A stretch of 64,000 nucleotides of DNA from Chloroflexota bacterium. Lineage in GTDB: Bacteria; Chloroflexota; Anaerolineae; Anaerolineales; Villigracilaceae. The translations under genes and the position numbers were made by a program. Positions 1 to 64,000 of this stretch are shown piece by piece (the stretch's first letter is position 1; each line of letters opens with the position of its first letter). The DNA is taken from the NCBI GenBank assembly GCA_019873655.1, contig JAIOAU010000003.1, forward strand, positions 1-64,000. Reading direction: 5' to 3'. The notes beneath the pieces were generated by a model, which was not told where the DNA came from, did not search any database, and saw nothing but the letters and a program-made list of their open reading frames with translations.

Positions 1-1
1 G

Positions 2-652
2 CTTTGTTCCACCTCATCCGGCTATTGCAATTTCATCAACTGCGGCTGCGACTGCAACGGCCAAAACTGCTCTGTCACCAACTGCACTTCTTTTTGCAAC
101 CCTTTAACCAAGACCTGTTTTACCACCTATTCTGGCCCAACCCCGACCCTTGGCCCGGGCACGCCTGTCCCAACCGGCAGTTTCATCGCCTGCACCGGCG
201 ACTACAGCCCTTGGTCCTGCTACCCTGGCGCTTGCGGAGCCTACAGCACCTATGGTATCCGCATCTGTCTCACCCCGCCAAACTCCAACCAGTTCCAACT
301 TATGTGCGGCTGCGACACCACTACCCCCAACCCCACCGACCAGCCTCCGCCCCTCATCCTGCCGACTGTCACCAACACCCCCACCCCCATCCCCGGCGCC
401 TGGACAAAACTCAAAAACACCTCTTTTTACTCAAATAAAACACTAACCAACAACATCCCTGCCTCTCCTGTCTCCTACGATGCTGATGATGACGCCTCTG
501 CCTTTTTCATCCTCTCCTCCCCCGCCTCAGACCCCGGCCTTGTCTCAGCCTCATCCATCAATCTTGGCTTTGTTTCAGGGGCAAAAAGAGACCGCTTCCC
601 TGGAAGAGCCCATGAAGAGCCCGTTTCCTTCAAGGAAACGGGCTCTTCATAA
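2..652 (+). CDS. C-terminal part of a Cys-rich secreted protein (5' end outside window)
   Basis: The frame is open from the window edge to TAA at 650-652, so only the C-terminal 216 residues or so are present. The first 40 residues hold about ten cysteines in CxC and CxxxC spacing. A Thr/Pro-rich linker (about residues 45-55), a second Cys-containing module, another Pro/Thr linker (about 110-130) and a 60-residue Asn/Ser-rich segment with an acidic 'YDADDD' stretch follow. Such composition is typical of exported, disulfide-bonded surface proteins, but I do not recognise a specific family. The last 13 codons lie inside a perfect hairpin (612-650), so the original C-terminus may have been replaced by a repeat insertion. 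Confidence 0.6.
   Translation, partial: LCSTSSGYCNFINCGCDCNGQNCSVTNCTSFCNPLTKTCFTTYSGPTPTLGPGTPVPTGSFIACTGDYSPWSCYPGACGAYSTYGIRICLTPPNSNQFQLMCGCDTTTPNPTDQPPPLILPTVTNTPTPIPGAWTKLKNTSFYSNKTLTNNIPASPVSYDADDDASAFFILSSPASDPGLVSASSINLGFVSGAKRDRFPGRAHEEPVSFKETGSS
612..650 (+). terminator. Perfect 19-bp hairpin at the end of the Cys-rich gene
   Basis: Positions 612-630 and 632-650 are exact reverse complements with a one-base centre (in RNA a 3-5 nt loop). The hairpin contains the last codons of the upstream gene, and the TAA stop starts at its last base. No T-tract follows, so this may be a terminator of a non-canonical kind, an mRNA-protecting 3' hairpin or an inserted REP-like unit. Confidence 0.55.
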
Positions 653-702
653 GGCAGAATGGAATCGGTTTGAAAAGATCAAAATGCCTTTGCAAAGATA
701 TC

Positions 703-834
703 GAGACTCGTTGGCAAACATATTAGGACTCGCCGACAAACGTGTTAAGACTCGTTTACAAACGTGTTAAGACTCGTTTGCAAACGTGTTAAGACTCGTT
801 TGCAAACATGTTAGGACTCGTTGGCAAACGAGTC
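703..834. repeat. Six tandem 22-bp palindromic repeats
   Basis: Six consecutive 22-bp units start at 703, 725, 747, 769, 791 and 813. Units 3-5 differ by only one or two bases. Each unit carries a palindromic core of the type ACTCGTTTGCAAACGTGT, whose CGTTTGCAAACG centre is a perfect 12-bp palindrome. The last unit is itself an 8-bp-arm inverted repeat (815-822 with 827-834). There are no unique spacers, so it is not a CRISPR. The 22-bp period places palindromes on one face of the helix, which suits a cooperative dimeric DNA-binding protein or an iteron-type site; this role is inference. Confidence 0.85.
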
Positions 835-945
835 GGTTCAGCAAAAGCCCCATCTTGACAGACGTGATGAACGGCGAGATACCCCCTTGTTTTTCTTTCA
901 GAGGATGCTCTTGACCTTGAATTTACAGAAAATACCTTGCACAAT

Positions 946-1204
946 CAGACATGATTCACCCCAAATTTAATCATTGTGGGTAGAATGAGCCCCCACCCCT
1001 GCCCTCGCGAAGCACACCCGCAGGGTGCTCCCCCGCAATTCGGGGGAGGGGGGAATTGAATTGGGGGTTGTGGGAGCAGAAGATCTGCTCCCACAACCCC
1101 CTCTTCTCTCCCCCGTCCCTTTAGGGAAGGGGGGAGGGTCCAAAAAACAGCCTATACAACAAAAAACTCACCCTGAAGATTAAATTCGGGATGAGTCATG
1201 TTTG
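946..1204. mobile_element. MITE-like non-coding element with terminal inverted repeats
   Basis: Bases 946-972 match the reverse complement of 1178-1204 at 23 of 27 positions, and similarity continues a little inwards, giving a 259-bp unit with terminal inverted repeats and no coding capacity. Inside is a perfect 18-bp hairpin (1063-1080 with 1084-1101, loop AGA), plus smaller GC-rich hairpins around 1011-1029 and 1108-1136. I could not establish a target-site duplication. Size, TIRs and lack of coding are MITE-like. The whole gap 653-1210 has no convincing gene. Confidence 0.6.
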
Positions 1205-1210
1205 GCTCCT

Positions 1211-1975
1211 TTAGATAAAAAATCGCAGCGCCTTGGCGGTTGCTTCAGGGGCCTCCATCATCGGCATGTGGGCGGCGTCGGCGAGTTCGACCAGATGAAT
1301 CCTGGGGGCGAGGGCTTTGGCCTGGCGGGCGCGTTCGAGCGGGACCAGCGCGTCCGCCGCGCCGTGGACGACCAGAATCGGGAAGTCGAACTCCGCCAGC
1401 CAGGGCGAGGCGTCGGGGCGCTCGGCCATGGCGCGCATGGACTGCGCTGCGCCCCAGGCGTCCTGCCGGGCGATGATCTCGCCCAGGCGCGCCTGCAGGC
1501 GCGGGTCGGGGGTCAGTTTGGGCGGGAAGGTTTGGGCAAGAGCGCCGAGGCCATGTTTCTCGATTGCGGCGGCGTCGGTGTAGCGCGAGGCGCGGCGCTC
1601 GGGCGGGTCGGCGAAGACGTGCGAGGCCACCAGCCCCAGCCCGGCGAGGCGCTCCGGCCAGGCGCGGGCAAAGGCCAGGGCGATGTAGCCGCCCATCGAG
1701 TGGCCAGCCAGGACGGCGCGGCCGAGTCCCAGGACGTCCATCAGGGCGAGGAGGTCGGCGGCCATATCGGTCAGCAGGTACGGGGTCCGCGGGGCGGCGC
1801 TCTGACCGAAGCCGCGCAGGTCGGGCAGAATCAGGTCGAAGTCGTCTTCCAGCAGCGGGGCAACGTCCTCCCAGATGGTGTGGTCGAGGGGATGGCCGTG
1901 CAGGAGAATCAGCGGCGCACCCCGTCCGCGGCGCTCGTAGGCCAGTTCGATTCCGTTGACAGTCGCTTTCAACAT
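1211..1975 (-). CDS. Alpha/beta-fold hydrolase
   Basis: This 254-residue protein has the standard alpha/beta hydrolase plan: the oxyanion-hole 'HGHPLD' near residue 22, the nucleophile elbow 'GHSMGG' near residue 91, an acidic residue in 'HGAADALVP' near 201 and a catalytic His in 'DAAHMP' near the end. The substrate is unknown; esterase, lactonase or peroxidase-like activity are all possible. The ATG at 1973-1975 overlaps the end of the upstream nuclease gene by 7 bp, indicating translational coupling in a compact minus-strand operon. Confidence 0.85.
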   Translation of the reverse strand: MLKATVNGIELAYERRGRGAPLILLHGHPLDHTIWEDVAPLLEDDFDLILPDLRGFGQSAAPRTPYLLTDMAADLLALMDVLGLGRAVLAGHSMGGYIALAFARAWPERLAGLGLVASHVFADPPERRASRYTDAAAIEKHGLGALAQTFPPKLTPDPRLQARLGEIIARQDAWGAAQSMRAMAERPDASPWLAEFDFPILVVHGAADALVPLERARQAKALAPRIHLVELADAAHMPMMEAPEATAKALRFFI

Positions 1976-2505
1976 CGCCAGTTTACCTGCACTTTCTGTT
2001 TGCTTCCCAGACGGGTGAAGTAGTGGACGTAGCCGTTGGCGCAGCCGAACTCGTAGATGCGGCGGGTGACGTCCACGTCCATCTTGCAGTATTCGGCCAG
2101 GAGGTCGAGTTTGCCCTCCCGCCACCAGGTCACGGCCTGGACGCCGTCGGCGATTTTGGTCTCGCCGAGGGTGGCGCGGGCAACGGCGTCCAAACCGAGG
2201 CGGAAACTGAGGGCGCGGAACAGGTCTTCCTGAATGTCGAGGGTGGGCAAAAAGGCCAGGCGCTCGCCGGGGGCGTAGGGTTTGAGGACTTCGTAATCGA
2301 AGCCCTTGAGATTGAAGCCGACCACTCGCCCGGCCGATTTCAGTTCGGCGATCAGGGCGGGGACGTCCTGCTCCCAATAGACGGTGAAGTCGTTCTTGAG
2401 GGAGGACCAGGTCACGGCGCAGGCCAGGCGCAGCCGGGAGGGATCGCGGCCGCCCACGTCCTCGAACAGGTTTTGGGTTTCGAGGTCGAAAACAACGATG
2501 TTCAT
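1969..2505 (-). CDS. RNase H-like (DEDD) 3'-5' exonuclease-type protein
   Basis: The 178-residue product starts 'MNIVVFDLET', a DEDD exonuclease motif I, continues with 'GFNLKGFDYEVL' (motif II region, about 92-103) and ends with 'EYCKMDVDVT' (motif III region, Asp residues near 151). This is the layout of the YprB/RNase_H_2-type single-domain proteins often found in bacterial genomes; the nucleic-acid target is unknown. A strong GGAGGAG ribosome binding site precedes the ATG. It overlaps the kinase gene upstream by 4 bp and the hydrolase downstream by 7 bp. Confidence 0.75.
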   Translation of the reverse strand: MNIVVFDLETQNLFEDVGGRDPSRLRLACAVTWSSLKNDFTVYWEQDVPALIAELKSAGRVVGFNLKGFDYEVLKPYAPGERLAFLPTLDIQEDLFRALSFRLGLDAVARATLGETKIADGVQAVTWWREGKLDLLAEYCKMDVDVTRRIYEFGCANGYVHYFTRLGSKQKVQVNWRC

Positions 2506-3371
2506 TTCTCCTCCAGGAGGCGGGCGATGCGCTGGCGGCACGTCTTCTGGCCGGCGACATCGTGGGCGCGGGCGAGGTTGAAGTGCGCCCACATCGCCGA
2601 CCAAAGCATGACGCTGCGATGGACCGCCCAGCAGTCGCAGGCGCTCAGGCCGGCCGCCTCGAAGTACCCCGGCAAAACCTGCCTGGCCTCGTCGGGACGA
2701 ATGAGCCACCACTCGGCGGCCGGTTCGCCCAGGTCGAGACTGCGGATGTAATCCAGGTCGAACAGGTTGAGGCTGCGGCGGGCGTAGCCCCAGTCCACGA
2801 AGCGCAGGCCGTCGGCGGCGCGGCGCAGGTTGCCGGGGTGCATGTCGCCGTGGATGAGGGTCGGATAGCCGCAGGTCAGGCGCATGAGCAGGTCGGCGCA
2901 GGGCCGCCGAAAGGAGGGCGGGAGAAGCGAGCCGAGCGTCTCCGCCTCGCCCCGCAGCAAATCGGCGACGGAGGCATAGACCTGGCCGGTGACCGGCGAG
3001 GAAAGCGGCCCGATGTGACGCTGGGCGGCGTGAAAATGCCCCAGCAGGCGAAAGGCCTGGGGCAGCAAGTCGCGGCCCTCCTGGCGCAGGTCCTCGCCGT
3101 CCACCCACTCCCACAAGGCCAGGCGTCCGGGGCCGGCGGGGACGACGTGCAGGAGCGCGGGAGTCGGCAGGTCGGCGCGGCTCAGGACCGTGCGGTTGAT
3201 CTCCAGTTCATTGCGGCCGCGCTCGTCGTCGTCGGCGATCCACTTGGCGAAGAAGCGCCGTCCGCCCTGCTCGAGGCGATAGACGTTTTCGGCGAGTTTC
3301 TCGAAAGCCCATTCCCCCTCGAGCGCCGGAACAAGACGCAAGGCCTGACGCAGAACGGCAATCTCGGTCAT
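2502..3371 (-). CDS. Aminoglycoside phosphotransferase-like (APH/ChoK) small-molecule kinase
   Basis: The protein (289 aa) carries the APH catalytic loop 'HGDMHPGN' at about residue 190 and the metal-binding 'VDWGYA' about 15 residues later, with a preceding N-lobe containing 'FFAKWI' as likely ATP-binding lysine strand. The phosphorylated substrate cannot be told from sequence; such proteins include choline, homoserine and sugar kinases. The chosen ATG (3369-3371) makes a 4-bp ATGA overlap with the CCA-enzyme gene; a GTG three codons upstream is an alternative. Confidence 0.8.
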   Translation of the reverse strand: MTEIAVLRQALRLVPALEGEWAFEKLAENVYRLEQGGRRFFAKWIADDDERGRNELEINRTVLSRADLPTPALLHVVPAGPGRLALWEWVDGEDLRQEGRDLLPQAFRLLGHFHAAQRHIGPLSSPVTGQVYASVADLLRGEAETLGSLLPPSFRRPCADLLMRLTCGYPTLIHGDMHPGNLRRAADGLRFVDWGYARRSLNLFDLDYIRSLDLGEPAAEWWLIRPDEARQVLPGYFEAAGLSACDCWAVHRSVMLWSAMWAHFNLARAHDVAGQKTCRQRIARLLEEK

Positions 3372-5014
3372 GGCTTCCACTGACGGGCAAAGGCGAGGGC
3401 TTCTTCGCGGGTGTGCAGTTCGCCCGCGGCCTGGGCCTCGCGGATGGCCTCGAGCAGTTGACCCAGGCGCGGGCCGGGTTCGAGGGCGAGCGCCTTCATC
3501 AAGTCGTCCCCGTTGACCAGCGGCGGCGGGGCGACGCTCTCAGCCCGTCTCTCGAACCAATTTTCGAGCAGCAGCCGGACGACATCGAGGGCCGCAGCCC
3601 AGACGTCTTGCGGCAAAGTCTGGGCGTAGGCGGCGCGCAGGTCGGCCAGGGCCAGCAGGCAAATATCCACGCCGGCGGGGCCGGTATCGCGGAAGAAACG
3701 ATAGACCGCCCGCCGGGAAGGGGGTTGCTTTTCGCGCGTCAGACGATTGACGTGGTACAGAATGCGCATGTGATGGCGGACGATCGTTCCGAGCCGCTGG
3801 GCCTCGTCGTTCGAGAGGGCCAGCAGACGCGCCCGGCGCTCGGCCAGAAGCGCGCCCTCCTGGTCGTGCCCCCAGAAGCGCAACTGGCCGTCTTCGCCGG
3901 GGCGGAGGGTGTCGGGCTTGGCAATGTCATGATACAGGGCGGCGAAGAACAACAGGCCGCGCAGCGAGCGGTTGACGTTCAGCGGGAGGCCGAAATGGTC
4001 GGCCAGGGCCTGCCGGTACCGGCCGAGTCGGAGCGAAACCAGACCATCGAACAAGTCGGCCGCCCGCTCCTCATCCCAGGCGGGGGCGAGGACGGTCAGC
4101 AGGCCGTCAAGGGCGTCCACGGCGGCCAGGGTGTGTTCCCAAACATCGTACACGTGGGGAGGGGGCTGGGCCACGCCTTTGAGCGCCTGCAATTCGGGCA
4201 GAATCGGATCGAGCGCGCCGAGCAAATCGAGGGCGCGCAGACAGGCCGCCGGGCGGGGACCCTCGAAGATGCGAAAGAGTTCGTCGCGCAGCCGTTCGGG
4301 CGAAACATCTCCCAGGAGGACGACGGCCATCTTCATCGCCTGACGGCTCTCGGCCAGGATGCGGAAGCCGAACTCGGCGGCCAGCCGGACGCCGCGCAGG
4401 ATGCGCAGCGGGTCATCGGCAAAGGCGGAGGGCGAACAGGCGCGCAGGATTTTGTCTTTCAAGTCGCGGACGCCGCCCAGGGGATCGTACAGCGCGCCGC
4501 TGTACAAGTCCATGGCGATGGCGTTGACGGTGAAATCCCGGCCGAGGAGGTCGGCGTCGAGATCAGGGCCGCGCAGGGCGGCAAAATCCAACAGCAGGCG
4601 CGAACCGTCGGCCTGCGAGACGATGACGCGGCCGGCGTCCCGCTCGGGATCGAGCGGATAGAAATCGGCGCGCAAGGCGTTGGCGACGCGGCGGGCGGTC
4701 GCGATCGCCTGCCCGGCCAGGACGAAGTCCAGGTCGTGGACGGGGCGGCCCAGCAGGGCGTCCCGCAGCGCGCCGCCGACCAGGTAAACGGTCAGTCCCT
4801 CGGGCAAAGCGCGGCGGACGTCGTCGAGGATGGGCGGAAAGGTCAGCGATTCCAGGGGCGGCACAAAGACAATCTCCGGTATCTCTTTGTAACGCGAGCG
4901 CGCCAGACGGCGGGCCTGGGCGGGCGTCCCGCCCTGGGCCACGATTCGGCCGCGCAGACGGGCGACCCAGCGGCCGGCATAAGGAAGGAGTTCGTCTTCG
5001 TTCTCCCCGCTCAT
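3368..5014 (-). CDS. tRNA nucleotidyltransferase / poly(A) polymerase family protein with DUF5678-like N-terminus and HD domain
   Basis: At 548 aa this is a multidomain class II nucleotidyltransferase. Residues 1-50 resemble the small DUF5678 module. About 75-200 is the head domain with 'LVGGALRDALLG' and the metal-binding 'DLDFV', followed by 'GRDFTVNAIA' and 'ADDPLRILRGVRLAAEF', the hallmark of CCA-adding/poly(A) polymerases. A C-terminal HD region contains 'ALYHDIAKPDT'. It probably maintains or repairs tRNA 3' CCA ends; whether it adds CCA or only part of it is not decidable here. The stop overlaps the next kinase start (ATGA). Confidence 0.85.
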   Translation of the reverse strand: MSGENEDELLPYAGRWVARLRGRIVAQGGTPAQARRLARSRYKEIPEIVFVPPLESLTFPPILDDVRRALPEGLTVYLVGGALRDALLGRPVHDLDFVLAGQAIATARRVANALRADFYPLDPERDAGRVIVSQADGSRLLLDFAALRGPDLDADLLGRDFTVNAIAMDLYSGALYDPLGGVRDLKDKILRACSPSAFADDPLRILRGVRLAAEFGFRILAESRQAMKMAVVLLGDVSPERLRDELFRIFEGPRPAACLRALDLLGALDPILPELQALKGVAQPPPHVYDVWEHTLAAVDALDGLLTVLAPAWDEERAADLFDGLVSLRLGRYRQALADHFGLPLNVNRSLRGLLFFAALYHDIAKPDTLRPGEDGQLRFWGHDQEGALLAERRARLLALSNDEAQRLGTIVRHHMRILYHVNRLTREKQPPSRRAVYRFFRDTGPAGVDICLLALADLRAAYAQTLPQDVWAAALDVVRLLLENWFERRAESVAPPPLVNGDDLMKALALEPGPRLGQLLEAIREAQAAGELHTREEALAFARQWKP

Positions 5015-5029
5015 TTCCTTCCGCCGGCC

Positions 5030-5587
5030 TCACTCTGGGCGCTTGTATTTGCTCAGGTCCACCGAGGCGATGAACGGCAGGTGGCGGTAACGCTCGTCGA
5101 TGTCAATGCCGTAGCCGAAGACATATTTATCCGGCACATCGAAGCCGACATAATCCACCTGGACGGGGACCTCGCGGCGCTCCTTCTTGTCGAGCAGGAC
5201 GCAGACCCGCAAACTGGCGGGGTTGCGCGTCCGCAGCATTTCCAGGACATGGGCCAGGGTGCGGCCGCTGTCGACGATGTCTTCGACCAGGAGGACGTGC
5301 CGGCCCTCGATGTTGGTGCGCAAATCCAGGTTGACGCGCACGTTGCCGCTCGAGGCGTAATGGCCGACGCCGTAAGACGAGAGCGACATGCAATCCAGTT
5401 CAGGGACGATGGTCAGGCGGCGGGTCAGGTCGGCGGTAAAGGTAATCGCGCCGCGCAGCAGGCAGACGATGAGCAAATCCTTGTCGGCGTAATCGCGGCT
5501 GATTTGCTCGCCCAATTCGGCGACGCGCCGGGCGATCGTCTGCTCGTCCACCAGAACTTCGTCCATGAATTCATGGTAATCCTGCAT
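5030..5587 (-). CDS. hpt: Hypoxanthine phosphoribosyltransferase, copy 1
   Basis: The 185-aa product has the type I PRPP-binding signature 'VLLVEDIVDSGRTL' near residues 98-111, the hood-loop sequence 'SLSSYGVG' and the C-terminal 'PDKYVFGYGIDIDERYRHLP' typical of HPRT. It transfers phosphoribose to hypoxanthine (and guanine) in purine salvage in the cytoplasm. It lies 18 bp downstream of a second hpt-like gene with which it shares length and overall sequence, so the two are tandem paralogues. The CCA-enzyme gene starts 15 bp after its stop. Confidence 0.9.
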   Translation of the reverse strand: MQDYHEFMDEVLVDEQTIARRVAELGEQISRDYADKDLLIVCLLRGAITFTADLTRRLTIVPELDCMSLSSYGVGHYASSGNVRVNLDLRTNIEGRHVLLVEDIVDSGRTLAHVLEMLRTRNPASLRVCVLLDKKERREVPVQVDYVGFDVPDKYVFGYGIDIDERYRHLPFIASVDLSKYKRPE

Positions 5588-5605
5588 GGTTTTTTCTCCT
5601 GCCTC

Positions 5606-6163
5606 TCACGTTTCCGGCTTGTACTTATCCAGGTCCACGACGCCCACGAAGGGCAGGTTGCGGTAGTACTCATCGAGGTCGAGGCCGTAGCCGAAGACGA
5701 ATTTGTTGGGGATGCGAAAGCCGCGGTAATGAATCGGCACCGGCGTCTCGCGGCGCTCCTCCTTATCGAGCAAAGCGCAGACCTTGAGACTGCGCGGCTG
5801 GCGGGTCTGCAGGAATTCGAGGACATAAGCGATGGTATTGCCGCTGTCCACGATGTCTTCGACCAAGAGGACGTCTTTGCCGCGGATGTCGGTCTGCAGG
5901 TCAAGGGAGAGGCGCACGTGACCCGCCGACTGGCGCGCCCCGCTCCCGTAGGAGGCCACGGCCATGAAATCCACCTGATGAGGGATGGTGATGCGGCGCA
6001 TCAGGTCCACCAGGAAGACCATGCCGCCGCGCAGGATGCAAATCAGGATGAGATCGCGGCCCTGATAGTCGAGGCTGATTTCGGCCCCCAGTTCGGCGAT
6101 CCGGCGCTGCAAAGCGGCTTCGTCAATCAAAATTTCGGCCAGGAATTCTTGATAGGGTTGCAT
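5606..6163 (-). CDS. hpt: Hypoxanthine phosphoribosyltransferase, copy 2
   Basis: Also 185 aa, with 'VLLVEDIVDSGNTI' (PRPP loop), 'VASYGSG' (flexible loop) and 'PNKFVFGYGLDLDEYYRNLP'. It differs from the neighbouring copy throughout (for example 'LDLQTDIRGKD' against 'LDLRTNIEGRH'), so the duplication is old rather than recent. Divergence between the copies could mean different purine preference (hypoxanthine against guanine or xanthine). The start is an ATG preceded by a 66-bp gap made of octanucleotide repeats after the tdk stop. Confidence 0.88.
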   Translation of the reverse strand: MQPYQEFLAEILIDEAALQRRIAELGAEISLDYQGRDLILICILRGGMVFLVDLMRRITIPHQVDFMAVASYGSGARQSAGHVRLSLDLQTDIRGKDVLLVEDIVDSGNTIAYVLEFLQTRQPRSLKVCALLDKEERRETPVPIHYRGFRIPNKFVFGYGLDLDEYYRNLPFVGVVDLDKYKPET

Positions 6164-6229
6164 GGTTTTGGGTAGTCTGAGTGTCTGATCGTCTGGTAGT
6201 CTGATAGTCTCTATGAGACTGCGAGACTA
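6164..6229. repeat. Octanucleotide repeat filling the tdk-hpt gap
   Basis: Read on the minus strand, the whole tdk-hpt spacer is a run of degenerate 8-bp units (AGTCTCGC, AGTCTCAT, AGAGACTA, TCAGACTA, CCAGACGA, TCAGACAC, TCAGACTA). The tdk stop codon TAG (6227-6229) overlaps the first unit. Confidence 0.8.
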
Positions 6230-6799
6230 GCGCGGCACTTCGTGATGCTGGCGGCAGCGGGCTTCATACAACTCGGCCGCGCCGACGATGACCACCGGGT
6301 CGTCGTAGCGGGCCGGCTGGCCGTTGACCAGCCGCTGGGTGCGGCTGGCCGGTTCGCCGCAGACCATACAAATGGCCTGCAGTTTGTCGACACGCTCGGC
6401 CTTGGCCATCAAGACGGGCATCGGCCCGAACGGCTCGCCGCGGAAGTCGGTGTCCAGCCCGGCGACGATGACCCGCCGCCCGCTGGCGGCCAGTTCGTCC
6501 ACCGGGCTGATGATGCCGTTGTCGAAGAACTGGGCTTCGTCAATGGCGACGACGGTGGCGTCCGGCTCGATGCGGGCGCGCAGGTCGGCCGAACTCTGCA
6601 CGGGGATGGCGTCGAAGTCGTTGCCCGCGTGGGAGGTGACCTTTTCGACTGCATAGCGCACGTCGATGGCGGGCTTGAAGACCTGCACCTTTTGACGGGC
6701 GATGACCGCCCGCCGCAGACGGCGAATCAACTCGTCCGTCTTGCCGCTGAACATCGAACCGCAAATCACTTCGACCGAACCGCTGAGGTGACGCATCAT
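6227..6799 (-). CDS. tdk: Thymidine kinase
   Basis: The 190-aa protein is a type II (TK1-like) thymidine kinase: P-loop 'GSMFSGKT' near residues 13-20, Walker B-like '[10 protein letters not shown]' near 87-96, the lasso segment with 'CMVCG' and a C-terminal 'CRQHH' that complete the structural zinc site. It makes dTMP from thymidine in the salvage route, fitting the two hpt genes beside it. I placed the start at ATG 6797-6799, preceded by GGGAG about 10 nt upstream; a longer open frame continues upstream but is unlike the family. Confidence 0.92.
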
Positions 6800-6892
6800 G
6801 ATTTTTCTACTCCCGGGCGATCTCGAAAGGCAACGGGCAGACGCCCAGCGCCTGCCCGTTAAGTTTACCTGATAATTGTCTTTCGGCAAATA

Positions 6893-7366
6893 TTAAGCGG
6901 CCGATTCGCCCGTCTCGGGCAATTGATAGCCCAGGGCGCGCAGTTTCTTCTTCAGGTCGATGAGCGACTTGCGGCCAAATCCCTCGAGGGCCAGGACGGC
7001 CTCTTCGCCCTCGGCCAACTTCGCCAGAAACTCGCCGACCGTCGAAATGCCGCCCTTGGCCAGGGCTTCGACGGCGCGGGCCGGCAATTCCAGGTCGGAA
7101 ATCGCCCGCTTGGGCGAGACCTTCGCCTCGGCGCGGGCCTTCTTTTCCTCGACGTATTCCTGGCGCACCTTGAGTTTCTTGTAGAAACGATCGACCTGCC
7201 CCTCGATGTCCACAATGCGCTGGGCCTCGCCGGAAAAGAAGGGGTGACACTTCGAACAAATTTCTACTCGAATCTCCTTGCGGGTCGAACCGGTCGTCCA
7301 GGTATTGCCGCAGGCGCAGGTGACGCGCGCGTCGGGATAGTACGTAGGATGAATATTCGGCTTCAT
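6893..7366 (-). CDS. rpmE: Ribosomal protein L31 fused to an RNA polymerase alpha-CTD-like domain
   Basis: Residues 1-70 are a zinc-type L31: 'MKPNIHP' start and Cys17/Cys19/Cys37/Cys40. A Lys/Glu-rich linker follows (about 62-90). Residues about 91-150 look like the helix-hairpin-helix C-terminal domain of RpoA: '[19 protein letters not shown]' resembles the conserved alpha-CTD start and '[16 protein letters not shown]' its hairpin and last helix. Ordinary L31 is about 70 aa, so this is a doubled-length fusion. A GTG two codons upstream (7370-7372) is an alternative start; AAAGGA lies just before it. Gene order rplU-rpmA-this gene supports co-expression with ribosomal proteins. Confidence 0.88.
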
Positions 7367-7388
7367 CTTCACGAATTCCTTTCAGCGG

Positions 7389-7649
7389 TCACTTGGCCTC
7401 GACCGGCAACACGTTGACGCGCTTGCGTCCACGCACGACATCGTACACGACAACGCCGTCAATGACAGCGAAGATGGTATCGTCCTTGCCGACGTCCACG
7501 TTGAGACCGGGCTTGATGCGCGTGCCGCGCTGACGAATGAGGATGTTTCCAGAACGCACATATTCACCGGCGTACTTCTTGACGCCCAGGCGCTGGGAAT
7601 TGCTATCACGTCCGTTGCGGCTGGAACCGCCGCCTTTTTTGTGTGCCAT
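7389..7649 (-). CDS. rpmA: 50S ribosomal protein L27
   Basis: An 86-aa protein starting '[20 protein letters not shown]', the highly conserved L27 N-terminus that reaches the peptidyl-transferase centre, followed by '[10 protein letters not shown]' and 'GKDDTIFA'. The N-terminus has no cleavable extension of the Firmicutes type. It follows rplU by 15 bp, the usual bacterial order, and precedes the L31-type gene by about 20 bp. Confidence 0.97.
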
Positions 7650-7664
7650 ACTGACCTCGCTTTC

Positions 7665-8177
7665 TTACTTGGCTTTCTTTTCGACAGACTCGGCGGCTTT
7701 CTTGGCAGCAGTCGCCGGTTTGGTCTTGGGGGCCGTCTTAGGCTTCGAGGCGGTTTTTGCCGCCGTCTTCGGCTTTTCGGCAGGAGCCGCCTTTGCACGC
7801 GGCGCAGGCGTTTCTTCTGCCGCCTCTTCGACCGCCGGAGCGGCCTTCTTCTCGACGAACGAAGCCCCGCCAATTTGCTCTATGAGCAGACGAGTATAGG
7901 TCTGCCGGTGGCCGGTCTTGACGCGGATGCGTTTCTTGGGGCGGTAGCGGAAAACGGTCAACTTCGGACCCTTGACATGCTCCAGCGCCCTGGCCCACAC
8001 GGTCATATCCTTGACGAGCGGAGTGCCGACCGTGACATTCTCCCCATCCGCCAGCAACAGAACCTGCTCCAGTTTGACCATCGCGCCGACTTCGACCGGC
8101 AGGCGGTCCACTTCGATCGTGGCCCCTTCGACGGCTTTGTACTGCTTGCCGCCGCTTTCGATAATTGCATATTTCAT
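7665..8177 (-). CDS. rplU: 50S ribosomal protein L21 with Ala/Lys-rich tail
   Basis: Residues 1-103 are a complete L21: '[18 protein letters not shown]', '[11 protein letters not shown]' and '[15 protein letters not shown]'. The remaining 65 or so residues are a low-complexity Ala/Lys/Pro/Glu tail that is not part of the core fold; basic tails of this kind can contact rRNA but this is inference. It is the first gene of the ribosomal cluster and has a consensus promoter 126 bp upstream. Confidence 0.95.
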
Positions 8178-8302
8178 CTTTCACTCCTGGTCTTCGCTTC
8201 ACCGCAGTCAACGCACCATCTCTGCGAAAATTGTGCCCTGCTGCGAGTAAGCCGGGATTCAAGCATCCGCCCCAGCGACCTGCCGGGGCAGAAGCGGGCA
8301 TT

Positions 8303-8331
8303 ATTATACATGCCGCCGCCCGTCATGTCAA
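8303..8331 (-). promoter_or_regulatory. Consensus sigma-70-type promoter for rplU-rpmA-L31
   Basis: On the minus strand TTGACA (8326-8331) and TATAAT (8303-8308) are both perfect and separated by exactly 17 bp. The predicted start leaves a leader of about 115 nt before rplU, long enough for an L21-type autoregulatory leader, though I could not identify one with confidence. Confidence 0.9.
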
Positions 8332-8432
8332 CGTCCGAATTCCAGGAAATCGGGCGTGTTTTTCCCTGTTTTGCCGAATTAAGAAACAGATTAGAGATTA
8401 CGGCCAGCCCCTTCGGATTCATCCCCCCTGCG

Positions 8433-8438
8433 TATAAT
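8433..8438 (+). promoter_or_regulatory. -10 element upstream of degV
   Basis: A perfect TATAAT lies 83 bp upstream of degV. No good -35 is visible at 17 bp, so the call rests on the -10 hexamer alone. Confidence 0.4.
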
Positions 8439-8521
8439 AGCCGTGTGCGGGTCAAACGGCTCAGGCCGCCCGTCCCGTCCACGAAAAACGAATGTTCTTT
8501 TCAAAGAGAAAGTGAGTTAAC

Positions 8522-9379
8522 ATGAAAATCGTCACCGATTGCGCCGCCGATTTGACGGCGGAAGAGCGTGAAGCGCTCGGCATCATCGAAGCCCCCCTGT
8601 TCATCCAATTCCCCGAAGGCGAGGTCAACTCGGCCGATCTGACCCCCGACGAGTTCTACGACCGGCTGGCGGCCATGTACCCGCAGATTCCCTCCACCGC
8701 CCAGCCCTCGAGCGGCATCTTTGCCAATCTGTACCAGAAATTGACCGAGGCAGGGCAGATTCTTTCCATTCACGTCTCATCCGGTCTGAGCGGAACGATC
8801 AACTCGGCCCGCATGGGCGCAGAACAACTCAAAGAAAAAGTCGTCCATGTGGTCGACTCGTTCACCCTTTCCGGCGGACAGCGCTTCCAGGTACTGGCCG
8901 CCGCCCTGGCCGCCCGCGCCGGCTGGACCAAAGACGCCATCCTGGAGCGGCTGGCCCAGATCCGCCAGAAGACCGAGGTGGTCTACACCCTCGAAACGCT
9001 CGAATACCTGGCGCGCGGCGGTCGGATTGGACGCGTCCAGGCCCTGCTCGGTTCGGTGCTCAAAATCAAACCCGTCATCCACGTGGACAAAGCCGACGGC
9101 AAGTACAGCACCCTGGGCAAGAGCCGCACCATCCCCGGCGCGCTCGAAACGATCACCGAGCATCTTCACCAGATCTACGCCGAGAACGCCCTGTGGGTCA
9201 GCGTGATGCACGGCCGCTACGAGGACGGCGCCAGCAAACTGGCCGACTCGCTCCGCGCCCGCCTCAACATCGACAAACTGGAAATCCTGCGCATTTCGCC
9301 CGTCCTGGGCGTCCATACCGGGCCGGGAATCGTCGGCGCGGCGGTCGTGCCGATGGAACTGATGCAAGACCTGATGTGA
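8522..9379 (+). CDS. DegV family fatty-acid-binding protein
   Basis: The 285-aa protein has the DegV layout: 'MKIVTDCAADLT' at the N-terminus, 'PSTAQPSSGIF' near residue 60, 'HVSSGLSGT' near 83-91 with the Ser residues that contact the fatty-acid carboxylate, and 'SPVLGVHTGPGIVG' near the end. DegV/FakB proteins bind a fatty acid so that FakA-type kinases can phosphorylate it for phospholipid synthesis. No FakA homologue is in this window. It is a single gene between a leader of about 80 bp and a strong terminator. Confidence 0.92.
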   Translation: MKIVTDCAADLTAEEREALGIIEAPLFIQFPEGEVNSADLTPDEFYDRLAAMYPQIPSTAQPSSGIFANLYQKLTEAGQILSIHVSSGLSGTINSARMGAEQLKEKVVHVVDSFTLSGGQRFQVLAAALAARAGWTKDAILERLAQIRQKTEVVYTLETLEYLARGGRIGRVQALLGSVLKIKPVIHVDKADGKYSTLGKSRTIPGALETITEHLHQIYAENALWVSVMHGRYEDGASKLADSLRARLNIDKLEILRISPVLGVHTGPGIVGAAVVPMELMQDLM

Positions 9380-9384
9380 AATCA

Positions 9385-9422
9385 ACTCTCCCGCAGGGCA
9401 AAACTGCGGGAGAGTGTTTTTT
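9385..9422 (+). terminator. Rho-independent terminator of degV
   Basis: A perfect 12-bp stem (9385-9396 with 9404-9415), 7-nt loop, then GTTTTTT. It lies between converging degV and ileS. Confidence 0.92.
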
Positions 9423-9427
9423 GCGGA

Positions 9428-12583
<3,156 letters not shown>

Positions 12584-12610
12584 TCGGCCTCCAGACAGCA
12601 GACTTCGAGA

Positions 12611-12916
12611 TAAAAATCGCGCTCTCGCCTCACTCAGAGACGAGAGCCAATGCTCACGCGGTACCACTCTGATTCCTGCCAAACGGCAGACGCTCGATCA
12701 GGTACAGCCTTGCGGCGATACCCTGCCAGGATAACGGTCGGCTTCCGGCTTACTTACTCCCACTGTTCACCGAACACTGAACACTGAACACTGAACACTG
12801 GTTTCAGTTCGCGGCTCCGGGAGGATTTTCCGCCCCGCCTGCTGGCCCGGCTCGCACCGTCTCCGGGTTCGCTGACAGCGCCGCGGGACATACTCGTTCC
12901 CATCCTCGCCTTTCCA
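12611..12916 (-). ncRNA. T-box riboswitch (ileS leader)
   Basis: Read on the minus strand, the leader carries the T-box core AGAGTGGTACCGCG (reverse complement near 12656-12670), the sequence that pairs with uncharged tRNA NCCA. It is followed by a terminator with a 9-bp stem (GCTCTCGTC with GGCGAGAGC) and a TTTTT run at 12612-12616. Upstream are Stem I landmarks including AGCGAACCCGG with GCGAGCCGGG, and an ATC triplet in the specifier region after GCGGAAA, matching isoleucine. Uncharged tRNA-Ile should favour antitermination and ileS expression. The linker between Stem I and the antiterminator contains a heptanucleotide repeat. Confidence 0.9.
12759..12800. repeat. Heptanucleotide repeat inside the T-box linker
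   Basis: Four perfect tandem copies of AACACTG (12773-12800) preceded by two degenerate copies. On the RNA this is (CAGUGUU)n, located between Stem I and the antiterminator. The same heptad, permuted, occurs after the rlmB-like gene at 19061-19081. Confidence 0.85.
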
Positions 12917-12922
12917 GACCGA

Positions 12923-12951
12923 ATTATGCCACAAAACGAAGCGCGCTTCAA
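12923..12951 (-). promoter_or_regulatory. Promoter of the ileS T-box transcript
   Basis: Minus-strand TTGAAG (12946-12951), 17 bp, CATAAT (12923-12928). It sits immediately upstream of the T-box Stem I and faces the cysS promoter. Confidence 0.7.
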
Positions 12952-12973
12952 GGCCGAAAGCGATGATTGTGGT

Positions 12974-12979
12974 TATAAT
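12974..12979 (+). promoter_or_regulatory. -10 element of cysS
   Basis: A perfect TATAAT 27 bp upstream of the cysS start codon; the -35 region would overlap that of the divergent ileS promoter. The -35 match is weak. Confidence 0.55.
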
Positions 12980-13006
12980 AGGCGCAATCATCACGAGGAG
13001 AATCGC

Positions 13007-14407
13007 ATGTTACGCGTTTACAACACCCTGACCCGCCAGAAAGAAGAATTCCAGACCATCGAACCCGGCAAGGTGCGCATGTACGTCTGCGGCGTGACCG
13101 TCTACTCGGAGGCGCACGTCGGCCACGCCATGTCGGCGCTGGTCTTCGACATCATCCGCCGTTATCTCATCTACCGCGGCTACGAAGTCAAATTCGTCAT
13201 GAACTACACCGACGTGGACGACAAAATCATCGCCCGCGCCAACCAGATGGGCGTCGATCCCTTCCAACTGGCCGAGGGCTACATCCGCGACTATCAGCGC
13301 AACCTGGCCGACCTGAACGTCCTGCCGGCCACCGCCAACCCGCGCGCCACCCAGACGATGGACAAAATCCAGGCCATGATTCAGGGCCTGATCGACAAGG
13401 GCTACGCCTACGCCGCGCCCAACGGCGACGTGTACTTCCGCGTCACGAAATTTGGCGAATACGGCAAACTCTCCGGCCGCCGGCTGGAGGACATGCAGGC
13501 CGGGGCGCGCATCGAGGTCGGCGAGCAAAAAGAACACCCGATGGACTTCGCCCTGTGGAAAGCCGCCAAACCCGGCGAACCGGCCTGGGATTCCCCCTGG
13601 GGCAAGGGCCGCCCCGGCTGGCACATCGAGTGCTCGGCCATGAACCTGGCCGAACTCGGCGAACAGATCGACATCCACGGCGGCGGCAACGACCTCATCT
13701 TCCCGCACCACGAGAACGAAATCGCCCAGAGCGAAGCCTTCACCGGCAAACCCTTCGCCCGCTACTGGATGCACAACGGCATGCTGCAACTGGGCGGCGA
13801 GAAGATGTCCAAATCCACCGGTAACCTCATCACCATCAACGAATTCCTCAAAAAACGCCAGGCTGACGTGATGCGCATGCTGGTGCTGAACGGCTCCTAC
13901 CGCGCCCCGCTGGCCTTCACCGAAGAATCCCTGGACGCCGCCGAAAAAGGCCTCGAGCGCCTGCGCTCCGGACTTCGTCCGGCCTCCCCCTCCGCGGCCG
14001 GACTCTCCCCCGAGGCGGCCGACGCCCTGCGCGCCCAGGCCGAAGCGACCCAGAAAGCCTTCGTCGAGGCCATGGACGACGACTTCAACACCGCCGCCGC
14101 CCTCGGCCACCTGTTCGAACTCGTCCGCGCCATCAACGCCGCCCGCGACGCCGGCGCCTCCGCCGCCCAACTCGAACCCGCCCAGCAGACCCTGCGCGCC
14201 TTGGCCGAAGTCTTCGGCCTGCGGCTAGAAGAAAAGAGCGGCGCAGGCAGTCAGGCCGACCCCTTCATCGAACTGCTCATCGAAGTGCGCGCCGAACTGC
14301 GCAAGCAGAAGAACTGGGCTATGTCGGACTTGATCCGCGACCGCCTCAAAGACCTCGGCGTGACCATCGAGGACGGCAAGGACGGCACGACCTGGCGCTG
14401 GAGTTGA
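13007..14407 (+). CDS. cysS: Cysteinyl-tRNA synthetase
   Basis: A 466-aa class I synthetase. It has the HIGH-type '[10 protein letters not shown]' near residues 36-45, the zinc ligands Cys28 (in '[15 protein letters not shown]'), 'GWHIECSAM', and '[13 protein letters not shown]', and KMSKS as '[11 protein letters not shown]'. The C-terminal DALR-like region includes '[19 protein letters not shown]'. Start ATG 13007 is preceded by GAGGAG at 7 nt. It is divergent from ileS and has no T-box, so its control differs from that of ileS. Confidence 0.96.
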
Positions 14408-14431
14408 CGCCGTTTTCCAAAGAATAGAACG

Positions 14432-15076
14432 ATGTCTGGCAACGTCTCTTCGCCCGGCTCTTTCCTCCCCGAGGAATTCGATCGCTGGGCCGAAACCTAC
14501 GATTGCTCGATCGAAGAGAGTTCTTTTCCCTTTATTGGCTACACGAAAGTCTTGGACGCCATCGTCCGTCTGGCTGAGCCGCGCCCGGGCCTCTCGGTGC
14601 TGGACCTGGGGACCGGCACCGGCAACCTGGCCGTCCACTTCGCCGCCCTGGGCTGCGACCTGTGGTGCGCCGATTTTTCCGGGCCGATGCTCGAACGGGC
14701 GCGCGCCAAACTCCCCGCGGCGCACTTTGCCCTGCATGACCTGCGCGCCCCGCTCCCGGCCGGGTTCGACCGCCGCTTCGACCGCATCGTCTCGGCCTAC
14801 GTGTTCCACCATTTCACCCTGGAAGAAAAAATCCGCATTCTCTCGTCGCTGGCCGCCCGTCACCTGTCCCCCGACGGCCGCCTCGTCATCGGCGACATCG
14901 CCTTCCCCGACGCGGCGAGCAGAGACCAGGTCCGCGAGGAAGCGGGCGAGGCCTGGGACGAGGAATTCTACTGGCTGGCGGATGAGTCCATCGCCACTTT
15001 GAAGGAAGCCGGCATGCAGACAATCTACCAGCAGGTCTCGGCTTGCGCAGGGATTTTTATGATTTCCCCATATTGA
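14432..15076 (+). CDS. Class I SAM-dependent methyltransferase
   Basis: This 214-aa protein has motif I 'VLDLGTGTGNLAV' (about residues 55-67), motif II acidic 'CADFSGPML' (about 80-88), and motif IV-like 'FDRIVSAYVFHHF' (about 112-124). The pattern of an N-terminal 'FDRWAETYD' and 'VFHHF' resembles the YrrT group of small-molecule methyltransferases, but the substrate is unassigned. It starts 24 bp after cysS and is probably co-transcribed. Its stop codon overlaps the -35 hexamer of the next promoter. Confidence 0.85.
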   Translation: MSGNVSSPGSFLPEEFDRWAETYDCSIEESSFPFIGYTKVLDAIVRLAEPRPGLSVLDLGTGTGNLAVHFAALGCDLWCADFSGPMLERARAKLPAAHFALHDLRAPLPAGFDRRFDRIVSAYVFHHFTLEEKIRILSSLAARHLSPDGRLVIGDIAFPDAASRDQVREEAGEAWDEEFYWLADESIATLKEAGMQTIYQQVSACAGIFMISPY

Positions 15077-15101
15077 CATCTTCCATGATATGGTATATGA
15101 T
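15073..15101 (+). promoter_or_regulatory. Promoter of the DUF433/PIN/LuxR unit
   Basis: TTGACA (15073-15078), 17-bp spacer, TATGAT (15096-15101): near-perfect sigma-70-type promoter. Inverted TATGATATGGTATATGAT-like A/T sequence around the -10 could hold an operator. Confidence 0.82.
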
Positions 15102-15118
15102 GTCCTATGGAGGTAAAA

Positions 15119-15514
15119 ATGTCCCGTTATGCATTAAATCTGCCGCTGCAACTCAAAAAAGAGGCGGAGGAATGGGCCGCAAAACAGGGCATTTCTCTCA
15201 ACCAGTTCATCCTTTGGTCGGTGGCCGAAAAACTGGGCGCCCTTCGCTCCGAAGTGGATGACCCCGATTTCCCGCGCATCACTTATCGGCGCGGCGCATC
15301 CCGCCGCCCCACCCCGGTCTTGCGCGGGACCGGCATCCGAGTGCAGGCCATCGTCGCCGCCGCCGAGCAGTGGAAGATGTCGCCAGCAGAAATCGCCGAA
15401 CAGTACGGGATAAGCGAGGCGCAGGTGCGCGAAGCGCAAGCGTTCTATGAGGCTCACCGGGAAGAAATAGACGCGCAAATGCAAAGCGAATCTGCCCAGG
15501 AGCCGCAGGAGTGA
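15119..15514 (+). CDS. Antitoxin-like protein: ribbon-helix-helix plus DUF433
   Basis: The first 45 of 131 residues ('RYALNLPLQLKKEAEEWAAK', then 'ISLNQFILWSVAEKL') match the HicB/CopG-type ribbon-helix-helix that binds DNA as a dimer. Residues about 65-115 are a DUF433 module ('VLRGTGIRVQAIVAAAEQW' and 'SPAEIAEQYGISEAQVREA'), itself a helix-turn-helix-like fold. The start ATG is 15119 with GGAGG at 6 nt. DUF433 proteins are commonly paired with PIN-like DUF5615 proteins, which is exactly the next gene. The extra RHH module suggests the protein represses its own promoter. Confidence 0.82.
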   Translation: MSRYALNLPLQLKKEAEEWAAKQGISLNQFILWSVAEKLGALRSEVDDPDFPRITYRRGASRRPTPVLRGTGIRVQAIVAAAEQWKMSPAEIAEQYGISEAQVREAQAFYEAHREEIDAQMQSESAQEPQE

Positions 15515-15870
15515 AGCCGCGATTGCACCTGGACGCCGACGCGTCCATCAAAGCGCTGGTTCATGCCCTGAAAGAACGGGGACATGACGTGAGCCGCACT
15601 CCCAACGAGTGGATGCCTGCCGACGCCGATGACCGCGCCCAACTGCTCGGCGCAACTGCCCAGGGACGGATACTCTTCACATTCAACGTTCGCGATTTCC
15701 TTGTACTGGCGAAGCAATACCCCCAGCACGGCGGCATCCTGCTGGCTGCTCAATGCCGGTGGTCTCTGGCCGAGTTGACCGAAGCGCTCGACCGCGCTCT
15801 TACCGAGACGGACGAAAACGACTGGCGCGGCCGGGTGCGCTGGCTGAACGACTTTCGATGTTCGAAATGA
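15511..15870 (+). CDS. DUF5615 PIN-like toxin candidate
   Basis: A 119-aa protein starting with GTG in a 4-bp GTGA overlap with the antitoxin-like gene. 'LHLDADASIKALVHALKERG' near the N-terminus and 'ILFTFNVRDFLVLA' near residues 54-67 are the conserved acidic segments of DUF5615, a PIN-fold family predicted to be an RNA-cleaving toxin. The usual order DUF433 then DUF5615 is kept. Nuclease activity is inferred from family, not shown. Confidence 0.8.
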   Translation: MKPRLHLDADASIKALVHALKERGHDVSRTPNEWMPADADDRAQLLGATAQGRILFTFNVRDFLVLAKQYPQHGGILLAAQCRWSLAELTEALDRALTETDENDWRGRVRWLNDFRCSK

Positions 15871-17132
15871 GCGCCTCCTTCAGCGCCCGCGAACGGGAAG
15901 TCATCGAACTGCTCCTGCAAGGCAAGAGCAACAAGCAGATAGCCGTTGCGCTGGGCGTTTCCAATCGCACGGTCGAGTTCCATCTCAGTAATATCTATGC
16001 GAAACTGGGGGTTGCCTCGCGCACCGAGGCCGTCCTGAAACTCTCGACGGGCGGCCTGCGGGAATCCACAGGCCTCGCAGTCCCTGGAATGCTGCGGGAT
16101 TCCGCAGTTGAAAAGGCGGACAAAACCGCCGAGAATGGGGTCATCCCAATTCGACTGCGGAGGCAACCGATGAAATCCATCCTTCGTTTCTTGCTGGCGG
16201 GCGCGCTGCTCACGATCCTGACCCTGGCCTGGGTGTTTCTCGCCAGGGTGCGCGGCGAAAACCGTCTGGCCGCGCCGGCAACGACAATCACCGCCGCCGC
16301 GACGGAGGCCTCGTACCGGAGGCTCAGCCCGAGCGTCGTGGTCAAGGACGATATGCTCTTCGAAGCCAGCGGCCGCCTGACCTGCACCGAACTGACCTTC
16401 AACCTGAACGGCACCTTTCCGGAGGGGTTTGCCAGCCAATTCCCCAACAACGAGATTCCGCCTCTGGTCGCCGATCTGACCGTCGCCGCCAGCGAAGACG
16501 GCGCGCCTCTCGAACTGGAAGCCTACGCCGGCGGAGGCGGGGGCGGAGAGACCGGCCATTTCGAAGTCCTTGGCCAGGGCGCCGCCTACCGTCTCCTGAC
16601 CCCGGTCGAGGAAGGCCGACCGGTTCACGTCACCGCCCTCGTCACCTTCAACGACTACATCGGCATTCCCGAACCGGTCGCCTTCGAACTCGACCTGTGG
16701 GCAGAAGATTGCGCCTCCCCCGCCTACGAATATCTCTCCCCGGACGCCATCCTGACCGCCGAGGGAGTCCAAATCGTGGTCGCCCCTCGCCTGAGCCAGT
16801 CCGAATTGACCATTGACGTCGAAGCCCGTGGCCCGATGGCCGTCCTCGAAGACGATTTGCGGGAACGCCCGACCGGACTCTACGTTTACACGGATATCCG
16901 CATCGAATTTCCCGACCCGGCGCGCGCCTTCGACTTCCGCTTCTTCAGCGGCGGTGGGGGCGGACCGGGCGAGGGCGAAACATTCCAAATGCAGCAAGGA
17001 AGCCGTTACCGCATCCTCTCTCCGCTTCGGGTCGGGGAAGTCATCCCCGTCATCTTCTGGGTCGCCTTCGACCCCTTCACCGGCATTGCCGAGCCGGTTC
17101 CCTTCGTCTTCGACCTGACCGTCTCGCCATAA
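15867..17132 (+). CDS. Membrane-anchored LuxR-type HTH protein with duplicated extracellular domain
   Basis: The start makes an ATGA overlap with the PIN-like gene; ATG 15858 is an alternative. Residues 5-60 are a LuxR/GerE helix-turn-helix ('SAREREVIELLLQGKSNKQI', 'VEFHLSNIYAKL'). A single hydrophobic segment (about 105-126) follows a Lys/Arg patch. The 290 residues outside consist of two similar halves, each with a run of Gly and an 'F-D-x-x-x-GI-x-EPV' strand near its end ('DYIGIPEPVAFELDL' and 'DPFTGIAEPVPFVFDL'). The architecture is that of a one-component transmembrane regulator (ToxR/CadC-like topology). What it senses is unknown. Confidence 0.75.
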   Translation: MSASFSAREREVIELLLQGKSNKQIAVALGVSNRTVEFHLSNIYAKLGVASRTEAVLKLSTGGLRESTGLAVPGMLRDSAVEKADKTAENGVIPIRLRRQPMKSILRFLLAGALLTILTLAWVFLARVRGENRLAAPATTITAAATEASYRRLSPSVVVKDDMLFEASGRLTCTELTFNLNGTFPEGFASQFPNNEIPPLVADLTVAASEDGAPLELEAYAGGGGGGETGHFEVLGQGAAYRLLTPVEEGRPVHVTALVTFNDYIGIPEPVAFELDLWAEDCASPAYEYLSPDAILTAEGVQIVVAPRLSQSELTIDVEARGPMAVLEDDLRERPTGLYVYTDIRIEFPDPARAFDFRFFSGGGGGPGEGETFQMQQGSRYRILSPLRVGEVIPVIFWVAFDPFTGIAEPVPFVFDLTVSP

Positions 17133-17174
17133 GGTCGCCCCTCCGCCCGGCGCGCGGGATTGGCCGGGGCGTGT

Positions 17175-17180
17175 TAGAAT
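17175..17180 (+). promoter_or_regulatory. -10 element for a leaderless lipoprotein transcript
   Basis: TAGAAT lies 6 nt before the ATG at 17187 and there is no ribosome binding site, so transcription probably starts at or next to the start codon. Confidence 0.55.
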
Positions 17181-17186
17181 CTCTCC

Positions 17187-18281
17187 ATGAAGCGCATTGG
17201 CCTGCTCCTGTTGATATTGTTCACGGCGCTTTCGGCCTGCAGCCTGGCGACAGAAACCGCCGTCCCCGCCACGCCGACGGTTCCGGTCGTCCACTCCACG
17301 CCAAGATTTCAGGTGTTCATTCTGAACCCGCTCACCACCTGTCTGGTGGGGAATGAATTCGCCAGCGGGACCGTCTGCGCCGGGACGGCCTGCGGCGACT
17401 GCAACTGCGCCTGGGAGGAACACGACCCGCCCGCCCCGCAGACCGGCGTCCCGCCGGAGCGGCTCGATGACCCGCAATATGTTGGCTATGCGCATAAAAT
17501 CTGCGTGGACATCACCCTGACAAACGAAGAGATTGCCGACATCATGGCCGACATGCGCCTCGTCCGCGACCAGGTGTACGAGTGGACCGGCGGCGCGCTC
17601 GACCTGCAGATGGAATTCATCGTCCTGCCGCACGTCCACACCGGCTTCACCGCCCCGGATTTCGTCATCGGCCCCTTCGAAATTGACGATGAACTGCTCA
17701 ACGACTACGTCACCACCGACACCGACTTCGTCTATGTCGTCACCGGCGTCCACGACCGGACGCAGAACCTGCGGCTGGCCTACTGGTGCGGCGGCTCCTA
17801 CGGCGAGTTGAGCATCCACGGCGCAGGTTACTCCTACATCCAGTACAACGAAATCTGCAACTCGGTGACCATCGCCGGGGAAACGGTCTATGAACCCCTG
17901 CTCCACGAGTGGATTCACAACCTGGACTGGGCGTTGTACGCCATCAACGGCGTCCCGGACCTGTACCAGAACGCCGGCCCCGACTGGGAGCACTGGCAGC
18001 ACGCCTCCTGGCCCGCCTGCGGGACGGGGTCGCCGAATCCGCTCGACTGGTTCCCCAGCGTTGATTTGTGCGAGTGGGACCCGGACTGGAGGGACTGCAA
18101 CAACGTCGCTTCGGCGGGGGCCTGTCTGCACGCCGGGGAAGTGAACGGGGAGATTTCCTGGTACGAGCACGTCCTCTCCGTGCATTACCCGCGCGACATC
18201 CAATTCATCGGCAATTACTGCCGCGACGGACGGCAGGACTTCAGCGAGACCGGCGTGGATTCCGGCTGGCCGTGTCCGTAA
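17187..18281 (+). CDS. Secreted lipoprotein with HExxH motif, putative zinc metallopeptidase
   Basis: A signal peptide ends in the lipobox 'LSAC' (Cys18), then a Thr/Pro linker. The mature part has many cysteines (for example 'CAGTACGDCNC'), suggesting disulfide bonds. Near residue 239 is 'LLHEWIHNLDW', an HExxH zinc-binding motif; a third ligand cannot be fixed, but 'WYEHVLSVHY' near the C-terminus offers candidates. No named peptidase family was recognised. It follows the membrane LuxR-type gene by 54 bp with its own -10 element. Confidence 0.65.
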   Translation: MKRIGLLLLILFTALSACSLATETAVPATPTVPVVHSTPRFQVFILNPLTTCLVGNEFASGTVCAGTACGDCNCAWEEHDPPAPQTGVPPERLDDPQYVGYAHKICVDITLTNEEIADIMADMRLVRDQVYEWTGGALDLQMEFIVLPHVHTGFTAPDFVIGPFEIDDELLNDYVTTDTDFVYVVTGVHDRTQNLRLAYWCGGSYGELSIHGAGYSYIQYNEICNSVTIAGETVYEPLLHEWIHNLDWALYAINGVPDLYQNAGPDWEHWQHASWPACGTGSPNPLDWFPSVDLCEWDPDWRDCNNVASAGACLHAGEVNGEISWYEHVLSVHYPRDIQFIGNYCRDGRQDFSETGVDSGWPCP

Positions 18282-18306
18282 GGGGTACAAGCCGCGCATT
18301 ATCGTT

Positions 18307-18312
18307 TACAAT
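18307..18312 (+). promoter_or_regulatory. -10 element upstream of the rlmB-like gene
   Basis: TACAAT ends 7 nt before the GTG start at 18320 with no Shine-Dalgarno sequence; consistent with a leaderless mRNA. Confidence 0.5.
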
Positions 18313-18319
18313 ACAGCCC

Positions 18320-19066
18320 GTGAAAGAATACATTTACTCCCGCAACGCTGTCTATGAAACCCTGCGCGCCAAACGGCGGCAGGTCTTCGCCCTGCAAATC
18401 GCCGAGGGCGCACAGGAAAAAGGCCGCCTGGCCGAGATTTTGCGCCTGGCGGAAGCGCGCCGCATTCCGGTCGGCCGCGTCCCGCGCCCCGTCCTCGACA
18501 AAATCCACCCCGCCCACCAGGGCGTCGTCCTCGAGGCGAGCGGCTATCCCTACGTGACCCTGGCCGACCTGCTCGACCGGGCCGAACAGCGCGGCGAAGC
18601 GCCCTTCTTGCCGATTCTCGACACCCTCAACGACCCGCAGAACTTCGGCGCGCTCCTGCGCACGGCGGAGGCGGTCGGCGTGCACGGCGTCCTCCTGCCC
18701 CTGGCGCGGACGGTGGAGGTGACCCCGGCGGTGGTCAACGCCTCGTCGGGCGCGTCGGAGCATCTGCTCATCGCCCGGATGAACCTTTCCCAGGCAATTG
18801 ACGAACTGCGCGCGGCGGGCGTCTGGACCGTCGGCCTGGACCAGGCTCCCGAAGCGCGCCTCCCGTCCGAGGTCCGGTGGACGGGCGGGCTGGCGCTCGT
18901 CGTCGGCTCGGAGGGCGAGGGCATCCGTCCGCTGGTCAAATCGAAATGCGATTTCCTCGTCCGCCTGCCCATGCAGGGAAAAATCGAATCGCTCAACGCC
19001 GCCGTCGCCGGTTCGACGGCGCTCTACCTGGCCTACCTGGCCCGTCAACAATCTACCGCTCACTGA
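18320..19066 (+). CDS. rlmB: TrmH/SpoU-family 23S rRNA 2'-O-methyltransferase (RlmB-like)
   Basis: The 248-aa protein has an N-terminal substrate-binding domain ('YSRNAVYETLRAKRRQVFAL') and the SPOUT catalytic part: motif 1 'LNDPQNFGALLRTAEA', motif 2 'LALVVGSEGEGIRPLV', motif 3 'LPMQGKIESLNAAVAGS'. These are the signatures of the knotted 2'-O-ribose methylases; RlmB modifies G2251, and a different target nucleotide is possible. The start is GTG, since no upstream ATG fits. The stop TGA lies inside a heptanucleotide repeat. Confidence 0.88.
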   Translation: MKEYIYSRNAVYETLRAKRRQVFALQIAEGAQEKGRLAEILRLAEARRIPVGRVPRPVLDKIHPAHQGVVLEASGYPYVTLADLLDRAEQRGEAPFLPILDTLNDPQNFGALLRTAEAVGVHGVLLPLARTVEVTPAVVNASSGASEHLLIARMNLSQAIDELRAAGVWTVGLDQAPEARLPSEVRWTGGLALVVGSEGEGIRPLVKSKCDFLVRLPMQGKIESLNAAVAGSTALYLAYLARQQSTAH

Positions 19067-19081
19067 ACACTGAATACTGGA
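19061..19081. repeat. Heptanucleotide repeat at the end of the rlmB-like gene
   Basis: CACTGAA, CACTGAA, TACTGGA in tandem; the TGA at 19064-19066 inside the first unit is the stop codon. The unit is the same as in the ileS T-box linker (AACACTG, permuted). Confidence 0.75.
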
Positions 19082-19088
19082 GTTCCCC

Positions 19089-20414
19089 ATGCCCTCTGCA
19101 TCCTTTCACTTCCCCAAAGGCTTCCTGTGGGGCTGCGCCACGGCGGCCCATCAGGTCGAAGGCAACAACACCAACAACAACTGGTACCGCTGGGAGCAGG
19201 AAGGCCGCACAAAACACCAATCCGGCCTGGCCTGCGACTGGTGGGGCGGACGCTGGAAAGAGGACTTCGACCGCGCCGCCGAGGCCGGGCAGAACGCCCA
19301 CCGCCTGTCGGTCGAGTGGAGCCGCATCCAGCCCGCGCCCGACCGCTGGGACGAGGACGCCCTGGAGCGTTACCGCCTGATGCTGCGCGGCCTGCATGAG
19401 CGCGGCATGACGCCGCTGGTCAGCCTGCACCACTTCACCGACCCGCTCTGGCTCTCGGAAATGGGCGCCTGGGAAACCGAGGCGGTCGTCCCGCTCTTCG
19501 AGAAGTTCGTCCGCAAGACGGTCGAGGCGCTCAAAGAGTACTGCACGCTGTGGTGCACCATCAACGAGCCGAACATCTACGCGCTGAGCGGCTACCTGAC
19601 CGGCGACTTTCCGCCCGGCAAGCGGGACAACAAACTGGCGATGCGCGTCCTGGCGAACATGCTGCGCGGCCACGCCGCCGCCTACCGCGCCATCCACGAG
19701 ATTCAGCCCGAGGCGCGCGTCGGCTACGCCCTGCACTACCGGCCGCAGGTCCCGGCCAATCCCGCCTCGCCCCTCGACCGGCTGATGCGCAACATCCGCT
19801 ACAGCGGCATCAACCTGGGCTTCCCGAGCGGCATCAGCACAGGCGTCATGCGCACCCCGCTGGGCAATTTCCGCATCCCGGAGGCCAAAGGGACGCAGGA
19901 TTACTTCGGCCTGAACTACTACTCGGTGGATACGGTCGCCTTCGACCTGCGCCGGCCGCGTGAACTCTTTACCCGCTCCTTCTACCCGAAGGACGCCGAC
20001 CTCAGTTCGACCGGCTTCATCGCCAACATCCCCGAAGGTCTGTTTCAGAGCATTCGCTGGGCGCAGCACACCTACCCCAACCTGCCGATTCTCATCACCG
20101 AGAACGGTGTCGAAGACCCGGACGACCGCCTGCGCCCGCGCTATCTGGCCCAGCACATTCACCAGATGTGGCGGGCGGTCAACTTCAACTGGCCGGTGAA
20201 GGGCTATTTCCACTGGTCGCTGGTGGACAACTTCGAGTGGGAACGCGGCTGGACTCAGCGCTTCGGGCTGTGGGGCCTCGAGCCGGAGACGCAGAAGCGC
20301 ATCCGCCGCCCGTCGGTGGACCTCTACGCGGCCATCTGCAAGGAGAACGGCCTGACGAGCGAGATGGTGCAGCAATACTGCCCGGAAGTTTATGAAAAGA
20401 TGTTTCCCGGTTAA
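19089..20414 (+). CDS. Glycoside hydrolase family 1 beta-glucosidase/galactosidase
   Basis: A 441-aa GH1 enzyme. It has the N-terminal signature 'FPKGFLWGCATAAHQVEG', the acid/base Glu in 'CTINEPN' near residue 158, and the nucleophile Glu in 'ILITENGVEDP' near 337, followed by 'GYFHWSLVDNFEW'. It has no signal peptide, so it should hydrolyse imported beta-glycosides in the cytoplasm; the sugar specificity is not clear. GGAG precedes the ATG. A perfect hairpin lies just after the stop. Confidence 0.94.
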   Translation: MPSASFHFPKGFLWGCATAAHQVEGNNTNNNWYRWEQEGRTKHQSGLACDWWGGRWKEDFDRAAEAGQNAHRLSVEWSRIQPAPDRWDEDALERYRLMLRGLHERGMTPLVSLHHFTDPLWLSEMGAWETEAVVPLFEKFVRKTVEALKEYCTLWCTINEPNIYALSGYLTGDFPPGKRDNKLAMRVLANMLRGHAAAYRAIHEIQPEARVGYALHYRPQVPANPASPLDRLMRNIRYSGINLGFPSGISTGVMRTPLGNFRIPEAKGTQDYFGLNYYSVDTVAFDLRRPRELFTRSFYPKDADLSSTGFIANIPEGLFQSIRWAQHTYPNLPILITENGVEDPDDRLRPRYLAQHIHQMWRAVNFNWPVKGYFHWSLVDNFEWERGWTQRFGLWGLEPETQKRIRRPSVDLYAAICKENGLTSEMVQQYCPEVYEKMFPG

Positions 20415-20418
20415 TATC

Positions 20419-20451
20419 AGGCGACGGTCACCTTCGAGGTGACCGTCGCCT
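20419..20451 (+). terminator. Perfect 15-bp hairpin after the GH1 gene
   Basis: 20419-20433 and 20437-20451 are exact reverse complements with a TCG loop. AAAA rather than a T-tract follows, so it may stabilise the mRNA end rather than terminate. Confidence 0.55.
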
Positions 20452-20457
20452 AAAACG

Positions 20458-20994
20458 ATGATGAACCCCACCCTCGACACCATCTTCCGCCGCCGGAGCA
20501 TCCGCAAGTACACCGAACAGCCGGTCGAGCCGGAAAAACTCGACCTCCTGCTGCAGGCCGCCATGGCCGCGCCCTCGGCGATGAACTGCAAGCCGTGGGA
20601 ATTCGTGGTCGTCACCGACCCGGAGAAACTGGCGCAATTCCGCAAGCGGCTCATCTTCGGCAACCGCAACGCCCCGGCGGCGATCCTCGTCTGCGGCAAT
20701 CCGTCGCTTTCGACCAATCCGGCGGCGCGGCTCTTCTGGGAGCAGGACTGCTCGGCGGCGGTCGAGAACATGCTGATTGCCGCGGTCAATCTGGGGCTGG
20801 GGACGGTCTGGGTGGGGGTGCATCCGGTGAAGGAGTTCGAGCGGGTCGTGCGCGAGGTGGTCGGCCTGCCGCGGCACGTCACGCCGCTGGCGCTGGTCTA
20901 TGTCGGCTACCCGGCCGAGGAGAAGCCGCCGCGTACCCAGTACGACCCCGGGCGCGTCCATCTGGAAACCTACGGCCAGAAGAAAGCGAAGTGA
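20458..20994 (+). CDS. Nitroreductase family protein
   Basis: The 178-aa protein shows the FMN-binding N-terminal 'FRRRSIRKYTEQPVE', the 'AAPSAMNCKPWEFVVV' segment (about residues 37-52) and 'NLGLGTVWVGVHP' near 125-137, all typical of the NfsA/NADH-oxidase-like fold. It probably uses FMN and NAD(P)H to reduce nitro compounds, quinones or flavins; the physiological substrate is open. It overlaps the next kinase gene by 4 bp. Confidence 0.9.
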   Translation: MMNPTLDTIFRRRSIRKYTEQPVEPEKLDLLLQAAMAAPSAMNCKPWEFVVVTDPEKLAQFRKRLIFGNRNAPAAILVCGNPSLSTNPAARLFWEQDCSAAVENMLIAAVNLGLGTVWVGVHPVKEFERVVREVVGLPRHVTPLALVYVGYPAEEKPPRTQYDPGRVHLETYGQKKAK

Positions 20995-21908
20995 ATCTCC
21001 CCCCAGTCTTCGTGAACAACGTGATCCAGTCCTTCGGCGAGGCAGGCCGCCGTTACCTGGCCGACCTGCCCGCCCTGCTGGACGAAGCCGCCCGCCGCTG
21101 GGGCCTGACCCTCGGCGAGCCGTTTCTGCTCTCTTACAACTATGCCTGCGCCGCGACCCTGGCCGACGGGACGCCGGCGGTGCTGAAAATCGGCGTCCCC
21201 AACGCCGAACTGACCAGCGAAATCGCCGCCCTGCGCCTCTACGACGGCGAGGGCGCCTGCCGTCTGTACGCGGCCGACCCGGAGCGCGGCCTGCTGCTCG
21301 AGGAGCGCCTCCTGCCCGGGACGATGCTGCACCTGGCCGGCCTGGACGATGAGCGTCAGACCGTCCTCGCCGCGGACGTGATGCGCCGCCTGTGGCGTCC
21401 CGCCCCGCCCGACGCGCCGCTGCTCAGCCTGCGGGGCTGGTTCGACGAACTGCGCGGCCTGCGTCCACGATTCGGCGGCGGGACGGGACCCTTTCCGCCC
21501 CGCCTCGTGGAGGCCGTCGAGGCCCTCCTACCCGGTCTGTGGACCGATTCTTCGCCCCCCGTCGTCCTGCACGGCGACTGTCATCATTACAACATCCTGC
21601 AATCCGAGCGCGGCTGGCTGGCAATCGACCCGAAGGGCGTCGTCGGCCCGGCGGAGTACGAACCGGCCCCGTTGATGCTCAACCCCTGGGGCAACCTGGC
21701 CGCCCGTCCCGAAGCCCGCGCCGTCAGCCGCCGGCGGCTGGAAATCCTGTCCGAACGCCTGGGCCTCGACCGCCAGAAACTGTGGGCCTGGGCCGTCTGC
21801 CACAGTCTGCTCTCGGCCTGGTGGGACCTAAACGAAGACGGAACAGGCGGCGAGGATGCCGCCGCCTGGGGGGAATTGCTGCTCGAAATCGAGCCGCGAC
21901 CTTCCTGA
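20991..21908 (+). CDS. APH(6)/streptomycin-kinase-like phosphotransferase
   Basis: Start is GTG in a GTGA overlap with the nitroreductase gene. The 305-aa product carries 'PAVLKIGVPNAELTSEIAAL' (Lys and Glu of the N-lobe), 'VVLHGDCHHYNIL' (catalytic HGD-x-x-x-x-N) near residue 187 and 'LAIDPKGVVGPAEYEPA' (metal-binding Asp). This last motif is characteristic of the APH(6)/hydroxyurea-phosphotransferase group. An intrinsic antibiotic-modifying role is possible but so is phosphorylation of a metabolite. Confidence 0.85.
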   Translation: MNLPPVFVNNVIQSFGEAGRRYLADLPALLDEAARRWGLTLGEPFLLSYNYACAATLADGTPAVLKIGVPNAELTSEIAALRLYDGEGACRLYAADPERGLLLEERLLPGTMLHLAGLDDERQTVLAADVMRRLWRPAPPDAPLLSLRGWFDELRGLRPRFGGGTGPFPPRLVEAVEALLPGLWTDSSPPVVLHGDCHHYNILQSERGWLAIDPKGVVGPAEYEPAPLMLNPWGNLAARPEARAVSRRRLEILSERLGLDRQKLWAWAVCHSLLSAWWDLNEDGTGGEDAAAWGELLLEIEPRPS

Positions 21909-21913
21909 TCGGT

Positions 21914-22546
21914 TCAATACCGCAATTCTCTGATTTCGCTGTCGGCCATCAAGGCGTCGGCCATGCGCTGGTGATCGCGCGTGCGCCCATCCACCTCCCA
22001 CAGGGCCAGCAACGAGCCATTTTGCTTCATCCGTTTGCGGCTGCGAATGCGCAGACGCATTGCCCCAAACAGAGCGTCGAGTTCGTCCAATTTTTCGGGG
22101 CGGTCGGAGCAGAGAACTTCGTAGGAACGCGTCTCGCGCCCAAAGCGGTCCACCAGGCGATCGAAACGGGCGAAAAAGGCCAGGATGACGACCACCAGAA
22201 CCGTCCCGACTCCGGCGAGCATATACTGGCCGAGGCCGATCGCCATCCCCAGGGCGGCCGCCACCCAGATAGACGAGGCGGTCGTCAGCCCCTTGACCTT
22301 GCCCTCGGCGAACAGAATCGCCCCCGCGCCCAGAAAACCGATGCCGGTGACGATGTTAGCCGCCACCCGGTCATCCGCCCCAAAGCGCGACGATAGCAGG
22401 GTGAACAGCGTCGCGCCGAAGCAGATGAGCGTAATCGTCCGCAGACCGGCGGCCTTCGAGTGCACCTCGCGCTCGATGCCGATGACGCCGCCAACCAGGA
22501 TGGCCAGCAGAAGTTTGATCAAATCTTCGGGGACAAAGGTGAACAC
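21914..22546 (-). CDS. MgtC/SapB family membrane protein
   Basis: Starting at GTG 22546 (GGAGG 5 nt upstream) the 210-aa protein has about four N-terminal membrane helices with the MgtC signatures 'LLLAILVGGVIGIEREVHSK', 'GLRTITLICFGATLF' and 'GIGFLGAGAI', then 'GLTTASSIWVAAALGMAIG'. The cytoplasmic C-terminal tail (about residues 135-210) is ACT-like in size. MgtC proteins act in magnesium limitation and membrane-potential homeostasis. It converges on the upstream plus-strand kinase. Confidence 0.9.
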   Translation of the reverse strand: MFTFVPEDLIKLLLAILVGGVIGIEREVHSKAAGLRTITLICFGATLFTLLSSRFGADDRVAANIVTGIGFLGAGAILFAEGKVKGLTTASSIWVAAALGMAIGLGQYMLAGVGTVLVVVILAFFARFDRLVDRFGRETRSYEVLCSDRPEKLDELDALFGAMRLRIRSRKRMKQNGSLLALWEVDGRTRDHQRMADALMADSEIRELRY

Positions 22547-22559
22547 AGACGCCTCCAGG

Positions 22560-22588
22560 AAACAAACGGGCAACCGCGCGGGTTGCCC
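22560..22588 (-). terminator. Terminator of the carrier protein/oxoamine synthase operon
   Basis: On the minus strand GGGCAACC (22581-22588), 5-nt loop, GGTTGCCC (22568-22575), then GTTTGTTT. It lies between the second synthase and mgtC. Confidence 0.75.
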
Positions 22589-22618
22589 TCGGAATTGTAC
22601 TACAAAACAGCGCAAAGG

Positions 22619-23800
22619 TTAAATCACGCCCAGTTTCTTTCCGACCTTCGCAAACGCTTCCAGCCCCTGGTCGAGGTCATCTTTGGCGTGGGCGGCCGAG
22701 ATCATCACCCGGATGCGCGCCTTGCCCTGCGGCACGGTCGGATAGCCGATGGCCATGGCGAAGACGCCCGCCTCGAACAACTCGCGGCTGAACTGCTGGG
22801 CGAGCGGCGCTCCGCCGAGCATGATGGGCGTAATCGGCGTGGTGCTGACGCCGGTGTCGAAGCCCAGGGCCTTCATCTCGGCCTTGAAGTAGCGGGCGTT
22901 CTCCCACAGGCGGTCCACCAGTTCGGTGGACGATTCGAGCAGGTCCAGGGCGGCGATGCAGGCGGCCGCGTCCGGCGGGGTGACCGCCGAGGAGAACAGG
23001 AACGGCCGGCCGCGCTGCCGCAGCCATTCGATGATGAGCGCGTTCCCGGCCACCACGCCGCCGACCACGCCGAACGCCTTCGACAGCGTGCCGACCTCGA
23101 TGTCCACCTTGCCGTGCAGGCCGAAGTGGTCCACGATGCCGCGTCCGCCCTTGCCCAGCACCCCCTCGCCGTGGGCGTCGTCCACCATCAGCAGGATGTC
23201 GTAGCGGCGGGCGACCTCGTAGATTTCGGGCAGGGGCGCCACATCGCCGTCCATGCTGAAGACGCCGTCGGTGACGATGAGGCCGCGGCGGTGCTGGGAG
23301 AGATTCTCCTTGATGGCCGCCTCCAGCGAAGCCACGTGGCAGTGATCGTAGGCGATGATTTTCGCCCCGGAGAGGCGGCAGCCGTCAATGATGCTGGCGT
23401 GGTTCAGGCGGTCCGAGAAGATGACATCTTCCTTGCCCACCAGGGCGGGGATGGTCGCCAGGTTGGCGTTGAAACCGCTCTGGAAGGTGATGGCCGCCTC
23501 GACGCCCTTGAATTTCGCCAGGCGTCTCTCCAGTTCGACGTGCAGGGTGGTCGTCCCGGCGATCGAACGGACGGCGGCCGGCCCTGCGCCCATCTCGTCG
23601 AGGGCCTTCTTGGCGGCCGCTACCAGCGCCGGATGATTGGCCAGGCCGAGATAATTGTTCGAGCAGAAGTTGAGGACGCGCTTGCCGTCCACGATCAGCC
23701 AGGCCCCCTGCGGCGACCCAATCGTGCGGATATGATTGTACAGGCCGGCGTCTCTCAGAGCCTGCAGTTCCGTCCGCACCCAATCCAAACGATTCGACAT
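22619..23800 (-). CDS. Alpha-oxoamine synthase (glycine C-acetyltransferase / 8-amino-7-oxononanoate synthase type)
   Basis: A 393-aa PLP enzyme of fold type I. '[14 protein letters not shown]' near residue 44, '[12 protein letters not shown]', '[10 protein letters not shown]' and the PLP-lysine segment '[13 protein letters not shown]' near 240 are all present. The family condenses an amino acid with an acyl-CoA or acyl-ACP. Sequence around the PLP lysine (SKAF) is of the BioF/bifunctional type, unlike its upstream partner (GKAL), so the two probably differ in substrate. It is third in an operon with a carrier protein. Confidence 0.85.
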
Positions 23801-23822
23801 CTTCCACCTCGCAAGAGAATGT

Positions 23823-23877
23823 TTCTGGCAGGGACCTGCCAGAATGGTTGAAAAAGCCTGCGCTAGGCGACAGGCTT
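23823..23877 (-). other. Two adjacent hairpins between the oxoamine synthase genes
   Basis: TTCTGGCAGG (23823-23832) pairs perfectly with 23835-23844, and AAGCCTG (23854-23860) pairs with 23871-23877. The outer one overlaps the TAA stop of the upstream gene and on the minus strand is followed by TTTTTC, so it may act as a partial terminator. Confidence 0.6.
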
Positions 23878-25123
23878 ACAATCCATACCTTGCAACGATC
23901 TCTTCCTCGCTCTTTCCGAGGATGTCGTACTTTTTGCCGACCTTGATGAAGGCCTCCAGCGCCCGGTCGAGATGATGTTTCTCGTGCGCCGCCGAAAGTT
24001 GCGTGCGAATGCGCGCCTGCCCCTTCGCCACCACCGGGAAGAAGAAACCGACCGCATAGATGCCTTCCTCGTACAGGTCGCGCGAAAAATCCTGCGCCAG
24101 TTTGGCGTTGAACAGCATGACCGGCACGATGGGGGTATCGCCTGGCTTGAGGATGAAACCGGCCTCCGTCAGACCGGCTCGCCAGTAGCGGGCGTTTTCC
24201 TCCAGTTTGTCGCGCAATTCCGTGCTGCGTTTGAGAATCTCGAATGCCTTCAAGACGCCGGCGACGATGACCGGCGCCATGGCGTTGGAGAACAGATACG
24301 GCCGCGCCCGCTGACGGCACATCTCGACGATTTCCTTGCGGCCCGAAACGCATCCGCCCGAAGCGCCGCCCAGCGCCTTGCCGAACGTGGTCGTGATGAT
24401 GTCCACCTTGCCCATCACGCCGAACTTCTCGGCCGTGCCGCGCCCGGTCGGGCCGATGAAGCCGGTGGCGTGCGAATCGTCCACGAAGACCAGCGCGTCA
24501 TAGGCCTCCGCCAAGCGGACGATTTCGTCCAGTTTGGCGGCGTCCCCGTCCATCGAATAGACGCCGTCGTTGATGATGACGCGCAGGCGTTTGTCCTTCC
24601 ACTGCTGGAGTTTCTTCTCCAGGTGGTCCATGTCGCCGTGTTTGTAGGTGTCGTGCTCGGCGCTGCACAGGCGCATCCCGTCGATGATCGAGGCGTGCAC
24701 CAGGCGGTCCGAGATCATGACGTCGTCCTTGGTCAGGATGGCCTCGAAGACGCCGGCGTTGGCGTCCATGCAGGAGGGGAAGAGAATGGTGTCCTCCGTG
24801 CCGAGGAAATCGGTCACCACCTGTTCGAGTTCGCGGTGGATGTCCTGCGTGCCGCAAATGAACCGCACCGAAGACATGCCGTAGCCGCGCGTCTCCAGCC
24901 CTTCGTGCGCCGCCCGGACGACCTCCGGGTGGCTGGACAGTCCCAGATAATTGTTGGCGCAGATGTTGATGACCTTCTTGCGCGCCGCCCCGGCCGGGAA
25001 CTCGACCTCGATCTCGGCCGCCTGCGGCGAATGAATGAAACGCTCCTGCTTGAACAGCCCCGCCTGGCGAATCTCCTCCAACTGCTGACGATACAGGTCG
25101 CGCACGCGCTCGTCGTAACTCAC
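23876..25123 (-). CDS. kbl: Glycine C-acetyltransferase-type enzyme (2-amino-3-ketobutyrate CoA ligase)
   Basis: At 415 aa with 'ICANNYLGLSSHP', 'SSVRFICGTQDIHRELE', 'SDRLVHASIIDG', 'VDDSHATGFIG' and the PLP lysine in 'TTFGKALGGASGG', this matches classical KBL closely. KBL makes 2-amino-3-oxobutyrate from glycine and acetyl-CoA, or runs in threonine breakdown. No threonine dehydrogenase is adjacent; instead an acyl carrier protein gene lies 22 bp upstream. Start GTG 25123 has AAGGAG at 6 nt. Confidence 0.88.
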   Translation of the reverse strand: MSYDERVRDLYRQQLEEIRQAGLFKQERFIHSPQAAEIEVEFPAGAARKKVINICANNYLGLSSHPEVVRAAHEGLETRGYGMSSVRFICGTQDIHRELEQVVTDFLGTEDTILFPSCMDANAGVFEAILTKDDVMISDRLVHASIIDGMRLCSAEHDTYKHGDMDHLEKKLQQWKDKRLRVIINDGVYSMDGDAAKLDEIVRLAEAYDALVFVDDSHATGFIGPTGRGTAEKFGVMGKVDIITTTFGKALGGASGGCVSGRKEIVEMCRQRARPYLFSNAMAPVIVAGVLKAFEILKRSTELRDKLEENARYWRAGLTEAGFILKPGDTPIVPVMLFNAKLAQDFSRDLYEEGIYAVGFFFPVVAKGQARIRTQLSAAHEKHHLDRALEAFIKVGKKYDILGKSEEEIVARYGL

Positions 25124-25145
25124 GGTCTGCTCCTTTTCGCCCGGT

Positions 25146-25388
25146 TCACTTGACAAAACGCTGCACGAGAGCGGCGATTTTCTCGACGCTGTCGAACGTC
25201 TCCGGTGTGGCGGCCTCGTCGGGGATGGAAATTTGATACTTCATTTCCAGGAAACGTTTCAGCGAGATCATCGAGAACGAATCCACCAGGCCGCTGGAAA
25301 TGAGCGGCGTATCGTAATGAATCTCGTCGCCCTCGCTGGCGTATTCATCAATCACATACGCAAGAATGACATCTTTGATCTCGTCCAT
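25146..25388 (-). CDS. Acyl carrier protein-like phosphopantetheine protein
   Basis: An 80-aa acidic protein with the modification site 'GLVDSFSM' (Ser in the DSF context, near residue 37). DSF rather than DSL is seen in stand-alone carriers such as DltC and the ACPs next to serine palmitoyltransferases. Its place as first gene before two alpha-oxoamine synthases suggests it delivers an acyl group to one of them. It needs a phosphopantetheinyl transferase, none of which is in the window. Confidence 0.85.
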   Translation of the reverse strand: MDEIKDVILAYVIDEYASEGDEIHYDTPLISSGLVDSFSMISLKRFLEMKYQISIPDEAATPETFDSVEKIAALVQRFVK

Positions 25389-25417
25389 TGCGACCTCTTC
25401 TCAACTGGGATACGCTA

Positions 25418-25423
25418 ATTATA
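25418..25423 (-). promoter_or_regulatory. -10 element of the carrier protein operon
   Basis: Minus-strand TATAAT 29 bp before the carrier protein ATG, followed by a GAGAAGAGG ribosome binding site. No clear -35. Confidence 0.5.
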
Positions 25424-25444
25424 CGCAACATGGAGACAAAACGG

Positions 25445-27103
25445 CTAGGCAGGTGCGTCGTCTTGCTCCCCTGCTTCCTCGACCAGCAACCCCAACTCCG
25501 CCAGAGCCGCCCGAACCTTGGGAAGCGCGCCCCGCTGGACGATGACCGCCGCCGGGCCGAGCGCCTCGCCCAGAAAACGTCCCGCCTTCGAGCGGCGCAA
25601 CTCGGTCAGGACCTCGGGCCGGCTGACTCGCAGAATGGTGTGAGTCTCCACCCGCGCCTCGCTGCCGTTCTGCTCCCAGCGTTTGAGGGCGCGGACGAAG
25701 GACGGCGGAATCTCGGCCGCGGCGTGTTTCGCCAACAGGCTCAACAATTGACTTACTTTCAGACCCTGCTGTTTGGCTCTTTCCAAAGAGGCCGGGGTGA
25801 CCCGGTAACGATACTCGTCCGCCTTTTCCGCTTCCCACTCGCAGAAACGGGCGATCTGGTAGCGCGCCGAGCGCGGCGACAGGCGGGGGACGCTGATTTG
25901 CCCCTGGGAGGTAACATGCAGCCTGCCCTCCTCGGCCGGAAAACGAAAGGCTGACGGCGGCAGAAGTTGAAAAGCGGCAACCGCCTCTTCTCCTTCCGGC
26001 CTGGCGAGGAGCGTCCTCCCCAGCCAATACAGCGGGCCGGTGACGAGATAGCGAATCAACGCTCCATCGACCTCGTCCCAGGCGGCAAATCCCCGCAGGT
26101 AAACCCCATCCGAAAGCCGCTTGATGAACCAGGAATCGTAATCGCCCGCCGGGCGCTGGAAATCGGGGTATTTCTCTTTGACATCGCGCACAAAGGCCGG
26201 GAGGCTCCACCAGCGCCCCGCCGGGATGGCAGCCAGCAAATCCAGCAGGAATTGGCGGGTAGCCGCCGGTCGATTCTGCAAATCCCCTTCGCAGACCAAA
26301 CCGGGCAGGAGGCGCAACTCATCGAAACGGTCGCTGGTCTGCCAGGCGCGCTGCAGCCAGGCAAGCGCCTCGGAACGCGGCGACTCCAGGAATTGCCTGG
26401 CCGCCTCCAGATTTACCTGGTCGCCCTCGGCAGAAGGGACCAGAATGCCCGCCTCCCGCAAGAACAGCCGCGCCGCCTCGCCGGGGACGGGCGTCTCCGG
26501 CGGCGGCAGTCCCATGCGCAGGGCGGCCAGCAGGGTCGTGGCGTCGTCGAGCAGGCGGTCGCAGAGAGGCAGGGGAGATTCGCGTTCCTTGGGGGAGGCC
26601 GGTCGGCCGAGAGGCGTCTGCTCACGCTCGGGAAAGGCCGGTCGAGATTCGCCTTCTGTCCGCTCAAGCGCCTTACCTTTCACAAGGTTCAACAAATCAT
26701 CCGGCACGAACGCAAACTCCTGCGCCCCCGAGGGCGCGTCGAAGAAGGCGCGGGCCAGGAAGGCGCGGTAGAACAAAACCTCCGCGGCGGAAATCGGCTG
26801 AAGGTAGATTCGCTCGCGGTCGCGGCGCGCCGGCCCGACCTCGCGAATTTCGCCAAAGCGGCGGGTAAACGCCGCCCAGGGCAGTCGGCCGCCGGCTTCG
26901 GCCAGCGCCCGCAACGCGGAACGCGCCTCCTCGGGCAAAGCGCCCACCATTTCGGCGACCAGGCCGGGGTCGAGAAGGGCGGCGGTCAATTCCTGCAAAG
27001 CCAAATCGGCCTGGGAAGCGGTCAGTTCCACGCCCCACAGTTCGGCCACGATGCGCAGGTGGCCGAGATCGCGTCCTTGCAGAGATTGAAGCAACGTTGG
27101 CAT
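25445..27103 (-). CDS. Helicase-associated (XPB/Ssl2-type) domain protein
   Basis: A 552-aa protein with N-terminal winged-helix-like segments ('LQSLQGRDLGHLRIVAELWG') and a C-terminal 'RYRVTPASLERAKQQGLKV' plus 'LPPSFVRALKRWEQ', features of the helicase-C3/XPB-Ssl2 N-terminal family. It has no Walker motifs, so it is not itself an ATPase and could be a stand-alone accessory or regulator of DNA repair or transcription. The start is ATG 27103; a TTG three codons upstream is possible. A TATAAT on the minus strand (27130-27135) lies about 27 nt before it. Confidence 0.65.
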   Translation of the reverse strand: MPTLLQSLQGRDLGHLRIVAELWGVELTASQADLALQELTAALLDPGLVAEMVGALPEEARSALRALAEAGGRLPWAAFTRRFGEIREVGPARRDRERIYLQPISAAEVLFYRAFLARAFFDAPSGAQEFAFVPDDLLNLVKGKALERTEGESRPAFPEREQTPLGRPASPKERESPLPLCDRLLDDATTLLAALRMGLPPPETPVPGEAARLFLREAGILVPSAEGDQVNLEAARQFLESPRSEALAWLQRAWQTSDRFDELRLLPGLVCEGDLQNRPAATRQFLLDLLAAIPAGRWWSLPAFVRDVKEKYPDFQRPAGDYDSWFIKRLSDGVYLRGFAAWDEVDGALIRYLVTGPLYWLGRTLLARPEGEEAVAAFQLLPPSAFRFPAEEGRLHVTSQGQISVPRLSPRSARYQIARFCEWEAEKADEYRYRVTPASLERAKQQGLKVSQLLSLLAKHAAAEIPPSFVRALKRWEQNGSEARVETHTILRVSRPEVLTELRRSKAGRFLGEALGPAAVIVQRGALPKVRAALAELGLLVEEAGEQDDAPA

Positions 27104-27155
27104 AGTTCGCAAACCGGCGAGTCGACCAAATTATAGCCTCAAAGGGAAACGGCCG

Positions 27156-28388
27156 TCAGAGAGCCGCTCCTCCGTCATTCTCCTCGTCCACTTCCGCCAG
27201 GACGAAACGGCCGCGGCCGGCGCGTTTGGCGCGGTACAAAGCCCCATCCGCAGCGCGCAGCAGACTGGCGGCCGTCTTTCCATGGAGAGGGAACAACGCA
27301 ATGCCCCCCGAAATCCCCAAGGCGGCAGTCTTGCCCAGCGGCAGAGTAAAGACGGTATTCTTCATGTGCTCCTGAATTTTGCGGGCGACGATTTGAGCCT
27401 GAGCAAAGTCAGTGCCTGGCAGCACCAGGGTCATCTCGTCGCCGCCGTAGCGCGCCAGGAAGTCGGAAGAACGCACCACCCGCAACAACGACGAGGCCAC
27501 CTGACGCAGGAGATCGTCGCCTGCCTCGTGGCCGTACTCGTCGTTGATCTGTTTGAATCCATCGATATCCAGCATCATCACGCTGAACGCGCTCCCCAGC
27601 CGTCCGGCCTGAGCGATTTCCTGCTCCAGCCGCTCGTCCAGGCCGCGGCGGTTGGGCAGGCCGGTCAGGACGTCCATGCGCGCCTGCCGACTGACCGCCT
27701 GGTGCAGCCGGGCGTTGACGATGGCAATGGCGGCCTGGTCAGCCAGCAAGGTCAACAGGCGGATTTCCGCCGGGGAAAAGGGGCCGGTCACCGAGCGGGA
27801 GAGATTCATGACCCCCACCACCCGGCTGCCCATCATCAACGGCAAACCGACAATCGCCCCTTTCCAATCGGGGGGCGCATCTTCGAAGAGAGGATGGGCG
27901 CGCATGTCCTCGACGACAATCATCCGTTTCTGGCGGGCGACGGTGTAGGTCAACCCTTCGGGGCGCGGCTCGGCAAATTGCGTGTCGCGCTTTCCCTCGG
28001 CGTCGAGCGCCGCCCCAAAGGTCAGTTGGCCCTCGGCGTAGAGAAAGATGTTGGCGTTGGCGGCGTTCTTGACCAATCGCAACGCCTCGCTGACCACGCC
28101 CCTCAACACGGTCGAGAGGTCCAGGCTGGAGGTCAAATTGAAAGAAATGCGCTTGAGCGCCTCCAGTTCAGCAACGGGCTGCCTGAGGAAGGCCAGCAGA
28201 TGAGAGTCATTCATCAGTCGGCTCAACAGGCGATCGTACATCGGCCTGGATAGGGAAAGGCCGCCGCTCTCGAGGGTCTGCCCCAAAACGGTCAAAAGTT
28301 CCAGCAGATACTCTTTTTCCGCCTCGGACAACTCGCTCCCCTGAATCCGGCGGACGATCGAACGCGGTAAAAATGGCTGAGGCTTCAA
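27156..28388 (-). CDS. GAF-GGDEF diguanylate cyclase
   Basis: The 410-aa protein has an N-terminal helical region (1-75), a GAF domain (about 85-230, 'LVKNAANANIFLYAEG' to 'LTLLADQAAIAIVNA') and a GGDEF domain (about 240-400). The active-site loop reads 'RYGGDEM', a GGDEF variant with Met in the last position, and the preceding 'RSSD' fits the inhibitory I-site RxxD. It should make cyclic di-GMP under product feedback, controlled by a ligand at the GAF domain. The start is TTG with AGAGGA upstream. Confidence 0.88.
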   Translation of the reverse strand: MKPQPFLPRSIVRRIQGSELSEAEKEYLLELLTVLGQTLESGGLSLSRPMYDRLLSRLMNDSHLLAFLRQPVAELEALKRISFNLTSSLDLSTVLRGVVSEALRLVKNAANANIFLYAEGQLTFGAALDAEGKRDTQFAEPRPEGLTYTVARQKRMIVVEDMRAHPLFEDAPPDWKGAIVGLPLMMGSRVVGVMNLSRSVTGPFSPAEIRLLTLLADQAAIAIVNARLHQAVSRQARMDVLTGLPNRRGLDERLEQEIAQAGRLGSAFSVMMLDIDGFKQINDEYGHEAGDDLLRQVASSLLRVVRSSDFLARYGGDEMTLVLPGTDFAQAQIVARKIQEHMKNTVFTLPLGKTAALGISGGIALFPLHGKTAASLLRAADGALYRAKRAGRGRFVLAEVDEENDGGAAL

Positions 28389-28530
28389 GGATTTTCCTCT
28401 AAACGCAACGTCACGGTTTTCTCATATCATACTGCTTTATCGAACAAAAAGAAATGGGAATTTTTATGCACTCCTCCAAAACCGAACACCGGGCGGCTGG
28501 CCGCGAGTATAATAAGTCTCAGGAGGATTC

Positions 28531-29328
28531 ATGCCCACAAACGTGACTGCCCTGCCGCCGCGTAGCACTCCTCTGCAGCCGCGCCGGCGAGCATTGTTGA
28601 TCGGAGCGTCGAGCGGAATCGGCGCGGCCCTGGCCCGTCGCCTCGCCGCGGAGGGATATGTCCTGGCCTTGCTGGCCCGCCGCGCCGACCTGCTCCAGCG
28701 TCTGTGCGAGGACATCAACGCCGCTTGCGGAGAGGCGCGCGCCGTTCCTTATGTCCATGATGTGCGCGACCACGCCGCAATCCCCGACCTGTTGAAACGC
28801 ATCCTGGCCGACCTCGGCGGATTGGACCTGGTCATCTACAACGCCGGGGTCAACCTGCCTGCCGGTCCGGAAGCCTACGATTTCGAGAACGACCTGCTGA
28901 TGACCGAGATCAACTACGTGGGCGCGCTGGCCTGGCTGGATCGAGTCGCGGCCGTTTTCCAGCAACTCAAAAGCGGACAAATCGTCGGCATCTCTTCCGT
29001 CGCCGGGGACCGCGGCCGGGCGGGCAACCCGGCCTACACCGCCTCCAAGGCCGCCCTGACCTGCTACCTGGAAGCCCTGCGCAACCGCCTCGGCCGCTAC
29101 GGCGTCCATGTGCTGACCGTCAAACCCGGCTTCGTCCAGACCGACATGCTCAAACACGCCCAGCGCCCCTTCATGGTCATTTCACCCGAGCAGGCCGCCG
29201 CCGACATTTGCAAAGCCATCCGCAAACGCCGGCAGTCCATCTACACGCCTGCCCGCTGGGGATTCATCATGCTGATCATCCGCCTCATCCCCTCGTTCCT
29301 CTTCCGCCGCCTGCGCTTTCTGGCCTGA
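28531..29328 (+). CDS. Short-chain dehydrogenase (DprE2-like)
   Basis: A 265-aa SDR with the Rossmann motif 'LLIGASSGIGAALARRL' (about residues 22-38), 'YNAGVN', the catalytic Ser in 'VGISSVAGDRG' and YxxxK as 'YTASKAAL'. The C-terminus ends in a hydrophobic/basic stretch ('IIRLIPSFLFRRLRFL') that may touch the membrane. With the FAD oxidase 6 bp downstream it forms the same pair as DprE2/DprE1. AGGAGG precedes the ATG, and TATAAT (28508-28513) lies just upstream. Confidence 0.85.
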   Translation: MPTNVTALPPRSTPLQPRRRALLIGASSGIGAALARRLAAEGYVLALLARRADLLQRLCEDINAACGEARAVPYVHDVRDHAAIPDLLKRILADLGGLDLVIYNAGVNLPAGPEAYDFENDLLMTEINYVGALAWLDRVAAVFQQLKSGQIVGISSVAGDRGRAGNPAYTASKAALTCYLEALRNRLGRYGVHVLTVKPGFVQTDMLKHAQRPFMVISPEQAAADICKAIRKRRQSIYTPARWGFIMLIIRLIPSFLFRRLRFLA

Positions 29329-29334
29329 CCTCCT

Positions 29335-30753
29335 ATGAATACCCTTCTCCCCATTCAAACACTGACCCGCCTGGGCAACTTCGGGCGTTCGCTGTACGCG
29401 CCGGGCTACTTGCACCAGCCCGCCTCGGTCGAAGAAATCGAGCAGGTCTTCAAACTGGCCAAAGAGCAAGGACTGACCATCGGCCTGCGCGGCGCGGGCA
29501 AGAGTTACAACGACGCCGCCCTCAACGGCGGCGGCATCGTGCTCGACCTGCGGCGCATGAACCGCATCCTTGAATGGAACCCGGAAACCGGCGTCATCCG
29601 CGTCGAACCGGGCGTCACCATCCAACAACTCTGGCAGCACACCCTGCCCGACGGCTGGTGGCCGCCGGTCGTCTCCGGGACGATGACCACCACCCTGGGC
29701 GGGTGCCTGGCGATGAACATCCACGGCAAGAACAACTTCCGCATGGGTACCCTCGGCGAACACGTCCTCGAGTTTACCCTCCTGCTGCCGACCGGCCTGG
29801 AAATCATCTGTGGCCCGAAGAAAAACCGCGACCTGTTCTATGCCGCCATCGGCGGGCTAGGCATGCTGGGCGTCTTTACCACCATCACCCTGCAAATGAA
29901 AAGGGTCCATTCCGGCTTCCTGCAAGTACGCGCCTGGAACGTTCCAGAGTTGACCACCCATCTTGCGGCCATCGAAGCGGGCGCGCCCGCCCACGATTAC
30001 ATCGTCGGCTGGCTGGACGCTACCGCCCGCGGCGCCGGCCTCGGGCGCGGCCAAATCCACGCCGCCGACTATCTGCCCGAAGGCCAGGACGCCGACCCCG
30101 ACCGCAGTTTGCAGGTAGAGTATCAAACCCTCCCCTCCAGGTTTTTCGGTCTGGTGCCCAAATCGTTGCTGCACTACTTCATGGCCCCCTTCATGAACAA
30201 CCCCGGCGTCTGGGCCATCAACACGGCCAAGTATCTGCTCGGCCTGCCGGCGCGCTCGTACCGCCAAACCCACGCCGCCTTCCATTTCCTGCTGGATTAC
30301 GTCCCCGACTGGGAACTGGCCTACGGACGAGACGGCCTGATTCAGTACCAGTCCTTCCTCCCGAAAGAAACCGCCCGCGACGCCTGGACCGAAATGCTGA
30401 CCCTCTCGCACCGCCGCGGCCTGCCCGCCTACCTCGGCGTAACCAAGCGTCATCGCCCCGATGAGTTCCTGCTCTCGCACGCCGTCGACGGTTTCTCGCT
30501 GGCCCTGGACTTCAAGGTCACTCAACGCAACCGGGCGCGCCTGGCGCAACTGCTCCAGGATTTCGACCGCATCGTCCTGGAGGCCGGCGGGCGCTTCTAT
30601 TTCGCCAAGAACAGCGAGACCGTCCCCGAAACCGCCCGGCGTTTCCTGGGCAAAGAAGCCATCGCCAAATTCAGAGCGCTCAAAACGCGTTGCGACCCCA
30701 ATCACCTGCTCCAATCGGACTTGTATCGGCGCGTCTTCGGTGAGCAGGGATGA
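29335..30753 (+). CDS. FAD-binding oxidoreductase (DprE1-like)
   Basis: A 472-aa vanillyl-alcohol-oxidase-fold protein. The FAD-binding N-terminal part has 'GLRGAGKSYNDAALNGGGIV' and 'TTTLGGCLAMNIHGKNN', the latter close to the active-site region of decaprenyl-phosphoryl-ribose oxidase DprE1. The C-terminal substrate domain holds 'RFYFAKNSETVPETARRFLG'. Together with the preceding SDR it could epimerise a polyprenyl-phosphate sugar at C2 for cell-envelope glycan synthesis. No arabinosyltransferase is present here, so the sugar is unknown. Confidence 0.82.
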   Translation: MNTLLPIQTLTRLGNFGRSLYAPGYLHQPASVEEIEQVFKLAKEQGLTIGLRGAGKSYNDAALNGGGIVLDLRRMNRILEWNPETGVIRVEPGVTIQQLWQHTLPDGWWPPVVSGTMTTTLGGCLAMNIHGKNNFRMGTLGEHVLEFTLLLPTGLEIICGPKKNRDLFYAAIGGLGMLGVFTTITLQMKRVHSGFLQVRAWNVPELTTHLAAIEAGAPAHDYIVGWLDATARGAGLGRGQIHAADYLPEGQDADPDRSLQVEYQTLPSRFFGLVPKSLLHYFMAPFMNNPGVWAINTAKYLLGLPARSYRQTHAAFHFLLDYVPDWELAYGRDGLIQYQSFLPKETARDAWTEMLTLSHRRGLPAYLGVTKRHRPDEFLLSHAVDGFSLALDFKVTQRNRARLAQLLQDFDRIVLEAGGRFYFAKNSETVPETARRFLGKEAIAKFRALKTRCDPNHLLQSDLYRRVFGEQG

Positions 30754-30781
30754 GCAAGAAGCAATGGCAAGAAAACCCAAT

Positions 30782-30810
30782 TTGACTTTTTGGGGCAAAC
30801 TCATTAAACT
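30782..30810 (+). promoter_or_regulatory. Promoter of the FHA protein gene
   Basis: TTGACT (30782-30787), 17 bp, TAAACT (30805-30810), with a start site expected about 30 bp before the AGGAGG ribosome binding site. Confidence 0.65.
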
Positions 30811-30847
30811 ATTAACAAATTTGTAAGGCGGCATCCAGGAGGAACCT

Positions 30848-31483
30848 ATGGCTCAATATCAATTCGTCATGCGCTCAGGCCCCACCCCCGGCAAGGTCTA
30901 TCCGTTGGAGCAGGCTGAATTGACCATCGGCCGCGATACATCCAACGCCATCACCATCAACGACGCCGAGGTGTCGCGCAAGCACGCCAAATTGACGTTG
31001 CGGGGCAGCGAATACGTGATCGAGGACTTGGGTTCGACCAACGGCACATTCATCAGCGGGCAACGCCTGAGCGGGCCGTACACCTTGCGCCCAGGCGACC
31101 TGGTCTCGCTGGGAGAAAACATCGTCCTGATGTTCGAAGCGGTCAGCGACCCGAACGCGACCATGATCGCGTCGCGCAAAGCCGCTCGGGCCGCCGCGGC
31201 CGCCGTCCCGCCGCCGCCCCCTGCTCCGGTCGCCGCGCCCGCGCCTGCGCCTGCGCCGACGCCAGCCTATTCGGGCCAGGTTCCTGCCGCCGCTGCGCCG
31301 ACCGCGCCGGCAAAAACCGGCAGCGGCAAGGTCGTTCTGATCATTGTAGGCGTGGTTGTCCTGTGCGTGATTCTGGCCTGCGTGGCCAGCCTCCTCTACG
31401 CCGACGCCGACCCGACCGGGGCGCGCTGGTGCGCCTTCCCCTTCAACATCCTGACCCGTCTCCTCGGCGGCGTCTGTCCGTAA
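30848..31483 (+). CDS. FHA-domain membrane protein
   Basis: The 211-aa protein has an FHA domain at about residues 20-95 with all key motifs: 'TIGRDTSN', 'VSRKHAKL', 'DLGSTNGTFI'. It binds phosphothreonine peptides. An Ala/Pro-rich linker (about 115-160) is followed by one membrane helix ('VVLIIVGVVVLCVILACVAS') and a short tail, so the FHA domain is tethered to the membrane. It has no kinase or other enzyme domain; the Ser/Thr kinase partner is not in the window. Confidence 0.88.
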   Translation: MAQYQFVMRSGPTPGKVYPLEQAELTIGRDTSNAITINDAEVSRKHAKLTLRGSEYVIEDLGSTNGTFISGQRLSGPYTLRPGDLVSLGENIVLMFEAVSDPNATMIASRKAARAAAAAVPPPPPAPVAAPAPAPAPTPAYSGQVPAAAAPTAPAKTGSGKVVLIIVGVVVLCVILACVASLLYADADPTGARWCAFPFNILTRLLGGVCP

Positions 31484-31507
31484 ACGCCCCCCTTCCTCGG
31501 CAAACAA

Positions 31508-31527
31508 GGGCGACCTGACGGTCGCCC
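31508..31527 (+). terminator. Hairpin terminator between the FHA and MA-peptidase genes
   Basis: GGGCGACC (31508-31515), loop TGAC, GGTCGCCC (31520-31527), then CTCTTCGTTTT. It lies between converging genes and may serve both. Confidence 0.7.
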
Positions 31528-31536
31528 CTCTTCGTT

Positions 31537-32916
31537 TTAAGCCAGCAAAGCCAAGAGCAGGTCAACCAGGTCGATATTTCGCCGAACGCGCCAGTACTCT
31601 CCGCTCCGCAAGGCGCGGTCGGCGTCCACCAGCAGCGTTTCGAGCACCCGGTTGCGCCACCCGGCCGGATGACGCAGATAATCGGCCACGATGCCCCGTT
31701 CCCGCATCGCCGCCCCGTCCGGCAGCCAGGCTGTCAAAAAATACGCCGAAGGGTCGAAGAGACTCTGATAGCGGCGGATGGCGTCATACAGTTCCACCGT
31801 CAGCCGCAAATCGGCGCGGATCGCCTCGTCGACCTCTTGCCTGCCCAACCAGGCCAGGAAATCTTGCTCCACTTCGGCCAGGCCGCGGCCGAAATGTCGC
31901 CGCAGAGCCGCATCCAGGGCGTCCGATTGACGGCCCGAGGCTGGCAAATCGATCTGACGGTAGAACGCATCGAAGGCCTCCCAGCCATACGCCTCGACCA
32001 AGTACTGCACCAGCGCGCCCGCCTCCAGATACCCGATTTCGTGCTGGTGGTGATAGAAATCGTCGGCCAAAGACGCCAGGGGAATGTACCAGTCCAAATC
32101 GAGCAGGGCGGCGGCGCGAGGTCCAAGCGGCTCGGGTTTGTAATGTCCGCCGCTCGCATAGACGGCCAAACCTTCGACCAGCAAAGAGAGACGGGGCCAT
32201 TCGCCGCGCTGGAAATCCATCACATGCGCCAACTCGTGGCGGAGGACACTTTCCGTCGAGTCGCCGGCGTAATTACGGTCGAGGTAAGAAACGTAGATGC
32301 CGTCGGCGGCAAAGCCGCCGTGTCCCAGGACGCGCGGCAGGAAGACCACCGTCACGCTTTGTTCGAATTCGTCTCCAAAAGCCGCCTCCACAAAACTTGC
32401 CTGTTCATCCACCATCGCCATCAGCGCCGCCAGATCGCGCTCGGCAGCCGTGCCGGTGATGTAGTGAATGGTACAACATGCTGTGGTTGCATACTCCCAA
32501 TGGGCGTCCGGCTCGGGCGGCGGGACCTGGTCGGCGGGGTTCAGGCGAATGGTTTCCTGCCATTCTTCCCCTCCGACAATTCGGAAGGTCAGGGAATAAA
32601 CCCCGGCCTCCAGCCCGCGGGTGTCCCAGACCCACCAGAACGTCGCTTGAAGCCGCCCTCCCACGCCATAAGGGGCGACCGCAGCCCGGCCGAGAACGCG
32701 GCCGGCAAAACTCACCTCGACTTGAGTCTCGGCCGCCTGGCCGGGCAGCAGGACCTCGAAACTGACCCAATCCCCCACGTACAACGGTCCATCGGGATGG
32801 GCGATCACTTGACGCCCCCCATCCAGGCCGGCGGCGGCAGAGGACGACGGCGCGGCAAGCGTCGCCGCCAGGGCCAGCATCAATACCATCCGTTGGACAA
32901 ACAGACTGAAGCGCAT
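31537..32916 (-). CDS. Secreted peptidase MA-like zinc metalloprotease
   Basis: A 459-aa exported protein with an N-terminal hydrophobic signal segment (about residues 8-29) ending in an Ala/Ser cluster. The middle has 'RHELAHVMDF' with the zinc ligands His227, Glu228 and His231 and a downstream Glu in 'LLVEGLAVYASGG', the layout of the MA-like gluzincins. The region before it (about 40-130) looks like a beta-sandwich. Substrate unknown. The ATG is only 6 nt after a TATAAT with no ribosome binding site. Confidence 0.8.
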   Translation of the reverse strand: MRFSLFVQRMVLMLALAATLAAPSSSAAAGLDGGRQVIAHPDGPLYVGDWVSFEVLLPGQAAETQVEVSFAGRVLGRAAVAPYGVGGRLQATFWWVWDTRGLEAGVYSLTFRIVGGEEWQETIRLNPADQVPPPEPDAHWEYATTACCTIHYITGTAAERDLAALMAMVDEQASFVEAAFGDEFEQSVTVVFLPRVLGHGGFAADGIYVSYLDRNYAGDSTESVLRHELAHVMDFQRGEWPRLSLLVEGLAVYASGGHYKPEPLGPRAAALLDLDWYIPLASLADDFYHHQHEIGYLEAGALVQYLVEAYGWEAFDAFYRQIDLPASGRQSDALDAALRRHFGRGLAEVEQDFLAWLGRQEVDEAIRADLRLTVELYDAIRRYQSLFDPSAYFLTAWLPDGAAMRERGIVADYLRHPAGWRNRVLETLLVDADRALRSGEYWRVRRNIDLVDLLLALLA

Positions 32917-32922
32917 GGTTCG

Positions 32923-32928
32923 ATTATA
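32923..32928 (-). promoter_or_regulatory. -10 element for a leaderless MA-peptidase transcript
   Basis: A perfect TATAAT on the minus strand ends 6 nt before the start codon at 32916. Confidence 0.6.
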
Positions 32929-32941
32929 CCGGTCAATAAGG

Positions 32942-32970
32942 TTGTAAAATTATCCCAACGCGGCTAGAAT
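32942..32970 (+). promoter_or_regulatory. Promoter of the AI-2E family gene
   Basis: TTGTAA (32942-32947), 17 bp, TAGAAT (32965-32970), 10 nt before the ATG at 32981; it is divergent from and adjacent to the MA-peptidase promoter. Confidence 0.65.
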
Positions 32971-32980
32971 CCGCACCATC

Positions 32981-34213
32981 ATGACGGTCAAATATGATTC
33001 CCCCTCCTCTCCCCGCTGGAACGCGATCACCAAACTGGTGGTGGCGCTGGTCATCGTGGTGATTTTGGGGGCTCTATTGATTCGCTTCCGCAACCTGATC
33101 GCGCCCATCCTGATGGCCTCGGTGGTGGCCTACTTGTTGCACCCGGTGGCGTCTTTTCTGACCGCCAAAACCCATCTATCCTGGAAAACCTGGGTGAATA
33201 TCATCTACCTCATCCTGGTCGGCATCTTGGGTACTTTGCTGACCCTGGGCGGCATGGAACTCGTGCAACAGGTCCAGAATCTGATTCGTTTCATTCAAAA
33301 TAACATTGACGACATCCCCTCTTTCATTGGCGATATTGCGAGCCAAATCTCTCAGATTGGGCCGTCTGTCCCGAACTCCCTGGAAATCGATTGGAGCGCC
33401 CTCGGCGATCAGGTGCTGGGGTATATCGAACCCGCCCTGGGCAGTCTGGGCAACATGGTAGGAAGAATCGCCGGCAGCGCGGCGGCCATGATCGGGTGGC
33501 TGATTTTCATCCTGGTGGTTTCCTACTTCTTCCTGCTCGAAAGCGGCGGGCTGCGCGAACGGATTATCCAGATCGACATCCCCCTCTACGCAGAGGACGT
33601 CCGCCGGATGCGGCAGAAACTGAACATCATCTGGAACGCCTTCCTGCGCGGCCAGATCATCATCTTCTTTCTCACCTCGCTCGTCTATGCCGTAGTGTTG
33701 AGCATCCTGGGGGTGCGTTACGCGGTGGTGCTGGCGCTGATCACCGGTTTTGCCAACTTCCTGCCCTATGTGGGGCCGGCCATCAACTGGTTGGTGCTCG
33801 GCCTGGTCACCTATTTCCAGCCGACCAACATTTTCGGACTCTCGCCGCTGGGTTTTACGGCGCTGGTCATTGGGATTGCCATTTTCATCGACCAGATTTT
33901 CAACAACCTCATCAACCCGCGCGTCATGGCCTCGGCCCTGCGAGTCCACCCGGCCTTCGTCTTGATCGCGGCGTTGATCGCGGCCAACCTGTTCGGCGTC
34001 ATCGGCGTCATCCTGGCCGCGCCGCTTCTGGCGACCTTCCAACTCATCAGCACCTACGTCGTCCGCAAGATGCTCGACCGCGACCCTTGGCCGCCCGAAG
34101 ACGACCTGCCGCCGCCTCACCCGCCGCTGTGGCAGCGTCTCCGCGATTGGCTCAAGAAACGCCGCTCGGCCGCCCGGCCCTCGCGCCCCGCCCCTGCCCA
34201 GCCGGACAAATAG
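32981..34213 (+). CDS. AI-2E family transporter-like membrane protein
   Basis: A 410-aa protein with about eight hydrophobic segments in the AI-2E arrangement: two N-terminal helices ('LVVALVIVVILGALLI', 'APILMASVVAYLLHP'), a long amphipathic stretch (about 90-150) and the C-terminal conserved block 'FLPYVGPAINW', 'NLINPRVMASALRVHPAFVL' and 'NLFGVIGVILAAPLLA'. Members export autoinducer-2 or act as Na+/H+ antiporters; which applies is unknown. The C-terminus is Arg/Pro-rich and cytoplasmic. Confidence 0.9.
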   Translation: MTVKYDSPSSPRWNAITKLVVALVIVVILGALLIRFRNLIAPILMASVVAYLLHPVASFLTAKTHLSWKTWVNIIYLILVGILGTLLTLGGMELVQQVQNLIRFIQNNIDDIPSFIGDIASQISQIGPSVPNSLEIDWSALGDQVLGYIEPALGSLGNMVGRIAGSAAAMIGWLIFILVVSYFFLLESGGLRERIIQIDIPLYAEDVRRMRQKLNIIWNAFLRGQIIIFFLTSLVYAVVLSILGVRYAVVLALITGFANFLPYVGPAINWLVLGLVTYFQPTNIFGLSPLGFTALVIGIAIFIDQIFNNLINPRVMASALRVHPAFVLIAALIAANLFGVIGVILAAPLLATFQLISTYVVRKMLDRDPWPPEDDLPPPHPPLWQRLRDWLKKRRSAARPSRPAPAQPDK

Positions 34214-34347
34214 ACAATCCCACCCGCAACATCAATCCCGCTCGGCCAAGAGCGACAACCCCGGCAGCCCGCCGGAGATATGGGCGCGCATTTTAAGGTG
34301 CGCAGGCGAAGAAATCCGTATAATGAAATCAGACCAAAGGAGGTCCT

Positions 34348-34524
34348 ATGAACCCAAACGAGCCCGTCACCGAAACGATTGCCGAAACCGAAAATTATAT
34401 GATTTGGAAGGCCGATGAACCCGACGGCGAGACCACCTATCACCTCGAGTTGAACAACGTCACCATCCATTTCTTCCAGGAAGAATGGGACGAATTCCTG
34501 GCCCTCATCCGCAAACTCAAATGA
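34348..34524 (+). CDS. Small conserved-looking acidic protein (58 aa)
   Basis: A short gene with a very strong AAAGGAGG ribosome binding site, TATAAT at 34319-34324, and a stop overlapping the ATG of the next gene (ATGA, 34521-34524). The product is acidic, with 'YMIWKADEPDGETTYHLELN' and 'VTIHFFQEEWDEFLALIRKL' and ends in an amphipathic helix. It has no signal peptide or membrane helix. The function is unknown; translational coupling to the P1 peptidase suggests a functional partner. Confidence 0.75.
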   Translation: MNPNEPVTETIAETENYMIWKADEPDGETTYHLELNNVTIHFFQEEWDEFLALIRKLK

Positions 34525-35522
34525 GCCATCAAAAGATGGGCGGCCTCACCGATGTGCCGGGGATCGAGGTCGGCCACGCCCAAGATGAAGAGGCCCTGAC
34601 GGGCTGCACCGTGGTGCTGTGCCGCAAAGGAGCGGTCGGCGGCGTGGATGTGCGCGGCGGCGCGCCGGGCACGCGCGAGACCGACCTGCTCGCGCCTCAC
34701 AACCTGGTCGAGAAGGTGCACGCCATCCTGTTGGCCGGCGGCTCGGCGTTTGGATTGGACGCCGCCGCCGGCGTCATGCGCTATCTCGAAGAACAGGGTA
34801 TCGGCTTTTCCACCGCCGCCGGACGCGTCCCCATCGTCCCGGCGGCCATCCTCTACGACCTGGACCTCGGGCGGGCCGACTGCCGCCCCGACGCGGCCAT
34901 GGGCTACGCGGCCGCCTCCGCCGCCTGCCGCGGGCCGGTGGCGGAGGGCAACGTCGGGGCGGGGACAGGGGCGTCGGTGGGCAAAATCTTCGGGAAAGCC
35001 GGGGCGATGAAGTCCGGCTTGGGGACGGCCAGCCTGCGTCTGCGGGGCGGCGTGGTGGTCGGCGCGATCGTCGCGGTGAACGCCTTTGGCGATGTAGTCG
35101 ACCCGGATTCGGGGACCATCGTCGCCGGGGCGCGGCCCGTCAAAATCGGCCCATTCGCGGTGGGCGGCGACCGCCCCTTTGCCGACACCCTGCGGGTCAT
35201 GAACACCGCCGCCGGGCGGGCGATCCTGCGCCTGGCCAGCGGACGCAATACCGTCATCGGCGTGGTGGCGGCCAATATTCGCTGCAACAAGGCCGAGGCG
35301 ACCAAAATCGCCCAGATGGCCCACGACGGCCTGGCGCGCGCCATCCGCCCGGCGCATACGATGCTGGACGGCGACACCCTCTTCGCCCTCGCCACCGGCG
35401 GCCCCAGAGCAGACATCAGCACCGTAGGGGCGTACGCGGCCGAGGCGTTGGCGCAGGCCATTCTGCGGGCGGTGCAGGCGGCGGGTCCGGCCGGCGGATT
35501 GCCGGGATTGAAGGACGGATGA
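34521..35522 (+). CDS. P1 family peptidase (DmpA/S58-like)
   Basis: The 333-aa protein matches the self-processing P1 aminopeptidase family: 'LTDVPGIEVGHAQDEEALTG' at the start, 'GGSAFGLDAAAGVMRYLEEQ' near residues 74-93, 'GNVGAGTGASVGK' near 142-154 and 'VVAANIRCNKAEATKIAQMA' near 250. These Ntn-type enzymes usually cleave themselves and then act as aminopeptidases or beta-peptidases. The exact cleavage Ser/Thr is not fixed here. It is coupled by ATGA to the 58-aa protein upstream. Confidence 0.88.
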   Translation: MSHQKMGGLTDVPGIEVGHAQDEEALTGCTVVLCRKGAVGGVDVRGGAPGTRETDLLAPHNLVEKVHAILLAGGSAFGLDAAAGVMRYLEEQGIGFSTAAGRVPIVPAAILYDLDLGRADCRPDAAMGYAAASAACRGPVAEGNVGAGTGASVGKIFGKAGAMKSGLGTASLRLRGGVVVGAIVAVNAFGDVVDPDSGTIVAGARPVKIGPFAVGGDRPFADTLRVMNTAAGRAILRLASGRNTVIGVVAANIRCNKAEATKIAQMAHDGLARAIRPAHTMLDGDTLFALATGGPRADISTVGAYAAEALAQAILRAVQAAGPAGGLPGLKDG

Positions 35523-35524
35523 AT

Positions 35525-35558
35525 CAGAGCGGCGCGTCGTCTCGGGCGCGCCGCTCTG
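35525..35558 (+). terminator. Terminator hairpin after the P1 peptidase
   Basis: CAGAGCGGCGCG (35525-35536) pairs exactly with 35547-35558 around a 10-nt loop; it follows the stop codon by 2 bp. A TATTTTTT run comes about 20 bp later at 35579-35586. Confidence 0.7.
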
Positions 35559-35577
35559 TTCAGGTTCGGGTCATTGG

Positions 35578-35967
35578 CTATTTTTTGCGCCGGCGTCCCT
35601 TCAATTCGCTCCGCAAGAAGTAACTGAGCACCAGGCTGACGGCAGTCGTCACCAGCGAGCCGAGGAAGGCGCTCCAGAACCAGGGCGGGGCCAGTTCGAA
35701 ACCGATGCCGAACCGCGCCCCGATCCAGCCGGTCAGCGCGAAGAGCAGGGCGTTAATGACCAGGGTAAATAGCCCCAGCGTCAGAATGATCAGCAGGCAA
35801 GAGAGCGCCTTGGCCGGCGGCTTGAGGATGGCGTTCACCAGTCCAAAGATGAGCGCCAGCCAAATGATATCCACCCAATTGCCCTGATACAGAATGTGAC
35901 GGGGCAAAAGCGCCACAGCCGCGTATAAGGCAGCGGCATTGATTGCCCAACGCAGAATCAATCGCAT
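35578..35967 (-). CDS. Phage-holin family (superfamily IV) membrane protein
   Basis: A 129-aa protein with four hydrophobic segments and the conserved 'GLVNAILKPPAKALSCLLII' and 'LGLFTLVINALLFALTGWI' of the bacterial 4TM holin-IV-like family, ending in a basic 'LKGRRRKK' tail. Despite the name it is a common chromosomal membrane protein and there are no other phage genes here. It follows the GNAT gene by 18 bp on the same strand. Confidence 0.88.
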   Translation of the reverse strand: MRLILRWAINAAALYAAVALLPRHILYQGNWVDIIWLALIFGLVNAILKPPAKALSCLLIILTLGLFTLVINALLFALTGWIGARFGIGFELAPPWFWSAFLGSLVTTAVSLVLSYFLRSELKGRRRKK

Positions 35968-35985
35968 AGGAACCTCCTATCCCTT

Positions 35986-36978
35986 CTACGTGATTGCGGG
36001 GAGAGAAGTTTCATTCCACTGCATCCACAACAGGGTGCGCTGCGCCTGGAAACCCGCCGCTTCGATCGAGGCGGCGTGAACGTCAGCAGGATAATCGAGC
36101 AGCAACTTCTGCCGCCAGGCCAATTGACGGCGGGCGTGGAGGAGCAGAGCGGTCACAGCCCGGCCGCAGCCATCGGGCGGAGCGGCCAGCCAGAGACGGT
36201 CACAATGGCCTGTTCCAGCCTGCCAACTGAGCGCCGCCAAGAGGCGCTCCCCCTCATGCACCGTCCAGTGACGGGTCTCGAAATCGAGAAACAGGCGATA
36301 GAAAGAGGGCAGCAAACCCGGACGCAACGAAAGCCAGGGCATGGACTGATACCAGGTCAGATGTTCCGGATAGGCTTGCTGCAACCAGTCCTGCTGCTCG
36401 CCCCAATCGCGCAAGGAGCGCCCCTCCACCGCCATGCCCAGGCCGTCGAGGCAGGCGCCGCGGTCGGGGATGGCCTGCCAGGTGGTGCGGCGGGCGCGCT
36501 CGCAGAATCCCAGGCTGAGGTAGAGGGCGATCGCGCCCGGGTTGTCGTCGCGGACATGGAGCCAGATTTCGTCGGCGCGTTTCTGGCGGGCGTGATGCAT
36601 GGCGGCCACCGTCAGGGCGCGGCCGATGCCGCGTCGGCGGTAATCGGGCCGAACGGCCACATTGGCGATCAAATAAATGCGCTTTCCCCTGCCCCTGTAA
36701 GGAATCAGACTGACATTGCCAATAATCTCCCCGTTTTCTTCCCAGACGTAGCCAGAGAGCGGCATGGAAACCGTCTCGACCGCCGTCGTCGCCCAGCGCA
36801 GAAAGACGTTGTCGCTCCCTGCTTTGCGCATTTGCTGAATATAGCGACGCCCATCGCTGTCGAGCGTGGCCGCAAAGCAGGTTTCGACCAGATCGGCCAC
36901 GGCCGGCAAGTCGCGCAGGATGTTGAGCGGACGCAGTTGCGGCGTTTGATTGAGAACAGGGGTGTTGAGGGCGGCCAT
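35986..36978 (-). CDS. GNAT family N-acetyltransferase, double-length
   Basis: Beginning at ATG 36978, the 330-aa protein has an N-terminal GNAT domain with the acetyl-CoA loop 'VRPDYRRRGIGRALTVAA' near residues 106-123 and 'NPGAIALYLSLGFCERAR' near 143-160. The C-terminal half is similar in size and may be a second, degenerate GNAT fold ('AVTALLLHARRQLAWRQKLL'). Substrate unknown. A longer reading starting from TTG at 37041 is possible. Confidence 0.78.
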   Translation of the reverse strand: MAALNTPVLNQTPQLRPLNILRDLPAVADLVETCFAATLDSDGRRYIQQMRKAGSDNVFLRWATTAVETVSMPLSGYVWEENGEIIGNVSLIPYRGRGKRIYLIANVAVRPDYRRRGIGRALTVAAMHHARQKRADEIWLHVRDDNPGAIALYLSLGFCERARRTTWQAIPDRGACLDGLGMAVEGRSLRDWGEQQDWLQQAYPEHLTWYQSMPWLSLRPGLLPSFYRLFLDFETRHWTVHEGERLLAALSWQAGTGHCDRLWLAAPPDGCGRAVTALLLHARRQLAWRQKLLLDYPADVHAASIEAAGFQAQRTLLWMQWNETSLPAIT

Positions 36979-37115
36979 TGAGTAATTCGACTTTATTCGC
37001 AATAACCGCCAGGGCGCGGAGAACGCCAAGAAAGATTCCAAATTCGCCAGGAGACGGCGTCAATTTTCATTTGCGCCTTGACGGTGAACATTATTCTGAA
37101 CAGTGTCTATTATAT

Positions 37116-37152
37116 CAAGAGACCCGGTCTCTTCGAGCGACCGGGTCTCTTG
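37116..37152. terminator. Perfect 13-bp hairpin beyond the DsbA-like gene
   Basis: CAAGAGACCCGGT (37116-37128) pairs with 37140-37152. It lies 11 bp after the stop of the minus-strand gene and has no U-tract. The same AGAGACCCGG / CCGGGTCTCT stem recurs at 57827. Confidence 0.55.
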
Positions 37153-37163
37153 GAAAAAATGCG

Positions 37164-37907
37164 CTACCGCCTCGCCAGGGCCGCCTCGATCGCGGCGGCT
37201 ATATCTTCATAACGGGTGGGCACGCGCACATCGTTGACGAAGACGGTCGGCGTGCCGGGAATGTTGCGCTCGATGCCGGCGACGAAGTCGGCCTGAATGA
37301 CAGACTCATAACGATTCTCGCGAAAACACTGTTCGAAGGCGTCCATATCCAGGTCAATGTCTTCGGCGAATAACAACAGCCTCGCATCGGAAAACGCGCC
37401 GCGATTTTCGCCGTTCCAGTTCTCGTAAAGGATGTCGTGATAATCCCAGAAGCGGCCTTGCTCGGCGGCGCACATCGCGGCGTTGGAGGCCTGGTCCGAC
37501 TCGCCGGGACCGCGGGCGCTATAAATGTAGTGCAGGCGGCCGCTGCCATCCTCGGCCGGGTAGTCGGCGCCGTCAATGAAGGGGAAGAAATGATAGGTGT
37601 AGAGGACCAATCCCCTTTCAACATACTCGCTGATGATGCGTGTCTCGATGCTGCGAGAATACTCCGCGCAGGCCGGGCATTGAAAGTCCTCCCAAACATC
37701 CACGCGCACCGGAGCGTCTGGTTGACCGACCGAAGGCCCATTGACGGGAGCATTGAATGTGCGCGGCTCATAGGCGCTGCGGCGGGCCAACGGCAGGATG
37801 AACGCCAAAGAAACCAGCACAGCGCCCACCGTGACCAATCCGACCGCCCACAGTCGAGAGATGAGTTTTTGTCTGCGGCGACGGGCCTGGATCTCTTTTC
37901 TGCTCAT
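37164..37907 (-). CDS. Membrane-anchored DsbA/thioredoxin-fold oxidoreductase
   Basis: The 247-aa protein has a basic N-terminus ('ARRRRQKLISRLW'), one signal-anchor helix ('VGLVTVGAVLVSLAFIL', about residues 22-40) and an extracytoplasmic thioredoxin-like domain. The active site is 'DFQCPACAEY' (CPAC) near residue 77, and the cis-Pro loop is 'IPGTPTVFVNDV'. It probably makes or shuffles disulfides in exported proteins, which would suit the Cys-rich secreted proteins in this window. GAGGAG precedes the ATG; the open frame further upstream is not used. Confidence 0.9.
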   Translation of the reverse strand: MSRKEIQARRRRQKLISRLWAVGLVTVGAVLVSLAFILPLARRSAYEPRTFNAPVNGPSVGQPDAPVRVDVWEDFQCPACAEYSRSIETRIISEYVERGLVLYTYHFFPFIDGADYPAEDGSGRLHYIYSARGPGESDQASNAAMCAAEQGRFWDYHDILYENWNGENRGAFSDARLLLFAEDIDLDMDAFEQCFRENRYESVIQADFVAGIERNIPGTPTVFVNDVRVPTRYEDIAAAIEAALARR

Positions 37908-38028
37908 GAATTCTCCTCGTTGCTCCTTCAGGATAAAAAGCAGGGAGATTTTGCCATAATCAAGGAGATTTGTCCAGTTGAAATCGTCGGCCATCGCTGG
38001 ACAGCGGCCCACGCGCCTCTTTAAAAGC

Positions 38029-38059
38029 GATGAAGAGGATGCCGGGCATCCTCTTCATC
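38029..38059 (-). terminator. Perfect 14-bp hairpin beyond the NBR1-Ig gene
   Basis: GATGAAGAGGATGC (38029-38042) pairs with 38046-38059 around a CGG loop, 20 bp past the stop codon of the minus-strand gene. Confidence 0.65.
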
Positions 38060-38079
38060 AGTCTATCTCTCGCTAGGAA

Positions 38080-40125
38080 TCAAGGGGTGTTGGTGGGCGT
38101 CGGGGTCGGCGTCTCGGTAGGAGTGGGAGTGCTGGTCGCCGTCTCAGACGGAGTGGCGGTGAAGGTCGGCGTGGGGGTCAGGGTCGCGCCCGAAGAGATC
38201 GAGGTCGGCGTCACGGTCGGAGTGGCGGCCGTCCCTGAGCGGGCGATGCGCGGCCCCACCCACAGCGCCCGGTCGCCGGCCGGCGACCCGTAGGCCTGAA
38301 CCGTCAGAATAAAAGTGACGCTCTGACCGGCCAGCGAGGAGAGGTCCACATCCATGCGATAGTACAACCCCTCGTAACGCTCCCGGAAGACGATCAGGGT
38401 TTGAATCGGGCCGCTGCCAATCCGGTAGTCGACGCGGAAGGTGACAAAACAGGCGGTCGCCCCATACTGACAGGAGACAATCGACTGGAAGCGGTCGCCC
38501 GCCTGAACCGCAAAGGCCGGATAGACCGCCTGAATGTAGCCATCGTTGATGGCCTGCGGCGAGACCAGCAGGCCCGGCCCGGCGGTGGTATTCCCCTCCA
38601 GGAGAGGCGCGTCCTGGCGGATGACGAAGCCGCGGCTGTCGCCATCCGAACCCGGACAGGGCAGCGCGCCCGCTCCGCTCGTCCACGTGGCCGAGCAGGC
38701 GTTGGCCGTAAAGTCGTAGGCTGTGCCGGGGCCGCTCGCCGAACCGGTGACGTTGATGTCCACCCAGAAGGCCACCGTCCCCGCCGAACCGACCCCAAAC
38801 GGGACGCCCGAAGCGTTGCGCAACTTCCAGTAGCCGCGATAGTGGCCGGCAACGCTGGGCGCGGTCATCGGGACGGAGAGATCCACCGTCTGCCCGGGGG
38901 CGACGCTGGAGGGCAGCATCAGGGTGCTCGGCGCGCCCATCTGGTCGCCGCTGACGAAGATCAGGGCGTAGCCGGTCGTCCAGGTGCAGGTGCCGGTGTT
39001 GCGCAGACGCCAGGTCTTGGTGAAGGAACTGCCGGCCGCCAGCGTAGCGCCGTCGGGGATGGTCACATCGGCGACGAAGGCCGCCCGGTCGCAGGCCGCC
39101 GGGACGGGCGTGGGGGTGGGAGTCGCGCCGCTGGGCGTGGTGGCCGTCGGCGGGGTGACGACCGCCCCGCTGCGGACGATGCGCGGCGCGCCCCAAATGG
39201 CCCGGTCGCCGGTCGGCGAGCCGTAGGCCGAGAGGGTCAGGATGAAGCGGACATTCTGGCCCGCCAGCGAAGACAAATCGATGTTGGCGCGATAGACCCG
39301 TCCCTCATAACGCTCGCGGAAGGTCCACAGCGTGCGCACCGCCCCGCTGCCGATTTGATAGTCCAGCCGATAAGCCACATAACAACTGGTCGCTCCATAC
39401 TGACAGCCGACCGTCGTCTGGAAGCGGTCGCCGGCCTGGACAGTGAAGGCCGGATAGATTCCCTGGATGAAGCCGTCCGTCACCGCCTGCGGCGCGACCA
39501 GCAGGCCGGGCGCGGTATCCGCCGCGCCGGTTTCCAGCGTGGGCGCATCCTGACGAATGACGAAACCGCGGCTGTCGCCATCCGAACCCGGACAGGGCAG
39601 CGCGCCCGCTCCGCTCGTCCAGGTGGCGGCGCAGGCGTTGGCGGCAAAATCATAGGCGACGCTGGCCGTCGAGGGAACGGTGATTTCGACCCAGAAGGCG
39701 CGGTCGGCCGCCGTCCCCCAGCCAAACAGGACGCCGGAGGCGTTGCGCAGTTTGAAGTAGCCGATGTAGCGGCCGGGGGTGGTCGGGGCAGTCAGGGTAA
39801 CGGAGATGTCCACCGTCTGACCAGGGGCAACATTGGCCGGCAGGTTGACCGCCGCCGGCGCGCCCATCTGGGTCCCGCTGGTGAAGACCAGGGCGTAACT
39901 AGTCGTCCAGGTGGTCGTGCCGATGTTGCGCAGACGCCAGGTCTTGGTAAAGACCGCCCCGGGCGCGACCGAAGCCCCGTCGGGGATGGTCACGTCGGCG
40001 ACGAACTGAATCCAATCGGGATTGGTCACGGCAGCAACGGAGGGCAGAATAGCCGACGCAGGCCCAAACTGGATGACCAGGATGGATATGAGGACGAGGG
40101 GGATCAAAACACGGCGCAGATTCAT
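38080..40125 (-). CDS. Secreted protein with two NBR1-type Ig modules and Thr/Pro-rich tail
   Basis: The 681-aa product has a signal peptide (1-25) and two nearly identical halves of about 300 residues (about 36-330 and 355-640). Each begins with an NBR1-Ig-like domain ('FVADVTIPDGA', 'FTKTWRLRN-GT-TWTT', 'APGQTVD-SV') and continues with a jelly-roll-like part sharing 'GSDGDSRGFVIRQDAP'. The tail is a (T/P/S)-rich linker ending in TP repeats. Such proteins are extracellular; a binding or structural role is likely. The start is ATG 40125 with GGAGGAA upstream. Confidence 0.8.
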   Translation of the reverse strand: MNLRRVLIPLVLISILVIQFGPASAILPSVAAVTNPDWIQFVADVTIPDGASVAPGAVFTKTWRLRNIGTTTWTTSYALVFTSGTQMGAPAAVNLPANVAPGQTVDISVTLTAPTTPGRYIGYFKLRNASGVLFGWGTAADRAFWVEITVPSTASVAYDFAANACAATWTSGAGALPCPGSDGDSRGFVIRQDAPTLETGAADTAPGLLVAPQAVTDGFIQGIYPAFTVQAGDRFQTTVGCQYGATSCYVAYRLDYQIGSGAVRTLWTFRERYEGRVYRANIDLSSLAGQNVRFILTLSAYGSPTGDRAIWGAPRIVRSGAVVTPPTATTPSGATPTPTPVPAACDRAAFVADVTIPDGATLAAGSSFTKTWRLRNTGTCTWTTGYALIFVSGDQMGAPSTLMLPSSVAPGQTVDLSVPMTAPSVAGHYRGYWKLRNASGVPFGVGSAGTVAFWVDINVTGSASGPGTAYDFTANACSATWTSGAGALPCPGSDGDSRGFVIRQDAPLLEGNTTAGPGLLVSPQAINDGYIQAVYPAFAVQAGDRFQSIVSCQYGATACFVTFRVDYRIGSGPIQTLIVFRERYEGLYYRMDVDLSSLAGQSVTFILTVQAYGSPAGDRALWVGPRIARSGTAATPTVTPTSISSGATLTPTPTFTATPSETATSTPTPTETPTPTPTNTP

Positions 40126-40308
40126 GGATATTCCTCCTTTCAGATGCCGCGAGGAAAATGGGGAACGCTGAAGGAACGTTCCTTTTGGTCTTTGACGTTC
40201 AGAAGACAGCCATAGTTCCAAAAAAGAACAGATTTCTCATAATAATAGCGCAAATTACGCGAATTGAATATCCCCCCGTCAGGCCACCTCGCCGCCCAGG
40301 CCGATCAC

Positions 40309-40340
40309 AAAGCGGCTCGTCCTCTCCGACAAGCCGCTTT
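40309..40340 (-). terminator. Hairpin beyond the carbamoylase gene
   Basis: AAAGCGGCT (40309-40317) pairs with AGCCGCTTT (40332-40340), 25 bp beyond the stop of the minus-strand amidase; no clear U-tract. Confidence 0.5.
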
Positions 40341-40365
40341 GAAGGCGCGAAGAAGCCGATGACAA

Positions 40366-41610
40366 TCAAAGAGCCAACTTCAACACCGTCTGCAACAGAA
40401 CGTTTGCGCCGGCGGCCAGGTCATCGGGGGAGGAATACTCGGCCGGAGAATGACTGACGCCGCCGCGGCTGGGGATGAAAATCATCGCCGTCGGGAAACG
40501 GCGCGCCAGAATCTGGGCGTCGTGTCCCGCCCCGGAGGTCATTCGACGGCAGGAGAGGCCAAGCGAGGCGGCCGCCGCCTCGATGACGGCGACCACGTCC
40601 GGGTCGCAGCGCGCCGGCGCGACGTAAACCAGGCGGCGGGTCTCGGCCTCGACCCTTTCTTCTGCCGCGACCCGCTGGATGAAGGCCGCCAGCCGCTGTT
40701 CGGCCTGCCGCAAGACGGCCTCATCGGGGTTGCGCAGGTCCACGCTCAGGCGCGCCTCGCCGGGGATGACGTTGATGACATTGGGCCGGAAAGCGATCAT
40801 GCCGCAGGTGGCGCGCTGGTCGGGGCCGAGTTCGGCGGCCAGGTCGCGCAGATACGCCGCGATGCGGGCCGCGGCCAGACCGGCGTCGCGGCGCAGGTCC
40901 ATCGGCGTGGTGCCGGCGTGGTTGGCCGCGCCGCGCAGGGTTACTTCCTGCCAGGAAATGCCGATGATGGCCTCGACCGCGCCGATGCAAATCCCCTCTT
41001 TCTCCAGAACCGGCCCCTGCTCGATGTGCAATTCGACGCAGGCATACGGCCGGACGGAAGCGCAGGGGAAGTCGCCAGCGTAACCGATGCGCCGCAATTC
41101 CTCGCCGAAGTTGGAGCCGTCGAAGCCGGTCACCGCCAGGGCCTCGTCCACGGAGAGATCGCCGACGAAGGCCAGGCTGCCCTGCATGTCGGGGGCGTAG
41201 CGGGCGCCCTCCTCGTTGGTAAAAGCGGCCATCAGGAGAGGCCGGCGGGTTCGGACGCCGCCCTCCTGCAGCGTTTGTAGCACTTCGAGGGCGGCCAGGA
41301 CGCCGTACGCGCCGTCATAGCGCCCGCCGGCGCGCACGCTATCGAGGTGCGAACCGAACAGGACGGGCGCCTCGTCCGATTCGCCGGCGCGAAATCCGAG
41401 CAGGTTGCCGACCTGGTCGATGCGCACATCCAGGCCGATTTCATTCATCCAGGCAACGAGCCGGTCGCGGCCGAGTTTGTCCTCGTCCGAGAGCGCCAGC
41501 CGGCTCACGCCGCCGTCGGGCGCGCCGCCCAGACGTCCCAACTCGTCCAGGCGGCGCAACAGGCGAGAAGCGTTAACTGTGAGAGGAGCGCCCATGGTTT
41601 CGGGAATCAC
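40366..41610 (-). CDS. M20-family N-carbamoyl-amino acid hydrolase / allantoate amidohydrolase
   Basis: A protein of about 414 aa with the M20 amidase motifs 'VLFGSHLDSVRAGGRYDG' (metal ligands His, Asp), 'TNEEGARYAP' (catalytic Glu), 'CVELHIEQGPVLE' and 'TSGAGHDAQI'. It hydrolyses N-carbamoyl amino acids or ureido acids. GTG 41610 gives a GTGA overlap with the upstream gene; ATG 41595 and TTG 41616 are alternatives. A dihydropyrimidinase-type hydantoinase that could supply its substrate is 20 kb away (59681). Confidence 0.87.
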   Translation of the reverse strand: MIPETMGAPLTVNASRLLRRLDELGRLGGAPDGGVSRLALSDEDKLGRDRLVAWMNEIGLDVRIDQVGNLLGFRAGESDEAPVLFGSHLDSVRAGGRYDGAYGVLAALEVLQTLQEGGVRTRRPLLMAAFTNEEGARYAPDMQGSLAFVGDLSVDEALAVTGFDGSNFGEELRRIGYAGDFPCASVRPYACVELHIEQGPVLEKEGICIGAVEAIIGISWQEVTLRGAANHAGTTPMDLRRDAGLAAARIAAYLRDLAAELGPDQRATCGMIAFRPNVINVIPGEARLSVDLRNPDEAVLRQAEQRLAAFIQRVAAEERVEAETRRLVYVAPARCDPDVVAVIEAAAASLGLSCRRMTSGAGHDAQILARRFPTAMIFIPSRGGVSHSPAEYSSPDDLAAGANVLLQTVLKLAL

Positions 41611-42818
41611 GCGCAAACTTTCTCGACGATGTGAATATTGTGCTTCTCCAACTCGGCCAGCAGGAAATCGTAGGCCTGGCCGTCAATGGCGTCCTCTGGG
41701 GCAACGATGCCCTTCTGCTGGACCATCCCCTTCGCCAAAATGACGCCGCCGATGGCCGCCGAGAAGCCGGTCACGCGCGCCATGGAGGTAAAGCCGTTCG
41801 GCTCGCCCTCGTCCCACATGTGATAGGTGATGCAAACATCTTTGCCGTCCTTCTTGCCCTCGACCGTGTTGTACATGACGCAGGTGTCCAGGTCGCCGGC
41901 CTTCGGCTCCAGTTTGGGAGTCAGCACCTTCGACAGGACCAGGCGCGGCACGAAGCAGTCCACCGGTTCCATATCGAGCATGCCGCACTCCTTGAGAGTC
42001 TGAATGGCCTGCCAGTGTCCGGGCCAGCGGACGGTCTTTTCGGCAAAATAGCCCAGATTGGGGCGGGTGTAAACGAACGACGGCATGCCGGGGGTGATGA
42101 AGCACTCCAGTTCCTCGTCGCGGCCCAGTTCGGTAAAGCGGAACGTTTCGTAGCCGTCCATGGCCTGGACGAGGGTCGGTTTGCCGTCCTGGATGATCTG
42201 GACTTTAATCATGTATTCCCGCAAGACGTGCGAAAAAGCCCAGGTGATCATGTACTTGAGCGGATGGCGGGCGGCCGCCTCCTTGCACGGAATGCCGCCG
42301 ACGCGCGCCACCGCCCGGCTGACGCTGTCCATCTGGCGGATGGCGTGGCCGACGGTGACATTGCTCAGGCCGGGGGCGAAGCCCATCCCGTCCAGGATGG
42401 TGATGCCCTTCTTCTCGGCCTGTTGATGAAGCCATTCGCCGTAATCAGCGTAACTCATGCCGTGACGGTTGAGGCCCTCGTCCTCTTCCACGTCCGGGCG
42501 GCGGTGGTACTCCTCCAGCACGTCCACGAAATTGACGCCGGCCTCGATGGCCGCTTCCAGCGCCAGATAACTGGTGCGGCGGGTCGGCAGGGTGCTGATG
42601 GCCACGTCGTAGCCGCGCATCATCGCGGCCACGGCCGAGGCGTCATTGATGTTGAGCGGATGAGTAGCAATCTTCTCGCCCAGCCAATGCCGCATGTCCT
42701 TCAAGCCGACCTCGTTGGCGTCGGCAATGCCGACCGTCTCGAAATCGTAATTCGTAACCAAATCCCATGCGACCGCGCGGCCGATCTTGCCACAACCTCC
42801 AATGACCAAAGCCTTCAT
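41607..42818 (-). CDS. Saccharopine dehydrogenase family (lysine-dehydrogenase-like) protein
   Basis: The 403-aa protein has an N-terminal Rossmann motif 'ALVIGGCGKIGRAVAWDL' and the family's 'NFVDVLEEYHRRPD' and 'GMGFAPGLSNVTVGHAIRQM'. It belongs with saccharopine reductase/L-lysine 6-dehydrogenase-like enzymes that oxidise a C-N bond with NAD(P)+; the substrate is not certain. AGGAGG lies before ATG 42818. Its stop overlaps the amidase start, linking both to amino-acid catabolism. The 188-bp gap upstream (42819-43006) holds no recognised element. Confidence 0.8.
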   Translation of the reverse strand: MKALVIGGCGKIGRAVAWDLVTNYDFETVGIADANEVGLKDMRHWLGEKIATHPLNINDASAVAAMMRGYDVAISTLPTRRTSYLALEAAIEAGVNFVDVLEEYHRRPDVEEDEGLNRHGMSYADYGEWLHQQAEKKGITILDGMGFAPGLSNVTVGHAIRQMDSVSRAVARVGGIPCKEAAARHPLKYMITWAFSHVLREYMIKVQIIQDGKPTLVQAMDGYETFRFTELGRDEELECFITPGMPSFVYTRPNLGYFAEKTVRWPGHWQAIQTLKECGMLDMEPVDCFVPRLVLSKVLTPKLEPKAGDLDTCVMYNTVEGKKDGKDVCITYHMWDEGEPNGFTSMARVTGFSAAIGGVILAKGMVQQKGIVAPEDAIDGQAYDFLLAELEKHNIHIVEKVCA

Positions 42819-43006
42819 AATGAAAACCTCCTGATGCTGCACCTGAAAGGATAGAAATCTTTCGAGAATGGCGATGCCCGCCAGCCTCTCATCAACTACA
42901 GGAAAAGCGCTGCGGCTCGTCTCCGAGAGTCAGCGCATTAACCTGCCTGCCTTCAGGGCGGCAGCAGACTCAGGGGGATGTAAGGGAAACAAAGACCCAT
43001 CCGCGT

Positions 43007-43501
43007 TTACTTCTTCCCAGCCAGCACCCGCTGACGGGTGTACGGAATCAGCCCGCCGGCGTCGATGATGGCCTGGCGCGCCTTGGGCAGGGGAACGATA
43101 TCGAAACTCTTGCCCTTGGTCTTGTTGATGACCTTGTCGGCGGTGATTTCGAGTTCGTCGCCCTCGTCGGCCTCGATCTCCGGGCAGATGACCGTCCGCA
43201 GGCCGAGGTTGATGGAGTTCTGCAGGAAGATGCGGGCGAAGTGCTTGGCCACCACCACCAGGTCGGGGCCTTTCAGGCAGGAGGCGGCCTGCTCGCGCGA
43301 CGAGCCGCAGCCGAAGTTCTTGCCCGCCACGATGACGCTGCCGGGCGGGATCTCGCCCTTCTTCAGCCGGGCGTTGAATTCGGCGTGGTCCGCAAAGGCG
43401 TACTGCGGCGTCTCGGTCGGCAGGACGGTGGCCATGTAGCGGCCGGGGTAGATGATGTCGGTCGAAATGTCATCGCCAAGTTTCAAAACGACTTTTGCCA
43501 T
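43007..43501 (-). CDS. leuD: Aconitase-superfamily small subunit (LeuD / homoaconitase type)
   Basis: The 164-aa protein has 'DDISTDIIYPGRYM' at the start and 'GKNFGCGSSREQAASCLKG' near residues 61-79, the substrate-binding swivel-domain signature. It pairs with the large subunit upstream to isomerise 2- and 3-hydroxy acids (isopropylmalate, homocitrate or methylcitrate-like). A separate small subunit and the 'YMATVLP' segment fit the LeuD/HacB group. Substrate cannot be fixed. Confidence 0.87.
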   Translation of the reverse strand: MAKVVLKLGDDISTDIIYPGRYMATVLPTETPQYAFADHAEFNARLKKGEIPPGSVIVAGKNFGCGSSREQAASCLKGPDLVVVAKHFARIFLQNSINLGLRTVICPEIEADEGDELEITADKVINKTKGKSFDIVPLPKARQAIIDAGGLIPYTRQRVLAGKK

Positions 43502-43589
43502 ATCAGCCTCTCTTTAACACGAAGGACACAAAGGTCGGCACAAAGCAAAAAATAAGCCCTTTGTGTTTCCTTCGTGACCTTTGTGTTTT
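43502..43589. repeat. Inverted/direct repeat unit in the leuC-leuD gap
   Basis: Sequences of the type CACGAAGGACACAAAGG occur on both strands around a T-rich centre: one arm at about 43519-43537, the reverse complement at about 43570-43589, plus a further CTTTGTGTTTCCTTCGTG copy. The gap consists almost entirely of this repeat. Confidence 0.65.
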
Positions 43590-44879
43590 TCAACGCTCCC
43601 GGCGCGGATCGGTGATGACGCCGGTCAGGGCGCTGGCGGCAGCCACCGCCGGGGAGCACAGGTAAACCTCCGAGTTGGGATTGCCCATGCGGCCCTTGAA
43701 GTTGCGGTTGGTGGTCGAAAGCGCCACCTCGCCGTCGCCGAGCGCGCCTTGATGCACGCCCAGGCACGGCCCGCAGCCGGAGTTGGCGACCAGCGCGCCG
43801 GCCTCCATCAGAGTCGTCAGGTAGCCCTTGGCCATCGCCTCGCGGAAGATGCGCCCCGAAGCCGGGAAGATCAACATGCGCACGCCGCGCGCTACCTTCT
43901 TGCCCTTCAGAATCTTCGCCGCTACCTCGATGTCGTCCAGCCGGCCGTTGGTGCAAGAGCCGATGACGATTTGCTGGATGGGCGTCCCGGCCACAGCGCT
44001 GACCGGCTTGACGTTGTCCACCGTGTGCGGACAGGCAATCTGCGGCTCCAGGCTGGAAACGTCGATCTCGACCACCTGGTCGTAGACCGCGTCCGGGTCC
44101 GGACCGAAGACGGCTACCGTTTCCCGGACTCCGGCCACCTCTTTGAGATAGCGCAGCGTCTCGGCGTCCGGCGGGACGATGCCGGAGGTCGCCCCGGCCT
44201 CGACCGACATGTTGCAGATGGTCAGCCGGCCGGAGGTGTCCATCTTGCGGATGGCCTCGCCGTGGAATTCGATGACCTTGAAGTTGGCGCCCTCGGCCGA
44301 GATTTTGCCAATCAGGTACAGAATCAAATCCTTCGGCAGGACGTGCTTGGGGAACTTGCCGGTCGCTACGACCTTGATGGTGCCGGGCACTTCCACGTTC
44401 AGCACGCTGCCCAGCGCCCAGACGGAGGCCATCTCGGTCGCGCCGATGCCGAAGGCGAAGGCTCCCAGCGCGCCGTGGCTGGTGGTGTGGCTGTCGGTGC
44501 CGACCACCACGCAGCCGGGGCGCACGTAACCGTTCTCCGGCAGAATCTGATGGCAGATGCCGCCCTCGTCGCCGCGGATGTCGTGGAACTTTGTAATCCC
44601 CTGCTTGGCGACGAACTCGCGCACCTTCTTCTGGTTGGTGGCGGTCTTGGAACTCTCGGCCGGGACGCGGTGGTCGAAGATGATGGCGATCTTCGACGGA
44701 TCCCAGACCCTAGCCTCCAGGCCGGTGTCCTTGTAGATTTCGAGGAACTGGTTCAGCACCAGCGCCGCGTTTTCGTGCGACATGGCCAGGTCCACTTTCG
44801 GCTCGACCACGTCTCCCGCCTTGACGGCGGCCTGGCCGGTGGCCCGCGCCAGGATTTTTTCGACCATTGTCATGCCCAT
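43590..44879 (-). CDS. leuC: Aconitase-superfamily large subunit (LeuC / homoaconitase type)
   Basis: A 429-aa protein with the [4Fe-4S] cysteines in 'VIGSCTNGRLDDIEVAA' and 'NSGCGPCLGVHQG', and 'GTDSHTTSHGALGAFAFGIG' of the active site. Its length fits the short LeuC/HacA type. It needs the LeuD-like partner downstream. Context (an isocitrate/isopropylmalate-type dehydrogenase, an HMG-CoA-lyase-like enzyme and a CoA-transferase) points to a pathway other than plain leucine synthesis. Confidence 0.88.
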   Translation of the reverse strand: MGMTMVEKILARATGQAAVKAGDVVEPKVDLAMSHENAALVLNQFLEIYKDTGLEARVWDPSKIAIIFDHRVPAESSKTATNQKKVREFVAKQGITKFHDIRGDEGGICHQILPENGYVRPGCVVVGTDSHTTSHGALGAFAFGIGATEMASVWALGSVLNVEVPGTIKVVATGKFPKHVLPKDLILYLIGKISAEGANFKVIEFHGEAIRKMDTSGRLTICNMSVEAGATSGIVPPDAETLRYLKEVAGVRETVAVFGPDPDAVYDQVVEIDVSSLEPQIACPHTVDNVKPVSAVAGTPIQQIVIGSCTNGRLDDIEVAAKILKGKKVARGVRMLIFPASGRIFREAMAKGYLTTLMEAGALVANSGCGPCLGVHQGALGDGEVALSTTNRNFKGRMGNPNSEVYLCSPAVAAASALTGVITDPRRER

Positions 44880-44966
44880 ACGATTGTTCCTCCTGTAGGA
44901 CAGGCTTTCAGCCTGTCCATAGACTTTCTAACCTGTCCATGCAGACAGCCCGGAAAGGCTGTCCTA
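44880..44966. repeat. REP-like hairpins in the leuC-CoA-transferase gap
   Basis: GGACAGGCT / AGCCTGTCC forms a hairpin with a TTC loop (about 44898-44918). The outer GTAGGACAG (44895-44903) pairs with CTGTCCTAC near 44960-44968, so the gap is a nested 75-bp inverted-repeat unit overlapping the end of the upstream gene. Confidence 0.7.
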
Positions 44967-46160
44967 CTAAATCACCTGCTTCTCCCTCAGCGCCTTCATC
45001 TCCTCTGCCGAGTAGCCCAACGCGGCCAGGATTTCCTCGGTATGCTGGGAAAGGGTCGGCGGCGGGGTCTCGATTTGCGCCGGGGTCTTGGAGAATTTGG
45101 CGGTCAGGTTGAAGAGTTTGATTTTGCCGATGCCGGGCGTCTCGACTTCCTCGAGGACGCGGCGGTGCTGGGCCTGCGGCGAGGTGAGCGCCTCTTCCAG
45201 GCTCAGCACGTCGCCGGAGGGGATGCCCTTGGCGTTCAGGACTTCCACCCAATGAGCGGTGGTCTCCTGGGTCAGTTTCTCCTCCAGCAGCGGGGTCAGC
45301 AGGAAGCGGTTGGCCTTGCGGGTGTCGCGCTCCTGGAAGCGCGGGTCGGTCTTGAGGTGCGAGAGTCCCAGGGCGTCGGCCAGGTTCTCCCACTGCTCCT
45401 GCTGGTTGGCGGCGATGTTAATGTAGCCATCCTTGGTGCGGAACATGCCGGACGGCGCGGCGGTGAAGTTGTCGTTGCCCAGCAGGACGGGCTGCTGCCC
45501 GCCGATGAGCAGGTTGGCGGCCACCCAGCCCATGAGCGGCATGATGGAGTCGAGCAGGGCGATGTCAATGAACTGGCCCTCGCCGGTGCGCTCGCGGTAA
45601 TAGAGGGCCGCCATAATGGCAAAGGCGGCGTTCAGCCCGCCGACCGTGTCGCAGACCGGGAAGCCGCAGCGCAGCGGATTGAGGCGCTCGTCGCCGTTGA
45701 TGGACATCACGCCCGACAGGCCCTGGATGATCTGGTCATAGGCCGGCTTGAAGGCGTCCGGGCCGGTCTGGCCGAAGCCGGAGATGGCGCAGTAGATGAT
45801 GCGCGGGTTCAGGCGCGCCAGTTCCTCGTAGGGGAAGCCCAGCCGCGCCAGCACGCCGGGGCGGAAGTTCTCCACCAGCACGTCGGCAGTCTCGACCAGT
45901 TTGCGGAAGATTTCCTTGCCCTCCTCCGCCTTGAGATTGAGCGTCATGGATTTCTTGTTGGCGTTCTGGGCCAGGAAACTGGTGCCCATCAGTTCTTTGT
46001 TGTACTTCGGCACATTGCCGAGTTTGCGGGCCAGGTCGCCGCCATCGGGATTTTCGATTTTGATGACCTCCGCCCCCAGCAGGGCCAGGTGCAGCGTGGC
46101 AAACGGCCCGGAGAGGACGTTGGTCATGTCTAGAACGCGGATTCCTTCGAGTAGTTTCAT
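44967..46160 (-). CDS. CaiB/BaiF family (class III) CoA-transferase
   Basis: The 397-aa protein begins 'MKLLEGIRVLDMTNVLSGPF' and has 'GAEVIKIENPDGGD', the catalytic Asp context 'VENFRPGVLARLG' and 'GYINIAANQQEQWENL', all typical of class III CoA-transferases. These move CoA between carboxylic acids, often succinyl-CoA to a dicarboxylate such as malate, mesaconate or citramalate. GGAGGAGG precedes ATG 46160. Its position between an HMGL-like lyase and LeuCD suggests it activates a dicarboxylate in the same pathway. Confidence 0.88.
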   Translation of the reverse strand: MKLLEGIRVLDMTNVLSGPFATLHLALLGAEVIKIENPDGGDLARKLGNVPKYNKELMGTSFLAQNANKKSMTLNLKAEEGKEIFRKLVETADVLVENFRPGVLARLGFPYEELARLNPRIIYCAISGFGQTGPDAFKPAYDQIIQGLSGVMSINGDERLNPLRCGFPVCDTVGGLNAAFAIMAALYYRERTGEGQFIDIALLDSIMPLMGWVAANLLIGGQQPVLLGNDNFTAAPSGMFRTKDGYINIAANQQEQWENLADALGLSHLKTDPRFQERDTRKANRFLLTPLLEEKLTQETTAHWVEVLNAKGIPSGDVLSLEEALTSPQAQHRRVLEEVETPGIGKIKLFNLTAKFSKTPAQIETPPPTLSQHTEEILAALGYSAEEMKALREKQVI

Positions 46161-46193
46161 CGTCAACCTCCTCCGCCGCGAAGTTGCCAGGTC

Positions 46194-46220
46194 GTAGGTC
46201 GGATTGGCAATCCGACCTAC
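46194..46220. repeat. REP-like palindrome in the CoA-transferase/lyase gap
   Basis: GTAGGTCGGATT (46194-46205) pairs with AATCCGACCTAC (46209-46220). A diverged relative (GTAGGGCGGATTGACAATC on the minus strand) is at 53937-53955. Confidence 0.75.
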
Positions 46221-46254
46221 GTGAGGCGACACGAACTCTTCGCGGTCAATTCTC

Positions 46255-47172
46255 TCAATCAGATTTGCCCTGAAAATCCACAATCGAACCGGATTTCAGG
46301 ATGAAGCCCGGCAGTTCGCGCCCGAAGAAGGCGCTGACCTGACGGGCGACGTCGAGCAGCACATCCAGGCGGATGTCCTTGCGCAGGCCCATGCGCTGGA
46401 AGGTATGCACCAGGTCTTCGGTGCTGACGTTGCCGGCCGGCAGTTTGGTGAACGGGCAGCCGCCCAGTCCGCCGAAGGCCGACTCGAAGTAGGTCACGCC
46501 GCTCTTGAGGGCCGCGTAACAGTTCGCCAGCCCCAGGCCGTAGGTGTTGTGGAAGTGGCAGGCCAGTTCCACCTGCGGGTCGAGGCGGCGAATCTCGCCG
46601 TACAAATCCTCGACCTGGGCCGGTTGGGCGTGACCGGCGGTATCGGCCAGGCTGATGTTGCGGATGCCGGCGTCCAGGTAGGCTTTGACGATATCCAGCA
46701 CCTTGGCGGCCGGAATCGGCCCCTCGAATCCGCAGCCGAAGGCCGACTGCACCGAAGCCTGCACCTTCTTGCCGGCGGCCAGCGCCTGCTTCGCCATCGG
46801 GATGATGCGCGCCTGCGCCTCGGCCGGGGTCATGCCGGTGTTCTTCTGGCTGTGGGTCTCGCTGGCCGAGACGCCCATGCAGAACATCTCCACGCCGCAA
46901 GCCAGACCGCGCTCCAGCCCCTTTTCGTTCAGGACCAGGCCGGAGAGGGTGACGTGGGCGGGTTTCCTGGCGGCGAAATGCCGGAAGAGGGCGTCGGTGT
47001 CGGCCATCTGCGGGACCTTCTCCGGGTTGACGAACGAGCCGAGTTGGATGATGTCCACGCCCGAGGCAAACAGCCCCTCGATCCAGCGGATCTTCTCCTC
47101 CAGCGGGACGGTCGTCTTCTCCGCCTGCAGCCCGTCGCGCGGGCCGACTTCGTGAATGTAAAGTTTGTCCAT
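46255..47172 (-). CDS. HMG-CoA lyase-like aldolase
   Basis: The 305-aa product has 'EVGPRDGLQAEKTTVP' at the N-terminus (metal-binding Asp), 'SASETHSQKN', 'CGFEGPIPAAKV' and 'CHFHNTYGLGLANCYAAL' with the metal His pair, plus the Cys-containing 'GLGGCPFTKLPAGNVSTED' loop of true HMG-CoA lyases. It cleaves 3-hydroxy-3-methylglutaryl-CoA to acetyl-CoA and acetoacetate, or a related 3-hydroxy-3-carboxyacyl-CoA. No leucine-degradation carboxylase is near, leaving the related substrates open. Confidence 0.87.
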   Translation of the reverse strand: MDKLYIHEVGPRDGLQAEKTTVPLEEKIRWIEGLFASGVDIIQLGSFVNPEKVPQMADTDALFRHFAARKPAHVTLSGLVLNEKGLERGLACGVEMFCMGVSASETHSQKNTGMTPAEAQARIIPMAKQALAAGKKVQASVQSAFGCGFEGPIPAAKVLDIVKAYLDAGIRNISLADTAGHAQPAQVEDLYGEIRRLDPQVELACHFHNTYGLGLANCYAALKSGVTYFESAFGGLGGCPFTKLPAGNVSTEDLVHTFQRMGLRKDIRLDVLLDVARQVSAFFGRELPGFILKSGSIVDFQGKSD

Positions 47173-47194
47173 AGAAACATCTCATGTGTTCTTG

Positions 47195-47238
47195 CAAGGC
47201 GTCCTGAGCGGAGCGCAGCGAAGTCGAAGGACGCCTTG
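47195..47238. repeat. REP-like element with GAGCGAAGTCGAAGG-type core
   Basis: CAAGGCGTCCT (47195-47205) pairs with AGGACGCCTTG (47228-47238). The loop holds GAGCGGAGCGCAGCGAAGTC, a sequence type found as dispersed repeats in many bacterial genomes. Confidence 0.7.
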
Positions 47239-47252
47239 TAATGACCATTCGC

Positions 47253-48371
47253 TTACAAATGAGCCGCGATGGCCTCGCCCATCTCCAGGGTCGAGTTCGA
47301 GCCGCCCATGTCGTAGGTGCGGACCTTGCCTTCCTTGATGACCTCAGCGACGGCCCTCTCCACCGCGGCGGCCTTTTCGGTCTCGCCCAGGAAGTCGAGC
47401 ATCATCTTGGCCGAGAGGATGGTGGCGATCGGGTTGACCTTGTACTGCCCGGCGTACTTGGGGGCCGAGCCGTGGCTGGGCTCAAAGACGCCCAGTTTCT
47501 CGCCGATGTTGCCCGAGCAGCCGAAGCCCAGGCCGCCCACCAACTGCGCCCCCAGGTCCGAGATGATGTCGCCGAACATGTTGGTCGCCACCATTACGTC
47601 GTAGTTCTTCGGGTTCTTGAGCAGCCACATGCAGATGGCGTCCACGTTGGCGTCGTCCATCTCGATTTCCGGGTAATCCTTGTGGACTTCCTTGGCGATG
47701 TCGAGGAACATGCCCTCGGTGGCGCGTACCACGTTGGCCTTGTGGATAATGGTCACCTTCTTGCGGCCGTACTTACGGGCATACTCGAAAGCGGCGCGGA
47801 TGATGCGCTCCGAGCCTTTGCGGGTGACCACCTTGCAGGAGATGGCATATTGGTCGAGCGGCAGGTCCTTGAAGACGCCAAACGGCTTGGAGAGTTGCCC
47901 CAGCGTGGCGGCCAGTTCCTGCGGGACGGGGCTGAATTCCACCCCGGCGTACAGGTCTTCGGTGTTCTCGCGGAACACGACCACATCTACATCATCCTTG
48001 TAGTTGAGCGGGTTGCCAGGATAGGCCTTGCAGGGGCGCAGGCAGATGTACAAATCGAACATCTGGCGCATGCGCACGATGGGTGAGCGGTAGACCAGCC
48101 CCTTGCCTTGCAACTCGGGAATCAGTTCTTCCTCCGCCGCCTTGACCGGCTTGGAGGTGATGGCGCCGAACATGGCCGCGTCCACGCTCTTGAGCAGGTC
48201 AATCGTGCGCTGGGGCAGAGCGTCGCCTTCGGTGCGCCAGAATTCCCAGCCGATGTCGCCGTGAATGTACTCGGCATTCAGGTTCAATTTGTCCAGCACA
48301 ATTTTGGTGGCATCCAGGACGTCCACCCCGATGCCGTCGCCAGGCAGCCAGGCAATCCTGTACTTTTTCAT
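47253..48371 (-). CDS. Isocitrate/isopropylmalate dehydrogenase family protein
   Basis: A 372-aa beta-decarboxylating dehydrogenase. '[11 protein letters not shown]' is the N-terminal signature. '[20 protein letters not shown]' and '[14 protein letters not shown]' hold substrate-binding Arg residues, '[12 protein letters not shown]' the catalytic Lys region, and '[13 protein letters not shown]' the cofactor end. The Ser/Leu pattern does not clearly choose between isocitrate, homoisocitrate, isopropylmalate or tartrate. It is the first gene of the five-gene operon and has its own promoter. Confidence 0.85.
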
Positions 48372-48416
48372 GGTCTCTCCTCGTTTGGTGAAATGAAGGG
48401 GATGAAATGTGAGATA

Positions 48417-48445
48417 ATTTTATAGAAAATCTCGCCGCTGCACAA
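48417..48445 (-). promoter_or_regulatory. Promoter of the dehydrogenase-lyase-CoA-transferase-LeuCD operon
   Basis: Minus-strand TTGTGC (48440-48445), 17 bp, TAAAAT (48417-48422); the GAGGAGAGA ribosome binding site follows before ATG 48371. Confidence 0.55.
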
Positions 48446-48509
48446 TGAACTTTTTCCAGTTTTTGAACAGGATGTTCATCACTGTCTTGTCTGACAAAAG
48501 GAAAACCCG

Positions 48510-48929
48510 ATGCCCGTCAAAACGATGACCCTCTCTCTCGCCACGCGCGGCCACACCGACATCCACGACCTGACCGGCGACCTGGCGCGCTGCCTGGCCG
48601 ACTCGGGCCTGACCTCCGGCCTGCTGACCGTCTTCTGCCCGTCCTCCACCAGCGGGGTGACGACAGTCGAATACGAGCCGGGGGCGGTCTCCGACCTCAA
48701 GCGCATGTTCGAGGAACTCGTCCCCTCCGGCCGCGACTACGCCCACAACGCCACCTGGGACGACGGCAACGGCCACTCGCACATGCGCGCCTCGCTGCTC
48801 GGCCCCTCGCTGACCATCCCCTTTGTCGAGAAACGGCTGACGCTCGGCACCTGGCAGCAGGTCATCTACGTGGACTTCGACATCCGCCCGCGGCGGCGCG
48901 AATTGATTGTGCAGATCATCGGGGAATGA
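48510..48929 (+). CDS. YjbQ/UPF0047 family protein
   Basis: The 139-aa protein has the whole family signature: 'LLTVFCPSSTSGVTTVEYEP' near residues 38-57, 'DYAHNATWDDGNGHSHMRAS' near 75-94, and 'LGTWQQVIYVDFDIRPRRRE' near the end. The conserved His, Asp and Asn residues form a metal/phosphate site; some members show thiamine-phosphate-synthase activity. It is divergent from the dehydrogenase operon and ends 1 bp from the converging ABC ATPase gene. Confidence 0.93.
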   Translation: MPVKTMTLSLATRGHTDIHDLTGDLARCLADSGLTSGLLTVFCPSSTSGVTTVEYEPGAVSDLKRMFEELVPSGRDYAHNATWDDGNGHSHMRASLLGPSLTIPFVEKRLTLGTWQQVIYVDFDIRPRRRELIVQIIGE

Positions 48930-48930
48930 A

Positions 48931-49839
48931 TCAGCGCGCCAGCGCCAGGAAGACGTCCTCGAGGGTCGGCTCGCCGCGTTCCAGGCGCGGCGCGGTCAGA
49001 CCTCGCGCCTGCGCCGCCCGCCGGAGCGACTCGGCCCCCAGGCCGCGCCGCGCAATCACCCGCAGGTGGTCGCCGCTCAGGCCGACGCGCAGCACCCCGT
49101 CCGCCTCGCGCAGCGCCTCCAGCCCGGCTTCCAGCGGCTGGATGTGCGCCTCCCACACCTCGCCGGGGATGACCGAGGCCTTCAGCGCGGCGGGCGTGTC
49201 CATTGCCAGCAGTTGACCGTCGCGCATGACGCCCACGCGGCCGCAGTATTCGGCCTCGTCCATGTAGTGGGTGGTGACCAGCACGGTGACCCCCTCCCCG
49301 GCCAGTCCATAAATCAAATCCCAAAAGGCGCGGCGGGCGGTCGGGTCCACGCCGGAGGTGGGTTCGTCGAGAAACAGGAGTTTGGGCCGATGCACGAGCG
49401 CAATCGCCAGCGCCAGCCGCTGACGGAAGCCGGCCGCCAGGTCACGCGTCAGGTCGCGCTCGCGGCCGCGCAGGCCGACCAGGTCGAGGGTCTCGTCCAG
49501 GCGGCGGCGCTCACGCAGACCGTAGACCCCGCCGTAGAAGGTCAGATTTTCCAGCACGGTCAGGTCATCGTAGAGGGCGAATTTCTGCGACATGTAACCG
49601 GCGCGGGCGCGCACGTCCTCCGACTGGCGGAAGGCGTCGAAACCCAGCACCGTGGCGCGGCCCTCGCTCGGTTCCAGCAGTCCCAGCAGCATGCGGATGG
49701 TGGTGGTCTTGCCGCAGCCGTTCGGGCCGAGGTAGCCGACGATTTCGCCTGCCCGGACGGAGAAGGTCACGTGGTCCACGGCGGTGAAGTCGCCAAAACG
49801 GCGGGTGAGATTTTCGGCGGCGATTACAGTTTCGGTCAT
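48931..49839 (-). CDS. ABC transporter ATP-binding protein (exporter ATPase 2)
   Basis: A 302-aa ATPase with Walker A 'GPNGCGKTTT' near residue 37, Walker B 'LLFLDEPTSGVDP', and H-loop 'VTTHYMDEAEYCG'. The C-loop reads 'DLAAGFRQRLALA' instead of LSGGQ, a degeneracy known in asymmetric exporter ATPase pairs. A C-terminal 80-residue extension ends 'PTLEDVFLALAR', as in the first ATPase. It most likely pairs with the other ATPase and the single permease of this operon (YbhF-like halves). Start chosen at ATG 49839; GGAA upstream is weak. Confidence 0.9.
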   Translation of the reverse strand: MTETVIAAENLTRRFGDFTAVDHVTFSVRAGEIVGYLGPNGCGKTTTIRMLLGLLEPSEGRATVLGFDAFRQSEDVRARAGYMSQKFALYDDLTVLENLTFYGGVYGLRERRRLDETLDLVGLRGRERDLTRDLAAGFRQRLALAIALVHRPKLLFLDEPTSGVDPTARRAFWDLIYGLAGEGVTVLVTTHYMDEAEYCGRVGVMRDGQLLAMDTPAALKASVIPGEVWEAHIQPLEAGLEALREADGVLRVGLSGDHLRVIARRGLGAESLRRAAQARGLTAPRLERGEPTLEDVFLALAR

Positions 49840-49848
49840 GTTACGTTT

Positions 49849-49901
49849 CCAGGTTAGCACGTTAGAACGTTGAAACGTTGGAACGTGTCAACGTTCTAAC
49901 G
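49849..49901. repeat. Octanucleotide repeat between the two ATPase genes
   Basis: On the minus strand five tandem ACGTTNNA-type units (ACGTTGAC, ACGTTCCA, ACGTTTCA, ACGTTCTA, ACGTGCTA) fill the gap. CGTTAGAACGTTG (49860-49872) is also the perfect inverse of 49889-49901. The stop TGA (49888-49890) of the upstream ATPase lies in the first unit. Confidence 0.85.
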
Positions 49902-50802
49902 AAAGGAAGACATCCTCCAGCGTCGGCGGGATGAGACGCGCCTCGAGCGGCGAACCGGCGCGGGCGGGGAAAGCGTCCGACAGCGCAGCGATAACGGACT
50001 CAGCCATCCCTGGCGCGACGCGCAGGTGCAGTTTGTCGCCAAACGGGCGGACATCCTCCACGCCCTCGATTTCGGCCGCCCGGCGGCGCAGTTCGGGGAG
50101 CGGGCCGCCGCGCGCTTCGAGGATGCGTCCCTGCAGGGCGGCGCGCAGGTCAGAGGGACGGCCCTCGGCCAGAATCCGCCCGCCGCGCATGAAACCGACG
50201 CGGTGACAGCGGGAGGCCTCGTCCATGTAGGGGGTGGTCAGGAGGACGGCCACGTCCCTGGCGGCGGCGATGCGGATGAGCAGTTGCCAGAAGTCCTGGC
50301 GGGTGACCGGGTCCACGCCGGTGGTCGGCTCGTCGAGCAGGAGGACTTTGGGGCGGGTGACGAGGGCAGAGGCCAGGCCGAGTTTCTGCTTCATGCCGCC
50401 GGAAAGTTGACCGGCGCGGCGTTCCTTGAAAGCGGAGAGGCCGACGAAGTCGAGGATGTCGAGGCAGCGCGGCAGCCATTCGTCGCGCTTCAGGCCGCGC
50501 AGTTCGGCGAAGAAGCGGATGTTCTCCAGCACGGTCAGGTCTTCGTAGAGCGAGAAGCGCTGGGAAAGGTAGCCGATTTGCGCCCGCGCCTGCTCGCCCT
50601 GCCGCCGGACGTCGTAGCCGCAGATGGAAATTTCGCCGGCGTCCGCCTTGAGCGCGCCGACCAGCAGGCGGAGGGTGGTGGTTTTGCCCGCGCCGTCCGA
50701 GCCGACGAGGCCGTAGATTTCGCCCGCTGCGACCGACAGACTCACATCCTGGACAGCGTGGATGGAGCCGAAAGATTTGGAGAGGTGGGAGGCTTGAATC
50801 AT
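49888..50802 (-). CDS. ABC transporter ATP-binding protein (exporter ATPase 1)
   Basis: A 304-aa ATPase with Walker A 'GSDGAGKTTT' near residue 34, canonical signature 'GQLSGGMKQKLGLA', Walker B 'VLLLDEPTTGVDP' and a switch region 'LTTPYMDEASRC' in which the usual His is replaced by Pro (TTPY instead of TTHY). The tail ends 'PTLEDVFLSLER'. The two ATPases are thus complementary: this one has the good signature but no switch His, the other the reverse. The last codons lie in an ACGTT repeat. Confidence 0.9.
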   Translation of the reverse strand: MIQASHLSKSFGSIHAVQDVSLSVAAGEIYGLVGSDGAGKTTTLRLLVGALKADAGEISICGYDVRRQGEQARAQIGYLSQRFSLYEDLTVLENIRFFAELRGLKRDEWLPRCLDILDFVGLSAFKERRAGQLSGGMKQKLGLASALVTRPKVLLLDEPTTGVDPVTRQDFWQLLIRIAAARDVAVLLTTPYMDEASRCHRVGFMRGGRILAEGRPSDLRAALQGRILEARGGPLPELRRRAAEIEGVEDVRPFGDKLHLRVAPGMAESVIAALSDAFPARAGSPLEARLIPPTLEDVFLSLER

Positions 50803-50907
50803 GTCGAAGGTCGGAGGTCGAAGGTCGAAGGTTGGAGGTCGAAGGTCGGAGGTCGGAGGTCGAAAGTCAGAGGTCGAAGGTCAGAAGTCGAAGGTCAGAG
50901 GTCGGTG
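50803..50907. repeat. Fifteen-unit heptanucleotide array between the four-helix gene and ATPase 1
   Basis: Fifteen tandem 7-bp units of consensus GTCGAAG/GTCGGAG (some GTCAGAG) start directly before the ATPase start codon (50800-50802) and run into the end of the four-helix gene, whose TGA stop (50895-50897) is part of the repeat. The same heptad occurs at 51320-51347 and 63794-63821. Confidence 0.92.
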
Positions 50908-51311
50908 TGATAATCGGCCTGGTCTTCGGCAATGCGGCGAGGGCGGGGATTGGCTTCGAGGTACTTGATAAAATTGGCGATTTGACGGGCGCATTTTTCG
51001 GCCAGGGCGTAAGTTTCTTGAAACTGGGCTTCGCTGATGTAATTTTGGTCGAGGGCGGCGTAGAGTTGCGCCCGCACTTCGCCAGCGGAGGCCTTTGCCA
51101 TGCCCAGAAAGTTGATGAACTGCGAGTCTGTGCGGCTTTCGAAGCCCTCGGCAATGTTGCTCATGATGGAAATGGCCGCCCGCCGAATCTGGTCGCGCAG
51201 GCCGAAGTCCCGGCTGAATGCTTGTTGACCGGTCAGGCTGTACACATTCTTGGTCAATTCACGCGCCGCCTGCCAGGCCTGAATTTCCTCGAAACGAGCA
51301 ATTGCTGTCAT
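50895..51311 (-). CDS. Four-helix bundle protein (23S rRNA intervening-sequence protein family)
   Basis: The 138-aa protein has the family hallmarks 'FEEIQAWQAARELTKNVY', 'LRDQIRRAAISIMSNIAEGF' (near residues 38-57) and 'INFLGMAKASAGEVRAQLYA'. These small helical proteins form pentamers and are often found as single genes or next to group II/other mobile sequences; their cellular role is unclear. It sits within an exporter operon. A second member lies at 61151. The last three residues come from the flanking heptad array. Confidence 0.9.
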   Translation of the reverse strand: MTAIARFEEIQAWQAARELTKNVYSLTGQQAFSRDFGLRDQIRRAAISIMSNIAEGFESRTDSQFINFLGMAKASAGEVRAQLYAALDQNYISEAQFQETYALAEKCARQIANFIKYLEANPRPRRIAEDQADYHTDL

Positions 51312-51319
51312 TCTTACCT

Positions 51320-51347
51320 CCTCAACCTACGACTTTCGACTTGTGAC
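51320..51347. repeat. Heptanucleotide repeat between HlyD and the four-helix gene
   Basis: Minus-strand units GTCACAA, GTCGAAA, GTCGTAG, GTTGAGG follow the TAA stop of the HlyD gene directly; the last merges into the ribosome binding site. Confidence 0.75.
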
Positions 51348-52667
51348 TTAACGAAACGTAACATCCGCTGGCATTCCAGGCTTCAACTTCCCTGCGGGGT
51401 CCTGGACGCGCAGCCGGACGGCGTAGACGGTGCTGGAGCGGCCCTCGACCGTCTGGACGTTGCGCGGGGTGAATTCGGCCTGGTCGGCGATGTGGACGAT
51501 GACGGCATCGAAGGTCTCGCCGGGGAAGGAGTCGACCGTCACGCTGGCGGCCTGGCCGAGGGAAAGTTGGCCGTAGCGGTCTTCGGGGACGTAGACGGTG
51601 ATGGTCAGGTCGTCGAGGCGGCCGAGTTTGAGCGCCGCCGCGCCCGGGGAAACCACCTCGCCGGGCTGGATGCTGCGGGTCAGAATCACGCCGTCGGCGG
51701 GGGCGGAGACGGTCAGTTTGGCGATTTGGGCGTCCACCAGGGCCAGGGCGGCCTCGGCCTGGGCGACGGCCAGTTGCGCCTGTCCGGCGGCGGCCTCGGC
51801 CTGACGGACGGCGGCCTGGGCGGCGGCGAGACGCGGCGAGTACAGTCCGGTCTGCAGGAGAAGCAGGCGGTCTTGCGCCGATTGATAACGTTCCTCGGCC
51901 ACGGTCAGGGCGGCGCGGGCTTCGAGGACGGCGCGGGCGGCGTCGCTGTCTTTCAGGTCGTCGTAGGCGGCCTGGGCGTCGTCCAGTTCGGCGCGGGCGT
52001 CATCGTAGGCGCTTTGGGCGGCGTCGCGCAGGTCGGCGTTGGGCGAGAGGGCGGCGCGGCGGAGGACATCCTGGGCGGCGGCAAACGCAGCGCGCGCCTG
52101 GAGCAGACGCGCCTCGGCGGCGGCGAAGTCGGCGGCTTCGGGCGCGGCCAGAGCCGAGTCGAGCGTCCCCTGCGCTGTGTCGCGCGCCTGAGCGGCAGAC
52201 TCGACTTCGGCCTGCGCGGCGGCAATTTCATCGGCCTGGGAGATGGACGCCGCGAAGGGATTGCTCCAGTCTGAAGTGCGGCTGGCGGCCGCCTCGGCGC
52301 GGACGGCGTTGAGCGTCAGGTCATAGTTGGCGCGCGCTGTTTGAAGGGCGGCGTCGGCCGTTTCGGCGGCGGCCCGCGCCAGGTCGAGGTTGGCGGCGGC
52401 GACGGCGCGCTGCGCCTGCAGGAGGGTATCGTCCAGCCGGAAGAGCGGGTCGCCGGCGCGGACGGTCTGCCCCTCGTCCACATAGACTTCGGCGACCCGT
52501 CCGCCGATTTCGGGCGAGATGACGACCGTCACAGCCTCGATGGTGCCGGAGGCGGTCAGCGCGCCGTCCGGTTTGTCCGAGAGGCTGCGGATGAGAAAAT
52601 AGCCGCCGATAATGACGAGCAGGGCGAGCAGGACGATGACGGGAATGGGAGGGCGTTTATGGGACAT
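51348..52667 (-). CDS. HlyD-type membrane fusion (adaptor) protein
   Basis: A 439-aa protein with a short cytoplasmic N-terminus and one membrane helix ('VIVLLALLVIIGGYFLIRSL', about residues 10-30). A split lipoyl domain has 'GTIEAVTVVISPEIGGRVAE' and 'TVSAPADGVILTRSIQPGEV'. An unusually long Ala-rich coiled coil spans about 80-315. A beta-barrel part ends 'YAVRLRVQDPAGKLKPGMPADVTFR'. It connects the ABC exporter to the outer layers of the envelope. AGGAG precedes ATG 52667. Confidence 0.92.
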   Translation of the reverse strand: MSHKRPPIPVIVLLALLVIIGGYFLIRSLSDKPDGALTASGTIEAVTVVISPEIGGRVAEVYVDEGQTVRAGDPLFRLDDTLLQAQRAVAAANLDLARAAAETADAALQTARANYDLTLNAVRAEAAASRTSDWSNPFAASISQADEIAAAQAEVESAAQARDTAQGTLDSALAAPEAADFAAAEARLLQARAAFAAAQDVLRRAALSPNADLRDAAQSAYDDARAELDDAQAAYDDLKDSDAARAVLEARAALTVAEERYQSAQDRLLLLQTGLYSPRLAAAQAAVRQAEAAAGQAQLAVAQAEAALALVDAQIAKLTVSAPADGVILTRSIQPGEVVSPGAAALKLGRLDDLTITVYVPEDRYGQLSLGQAASVTVDSFPGETFDAVIVHIADQAEFTPRNVQTVEGRSSTVYAVRLRVQDPAGKLKPGMPADVTFR

Positions 52668-52679
52668 GGTCAACTCCTA

Positions 52680-52721
52680 AAAATCCAAAATCTCAAATCG
52701 TCAATCGAAAATCGTCAATCC
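52680..52721. repeat. Heptanucleotide repeat between the permease and HlyD genes
   Basis: Six minus-strand units GGATTGA, CGATTTT, CGATTGA, CGATTTG, AGATTTT, GGATTTT. The first contains the TGA stop (52715-52717) of the permease gene. Confidence 0.85.
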
Positions 52722-53842
52722 AATCGTTTGCGGAAGCGCAGGGCGGCCGCGCCCAAGATGAGCAAGCCGAAGACGGCCAGCGCCAGCGTCTCGGGCCAGA
52801 TGGCCGCCAGGCCGACGCCTTTGATGAGCAGGGCGCGGATGATGACCAGGTAGTAACGCAGCGGGACGATGTAGGAAATCCATTGCAGGACCTGGGGCAT
52901 GGCCTCCAGCGGGAAGAAGAAACCGGAGAGGAAGATGCTTGGCAGGAGCGTCATCCAGACCGTCAGCATGGCCTCCTGCTGGGTGTTGGCGATGGTCGAG
53001 GCGAAGAGGCCGATGCCCAGGCCGGAGAGCAGCAACAGACCGGAGCAGGCCAGGATGAGGGTCAGGTCGCCGCGCACCGGCACGCCGAACCACCAGTGAC
53101 CGATGGCCATCACCTCGAGCGTGTCCACGAAGGCCAGCAGGACGTAGGGGATGATTTTGCCGACCACCAGTTCCCAGGGGCGGATGGGAGTGACGATGAG
53201 TTGTTCGATGGTGCCGCGCTCGCGCTCGCGGACGATGGCTGAGGCGGTCAGGACGGCGGTGACCGCATAGAGAATCATGCCGATGACGCCCGGAATCATG
53301 AAGTGGGAACTGACCAGGTCGGGGTTGTACCAGACGCGCGTGCGCACTTCGAGCGGCGGCTGCAGGCGGCTGATGTCCACGCCGCTGCGCTCCAGTTTTT
53401 CGAACATCAACGCGGTGGCATGCTGCTGGCCCACCAGCGTGGCGGAAGCCAGGGTAGTCGAACCGGCGGTGGCATCCGAGCCGTCCAAGATAAACGCCAC
53501 CTGCGCCTCGCCGCGCGCCAGGGCCGTGTTGTAGTCGGGCGGGATGAGGATGCCGGCGCGGGCGTCGCCGCGCTCGATGAGGGCGCGCAGTTCCGCTTCC
53601 GATTGCACACTGTAGGCCAGGCGGAAGTAATCGGCGGCGCGGTAGGCGTCCAGCAGGGCGCGGCTTTCGGCGCAGCGACACTGGTCGAGGACGGCCAGCG
53701 GCACGTTGCGGATGTCGGTGGTGGCCGAGTAGCCCATCAGGAACAGTTGCATGATGGGGATGACCAGGATGATGACCAGCGTGCGCCGGTCGCGGGTGAT
53801 CTGGATGAATTCCTTGCGGATGATGGAGAGGAGGCGATTCAT
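52715..53842 (-). CDS. ABC-2 type exporter permease (YbhS/YbhR-like)
   Basis: The 375-aa protein has an N-terminal helix ('RTLVIILVIPIMQLFLMGYS', about residues 20-40), a large extracytoplasmic loop (about 45-170), then five further helices. It carries the family signature 'AIVRERERGTIEQLIVTPIRP' near 210-230 and 'LSGFFFPLEAMPQVLQWISY' near 300. Related YbhFSR systems use two permeases; only one is encoded here, so it may form a homodimer. It follows the TetR gene and begins the structural part of the operon. Confidence 0.9.
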   Translation of the reverse strand: MNRLLSIIRKEFIQITRDRRTLVIILVIPIMQLFLMGYSATTDIRNVPLAVLDQCRCAESRALLDAYRAADYFRLAYSVQSEAELRALIERGDARAGILIPPDYNTALARGEAQVAFILDGSDATAGSTTLASATLVGQQHATALMFEKLERSGVDISRLQPPLEVRTRVWYNPDLVSSHFMIPGVIGMILYAVTAVLTASAIVRERERGTIEQLIVTPIRPWELVVGKIIPYVLLAFVDTLEVMAIGHWWFGVPVRGDLTLILACSGLLLLSGLGIGLFASTIANTQQEAMLTVWMTLLPSIFLSGFFFPLEAMPQVLQWISYIVPLRYYLVIIRALLIKGVGLAAIWPETLALAVFGLLILGAAALRFRKRLD

Positions 53843-53844
53843 GG

Positions 53845-53890
53845 GCAGGTAGATGTTGAGGTAGACAGGTAGCAGGTAGACAGGTAGAGG
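53845..53890. repeat. CAGGTAG-type repeat between tetR and the permease
   Basis: Tandem degenerate units CAGGTAG, TGAGGTAG, ACAGGTAG, CAGGTAG, ACAGGTAG (7-8 bp) start 3 bp from the permease start codon. Confidence 0.7.
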
Positions 53891-53936
53891 ATGGTGGAAT
53901 GCAGATGAGGAAACGCGGATTGTGGCTTGCGGGCAA

Positions 53937-53955
53937 GATTGTCAATCCGCCCTAC
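53937..53955. repeat. REP-like fragment forming the end of tetR
   Basis: Minus-strand GTAGGGCGGATTGACAATC resembles the palindrome at 46194-46220; the TGA stop of tetR (53942-53944) and its last codons lie in it. Confidence 0.55.
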
Positions 53956-54574
53956 GATTGAGAGTCTCTTGGGAGGGCGGCTTCAAGACGCCGTGCAGGA
54001 AGATTTCCACGAAATGCTCGAGGGCGTCGGGCTGTGTGACGGCAAACGGCGTGCCGGCGATCATCAACTCGGTCATGTAGTAGGAGAAGAACAAACCGAG
54101 GAAGGCGCGGAAGAGGACGGCTGGCGGGATGTCGCGCAGGAGCCCTTGTTGCGCATTGAACTTTTGAATGATGGGCAACACTTCCGGCAGGATGTGTTGC
54201 ACAATCTTCGGCATGTTGCGCCCATTGAATTCCACAATCTCGATGAACATCAGTTTGATGAAATCGGGGCGGCGGCCCAGTTCCGCCACCATTGCCTGCG
54301 CAGCAGTTCGGACGAAGGTCTCCGGGTCCTCGGCGGACGTCTCGCGCAGGATGGGCAGCACCTGGCGGTAGGGATGGCGGTCGAGGATGAGTTCGGCGAA
54401 AATGGCTTCTTTGTTGGGAAAATGATTGTAAATTCCGCCCAGCGCCAGGCCGGCGCGTTCGGCGATCTGGCGCATCGAAGTCGCCGCGTAGCCCTGTTCG
54501 AGGAACAGTTCATAGGCGGCTTCGAGAATCGCCCGGCGGGTGCGCTCGCCCTTCGGCAGGGAAGATTCATCCAT
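53942..54574 (-). CDS. TetR family regulator of the exporter operon
   Basis: A 210-aa regulator with the N-terminal TetR HTH ('RRAILEAAYELFLEQGYAAT', 'SMRQIAERAGLALGGIYNHF', 'NKEAIFAEL') and a helical ligand domain. As first gene of the operon and with an inverted repeat overlapping its promoter it is very likely autoregulated and relieved by an efflux substrate. The arrangement TetR-HlyD-ABC recalls E. coli cecR-ybhGFSR. The stop codon comes from a REP-like repeat. Confidence 0.93.
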   Translation of the reverse strand: MDESSLPKGERTRRAILEAAYELFLEQGYAATSMRQIAERAGLALGGIYNHFPNKEAIFAELILDRHPYRQVLPILRETSAEDPETFVRTAAQAMVAELGRRPDFIKLMFIEIVEFNGRNMPKIVQHILPEVLPIIQKFNAQQGLLRDIPPAVLFRAFLGLFFSYYMTELMIAGTPFAVTQPDALEHFVEIFLHGVLKPPSQETLNRRAD

Positions 54575-54594
54575 AATCCGTCCTCTTTAGAAAT

Positions 54595-54610
54595 GAATGA
54601 ACGTTCGTTT
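54595..54610. promoter_or_regulatory. TetR-type operator
   Basis: GAATGAACGTTCGTTT is an almost perfect 16-bp palindrome centred on ACGT, placed just downstream of the tetR -10 and between the divergent tetR and MFS genes. Confidence 0.75.
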
Positions 54611-54612
54611 TT

Positions 54613-54640
54613 ATTCTATCACACCCAATGCGACTGTCAA
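54613..54640 (-). promoter_or_regulatory. Promoter of the tetR-exporter operon
   Basis: Minus-strand TTGACA (54635-54640), 16-bp spacer, TAGAAT (54613-54618). The operator (54595-54610) begins 2 bp past the -10, covering the start site. Confidence 0.82.
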
Positions 54641-54665
54641 GGTCTGCCCGCTTCCTCGAAAGTGG

Positions 54666-54671
54666 TAGAAT
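54666..54671 (+). promoter_or_regulatory. -10 element upstream of the MFS gene
   Basis: TAGAAT ends 7 nt before the GTG at 54679, with no ribosome binding site between; leaderless start suspected. Confidence 0.45.
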
Positions 54672-54678
54672 AGGCGGC

Positions 54679-55953
54679 GTGTCCGAACTTCAACATGCCA
54701 TCCAAAAAAATCTAAAACACAATCTCCTGGTCAACCTGCTCGACGGCGCTTTCTTCGGCCTGGGCTGGGGCTTCGGCTCGCTGGGCACCATCGTGCCGCT
54801 GCTGGTGGCGCGCATGACCGACTCGGCCCTCCTGATCGGCCTGATCCCGGCCATCCACGGCGTGGCCTGGCAACTGCCGCAGTTATTCATGGCCAACGTC
54901 ACCGCCCGCCGGCGGGTCTACAAACCGCTGGTGATGTGGATCACCGTCCACGAGCGCGTCCCCTACCTCGGTCTGGCGTTGGTGGGAATCTTCATGGCCG
55001 CCCTGGGCAACCGCCTGGCCCTGATTCTGACCTTCGCCCTGATTCTCTGGCAGGGACTAGGGGCCGGCTTCACCGCCAACCCCTGGCAGAGCATGGTCGC
55101 CAAGATCATCCCCTCCGACTGGCGCGGCACCTTCTTCGGCGTCCAGGCCAGCCTGGCCAACGTGCTGATGAGCGCCGCCGCCATCGCGGCCGGTTATCTG
55201 TTGGACACCGTCAGCGACCGCTGGGACTTTGCCCTCTGTTTTCTGCTGACTCTCGTGGGCATGGGCCTCTCGTTTCTCTTTCTGGGCCTGACGCGCGAAC
55301 CGGAGGACACAGAGAAGTCGATTCCCGAAAAACAGCCCCTGCCCTGGCGCGAGTGGCTGGATGTGCTGCGCCGCGACCGAAATTTCAGCGCCTTCCTGGT
55401 GGTCCGTTTCCTCTCCAGTTTTGCCACCATGGGCTTCGCCTTCTACATCGTCTATGGCCTGCGCCGCTTCGGGATGGACGAGGTCACCGCCGGCTTCCTG
55501 ACCGCCGCCCTGACCATCACCCAGACGGTCGCCAACGGCGTCATGGGCTGGCTGGGCGACCGCGTCGGCCACCGCGCCATGCTCATCGTCGGCTCGCTGG
55601 CCGTGACGCTCAGTTCGCTGATGGCCTGGGGCGGCCCGACTCTCGCCTGGCTGTACCCGGTCTTCATCCTGGCCGGGCTGGCGAACGTGGCTTACTGGAC
55701 GATTGGCATGGTCATCACCACACAGTTCGGCACGGAGGAGACGCGCCCAACCTACATCGGCCTGTCGAACACGCTGGTCGCACCAGCCACCATCCTCGCT
55801 CCCCTCCTGGGCGGCTGGATCGCCGACGCGGTCAGTTTCCAGGCTACGTTCATGATTTCGGCCATCGGCGGCCTCGTCATCGCCGCGATGCTCTACTTCC
55901 TGGTGCGCGACCCGCGCCATGCCGCCTCGGCCCAACCCGCCGAGACAAAATGA
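54679..55953 (+). CDS. MFS transporter
   Basis: The 424-aa protein has about 12 hydrophobic segments. It includes 'HNLLVNLLDGAFFGLGWGFG' at the N-terminus, 'ANPWQSMVAKIIPSDWRGTFFGVQASLANV' between helices 4 and 5, and the repeated loop 'GWLGDRVGHRAMLIVGSL' between helices 8 and 9. It is probably a drug or metabolite exporter; substrate unknown. GTG 54679 is taken as the start since ATG candidates are far inside. It is divergent from tetR and could be under the same regulator. Confidence 0.87.
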   Translation: MSELQHAIQKNLKHNLLVNLLDGAFFGLGWGFGSLGTIVPLLVARMTDSALLIGLIPAIHGVAWQLPQLFMANVTARRRVYKPLVMWITVHERVPYLGLALVGIFMAALGNRLALILTFALILWQGLGAGFTANPWQSMVAKIIPSDWRGTFFGVQASLANVLMSAAAIAAGYLLDTVSDRWDFALCFLLTLVGMGLSFLFLGLTREPEDTEKSIPEKQPLPWREWLDVLRRDRNFSAFLVVRFLSSFATMGFAFYIVYGLRRFGMDEVTAGFLTAALTITQTVANGVMGWLGDRVGHRAMLIVGSLAVTLSSLMAWGGPTLAWLYPVFILAGLANVAYWTIGMVITTQFGTEETRPTYIGLSNTLVAPATILAPLLGGWIADAVSFQATFMISAIGGLVIAAMLYFLVRDPRHAASAQPAETK

Positions 55954-56013
55954 GCCTCAACGCTCACAGAAGCAATTCAGATGTTTGCAGAACGCTGAAA
56001 CAGGTCTCTTTTT

Positions 56014-56068
56014 GCATCGAATGGCGCGAACTTCACAAAAAGGTTGGTCTCATTCGCAAATTCGATGC
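56014..56068. other. Inverted repeat between converging genes
   Basis: GCATCGAAT (56014-56022) pairs with ATTCGATGC (56060-56068) around a 37-nt loop. The gap 55954-56095 has no gene. Confidence 0.45.
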
Positions 56069-56095
56069 TTTCACTGAAGACCGACTTTGCCAGAA

Positions 56096-56608
56096 TCAGG
56101 TCGGCGTTTGGCGCGTCAGCCAGTAGCGCAATTCCAGGTGGACCGGATAGAGCGGCAGCAGGTCGGCGCGGTATTTCTTGCCGGCGTATCGTTGCATCAA
56201 ATCGCGCGCCTGGCGCAGCATCTGGCGGTCCCAGCCCAGCGGCAGCGACAGGATCTCGGCCATCCTTCCCTTTGCGGCTTTGCCGGTCGCCTCGCAATAG
56301 AAGACAAAACCGGCCTGCCAGGCCTCCAACTCCCCATAGACCGACAGCGCCGTCAGCCAGCCCTGGCGCAGGTGAACCGCCTCGTGAACGGCCAGACTGA
56401 GCAACCAGGGATGGTCGGACGGCGTCCGATCGGGAGGATAGAGCCGCGAGTTGAAATAGATGTTGCCGCACAGCGTCCAGACCGCCCCGGTCGCCGGCCC
56501 CAGTTTACGAAAACCGAGACGCGCGCCCCGGGCGCGCAGGAAAGCCGCCGTCGTCCGGCCGGTTTCGTTGACGCTTTCCAGGCGGAGGAGAAATTCTTCG
56601 AAATCCAT
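56096..56608 (-). CDS. HExxH-containing protein, putative zinc peptidase
   Basis: The 170-aa protein starts at ATG 56608 ('MDFEEFLLRLESV'). 'LAVHEAVHLRQGW' gives His75, Glu76 and His79 as a gluzincin-like zinc site; a third ligand may be Glu in 'YGELEAWQAG' near residue 93, a spacing known in small metalloproteins of this type. It has no signal peptide. I do not recognise the family. It is divergent from the thiolase gene. Confidence 0.65.
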   Translation of the reverse strand: MDFEEFLLRLESVNETGRTTAAFLRARGARLGFRKLGPATGAVWTLCGNIYFNSRLYPPDRTPSDHPWLLSLAVHEAVHLRQGWLTALSVYGELEAWQAGFVFYCEATGKAAKGRMAEILSLPLGWDRQMLRQARDLMQRYAGKKYRADLLPLYPVHLELRYWLTRQTPT

Positions 56609-56671
56609 TCCTGATAGCAGTTGAGAGTCGCCGCAACTACAATAAACACAGTATACAACAAAGAGGTCTTT

Positions 56672-57820
56672 ATGCGACAAGTAGCCATCCTCGGAATCGG
56701 CCAGACTGTGATAGACGAGCACTGGGACAAATCGCTGCGCGACCTGACAGTCGAGGCCGCCCTGGCCGCCCTGCAGGACGCCGGACGCGAAACCGCCGGC
56801 GGTGTGTTCGTCGGCAACATGATGTCGGGCATCATCAACGACCAGAACAACCTCGGCCCGCTGGTCGCCGACTGGACCGGTCTGCGCGGTGGCGACGCGG
56901 TCAAGATCGACGCCGCCTGCGGCTCGGGCGCGGCGGCGCTGCGCTCCGGGTTGATGGCTGTCGCTTCCGGCGAACTGGACTCGGCGCTGGTGATCGGCGT
57001 CGAAAAGATGACCGACCGCCCGATGCGCGAGGTCACCGCCGCCCTGGCCACCGCCGCCGACGCCGATTACGAGGTCGAGATGGGCGTCTCCTTCGTCGGC
57101 CTGAACGCCCTCATCATGCGCCGCTACATGTACGAGTACGGCTGGCAGCATGAAGACTTCGCGCCCTTCGCCATCAACGCCCACGCCAACGCCCTGCACA
57201 ATCCCTACGCCCGCCTGCATCAGAAAATCACCGTCGAAGACTTCGAAAAATCGGTCATGGTGGCCACCCCCATCAACCTGCTGGATGCCTCGCCGATTGG
57301 CGACGGCGCGGCCGCCCTGTACCTCGTCCCTGCCGACAGCCTGCGCGGCGGGACCCGCATCCTGGTCGCCGCCTCCGCCGCCGCCACCGACACGATCGGC
57401 GGCCACGACCGCCCCGACATGCTCTTCCTGACCGCGGCCTACAAATCCTGTCGAGAAGCCTACCGGCAGGCGGGCGTCGGCCCGGAAGACATCGACGTCT
57501 TCGAACTGCACGACGCCTTCACCATCATGTCGGCGCTCTCGCTGGAGGCGTGCGGATTCGCCGAGCGCGGCCGCGGCGTCCGCCTCGGCCTGGACGGCGA
57601 AATCGGCCCGACCGGGCGCATCCCGATCACCACCCGCGGCGGGCTGAAGGCGCGCGGCCACCCCGTCGGCGCGACCGGCGTCTATCAGGTGGTCGAGGTC
57701 GTCCAGCAGTTGCGCGGCGAGTGCGGCCCCACCCAGGTCCCGGACGCCCGCGTCGGCATGGCCCAAAACATCGGCGGCAGCGGCGCGACCATCATCACCC
57801 ACATCTTGAAACGGGAATGA
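56672..57820 (+). CDS. Thiolase family protein (SCP-x/archaeal acetoacetyl-CoA thiolase type)
   Basis: The 382-aa protein starts at ATG 56672 after AGAGG. It has the nucleophilic Cys in 'IDAACGSGAAAL' near residue 87, 'VGVEKMTD', 'DVFELHDAFTIM' and 'GLKARGHPVGATGVYQVVE' (His of the GHPVGAT motif), ending 'AQNIGGSGATIITHIL'. It may condense acetyl-CoA or cleave 3-ketoacyl-CoA. The usual partners in this class (HMG-CoA synthase, DUF35 OB-fold protein) are not adjacent. An HMG-CoA-lyase-like gene lies at 46255. Confidence 0.87.
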   Translation: MRQVAILGIGQTVIDEHWDKSLRDLTVEAALAALQDAGRETAGGVFVGNMMSGIINDQNNLGPLVADWTGLRGGDAVKIDAACGSGAAALRSGLMAVASGELDSALVIGVEKMTDRPMREVTAALATAADADYEVEMGVSFVGLNALIMRRYMYEYGWQHEDFAPFAINAHANALHNPYARLHQKITVEDFEKSVMVATPINLLDASPIGDGAAALYLVPADSLRGGTRILVAASAAATDTIGGHDRPDMLFLTAAYKSCREAYRQAGVGPEDIDVFELHDAFTIMSALSLEACGFAERGRGVRLGLDGEIGPTGRIPITTRGGLKARGHPVGATGVYQVVEVVQQLRGECGPTQVPDARVGMAQNIGGSGATIITHILKRE

Positions 57821-57826
57821 AGACAC

Positions 57827-57862
57827 AGAGACCCGGCCTCTCCCAGAGACCGGGTCTCTTTT
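57827..57862 (+). terminator. Terminator after the thiolase gene
   Basis: AGAGACCCGG (57827-57836) pairs with CCGGGTCTCT (57850-57859), followed by TTTATAAC. Confidence 0.75.
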
Positions 57863-57900
57863 ATAACAACCATCTCGTTGGCTTCCCGTCCGCGCCCGGC

Positions 57901-59226
57901 TCATTCTCCGGCCGTCGGGTCGAGCACGCGGCCGATGAACAGCACCGTCCCGCTCGGGACATCGCGGATGACAAAGATGAACGGCCGGTCAAGGGTCAGG
58001 ACCACATCCGGGATGACGGCCGCCTCGCGCGACATGACCACCGCCGTCGCCGCGGCCGCCTCGGTCCCGGCCTCGTCCACCCCGATGAAAGCCTGGTGAA
58101 TCACCTGGGAGATGAAGAGCGCCTCTTCGGTCGTCATGCCGGAGAAATCGGCCAGGCCAGGAGTAAACGGTTCGTCCATCCCCATGCCGCGTAGCGTCTC
58201 GCGCAGCATGAATTCGCTCCTGAACTCAAAGGCCGGCATCTCCACCTGCACCCGCCGCGGCTGCATGGCGGCGAGGATTTGGCTGTACCTCTCCGCATCC
58301 AGCCCGGCCTCGAACTCGGCAAAACGGCCAGCCTCCGGCGCGATGACGATCATCTCGGCCATCCGGCCGGCATAGGGCAGGGCCGCCGCCTGCCAGCCGT
58401 CGCCCGAGGCGTAGGCCAGAGTCGGCGCTTCCCGCATCGCCATCCTCGGCGCCTGGACCCGGGAGCCGTCGAGGCGAGTAAAAGGAGCGTCGGCCGTCAA
58501 GGCCTCATCGAAGGGGAACAGCCAGCCGGCCTTGAAGAAAATGGCGTTGACCAGCACCAGGCGGGTATCCCTGTCAATGACATCGCGCGGCAGCAGTTCT
58601 TCGATTCGCTGGCGCGTTTCCTCGCTGACCCATTGGTTGATCGCCAGCCGGGCGGCTTCGGGATCGGCGGCGTAATCCACCAGCCGCATGCCGGCCCCAT
58701 AGTTGAGCGCCAGCGTGTCGAGGAAATCGGGCTGGAAGCCCAGGCCTTGCTGCCCCCACAAAGAATTGACCAGGCTCAGTTCGAAGCGATTCTGCGGGTC
58801 GACATCCGCCGCCTGTTCCGGGCGGGCGGCCAGGTCGAGGTCGAGGGCGTTGAAGGCCGGATGCAGCCGTTCCTGCGGCAAAGTGAAACGGAGCGTCTCG
58901 GCCATCTGGCGCTCGGTTTCGCCGCGCGCCCCGGCGTAAGTCATGGCCAGCGCGAGCGATAGACTGTAGGGCGAGTAAATCAGATTGCCGCCCTCCCCCC
59001 GCACGGCGGCGTAAAAATCGAAGGCAAAGGCGGTGTTGCCAGCCGTCAGTTGCGCCGCGTCCGCCGGCGGGACCGCTGGGGCCAGGTTGCGCCCCCGGTT
59101 CGAGACGGCCGTCTGGCCGGACGACGGCTCGCCCGGCGGCGTGGCAGAAGCGGGCGGCGGGGCGCAGGACGAGAGCGCCAGGCTGAGAAAGACCAGGGAT
59201 GAGAACAGGACGCGCCAGGGATTCAT
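57901..59226 (-). CDS. Serpin lipoprotein
   Basis: The 441-aa protein has a lipoprotein signal peptide with 'LSSCAPPP' (Cys21) and a Pro/Ser linker up to residue 58. The serpin fold follows: 'NLIYSPYSLSLALAMTYAGA', 'LVNAIFFKAGWLFPFD', 'VDEAGTEAAAATAVVMSREA' as reactive-centre hinge, and 'LDRPFIFVIRDVPSGTVLFI' near the C-terminus. The hinge has the small residues needed for loop insertion, so it should be an inhibitory serpin; the scissile bond is near Met-Ser-Arg-Glu. It probably protects the cell surface against proteases. Confidence 0.93.
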   Translation of the reverse strand: MNPWRVLFSSLVFLSLALSSCAPPPASATPPGEPSSGQTAVSNRGRNLAPAVPPADAAQLTAGNTAFAFDFYAAVRGEGGNLIYSPYSLSLALAMTYAGARGETERQMAETLRFTLPQERLHPAFNALDLDLAARPEQAADVDPQNRFELSLVNSLWGQQGLGFQPDFLDTLALNYGAGMRLVDYAADPEAARLAINQWVSEETRQRIEELLPRDVIDRDTRLVLVNAIFFKAGWLFPFDEALTADAPFTRLDGSRVQAPRMAMREAPTLAYASGDGWQAAALPYAGRMAEMIVIAPEAGRFAEFEAGLDAERYSQILAAMQPRRVQVEMPAFEFRSEFMLRETLRGMGMDEPFTPGLADFSGMTTEEALFISQVIHQAFIGVDEAGTEAAAATAVVMSREAAVIPDVVLTLDRPFIFVIRDVPSGTVLFIGRVLDPTAGE

Positions 59227-59305
59227 AATCTCTCCTTTCGGTACACTTCCAGGACGCCCAGACGGGGCAGAAGTTCCCCGGCCCTCTCCAGCGACGTCCT
59301 CCGGT

Positions 59306-59671
59306 TCAGGAAACAGGCTCGAACACGCCGTTCAGAAGAAGATAATATAACCGGACCTCCAGGCCAGGGATTTCGGCCTGAATGCGCTGCTTCGCCTGAC
59401 GCAAATCAGCGGCGTGACGTTCCGGACTGTCAGCCGCGCCGTATGCGCCGCAATTTTCATGGTTGATGAGCACCACCTGCTTGATTTCGTGCAGGCGGTG
59501 AGAGAGTTCGATCTGCCTCATGACGAAGTCGAGGTCGAAGACGCCGCCCGCCAGAGAAAGGCGGTCGTACTGGCCGTGTCCCAGTTCGCTCTGCAGCCAC
59601 TCATCCAGATATTTCTGGAAACGGAAATCCATGCAGTGAACGACAATGGCTTGTGTGATATGTTTCGACAT
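59306..59671 (-). CDS. Small beta-carbonic-anhydrase-like protein
   Basis: The 121-aa protein keeps the zinc ligands of beta-carbonic anhydrases: Cys13, Asp15 and Arg17 in 'VHCMDFRFQ', and His71 and Cys74 in 'INHENCGAYGA'. It is about half the size of the usual 200-residue enzyme and lacks the C-terminal part that completes the dimer, so activity on CO2 is uncertain. It is 9 bp downstream of the hydantoinase gene, perhaps in the same transcript. Confidence 0.75.
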   Translation of the reverse strand: MSKHITQAIVVHCMDFRFQKYLDEWLQSELGHGQYDRLSLAGGVFDLDFVMRQIELSHRLHEIKQVVLINHENCGAYGAADSPERHAADLRQAKQRIQAEIPGLEVRLYYLLLNGVFEPVS

Positions 59672-59680
59672 TCTGCCTCC

Positions 59681-61090
59681 TCATAAGAACTCGCCGCTGG
59701 TCTGGCGCGGCAAAAATTGTCCCTGACCGGCCCCGCCCAGCCATTTTTCCCCGTCCACAATCAGACGGCCGCGCAGGAAGACCTTCTCCGGGTACCCGGT
59801 CAGTTCCCAGCCCTCGTACAGGTTGTAATCGGTGCGCTGATGCGACAGGGCGACGCCGTACCTGACCTTCTTGTTCGGGTCCCAGAGGACGATGTCCGCG
59901 TCCGAGCCGGGCAGGAGCGCGCCCTTGCGCGGGTACAGGCCGAAGATTTTGGCCGGATTGGTCGAGGTCAGCGCGACAAACTGCTGCGGCGTCAACCGCC
60001 CGGACCCGACGCCGGCCGTCCACAGAACCGGCAGACGGTCCTGCACCCCCGGCAGGCCGTTGGGGATTTTGGTGAAGTCGCCGCGGCCGAGTTCCTTGCC
60101 GGGGATGGCGACCGGTTTCCCTTCGTAGAGAATCGGCTTTGTCCCGTCGAAGAAGAACGGGCAGTGGTCGGTGCCGACCGTCTGGAGCGTGCCGTCGGTC
60201 AGACCCTGCCACAGGCGGGCGTTGTCGGCGGCGGAGCGGACGGGCGGGGAGCAAATCCATTTGGCTCCATCGGGGCGCATCAGGTCATCCTCGGTGAAGA
60301 ACAGATACTGCGGGCAGGTCTCGCCCATCGCCCGGACGCCGCGCTCGCGGGCGTAGCGGAGCATATCCACCTCCCCGGCGGCGTTCATGTGGACGATGTA
60401 GATGGGGGCGTCGGCCTGGGCGGCCAGGGCGCAGGCGCGCAGGGTCGCCTCGACCGCGCCCCAGGCCGGGCGCGTGCGGGCATGCCAGATCGGTTCGGCG
60501 CGACCGGCGGCGAGCGCCTCGGCGGTCAGCGTCTCGATGACGTCGCCGTTCTCGGCATGGAGCAAGACCAGCATCCCCAAATCTTTGGCTATGCGCAAAG
60601 CGCGGAAGATGCTGCCGTCGTCCAGCCGCAGGCGGTTGTTGTACGCGGTGAAAACCTTGAGCGAGGCGATTCCCTGTTCGGGAAGGCGGGCGATCTCAGC
60701 GGCAATTTGCTCGTCGAAGCGGGTCAGATTCATGTGAGCGGCGTAATCCACCGCGGCCTTGGCAGACTTCTCGCGCCAGGCTTTCACCGATTCGCTCAGG
60801 GTGGGAAAGTCGAGGGAGACGAAGTCAATCACGGTCGTTGTCCCACCGAAGGCGGCCGCTTTCGTGCCGGTGTAATGGTCGTCCGAGGAGACCGTGCCGA
60901 ACATCGGCAGGTCGAAGTGCGTGTGCGGGTCCACGCCGCCGGGGAGGATGAGTTTGCCGGAGGCATCCAAGACTTGGTGACCCGGCGCATCCAAGTTGGC
61001 GTCGACGCGCGCGATTTTCTCGTCCACAATGAGCAGGTCTGCCTGGAAGGTTTTATCGGAGGTGATGAGGGTGCCGTTTTTGATGATCAT
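59681..61090 (-). CDS. hydA: Dihydropyrimidinase/hydantoinase
   Basis: The 469-aa amidohydrolase has the binuclear metal site 'GGVDPHTHFDLP', the carboxylated Lys in 'ASLKVFTAYNN' near residue 150, 'LLHAENGDVI' and 'IVHMNAAGEVDMLRYA' with further metal His residues, and 'GTDHCPF' with the catalytic Asp. It opens cyclic ureides (dihydropyrimidines or hydantoins) to N-carbamoyl amino acids. The carbamoylase at 40366 could take the next step. A strong start 'MIIKNGTLIT' is typical. Confidence 0.93.
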   Translation of the reverse strand: MIIKNGTLITSDKTFQADLLIVDEKIARVDANLDAPGHQVLDASGKLILPGGVDPHTHFDLPMFGTVSSDDHYTGTKAAAFGGTTTVIDFVSLDFPTLSESVKAWREKSAKAAVDYAAHMNLTRFDEQIAAEIARLPEQGIASLKVFTAYNNRLRLDDGSIFRALRIAKDLGMLVLLHAENGDVIETLTAEALAAGRAEPIWHARTRPAWGAVEATLRACALAAQADAPIYIVHMNAAGEVDMLRYARERGVRAMGETCPQYLFFTEDDLMRPDGAKWICSPPVRSAADNARLWQGLTDGTLQTVGTDHCPFFFDGTKPILYEGKPVAIPGKELGRGDFTKIPNGLPGVQDRLPVLWTAGVGSGRLTPQQFVALTSTNPAKIFGLYPRKGALLPGSDADIVLWDPNKKVRYGVALSHQRTDYNLYEGWELTGYPEKVFLRGRLIVDGEKWLGGAGQGQFLPRQTSGEFL

Positions 61091-61150
61091 TTGGAGGGTC
61101 CTGAGGGGTCTGAGGGGATGAGGGTCTGAAGGGATGATGTTTCTGAGGGA
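61091..61150. repeat. Octanucleotide repeat between the four-helix gene and hydA
   Basis: On the minus strand units of about 8 bp (CATCCCTT, CAGACCCT, CATCCCCT, CAGACCCC) fill the gap right after the four-helix stop codon. Confidence 0.7.
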
Positions 61151-61540
61151 TTAAGGTTTCTTGCGGGCGTTGTGTTCAATGGAGGCTTTGAGGCGGGAGA
61201 GGAGATAGCCGGTCTCGCGGGCCAAATCGGCAATTTGGGCGTAGTCGGCGTCAGCAAGATAACCCAGGTCGTGGGCAAGTTCAAGATGATACTCGGTCTC
61301 GGCCAGGGAGCCGACTGCGATATGTAAATGCCGAAGGTAGTTGGCAGAACTGCCGAGGGCGTATCCCTCGGCGATATTCGCCCCGACCGAGGCGGCCGAG
61401 CGGCGAATCTGACTGGTCAAGCCAAAAAGTTCGTGTTTGGGAAATTTTTCACTGACTTTATAAACAGCGAGCGTCATCGCATGAGCGCGCTTCCAGACCA
61501 GCAACTTGCGGAAAGCCTTTTCCTCCCTCCCCTCACTCAT
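61151..61540 (-). CDS. Four-helix bundle protein, second copy
   Basis: A 129-aa relative of the protein at 50895 with 'LLVWKRAHAMTLAVYKVSEK', 'LTSQIRRSAASVGANIAEGY' and 'RHLHIAVGSLAETEYHLELA'. The two copies are clearly diverged. It overlaps the stop of the upstream unknown gene by 8 bp; GGGAGGGAAGAGAG precedes the ATG. Its 3' flank, like that of the other copy, is a short tandem repeat array. Confidence 0.9.
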   Translation of the reverse strand: MSEGREEKAFRKLLVWKRAHAMTLAVYKVSEKFPKHELFGLTSQIRRSAASVGANIAEGYALGSSANYLRHLHIAVGSLAETEYHLELAHDLGYLADADYAQIADLARETGYLLSRLKASIEHNARKKP

Positions 61541-62150
61541 CTCTCTTCCCTCCCTCAAAAGCCTCGTTGCCATCAGAAACCTCATCCCCTTTAGAGACCT
61601 CGTCCCCCTTCGAAATCTCCCGAATCCCCAACAACGCCGCCAGCACATCCGGCGGAATGTCCTCTTCCGGCAAATCCGTTTTGTACCCTTGCGATTGCTC
61701 CGCGCGCTCTCGCAAGGAACGCCACAAGAATTGCCGTTCGTCGCTCCGGATGACCAGATCGTTGAGCGTCTGGGCATTGAGCAGGTACTCACCGGTGGTG
61801 TAGAGGAAGGTCAGCCGCCGCCACCGATCGGCCAGGATGGGGCGCGGCAGGCGTTCCAGCGCGCCGAGTTGAATCTTGAAATATTCCTCGCGCGCCCGCG
61901 GATGATTCGGCTCGTCGCGCAGGAGTTCGGCGCGGGTGGTCAGTTCATGGCCCCTGACCTCGGCGACGTACTCGATGCGCCCGCCGCGCTCGCCGAAACT
62001 GCCGGGCTGGTAGAAAGCCAGGTAGTCCACGGCGATCACCTTCGGCGCGGTGCGGAAGGGGATGCGATACCAGCCCAAGAGCCGGGCAATCTCCAGATCG
62101 CGCGGCGAGGGCAGGAGACAGACGAGGACGAGGGAGGAGGAAGATAACAT
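61533..62150 (-). CDS. Conserved protein of unknown function next to the R-M genes
   Basis: The 205-aa product has a compact N-terminal 150 residues with 'LLGWYRIPFRTAPKVIAVDY', 'GRIEYVAEVRGHELTTRAEL' and 'ITFLYTTGEYLL'-like strands ('LTFLYTTGEYLLNAQT'), then a low-complexity acidic tail with repeated 'SKGDEV' units. No membrane helix or catalytic motif was recognised. It overlaps the REase stop by one base (TGATG), so it is translated as part of the R-M operon; a nuclease-related or effector role is possible but not shown. Confidence 0.6.
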   Translation of the reverse strand: MLSSSSLVLVCLLPSPRDLEIARLLGWYRIPFRTAPKVIAVDYLAFYQPGSFGERGGRIEYVAEVRGHELTTRAELLRDEPNHPRAREEYFKIQLGALERLPRPILADRWRRLTFLYTTGEYLLNAQTLNDLVIRSDERQFLWRSLRERAEQSQGYKTDLPEEDIPPDVLAALLGIREISKGDEVSKGDEVSDGNEAFEGGKRDE

Positions 62151-62878
62151 CAGACCTTTGCGGAATTAAATTCCACCAGTTTTTTCCAGTCAATATTCCC
62201 GTCCTGACAGAACTCGCCTAAAAACTCCTGCGTGAATAAATTGAGAAGACGTCCGTACTCGGCTTGGAACTCCTCGTTACGTTCCTTGGCGCGACGGCCG
62301 AGCGGCTCGATAATGTCCACGTAGAGTTGGCTGTTGCCAGAGATGAACTCCCAGAAGGCCTGACCGCAGAGTTTCTGATAGTCGCCTTTGTCGGGCTGGT
62401 TATCTTTCCCATAACAGCAGCCATTGATGGCAACGACCTGCCCTTGATGGCCGCTGGTACGCAGGATGCGTTGCGCCTTCTTGAAATTATCTATCATGCG
62501 CTTGATTTGACTGCTGTTGCCCCAATTTGGCCCAGACTTTACAGAAACAATGTAGAGGACACCGTTTCTCTCAAATTCGAGGTCAACACCTTCGGCTGCC
62601 GATTTCCGCCCACCGTAGACGCGCGAGCAAACAAAGATAGCCAATTCCTCCAGGAAGTCGCCAAAAATGGTTTCTTCTTGCGAAGAGAGATGAGCATCAA
62701 GAAGAGACTTAACTAAATCTTGAGCAGTATGAATATTTTTAGCCTTAAACAGGTAAGGATTTTTTCGTTTCAAAATCTGCTTCAATCTCAAAGTGCGCAA
62801 ACTGTCTGCCCGCCGCTTATGAAAACCGCCAATATTTTGCTCAACAAAATGGGCAACCTCATCAAGATTTAGTGGCAT
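62150..62878 (-). CDS. Type II restriction endonuclease (PmeII-like family)
   Basis: The 242-aa protein has a PD-(D/E)XK core: 'GDFLEELAIFV', the Asp and Glu of 'EGVDLEFERNG' and 'YIVSVKSGPNWGNSSQ' (Lys). Other family blocks are 'KRKNPYLFKAKN' and 'CGQAFWEFISGN'. The family assignment is from recall of PmeII-like enzymes and the recognition site is unknown. Its start overlaps the methylase by 17 bp. GC content here is clearly lower than in the neighbours, suggesting acquisition by transfer. Confidence 0.8.
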   Translation of the reverse strand: MPLNLDEVAHFVEQNIGGFHKRRADSLRTLRLKQILKRKNPYLFKAKNIHTAQDLVKSLLDAHLSSQEETIFGDFLEELAIFVCSRVYGGRKSAAEGVDLEFERNGVLYIVSVKSGPNWGNSSQIKRMIDNFKKAQRILRTSGHQGQVVAINGCCYGKDNQPDKGDYQKLCGQAFWEFISGNSQLYVDIIEPLGRRAKERNEEFQAEYGRLLNLFTQEFLGEFCQDGNIDWKKLVEFNSAKV

Positions 62879-63734
62879 TATAGTTTCCTTTCTCCTCTAG
62901 CAAAGCCAATTGAAGAGGCGCCTCAAGTACAGGGAGAATTCCCTGTTGCGCCAATTGAAAATATTCTGGCAAAATCTCAATACCAACAGCATTACGTCCC
63001 ATGCGTTGGGCCACGCGCACTGTCGTTCCAGAACCCATAAATGGATCTAAAACCCAATCACCAGGACGAGTAAACAGTTTGATGAACCACTCCGGTAAAT
63101 CTTCAGGAAAAACTGCGCTATGGTTGCGGTTCTTCGTTTCTGTCGCAAGGTGCAATACATTGGTCGGATAAACCTTATCGCGACCAATCCAGTTCGCGAC
63201 ACGTTTACCAAAGCCGCTCCCCACTCGTGATGTATCGCGGACCAAATCCGTTTCACTTAGTTTCTTTAACCGCCGTTCTGCCCACTCTCCCATCGGTATC
63301 ATTACTTCTTCCTGATACATATGGAATTTGCGATTTTTGTTGAATTGCAAAAGGCGTTCCCAAGAATCTCGGAATCGATTAGGCCACTTACCTGGATAAC
63401 TGTTTTTCTTGTGCCAGATAAATTCCTCTGTCCAGAGCCAGCCTTGCTTCCGCATAGCAAGAATCAACTCAATAACATATGTGTGCCGCTCTCCATTGAC
63501 AACCTTTTCCTTGATGTTTAACACGAATGTACCTGTTGGTTTTAATACGCGCAATAATTCAGCCGAGATGGGCAAGAACCATTCCACATAATCATCTGGC
63601 CGAATGCCACCATAAGTGTTTGCTCGACTATCAGCGTAAGGTGGCGAAGTGAAAATCAAATCCATAGAATTGTCGGGCAATTCTTTGAGTTTTTCCCGAC
63701 AATCACCCAGAATTAGACGTGCTTCGATCTTCAT
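62862..63734 (-). CDS. DNA methyltransferase (N4-cytosine or N6-adenine type, beta order)
   Basis: The 290-aa protein has motif IV 'FTSPPYADSRA' near residue 29 before the SAM motif I 'DPFMGSGTTVRVAQRMGR' near 244-261, the order of beta-class amino-methyltransferases. TSPPY favours cytosine-N4 over adenine-N6 but does not prove it. It is first in the R-M operon, so the host DNA is protected before the nuclease is made. A TATAAT lies 7 nt before the ATG. Confidence 0.9.
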   Translation of the reverse strand: MKIEARLILGDCREKLKELPDNSMDLIFTSPPYADSRANTYGGIRPDDYVEWFLPISAELLRVLKPTGTFVLNIKEKVVNGERHTYVIELILAMRKQGWLWTEEFIWHKKNSYPGKWPNRFRDSWERLLQFNKNRKFHMYQEEVMIPMGEWAERRLKKLSETDLVRDTSRVGSGFGKRVANWIGRDKVYPTNVLHLATETKNRNHSAVFPEDLPEWFIKLFTRPGDWVLDPFMGSGTTVRVAQRMGRNAVGIEILPEYFQLAQQGILPVLEAPLQLALLEEKGNYNATKS

Positions 63735-63741
63735 GCCATAA

Positions 63742-63747
63742 ATTATA
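63742..63747 (-). promoter_or_regulatory. -10 element of the R-M operon
   Basis: Minus-strand TATAAT, 7 nt before the methylase ATG with no ribosome binding site between, suggesting a leaderless transcript. The -35 match is weak. Confidence 0.55.
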
Positions 63748-63770
63748 CTCTCAACTCCTCCCCAGAATCA

Positions 63771-63799
63771 CAAGCCGCCTGCTCACGCAGACGGCTTGA
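63771..63799 (-). terminator. Hairpin after the partial PLP-enzyme gene
   Basis: CAAGCCG-CCTGC (63771-63782) pairs with GCAG-A-CGGCTTG (63787-63798) with one bulge; it lies between the stop of the minus-strand gene at 63824 and the R-M promoter. Confidence 0.5.
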
Positions 63800-63821
63800 C
63801 TTTCGACTTCTGACCTTCGAC
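63794..63821. repeat. Heptanucleotide repeat at the end of the last gene
   Basis: Minus-strand GTCGAAG, GTCAGAA, GTCGAAA, GTCAAGC begin 2 bp after the TAG stop at 63824-63826; the unit is the same as at 50803-50907. Confidence 0.8.
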
Positions 63822-63823
63822 TA

Positions 63824-64000
63824 CTACATCAACCCCACTTCCGCGTTGAACTCCTCAATCAGCGCGTCGATTTCCTCTGCCTGCTGTTGGACGCCTTTCC
63901 AGTACTCGCGGTCGTTCCACATGCGGACGATTTCCTCGTAGGTCTTGCCTTGCTGTTCGACCCAGGTGTAGTACTTCAAGTTGTGGACGCGGCGGCGGTC
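63824..64000 (-). CDS. C-terminal end of a probable PLP-dependent cysteine synthase-family protein (5' end outside window)
   Basis: Only the last 58 residues are present ('RVHNLKYYTWVEQQGKTYEE' and 'MWNDREYWKGVQQQAEEIDA'). The 'NLKYYTWVEQQGK' block is like the C-terminus of cysteine-synthase/threonine-synthase-type PLP proteins I remember from related bacteria, but no catalytic residue is in view, so the assignment is tentative. Confidence 0.45.
   Translation of the reverse strand, partial: DRRRVHNLKYYTWVEQQGKTYEEIVRMWNDREYWKGVQQQAEEIDALIEEFNAEVGLM

Follow-up and report, generated by a model that had tools for sequence, protein, structure and literature searches.

Heptamer arrays between the genes of an Anaerolineales operon match the inverted arms of S23 four-helix-bundle genes

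Results

The window, by which we mean the whole stretch of DNA analysed (64,000 nucleotides; positions 1 to 64,000 of contig JAIOAU010000003.1, assembly GCA_019873655.1, from a Chloroflexota bacterium), holds an operon that opens with a TetR regulator and continues with genes for an ABC-2 permease, an HlyD-type membrane fusion protein, an S23 (23S_rRNA_IVP) four-helix-bundle protein and two ABC ATPases (Table 1). An array of 7-8 bp units had been claimed for every one of its five gaps, and this was borne out, with one weak case. TRF (score 30 and up) detects four of the five arrays; the array upstream of the S23 gene, with its degenerate units, was missed by TRF and by our own detector and was read directly. 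As had also been described, the first unit in three gaps contains the stop of the preceding gene, these arrays beginning 7, 9 and 10 nt ahead of the gap.

Table 1. Genes and tandem arrays in the operon and around the second S23 gene of the window
Feature	Position	Strand	Basis and remarks
TetR regulator, first gene of operon	53942..54574	-	PF00440
Solo array CAGGTAG/CTACCTG, TetR-permease gap	53859..53887 (TRF 53859-53888)	.	TRF
ABC-2 permease	52715..53842	-	PF12698
Solo array CGATTNN/AATCG, permease-HlyD gap	52681..52723 (TRF 52688-52720)	.	Begins within permease stop region
HlyD-type membrane fusion protein	51348..52667	-	PF16576, PF13437; start from own gene caller
S23 upstream arm, about 3 degenerate units AGTCACAAGTCGAAAGTCGTAGG	51320..51347	-	Direct reading; inverted-arm scoring; ends 8 nt before S23 start
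S23 / 23S_rRNA_IVP four-helix-bundle gene, 138 aa, between HlyD and first ATPase gene	50895..51311	-	PF05635, E 2.6e-33
S23 downstream arm, about 15 units CTTCGACC in S23 sense	50803..50905	-	TRF (14.7 copies of 7)
ABC ATPase 1	49888..50802	-	PF00005
Solo array ACGTTNNA, ATPase-ATPase gap	49850..49894 (TRF 49853-49895)	.	
ABC ATPase 2	48931..49839	-	PF00005; start from own gene caller
Second S23 gene	61151..61540	-	PF05635, 122 bits
Second S23 gene, upstream arm, GATGAGG-like	61551..61616	-	Inverted score 24
Second S23 gene, downstream arm, CCTCATC/CCCCTCAG-like	61091..61150	-	Begins at stop codon

That the four-helix S23 gene of the operon is the key to these arrays was missed in the earlier note. 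The downstream arm of this gene is the reverse complement of its upstream arm; it begins within the stop region of S23 and extends as far as the start codon of ABC ATPase 1, the locus reaching an inverted-arm score of 16 with 150-nt flanks and of 22 with 220-nt flanks. Pfam finds PF05635 alone in this gene, and no nuclease, recombinase or reverse transcriptase (RT); relatives of the protein in the PDB are 2gsc and 2rld. A known RNA family at the locus was rejected, Rfam giving 0 matches across window positions 44000-64000 with E allowed up to 1.

Two of the five operon arrays are the inverted arms of an S23 gene, and the unit families of the remaining three recur next to further S23 genes. The CAGGTAG/CTACCTG solo is of the family of the array upstream of S23 gene L078 of the same genome (contig C3, 78.3 kb), and the CGATTNN/AATCG solo is of the family of the arms of another of its S23 genes, L079 (contig C27). 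The ACGTTNNA solo has no matching arm among the S23 genes of its own genome and matches the arms of an orthologous S23 gene in three relatives (L053, L056 and L069; scores 18, 15 and 23). L078 itself has no downstream arm. At the rate of the own genome, finding at least four detected arrays in five gaps has p=0.004; this value holds for one given operon, so that the cluster is notable rather than extraordinary genome-wide. A further array cluster lies on contig C1 of the same genome, at 29-45 kb.

The arrays are real not only operon-wide but genome-wide. Over 464 kb of own-genome sequence, gaps hold 3, 8, 5 and 10 arrays of periods 7, 8, 14 and 15, respectively, where five dinucleotide shuffles gave a mean of 0, which upholds the enrichment of period 7-8 arrays in gaps over shuffled controls. 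Coding sequence (390 kb) has six period-7 arrays and no period-8 array, and of the 138 gaps of 20-150 nt between codirectional genes, 24 contain a detected array. The link to stop codons that the earlier note had proposed did not hold up: 16 of the 36 arrays begin within 15 nt downstream of a stop codon, against 17.8 expected by random placement in these gaps. Eleven of the 36 start at or within the stop region of the preceding gene. Because short gaps give such placement, and because solo arrays occur in either orientation relative to transcription, the arrays are not a stop-codon device, and stop-codon targeting was rejected. When solo arrays were compared with arrays beside S23 genes, 21 of 48 own solos matched own S23-side arrays, against 2-15 for sets from elsewhere, leaving 27 of the 48 without a match. 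Period-9 repeats of the genome (TTCGTGTAA, ATCTGTGTA and CACAAAGGA) score below 14 against all own S23-side arrays and were set aside.

Inverted arms are a general trait of S23 loci. We assembled 212 loci: 9 from the own genome, 29 from relatives (one per genome, chosen among a larger number of S23 places, from 29 of the 33 relatives with S23), 34 from Nostocales, 30 from Flavobacteriaceae, 80 of 587 confirmed from genome contigs, and 30 from virus-database contigs. Removal of identical genes left 206, and dropping L267, which has a short flank, left 205; loci L302, L303, L305-L307, L309-L311 and L315-L317 are outside the arm counts, and so are the plasmid loci. Matching arms are inverted at 136 of the 205 loci and direct at 35; in 69, inverted arms are absent at score 15. 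This threshold was set after seeing the data, and thresholds of 13, 17 and 20 tell the same story. In the own genome, seven of nine S23 genes have inverted arms scoring at least 15, against 0.67 expected from mismatched pairs, compared with only 6 of its 385 other genes. The corresponding figures, again with expectations from mismatched pairs, are 22 of 29 loci in relatives (1.7 expected), 25 of 34 in Nostocales (5.3), 19 of 30 in Flavobacteriaceae (3.0), and 66 of 109 on genome contigs of many phyla and virus-database contigs (4.3). The unit differs from locus to locus, yet matches between both arms within a locus, and period 7 is foremost in upstream and downstream arms alike.

The arms also have a fixed polarity. 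Their GC skew is positive at 120 loci, negative at 14 and zero at 2 (p 3.5e-22), whereas that of own control genes is centred near 0; the C-poor strand of each arm accordingly runs 5' to 3' toward the S23 gene in 120 cases against 14. Arm units mostly have one C-poor strand, and a few, such as AACGTT, are palindromic.

Units follow the lineage of the S23 protein. Protein pairs with at least 80% identity have a unit in common in 17 of 17 cases, a share that falls to 53% of 51 pairs at 65-80% identity, 13% at 55-65% and 2-6% below 55%. Orthologous positions contribute to this link. At one orthologous site followed through seven genera, the window locus included, the unit family changes and both arms still match each other. 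Orthologous gaps in different genera likewise hold differing unit families, or none.

Stand-alone S23 genes are common, with 34 of 41 genomes having them. The seven S23-free relatives have one array in 249,626 bases, against 94 in 1,215,038 for the 33 S23-bearing ones (p 4e-7), an association that is not phylogeny-free because the compared genomes are kin. Genome G002, of the same genus as the own genome, has neither S23 nor arrays; 8 of the 33 S23-bearing relatives show no array in the sample, and the correlation of array load with the density of S23 genes is only a loose one (rho 0.38, p 0.016). In Nostocales, GGGGANT arrays occur in 15 of 43 genomes with S23 and in 2 of 17 without (6 and 30 hits), a difference that is not significant (Fisher p 0.11), and a single STRR unit was dropped as a test of S23 dependence there.

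Sites with and without the gene can be compared directly. Operons that hold cassettes or solo arms are tightly packed in relatives that lack them, and named plasmids offer sites both filled and empty of the S23 gene. No target-site duplication was evident by eye in three filled/empty pairs, whose gene ends differ. Of nine plasmid S23 loci, only five reach score 15 within 150 nt, two of these being one duplicated segment; at the Pseudanabaena galeata plasmid locus the inner arrays are direct rather than inverted. Among the loci compared no copy was seen to move, and the two duplicated plasmid copies sit in longer shared segments.

Discussion

The arrays of the operon probably belong to a family of small S23 cassettes, either as cassette arms or as arms standing alone. 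The family resembles REP/RAYT systems and has no transposase, and the operon would hold one whole cassette and three solo arms. Behind this reading stand the framing of S23 genes, the match of units within a locus, the polarity of the arms, the way units follow the S23 protein lineage, the higher array load of relatives with S23, and the filled and empty sites. Against it weigh the 69 loci without inverted arms, the S23-bearing relatives with no array in their sample and the loose correlation of load with S23 density, the arrays of two S23-free Nostocales genomes, the 27 unmatched own solos, the plasmid loci that lack inverted arms, and the failure to see any copy move or any target-site duplication. 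Each cassette would consist of an S23 gene framed by two mirror-oriented tandem arrays of one heptamer family, and cassettes and solo arms sit between codirectional genes of operons. We suspect that the S23 protein recognises the strand of its own heptamer and thereby enables host replication or repair to copy or retain the arm-bounded segment, which would make S23 the mover of the cassette. Arms may have lengthened afterwards by slippage, and solos could be remnants left after gene loss, or non-autonomous copies. Among the roles that the earlier note had listed for the arrays, recombination junctions come closest.

In REP/RAYT systems, a gene is framed by inverted repeats that also stand alone between genes. 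The S23 gene is likewise framed by inverted repeats found solo in its own genome; unlike a RAYT, the window gene has no Y1 tyrosine transposase (Pfam gives PF05635 only), and S23 arms are tandem heptamers rather than palindromic REP units. The window cassette differs from insertion sequences and MITEs in that it has no transposase gene. Closer in content are the intervening sequences (IVSs) of 23S rRNA, described in text from PMC4990558 as an S23 gene between terminal inverted repeats, patchy in presence and suspected to be selfish and mobile. The window element shares the S23 gene and the terminal inverted repeats; however, it lies between hlyD and ATPase genes and not in an rRNA helix, and its repeats consist of heptamers in tandem, with a unit particular to the locus, and also occur as solo arms.

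As with STRRs and heptamer LSSRs, the tandem heptamer arrays are enriched between genes. The occurrence of such arrays outside heterocystous cyanobacteria is already in print, with TAACTGA in Beggiatoaceae and GGGNATC in Xanthomonas (PMC4679880, PMC4692102). The available text of PMC4692102 further describes 70 converging pairs of heptamer arrays in Xanthomonas campestris, few paired repeats in Nostoc PCC 7120, and no link found between repeats and mobile elements in the latter. The terms S23 and four helix are absent from the available text of both papers, and our literature search brought up none that connects heptamer arrays with S23 genes; relative to these published accounts, the tie of arrays to S23 arms is the new part.

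To our knowledge, neither stand-alone S23 genes nor intergenic heptamer repeats have a settled role. Tying them together supplies a counterpart for both, and for a class of bacterial repeats that has long lacked an explanation it proposes an origin open to direct test. If true, the S23 cassette would be mobile-like without a known mobility enzyme, and would explain how operons gain different repeats gap by gap. A broader claim, which we advance tentatively and hold to be somewhat less probable than not, is that S23 proteins are sequence-specific makers and spreaders of C-poor heptamer arrays and that much of the bacterial heptamer load (STRRs, Xanthomonas pairs, Beggiatoaceae TAACTGA) is the footprint of one cross-phylum selfish system lacking its own recombinase or RT.

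It is unlikely that the arrays reflect ordinary replication slippage in unconstrained gaps, with a polymerase that favours 7 nt and S23 genes that merely tolerate or attract arrays. Such an origin would agree with the prominence of heptamers among long simple repeats in most genomes surveyed (Mrazek 2007, as told in text from PMC4679880), with the arrays that start at or within a stop region (11/36), and with the own solos that lack an own S23 partner (27/48). However, slippage gives no mirror-matched pair of arms around one gene family (136/205 loci against 6/385 other genes), and it leaves both the fixed strand polarity and the near-absence of arrays in S23-free relatives unaccounted for. 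We give similarly low credence to arms kept for mRNA pairing, by which an RNA stem would enclose the S23 gene in its loop and the cassette would be a transcript-level module, like a 23S rRNA IVS excised by RNase III. The rRNA IVSs do hold S23 within an inverted-repeat stem cut by that enzyme, according to text from PMC4990558; the upstream arm in the window pairs with the first downstream-arm units in the predicted fold, and at an orthologous site the two arms change together. The tests of such a stem were nevertheless negative: mismatches between the arms show no preference for G-U pairing in the sense strand (183, against 242 in the antisense strand), and the fold of the window cassette barely beats shuffles (z -1.24, with 11 of 100 shuffles folding equally well). 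Most solos, moreover, stand in their gap without an inverted counterpart, and solos are found in both orientations.

That the arrays are G-quadruplex (G4) or regulatory elements chosen for a role in the host appears more doubtful still. The heptamers of Nostoc and Xanthomonas can fold into G4 in vitro and are located between aligned ORFs, as stated in text from PMC4692102, whereas many Anaerolineales and Flavobacteriaceae arms have, by eye, no G-runs, and orthologous gaps of different genera hold different unit families or none. Avd of diversity-generating retroelements (DGRs) has a four-helix-bundle fold related to that of S23, and the arms might be telomere-like repeats added by an RT, partnered by S23 as by Avd, to both 3' ends of a break. 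We consider this highly improbable. The common fold, the C-poor gene-facing 3' strands on both sides and the period near 7 would suit it; in contrast to a DGR Avd, the window S23 gene has no RT beside it, its neighbours being HlyD and an ABC ATPase. PF00078 was not found in G006 (the S23-richest relative, with 22 S23 genes and 99% complete), G018 or G026, and since these S23-rich relatives lack it, an RT was rejected as the required maker of the arms. Locus L081 was considered, and not upheld, as a DGR Avd beside an RT, a call made by eye only for a gene at a contig edge and below the family cut-off; the sole PF00078 match of the own genome is on contig C14.

Inverted arrays frame S23 genes

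The small gene in the minus-strand operon (TetR, ABC-2 permease, HlyD protein, the small gene, two ABC ATPases) matches the Pfam profile PF05635 (23S_rRNA_IVP, or S23; E 2.6e-33), with 2gsc and 2rld as solved structural relatives. Framing of such genes by inverted arms, that is, by tandem arrays of one unit family in mirror orientation on either side, is general. We refer to the gene with its two heptamer arms as a cassette, and score the arms by local alignment with a threshold of 15. The source genome of the window (G000) has 9 PF05635 matches, 7 of them framed by mirror-oriented arrays of one family, and 7 of the 9 reach an inverted score of at least 15; L078 has an array on its upstream side only, and L081, whose PF05635 score is under the cut-off, has none. 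The unit varies between these loci. Just 6 of 385 other genes of this genome reach the threshold, one of them adjoining L078. An ornithine-carbamoyltransferase-like gene (L013, named by eye) is a host gene framed by arms, its inner array being the one upstream of the S23 gene L078.

Taking as expected the number of loci that pass after arms have been paired across loci, inverted scores of at least 15 were found in 22 of 29 S23 loci of relatives (expected 1.7; direct orientation 5), 25 of 34 in Nostocales (5.3; direct 7), 19 of 30 in Flavobacteriaceae (3.0; direct 5) and 66 of 109 on contigs from many phyla and a virus database (4.3; direct 18), a set drawn from 80 genome-contig and 30 virus-database loci, the latter possibly with host DNA. 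Arm pairs occur under the labels Chloroflexota, Planctomycetota, Bacteroidota, Acidobacteria, Poribacteria, Verrucomicrobia, Methylobacillus, Thiohalocapsa, deltaproteobacteria, WOR-3, Gracilibacteria and Cyanobacteria; chance may account for single loci with scores close to 15, the verrucomicrobial one among them. With identical genes removed, inverted arms are present in 136 of 205 S23 loci, and the direct orientation reaches 15 in 35. Period 7 is the most frequent, with 67 arms upstream and 68 downstream, period 14 accounts for 18 and 17, and 18 upstream and 24 downstream arms show no array at a lower threshold. The downstream arm starts no more than 10 nt past the S23 stop codon in 77 of the 136 loci and overlaps it in 44.

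The arms are also polar: on the strand running toward the gene, G exceeds C in 120 of 136 loci and the reverse holds in 14 (p 3.5e-22), the same measure being centred on -0.03 upstream of control genes of the source genome. Array units follow the S23 protein lineage, the unit being shared by 17 of 17 protein pairs with at least 80% identity, 53% of 51 pairs at 65-80%, 13% at 55-65%, 2% at 35-55% and 6% at 20-35% (large bins sampled at 250 pairs). Besides the window, 6 of 17 operon loci have the S23 gene of this operon. Its arm units are GTCGAAG (window), GTTGAAG/GTCGAAG (L063), CACGTT (L053, L056), AACGTT (L062, L069) and GTTGNCC (L060); at each, both arms match each other.

Array load and S23 content

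PF05635 was counted in the source genome and 40 relatives, and arrays of period 7, 8, 13, 14 and 16 in at most two 20-kb stretches of each relative. The 7 S23-free genomes yielded 1 array in 249,626 bases, versus 94 in 1,215,038 bases for the 33 with S23 (p 4e-7), and any array was seen in 1 of the 7 S23-free and 25 of the 33 S23-bearing genomes (Fisher p 0.004). The genomes are related and these p values ignore that kinship; the three genomes of one genus agree with the trend. Shuffled sequences of all samples gave 4 arrays. The sampled stretches of 8 of the 33 S23-bearing genomes held no array, and the rank correlation of array load with S23 density is modest (0.38). Only 4 of the 95 arrays have an S23 gene no more than 400 nt away, so most are solo arrays. 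The GGGGANT unit occurs in 15 of 43 S23-bearing versus 2 of 17 S23-free Nostocales genomes (p 0.11, not significant), and the two S23-free exceptions speak against strict dependence of arrays on S23. Nostocales matches include partial or stop-containing S23 reading frames, as expected of decaying copies, and G057:C2 and G091:C1 hold pairs of equal-score S23 matches at distant places in one genome, possibly recent copies.

Origin of the operon arrays

The earlier note described a 7-8 bp repeat in every gap of the operon, with the stop codon of the upstream gene inside the first unit in three of them and abutting or close by in the others. This observation stands and opens onto a wider pattern: all 5 gaps hold an array, which in three of them starts within the preceding gene's stop region, the array at 51320-51347 amounting to about three loose units that neither TRF nor our own detector picked up. 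Within a 464-kb sample of the source genome (the window and 20 stretches; 394 genes by our own caller; 3.04 Mb in 45 contigs in total), gaps contain 3 arrays with period 7, 8 with period 8, 5 with period 14 and 10 with period 15 (mean in shuffles, none), and 390 kb of coding sequence contains 6, 0, 1 and 8 in the same order; a limited unit set recurs in both orientations. Of the 138 gaps between codirectional genes that measure 20-150 nt, 24 hold a detected array, at which rate the chance of at least 4 in 5 gaps is 0.004 for one operon.

At score 14, 21 of 48 solo arrays in this sample match arrays beside the genome's own S23 genes, and arm sets from outside match 2-15 of the 48. The window CAGGTAG array matches L078 and the AATCG array L079; the ACGTT array has no match among the genome's own S23 arms, matches the orthologous-S23 arms of L053 (18), L056 (15) and L069 (23), with 13 for L062, and also matches 3 of 135 other arm pairs. 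From these matches, the unit of every operon array is of a family that also occurs next to S23 genes.

We compared the operon in 20 relatives, two loci lacking gap data and one being miscalled; among the gaps listed, orthologous ones carry other units or none. TetR and permease overlap by 4 nt in L053 (G008), L066, L068 and L070, and are separated by long arrays in L058, L063 (G004) and L065; the ATPase genes share a 4-nt overlap in L064, L067 and L070, and have arrays between them in L053, L054, L063 and L065. Of two genomes of the same genus, G001 has a TetR-permease unit unlike that of the source genome and shares the permease-HlyD unit family, and G002 has short, array-free junctions at both positions, with HlyD and the ATPases separated by other genes. 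Since the same gaps overlap, hold other units or hold none, tightly packed junctions acquired arrays, and these were subject to turnover.

Sites with and without the gene

The sites compared lie on named plasmids. Picosynechococcus PCC 7003 has an S23 gene between cas10 and cmr3, absent from PCC 7002 pAQ6 (gap 12 nt), and its array begins inside the last cas10 codons (by eye), much like the window. In Pseudanabaena galeata CCNP1313 an S23 gene sits between cas6 and cas4; ABRG5-3 lacks it, and its 36-nt gap carries a small array with a different unit (by eye). The S23 gene at cas6-cas4 of Anabaena sp. 90 is missing from Dolichospermum UHCC 0315A, whose gap contains 245 nt of other sequence. A target duplication is not apparent at the filled and empty plasmid sites. 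Within 150 nt, five of nine plasmid loci reach an inverted score of 15 (L376, L377, L380, L383, L386) and L378, L379, L381 and L382 fall below it; at L382 the inner arrays run in direct orientation, and the inverted match comes from an array farther out on the upstream side. L376/L377 and L378/L379 show no movement, because each pair shares more than the cassette. The S23 genes L382, L383 and L386 lie within CRISPR-Cas operons of cyanobacterial plasmids, two of them between cas6 and cas4 of type I-D and one between cas10 and cmr3 of type III-B.

Possible mechanism

Framing, arm match, polarity, heredity, association and the presence or absence of the gene are demonstrated for the arrays, and we consider an S23 reading of the operon arrays likely; S23 may also move the cassette. 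The S23 protein may bind its own unit, host replication or repair could spread or keep the cassette, and solo arrays would derive from cassettes. Slippage alone would leave mirror arms on one gene family unexplained, pairing of the arms as RNA was not supported by our tests, and a reverse transcriptase is not required.

Heptamer arrays are described in two papers (PMC4679880, PMC4692102), in which the terms S23 and four helix are absent. The latter describes converging array pairs in Xanthomonas, notes that pairs are few in Nostoc PCC 7120 and reports no general link of heptamer arrays to mobile elements; PMC4990558 describes the rRNA S23 IVS as a selfish element. A literature search covering few subscription papers and no bioRxiv preprints returned no paper that, judged by its listing, connects heptamer arrays with S23 or four-helix genes.

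Other repeats

The window holds further solo arrays, with units CACTGAA and TAGTCTGA; arrays of the GACTATC/TAGTCTGA family occur repeatedly in the source genome, none of whose S23 arms matches them. A separate period-9 class (TTCGTGTAA, ATCTGTGTA, CACAAAGGA) scores below 14 against the genome's own S23-side arrays.

Locations of the S23 gene, framed host gene and additional repeats in the source genome
Feature	Location	Remark
Operon S23 gene	window 50895..51311 (-)	
Solo array	window 12768-12800	
Solo array	window 19061-19079	
Solo array	window 6175-6210	
22-bp tandem array	window 704-830	AGACTCGTTGGCAAACATGTTA, 5.7 copies
L013	C3:78323-80042	between two inverted CAGGTAG-type arrays
Period-9 repeat	C4:13221-13402	
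Period-9 repeat	C4:17060-17108	
Period-9 repeat	C4:21563-21710	
Period-9 repeat	C5:16183-16668	
Period-9 repeat	C1:29072-29115
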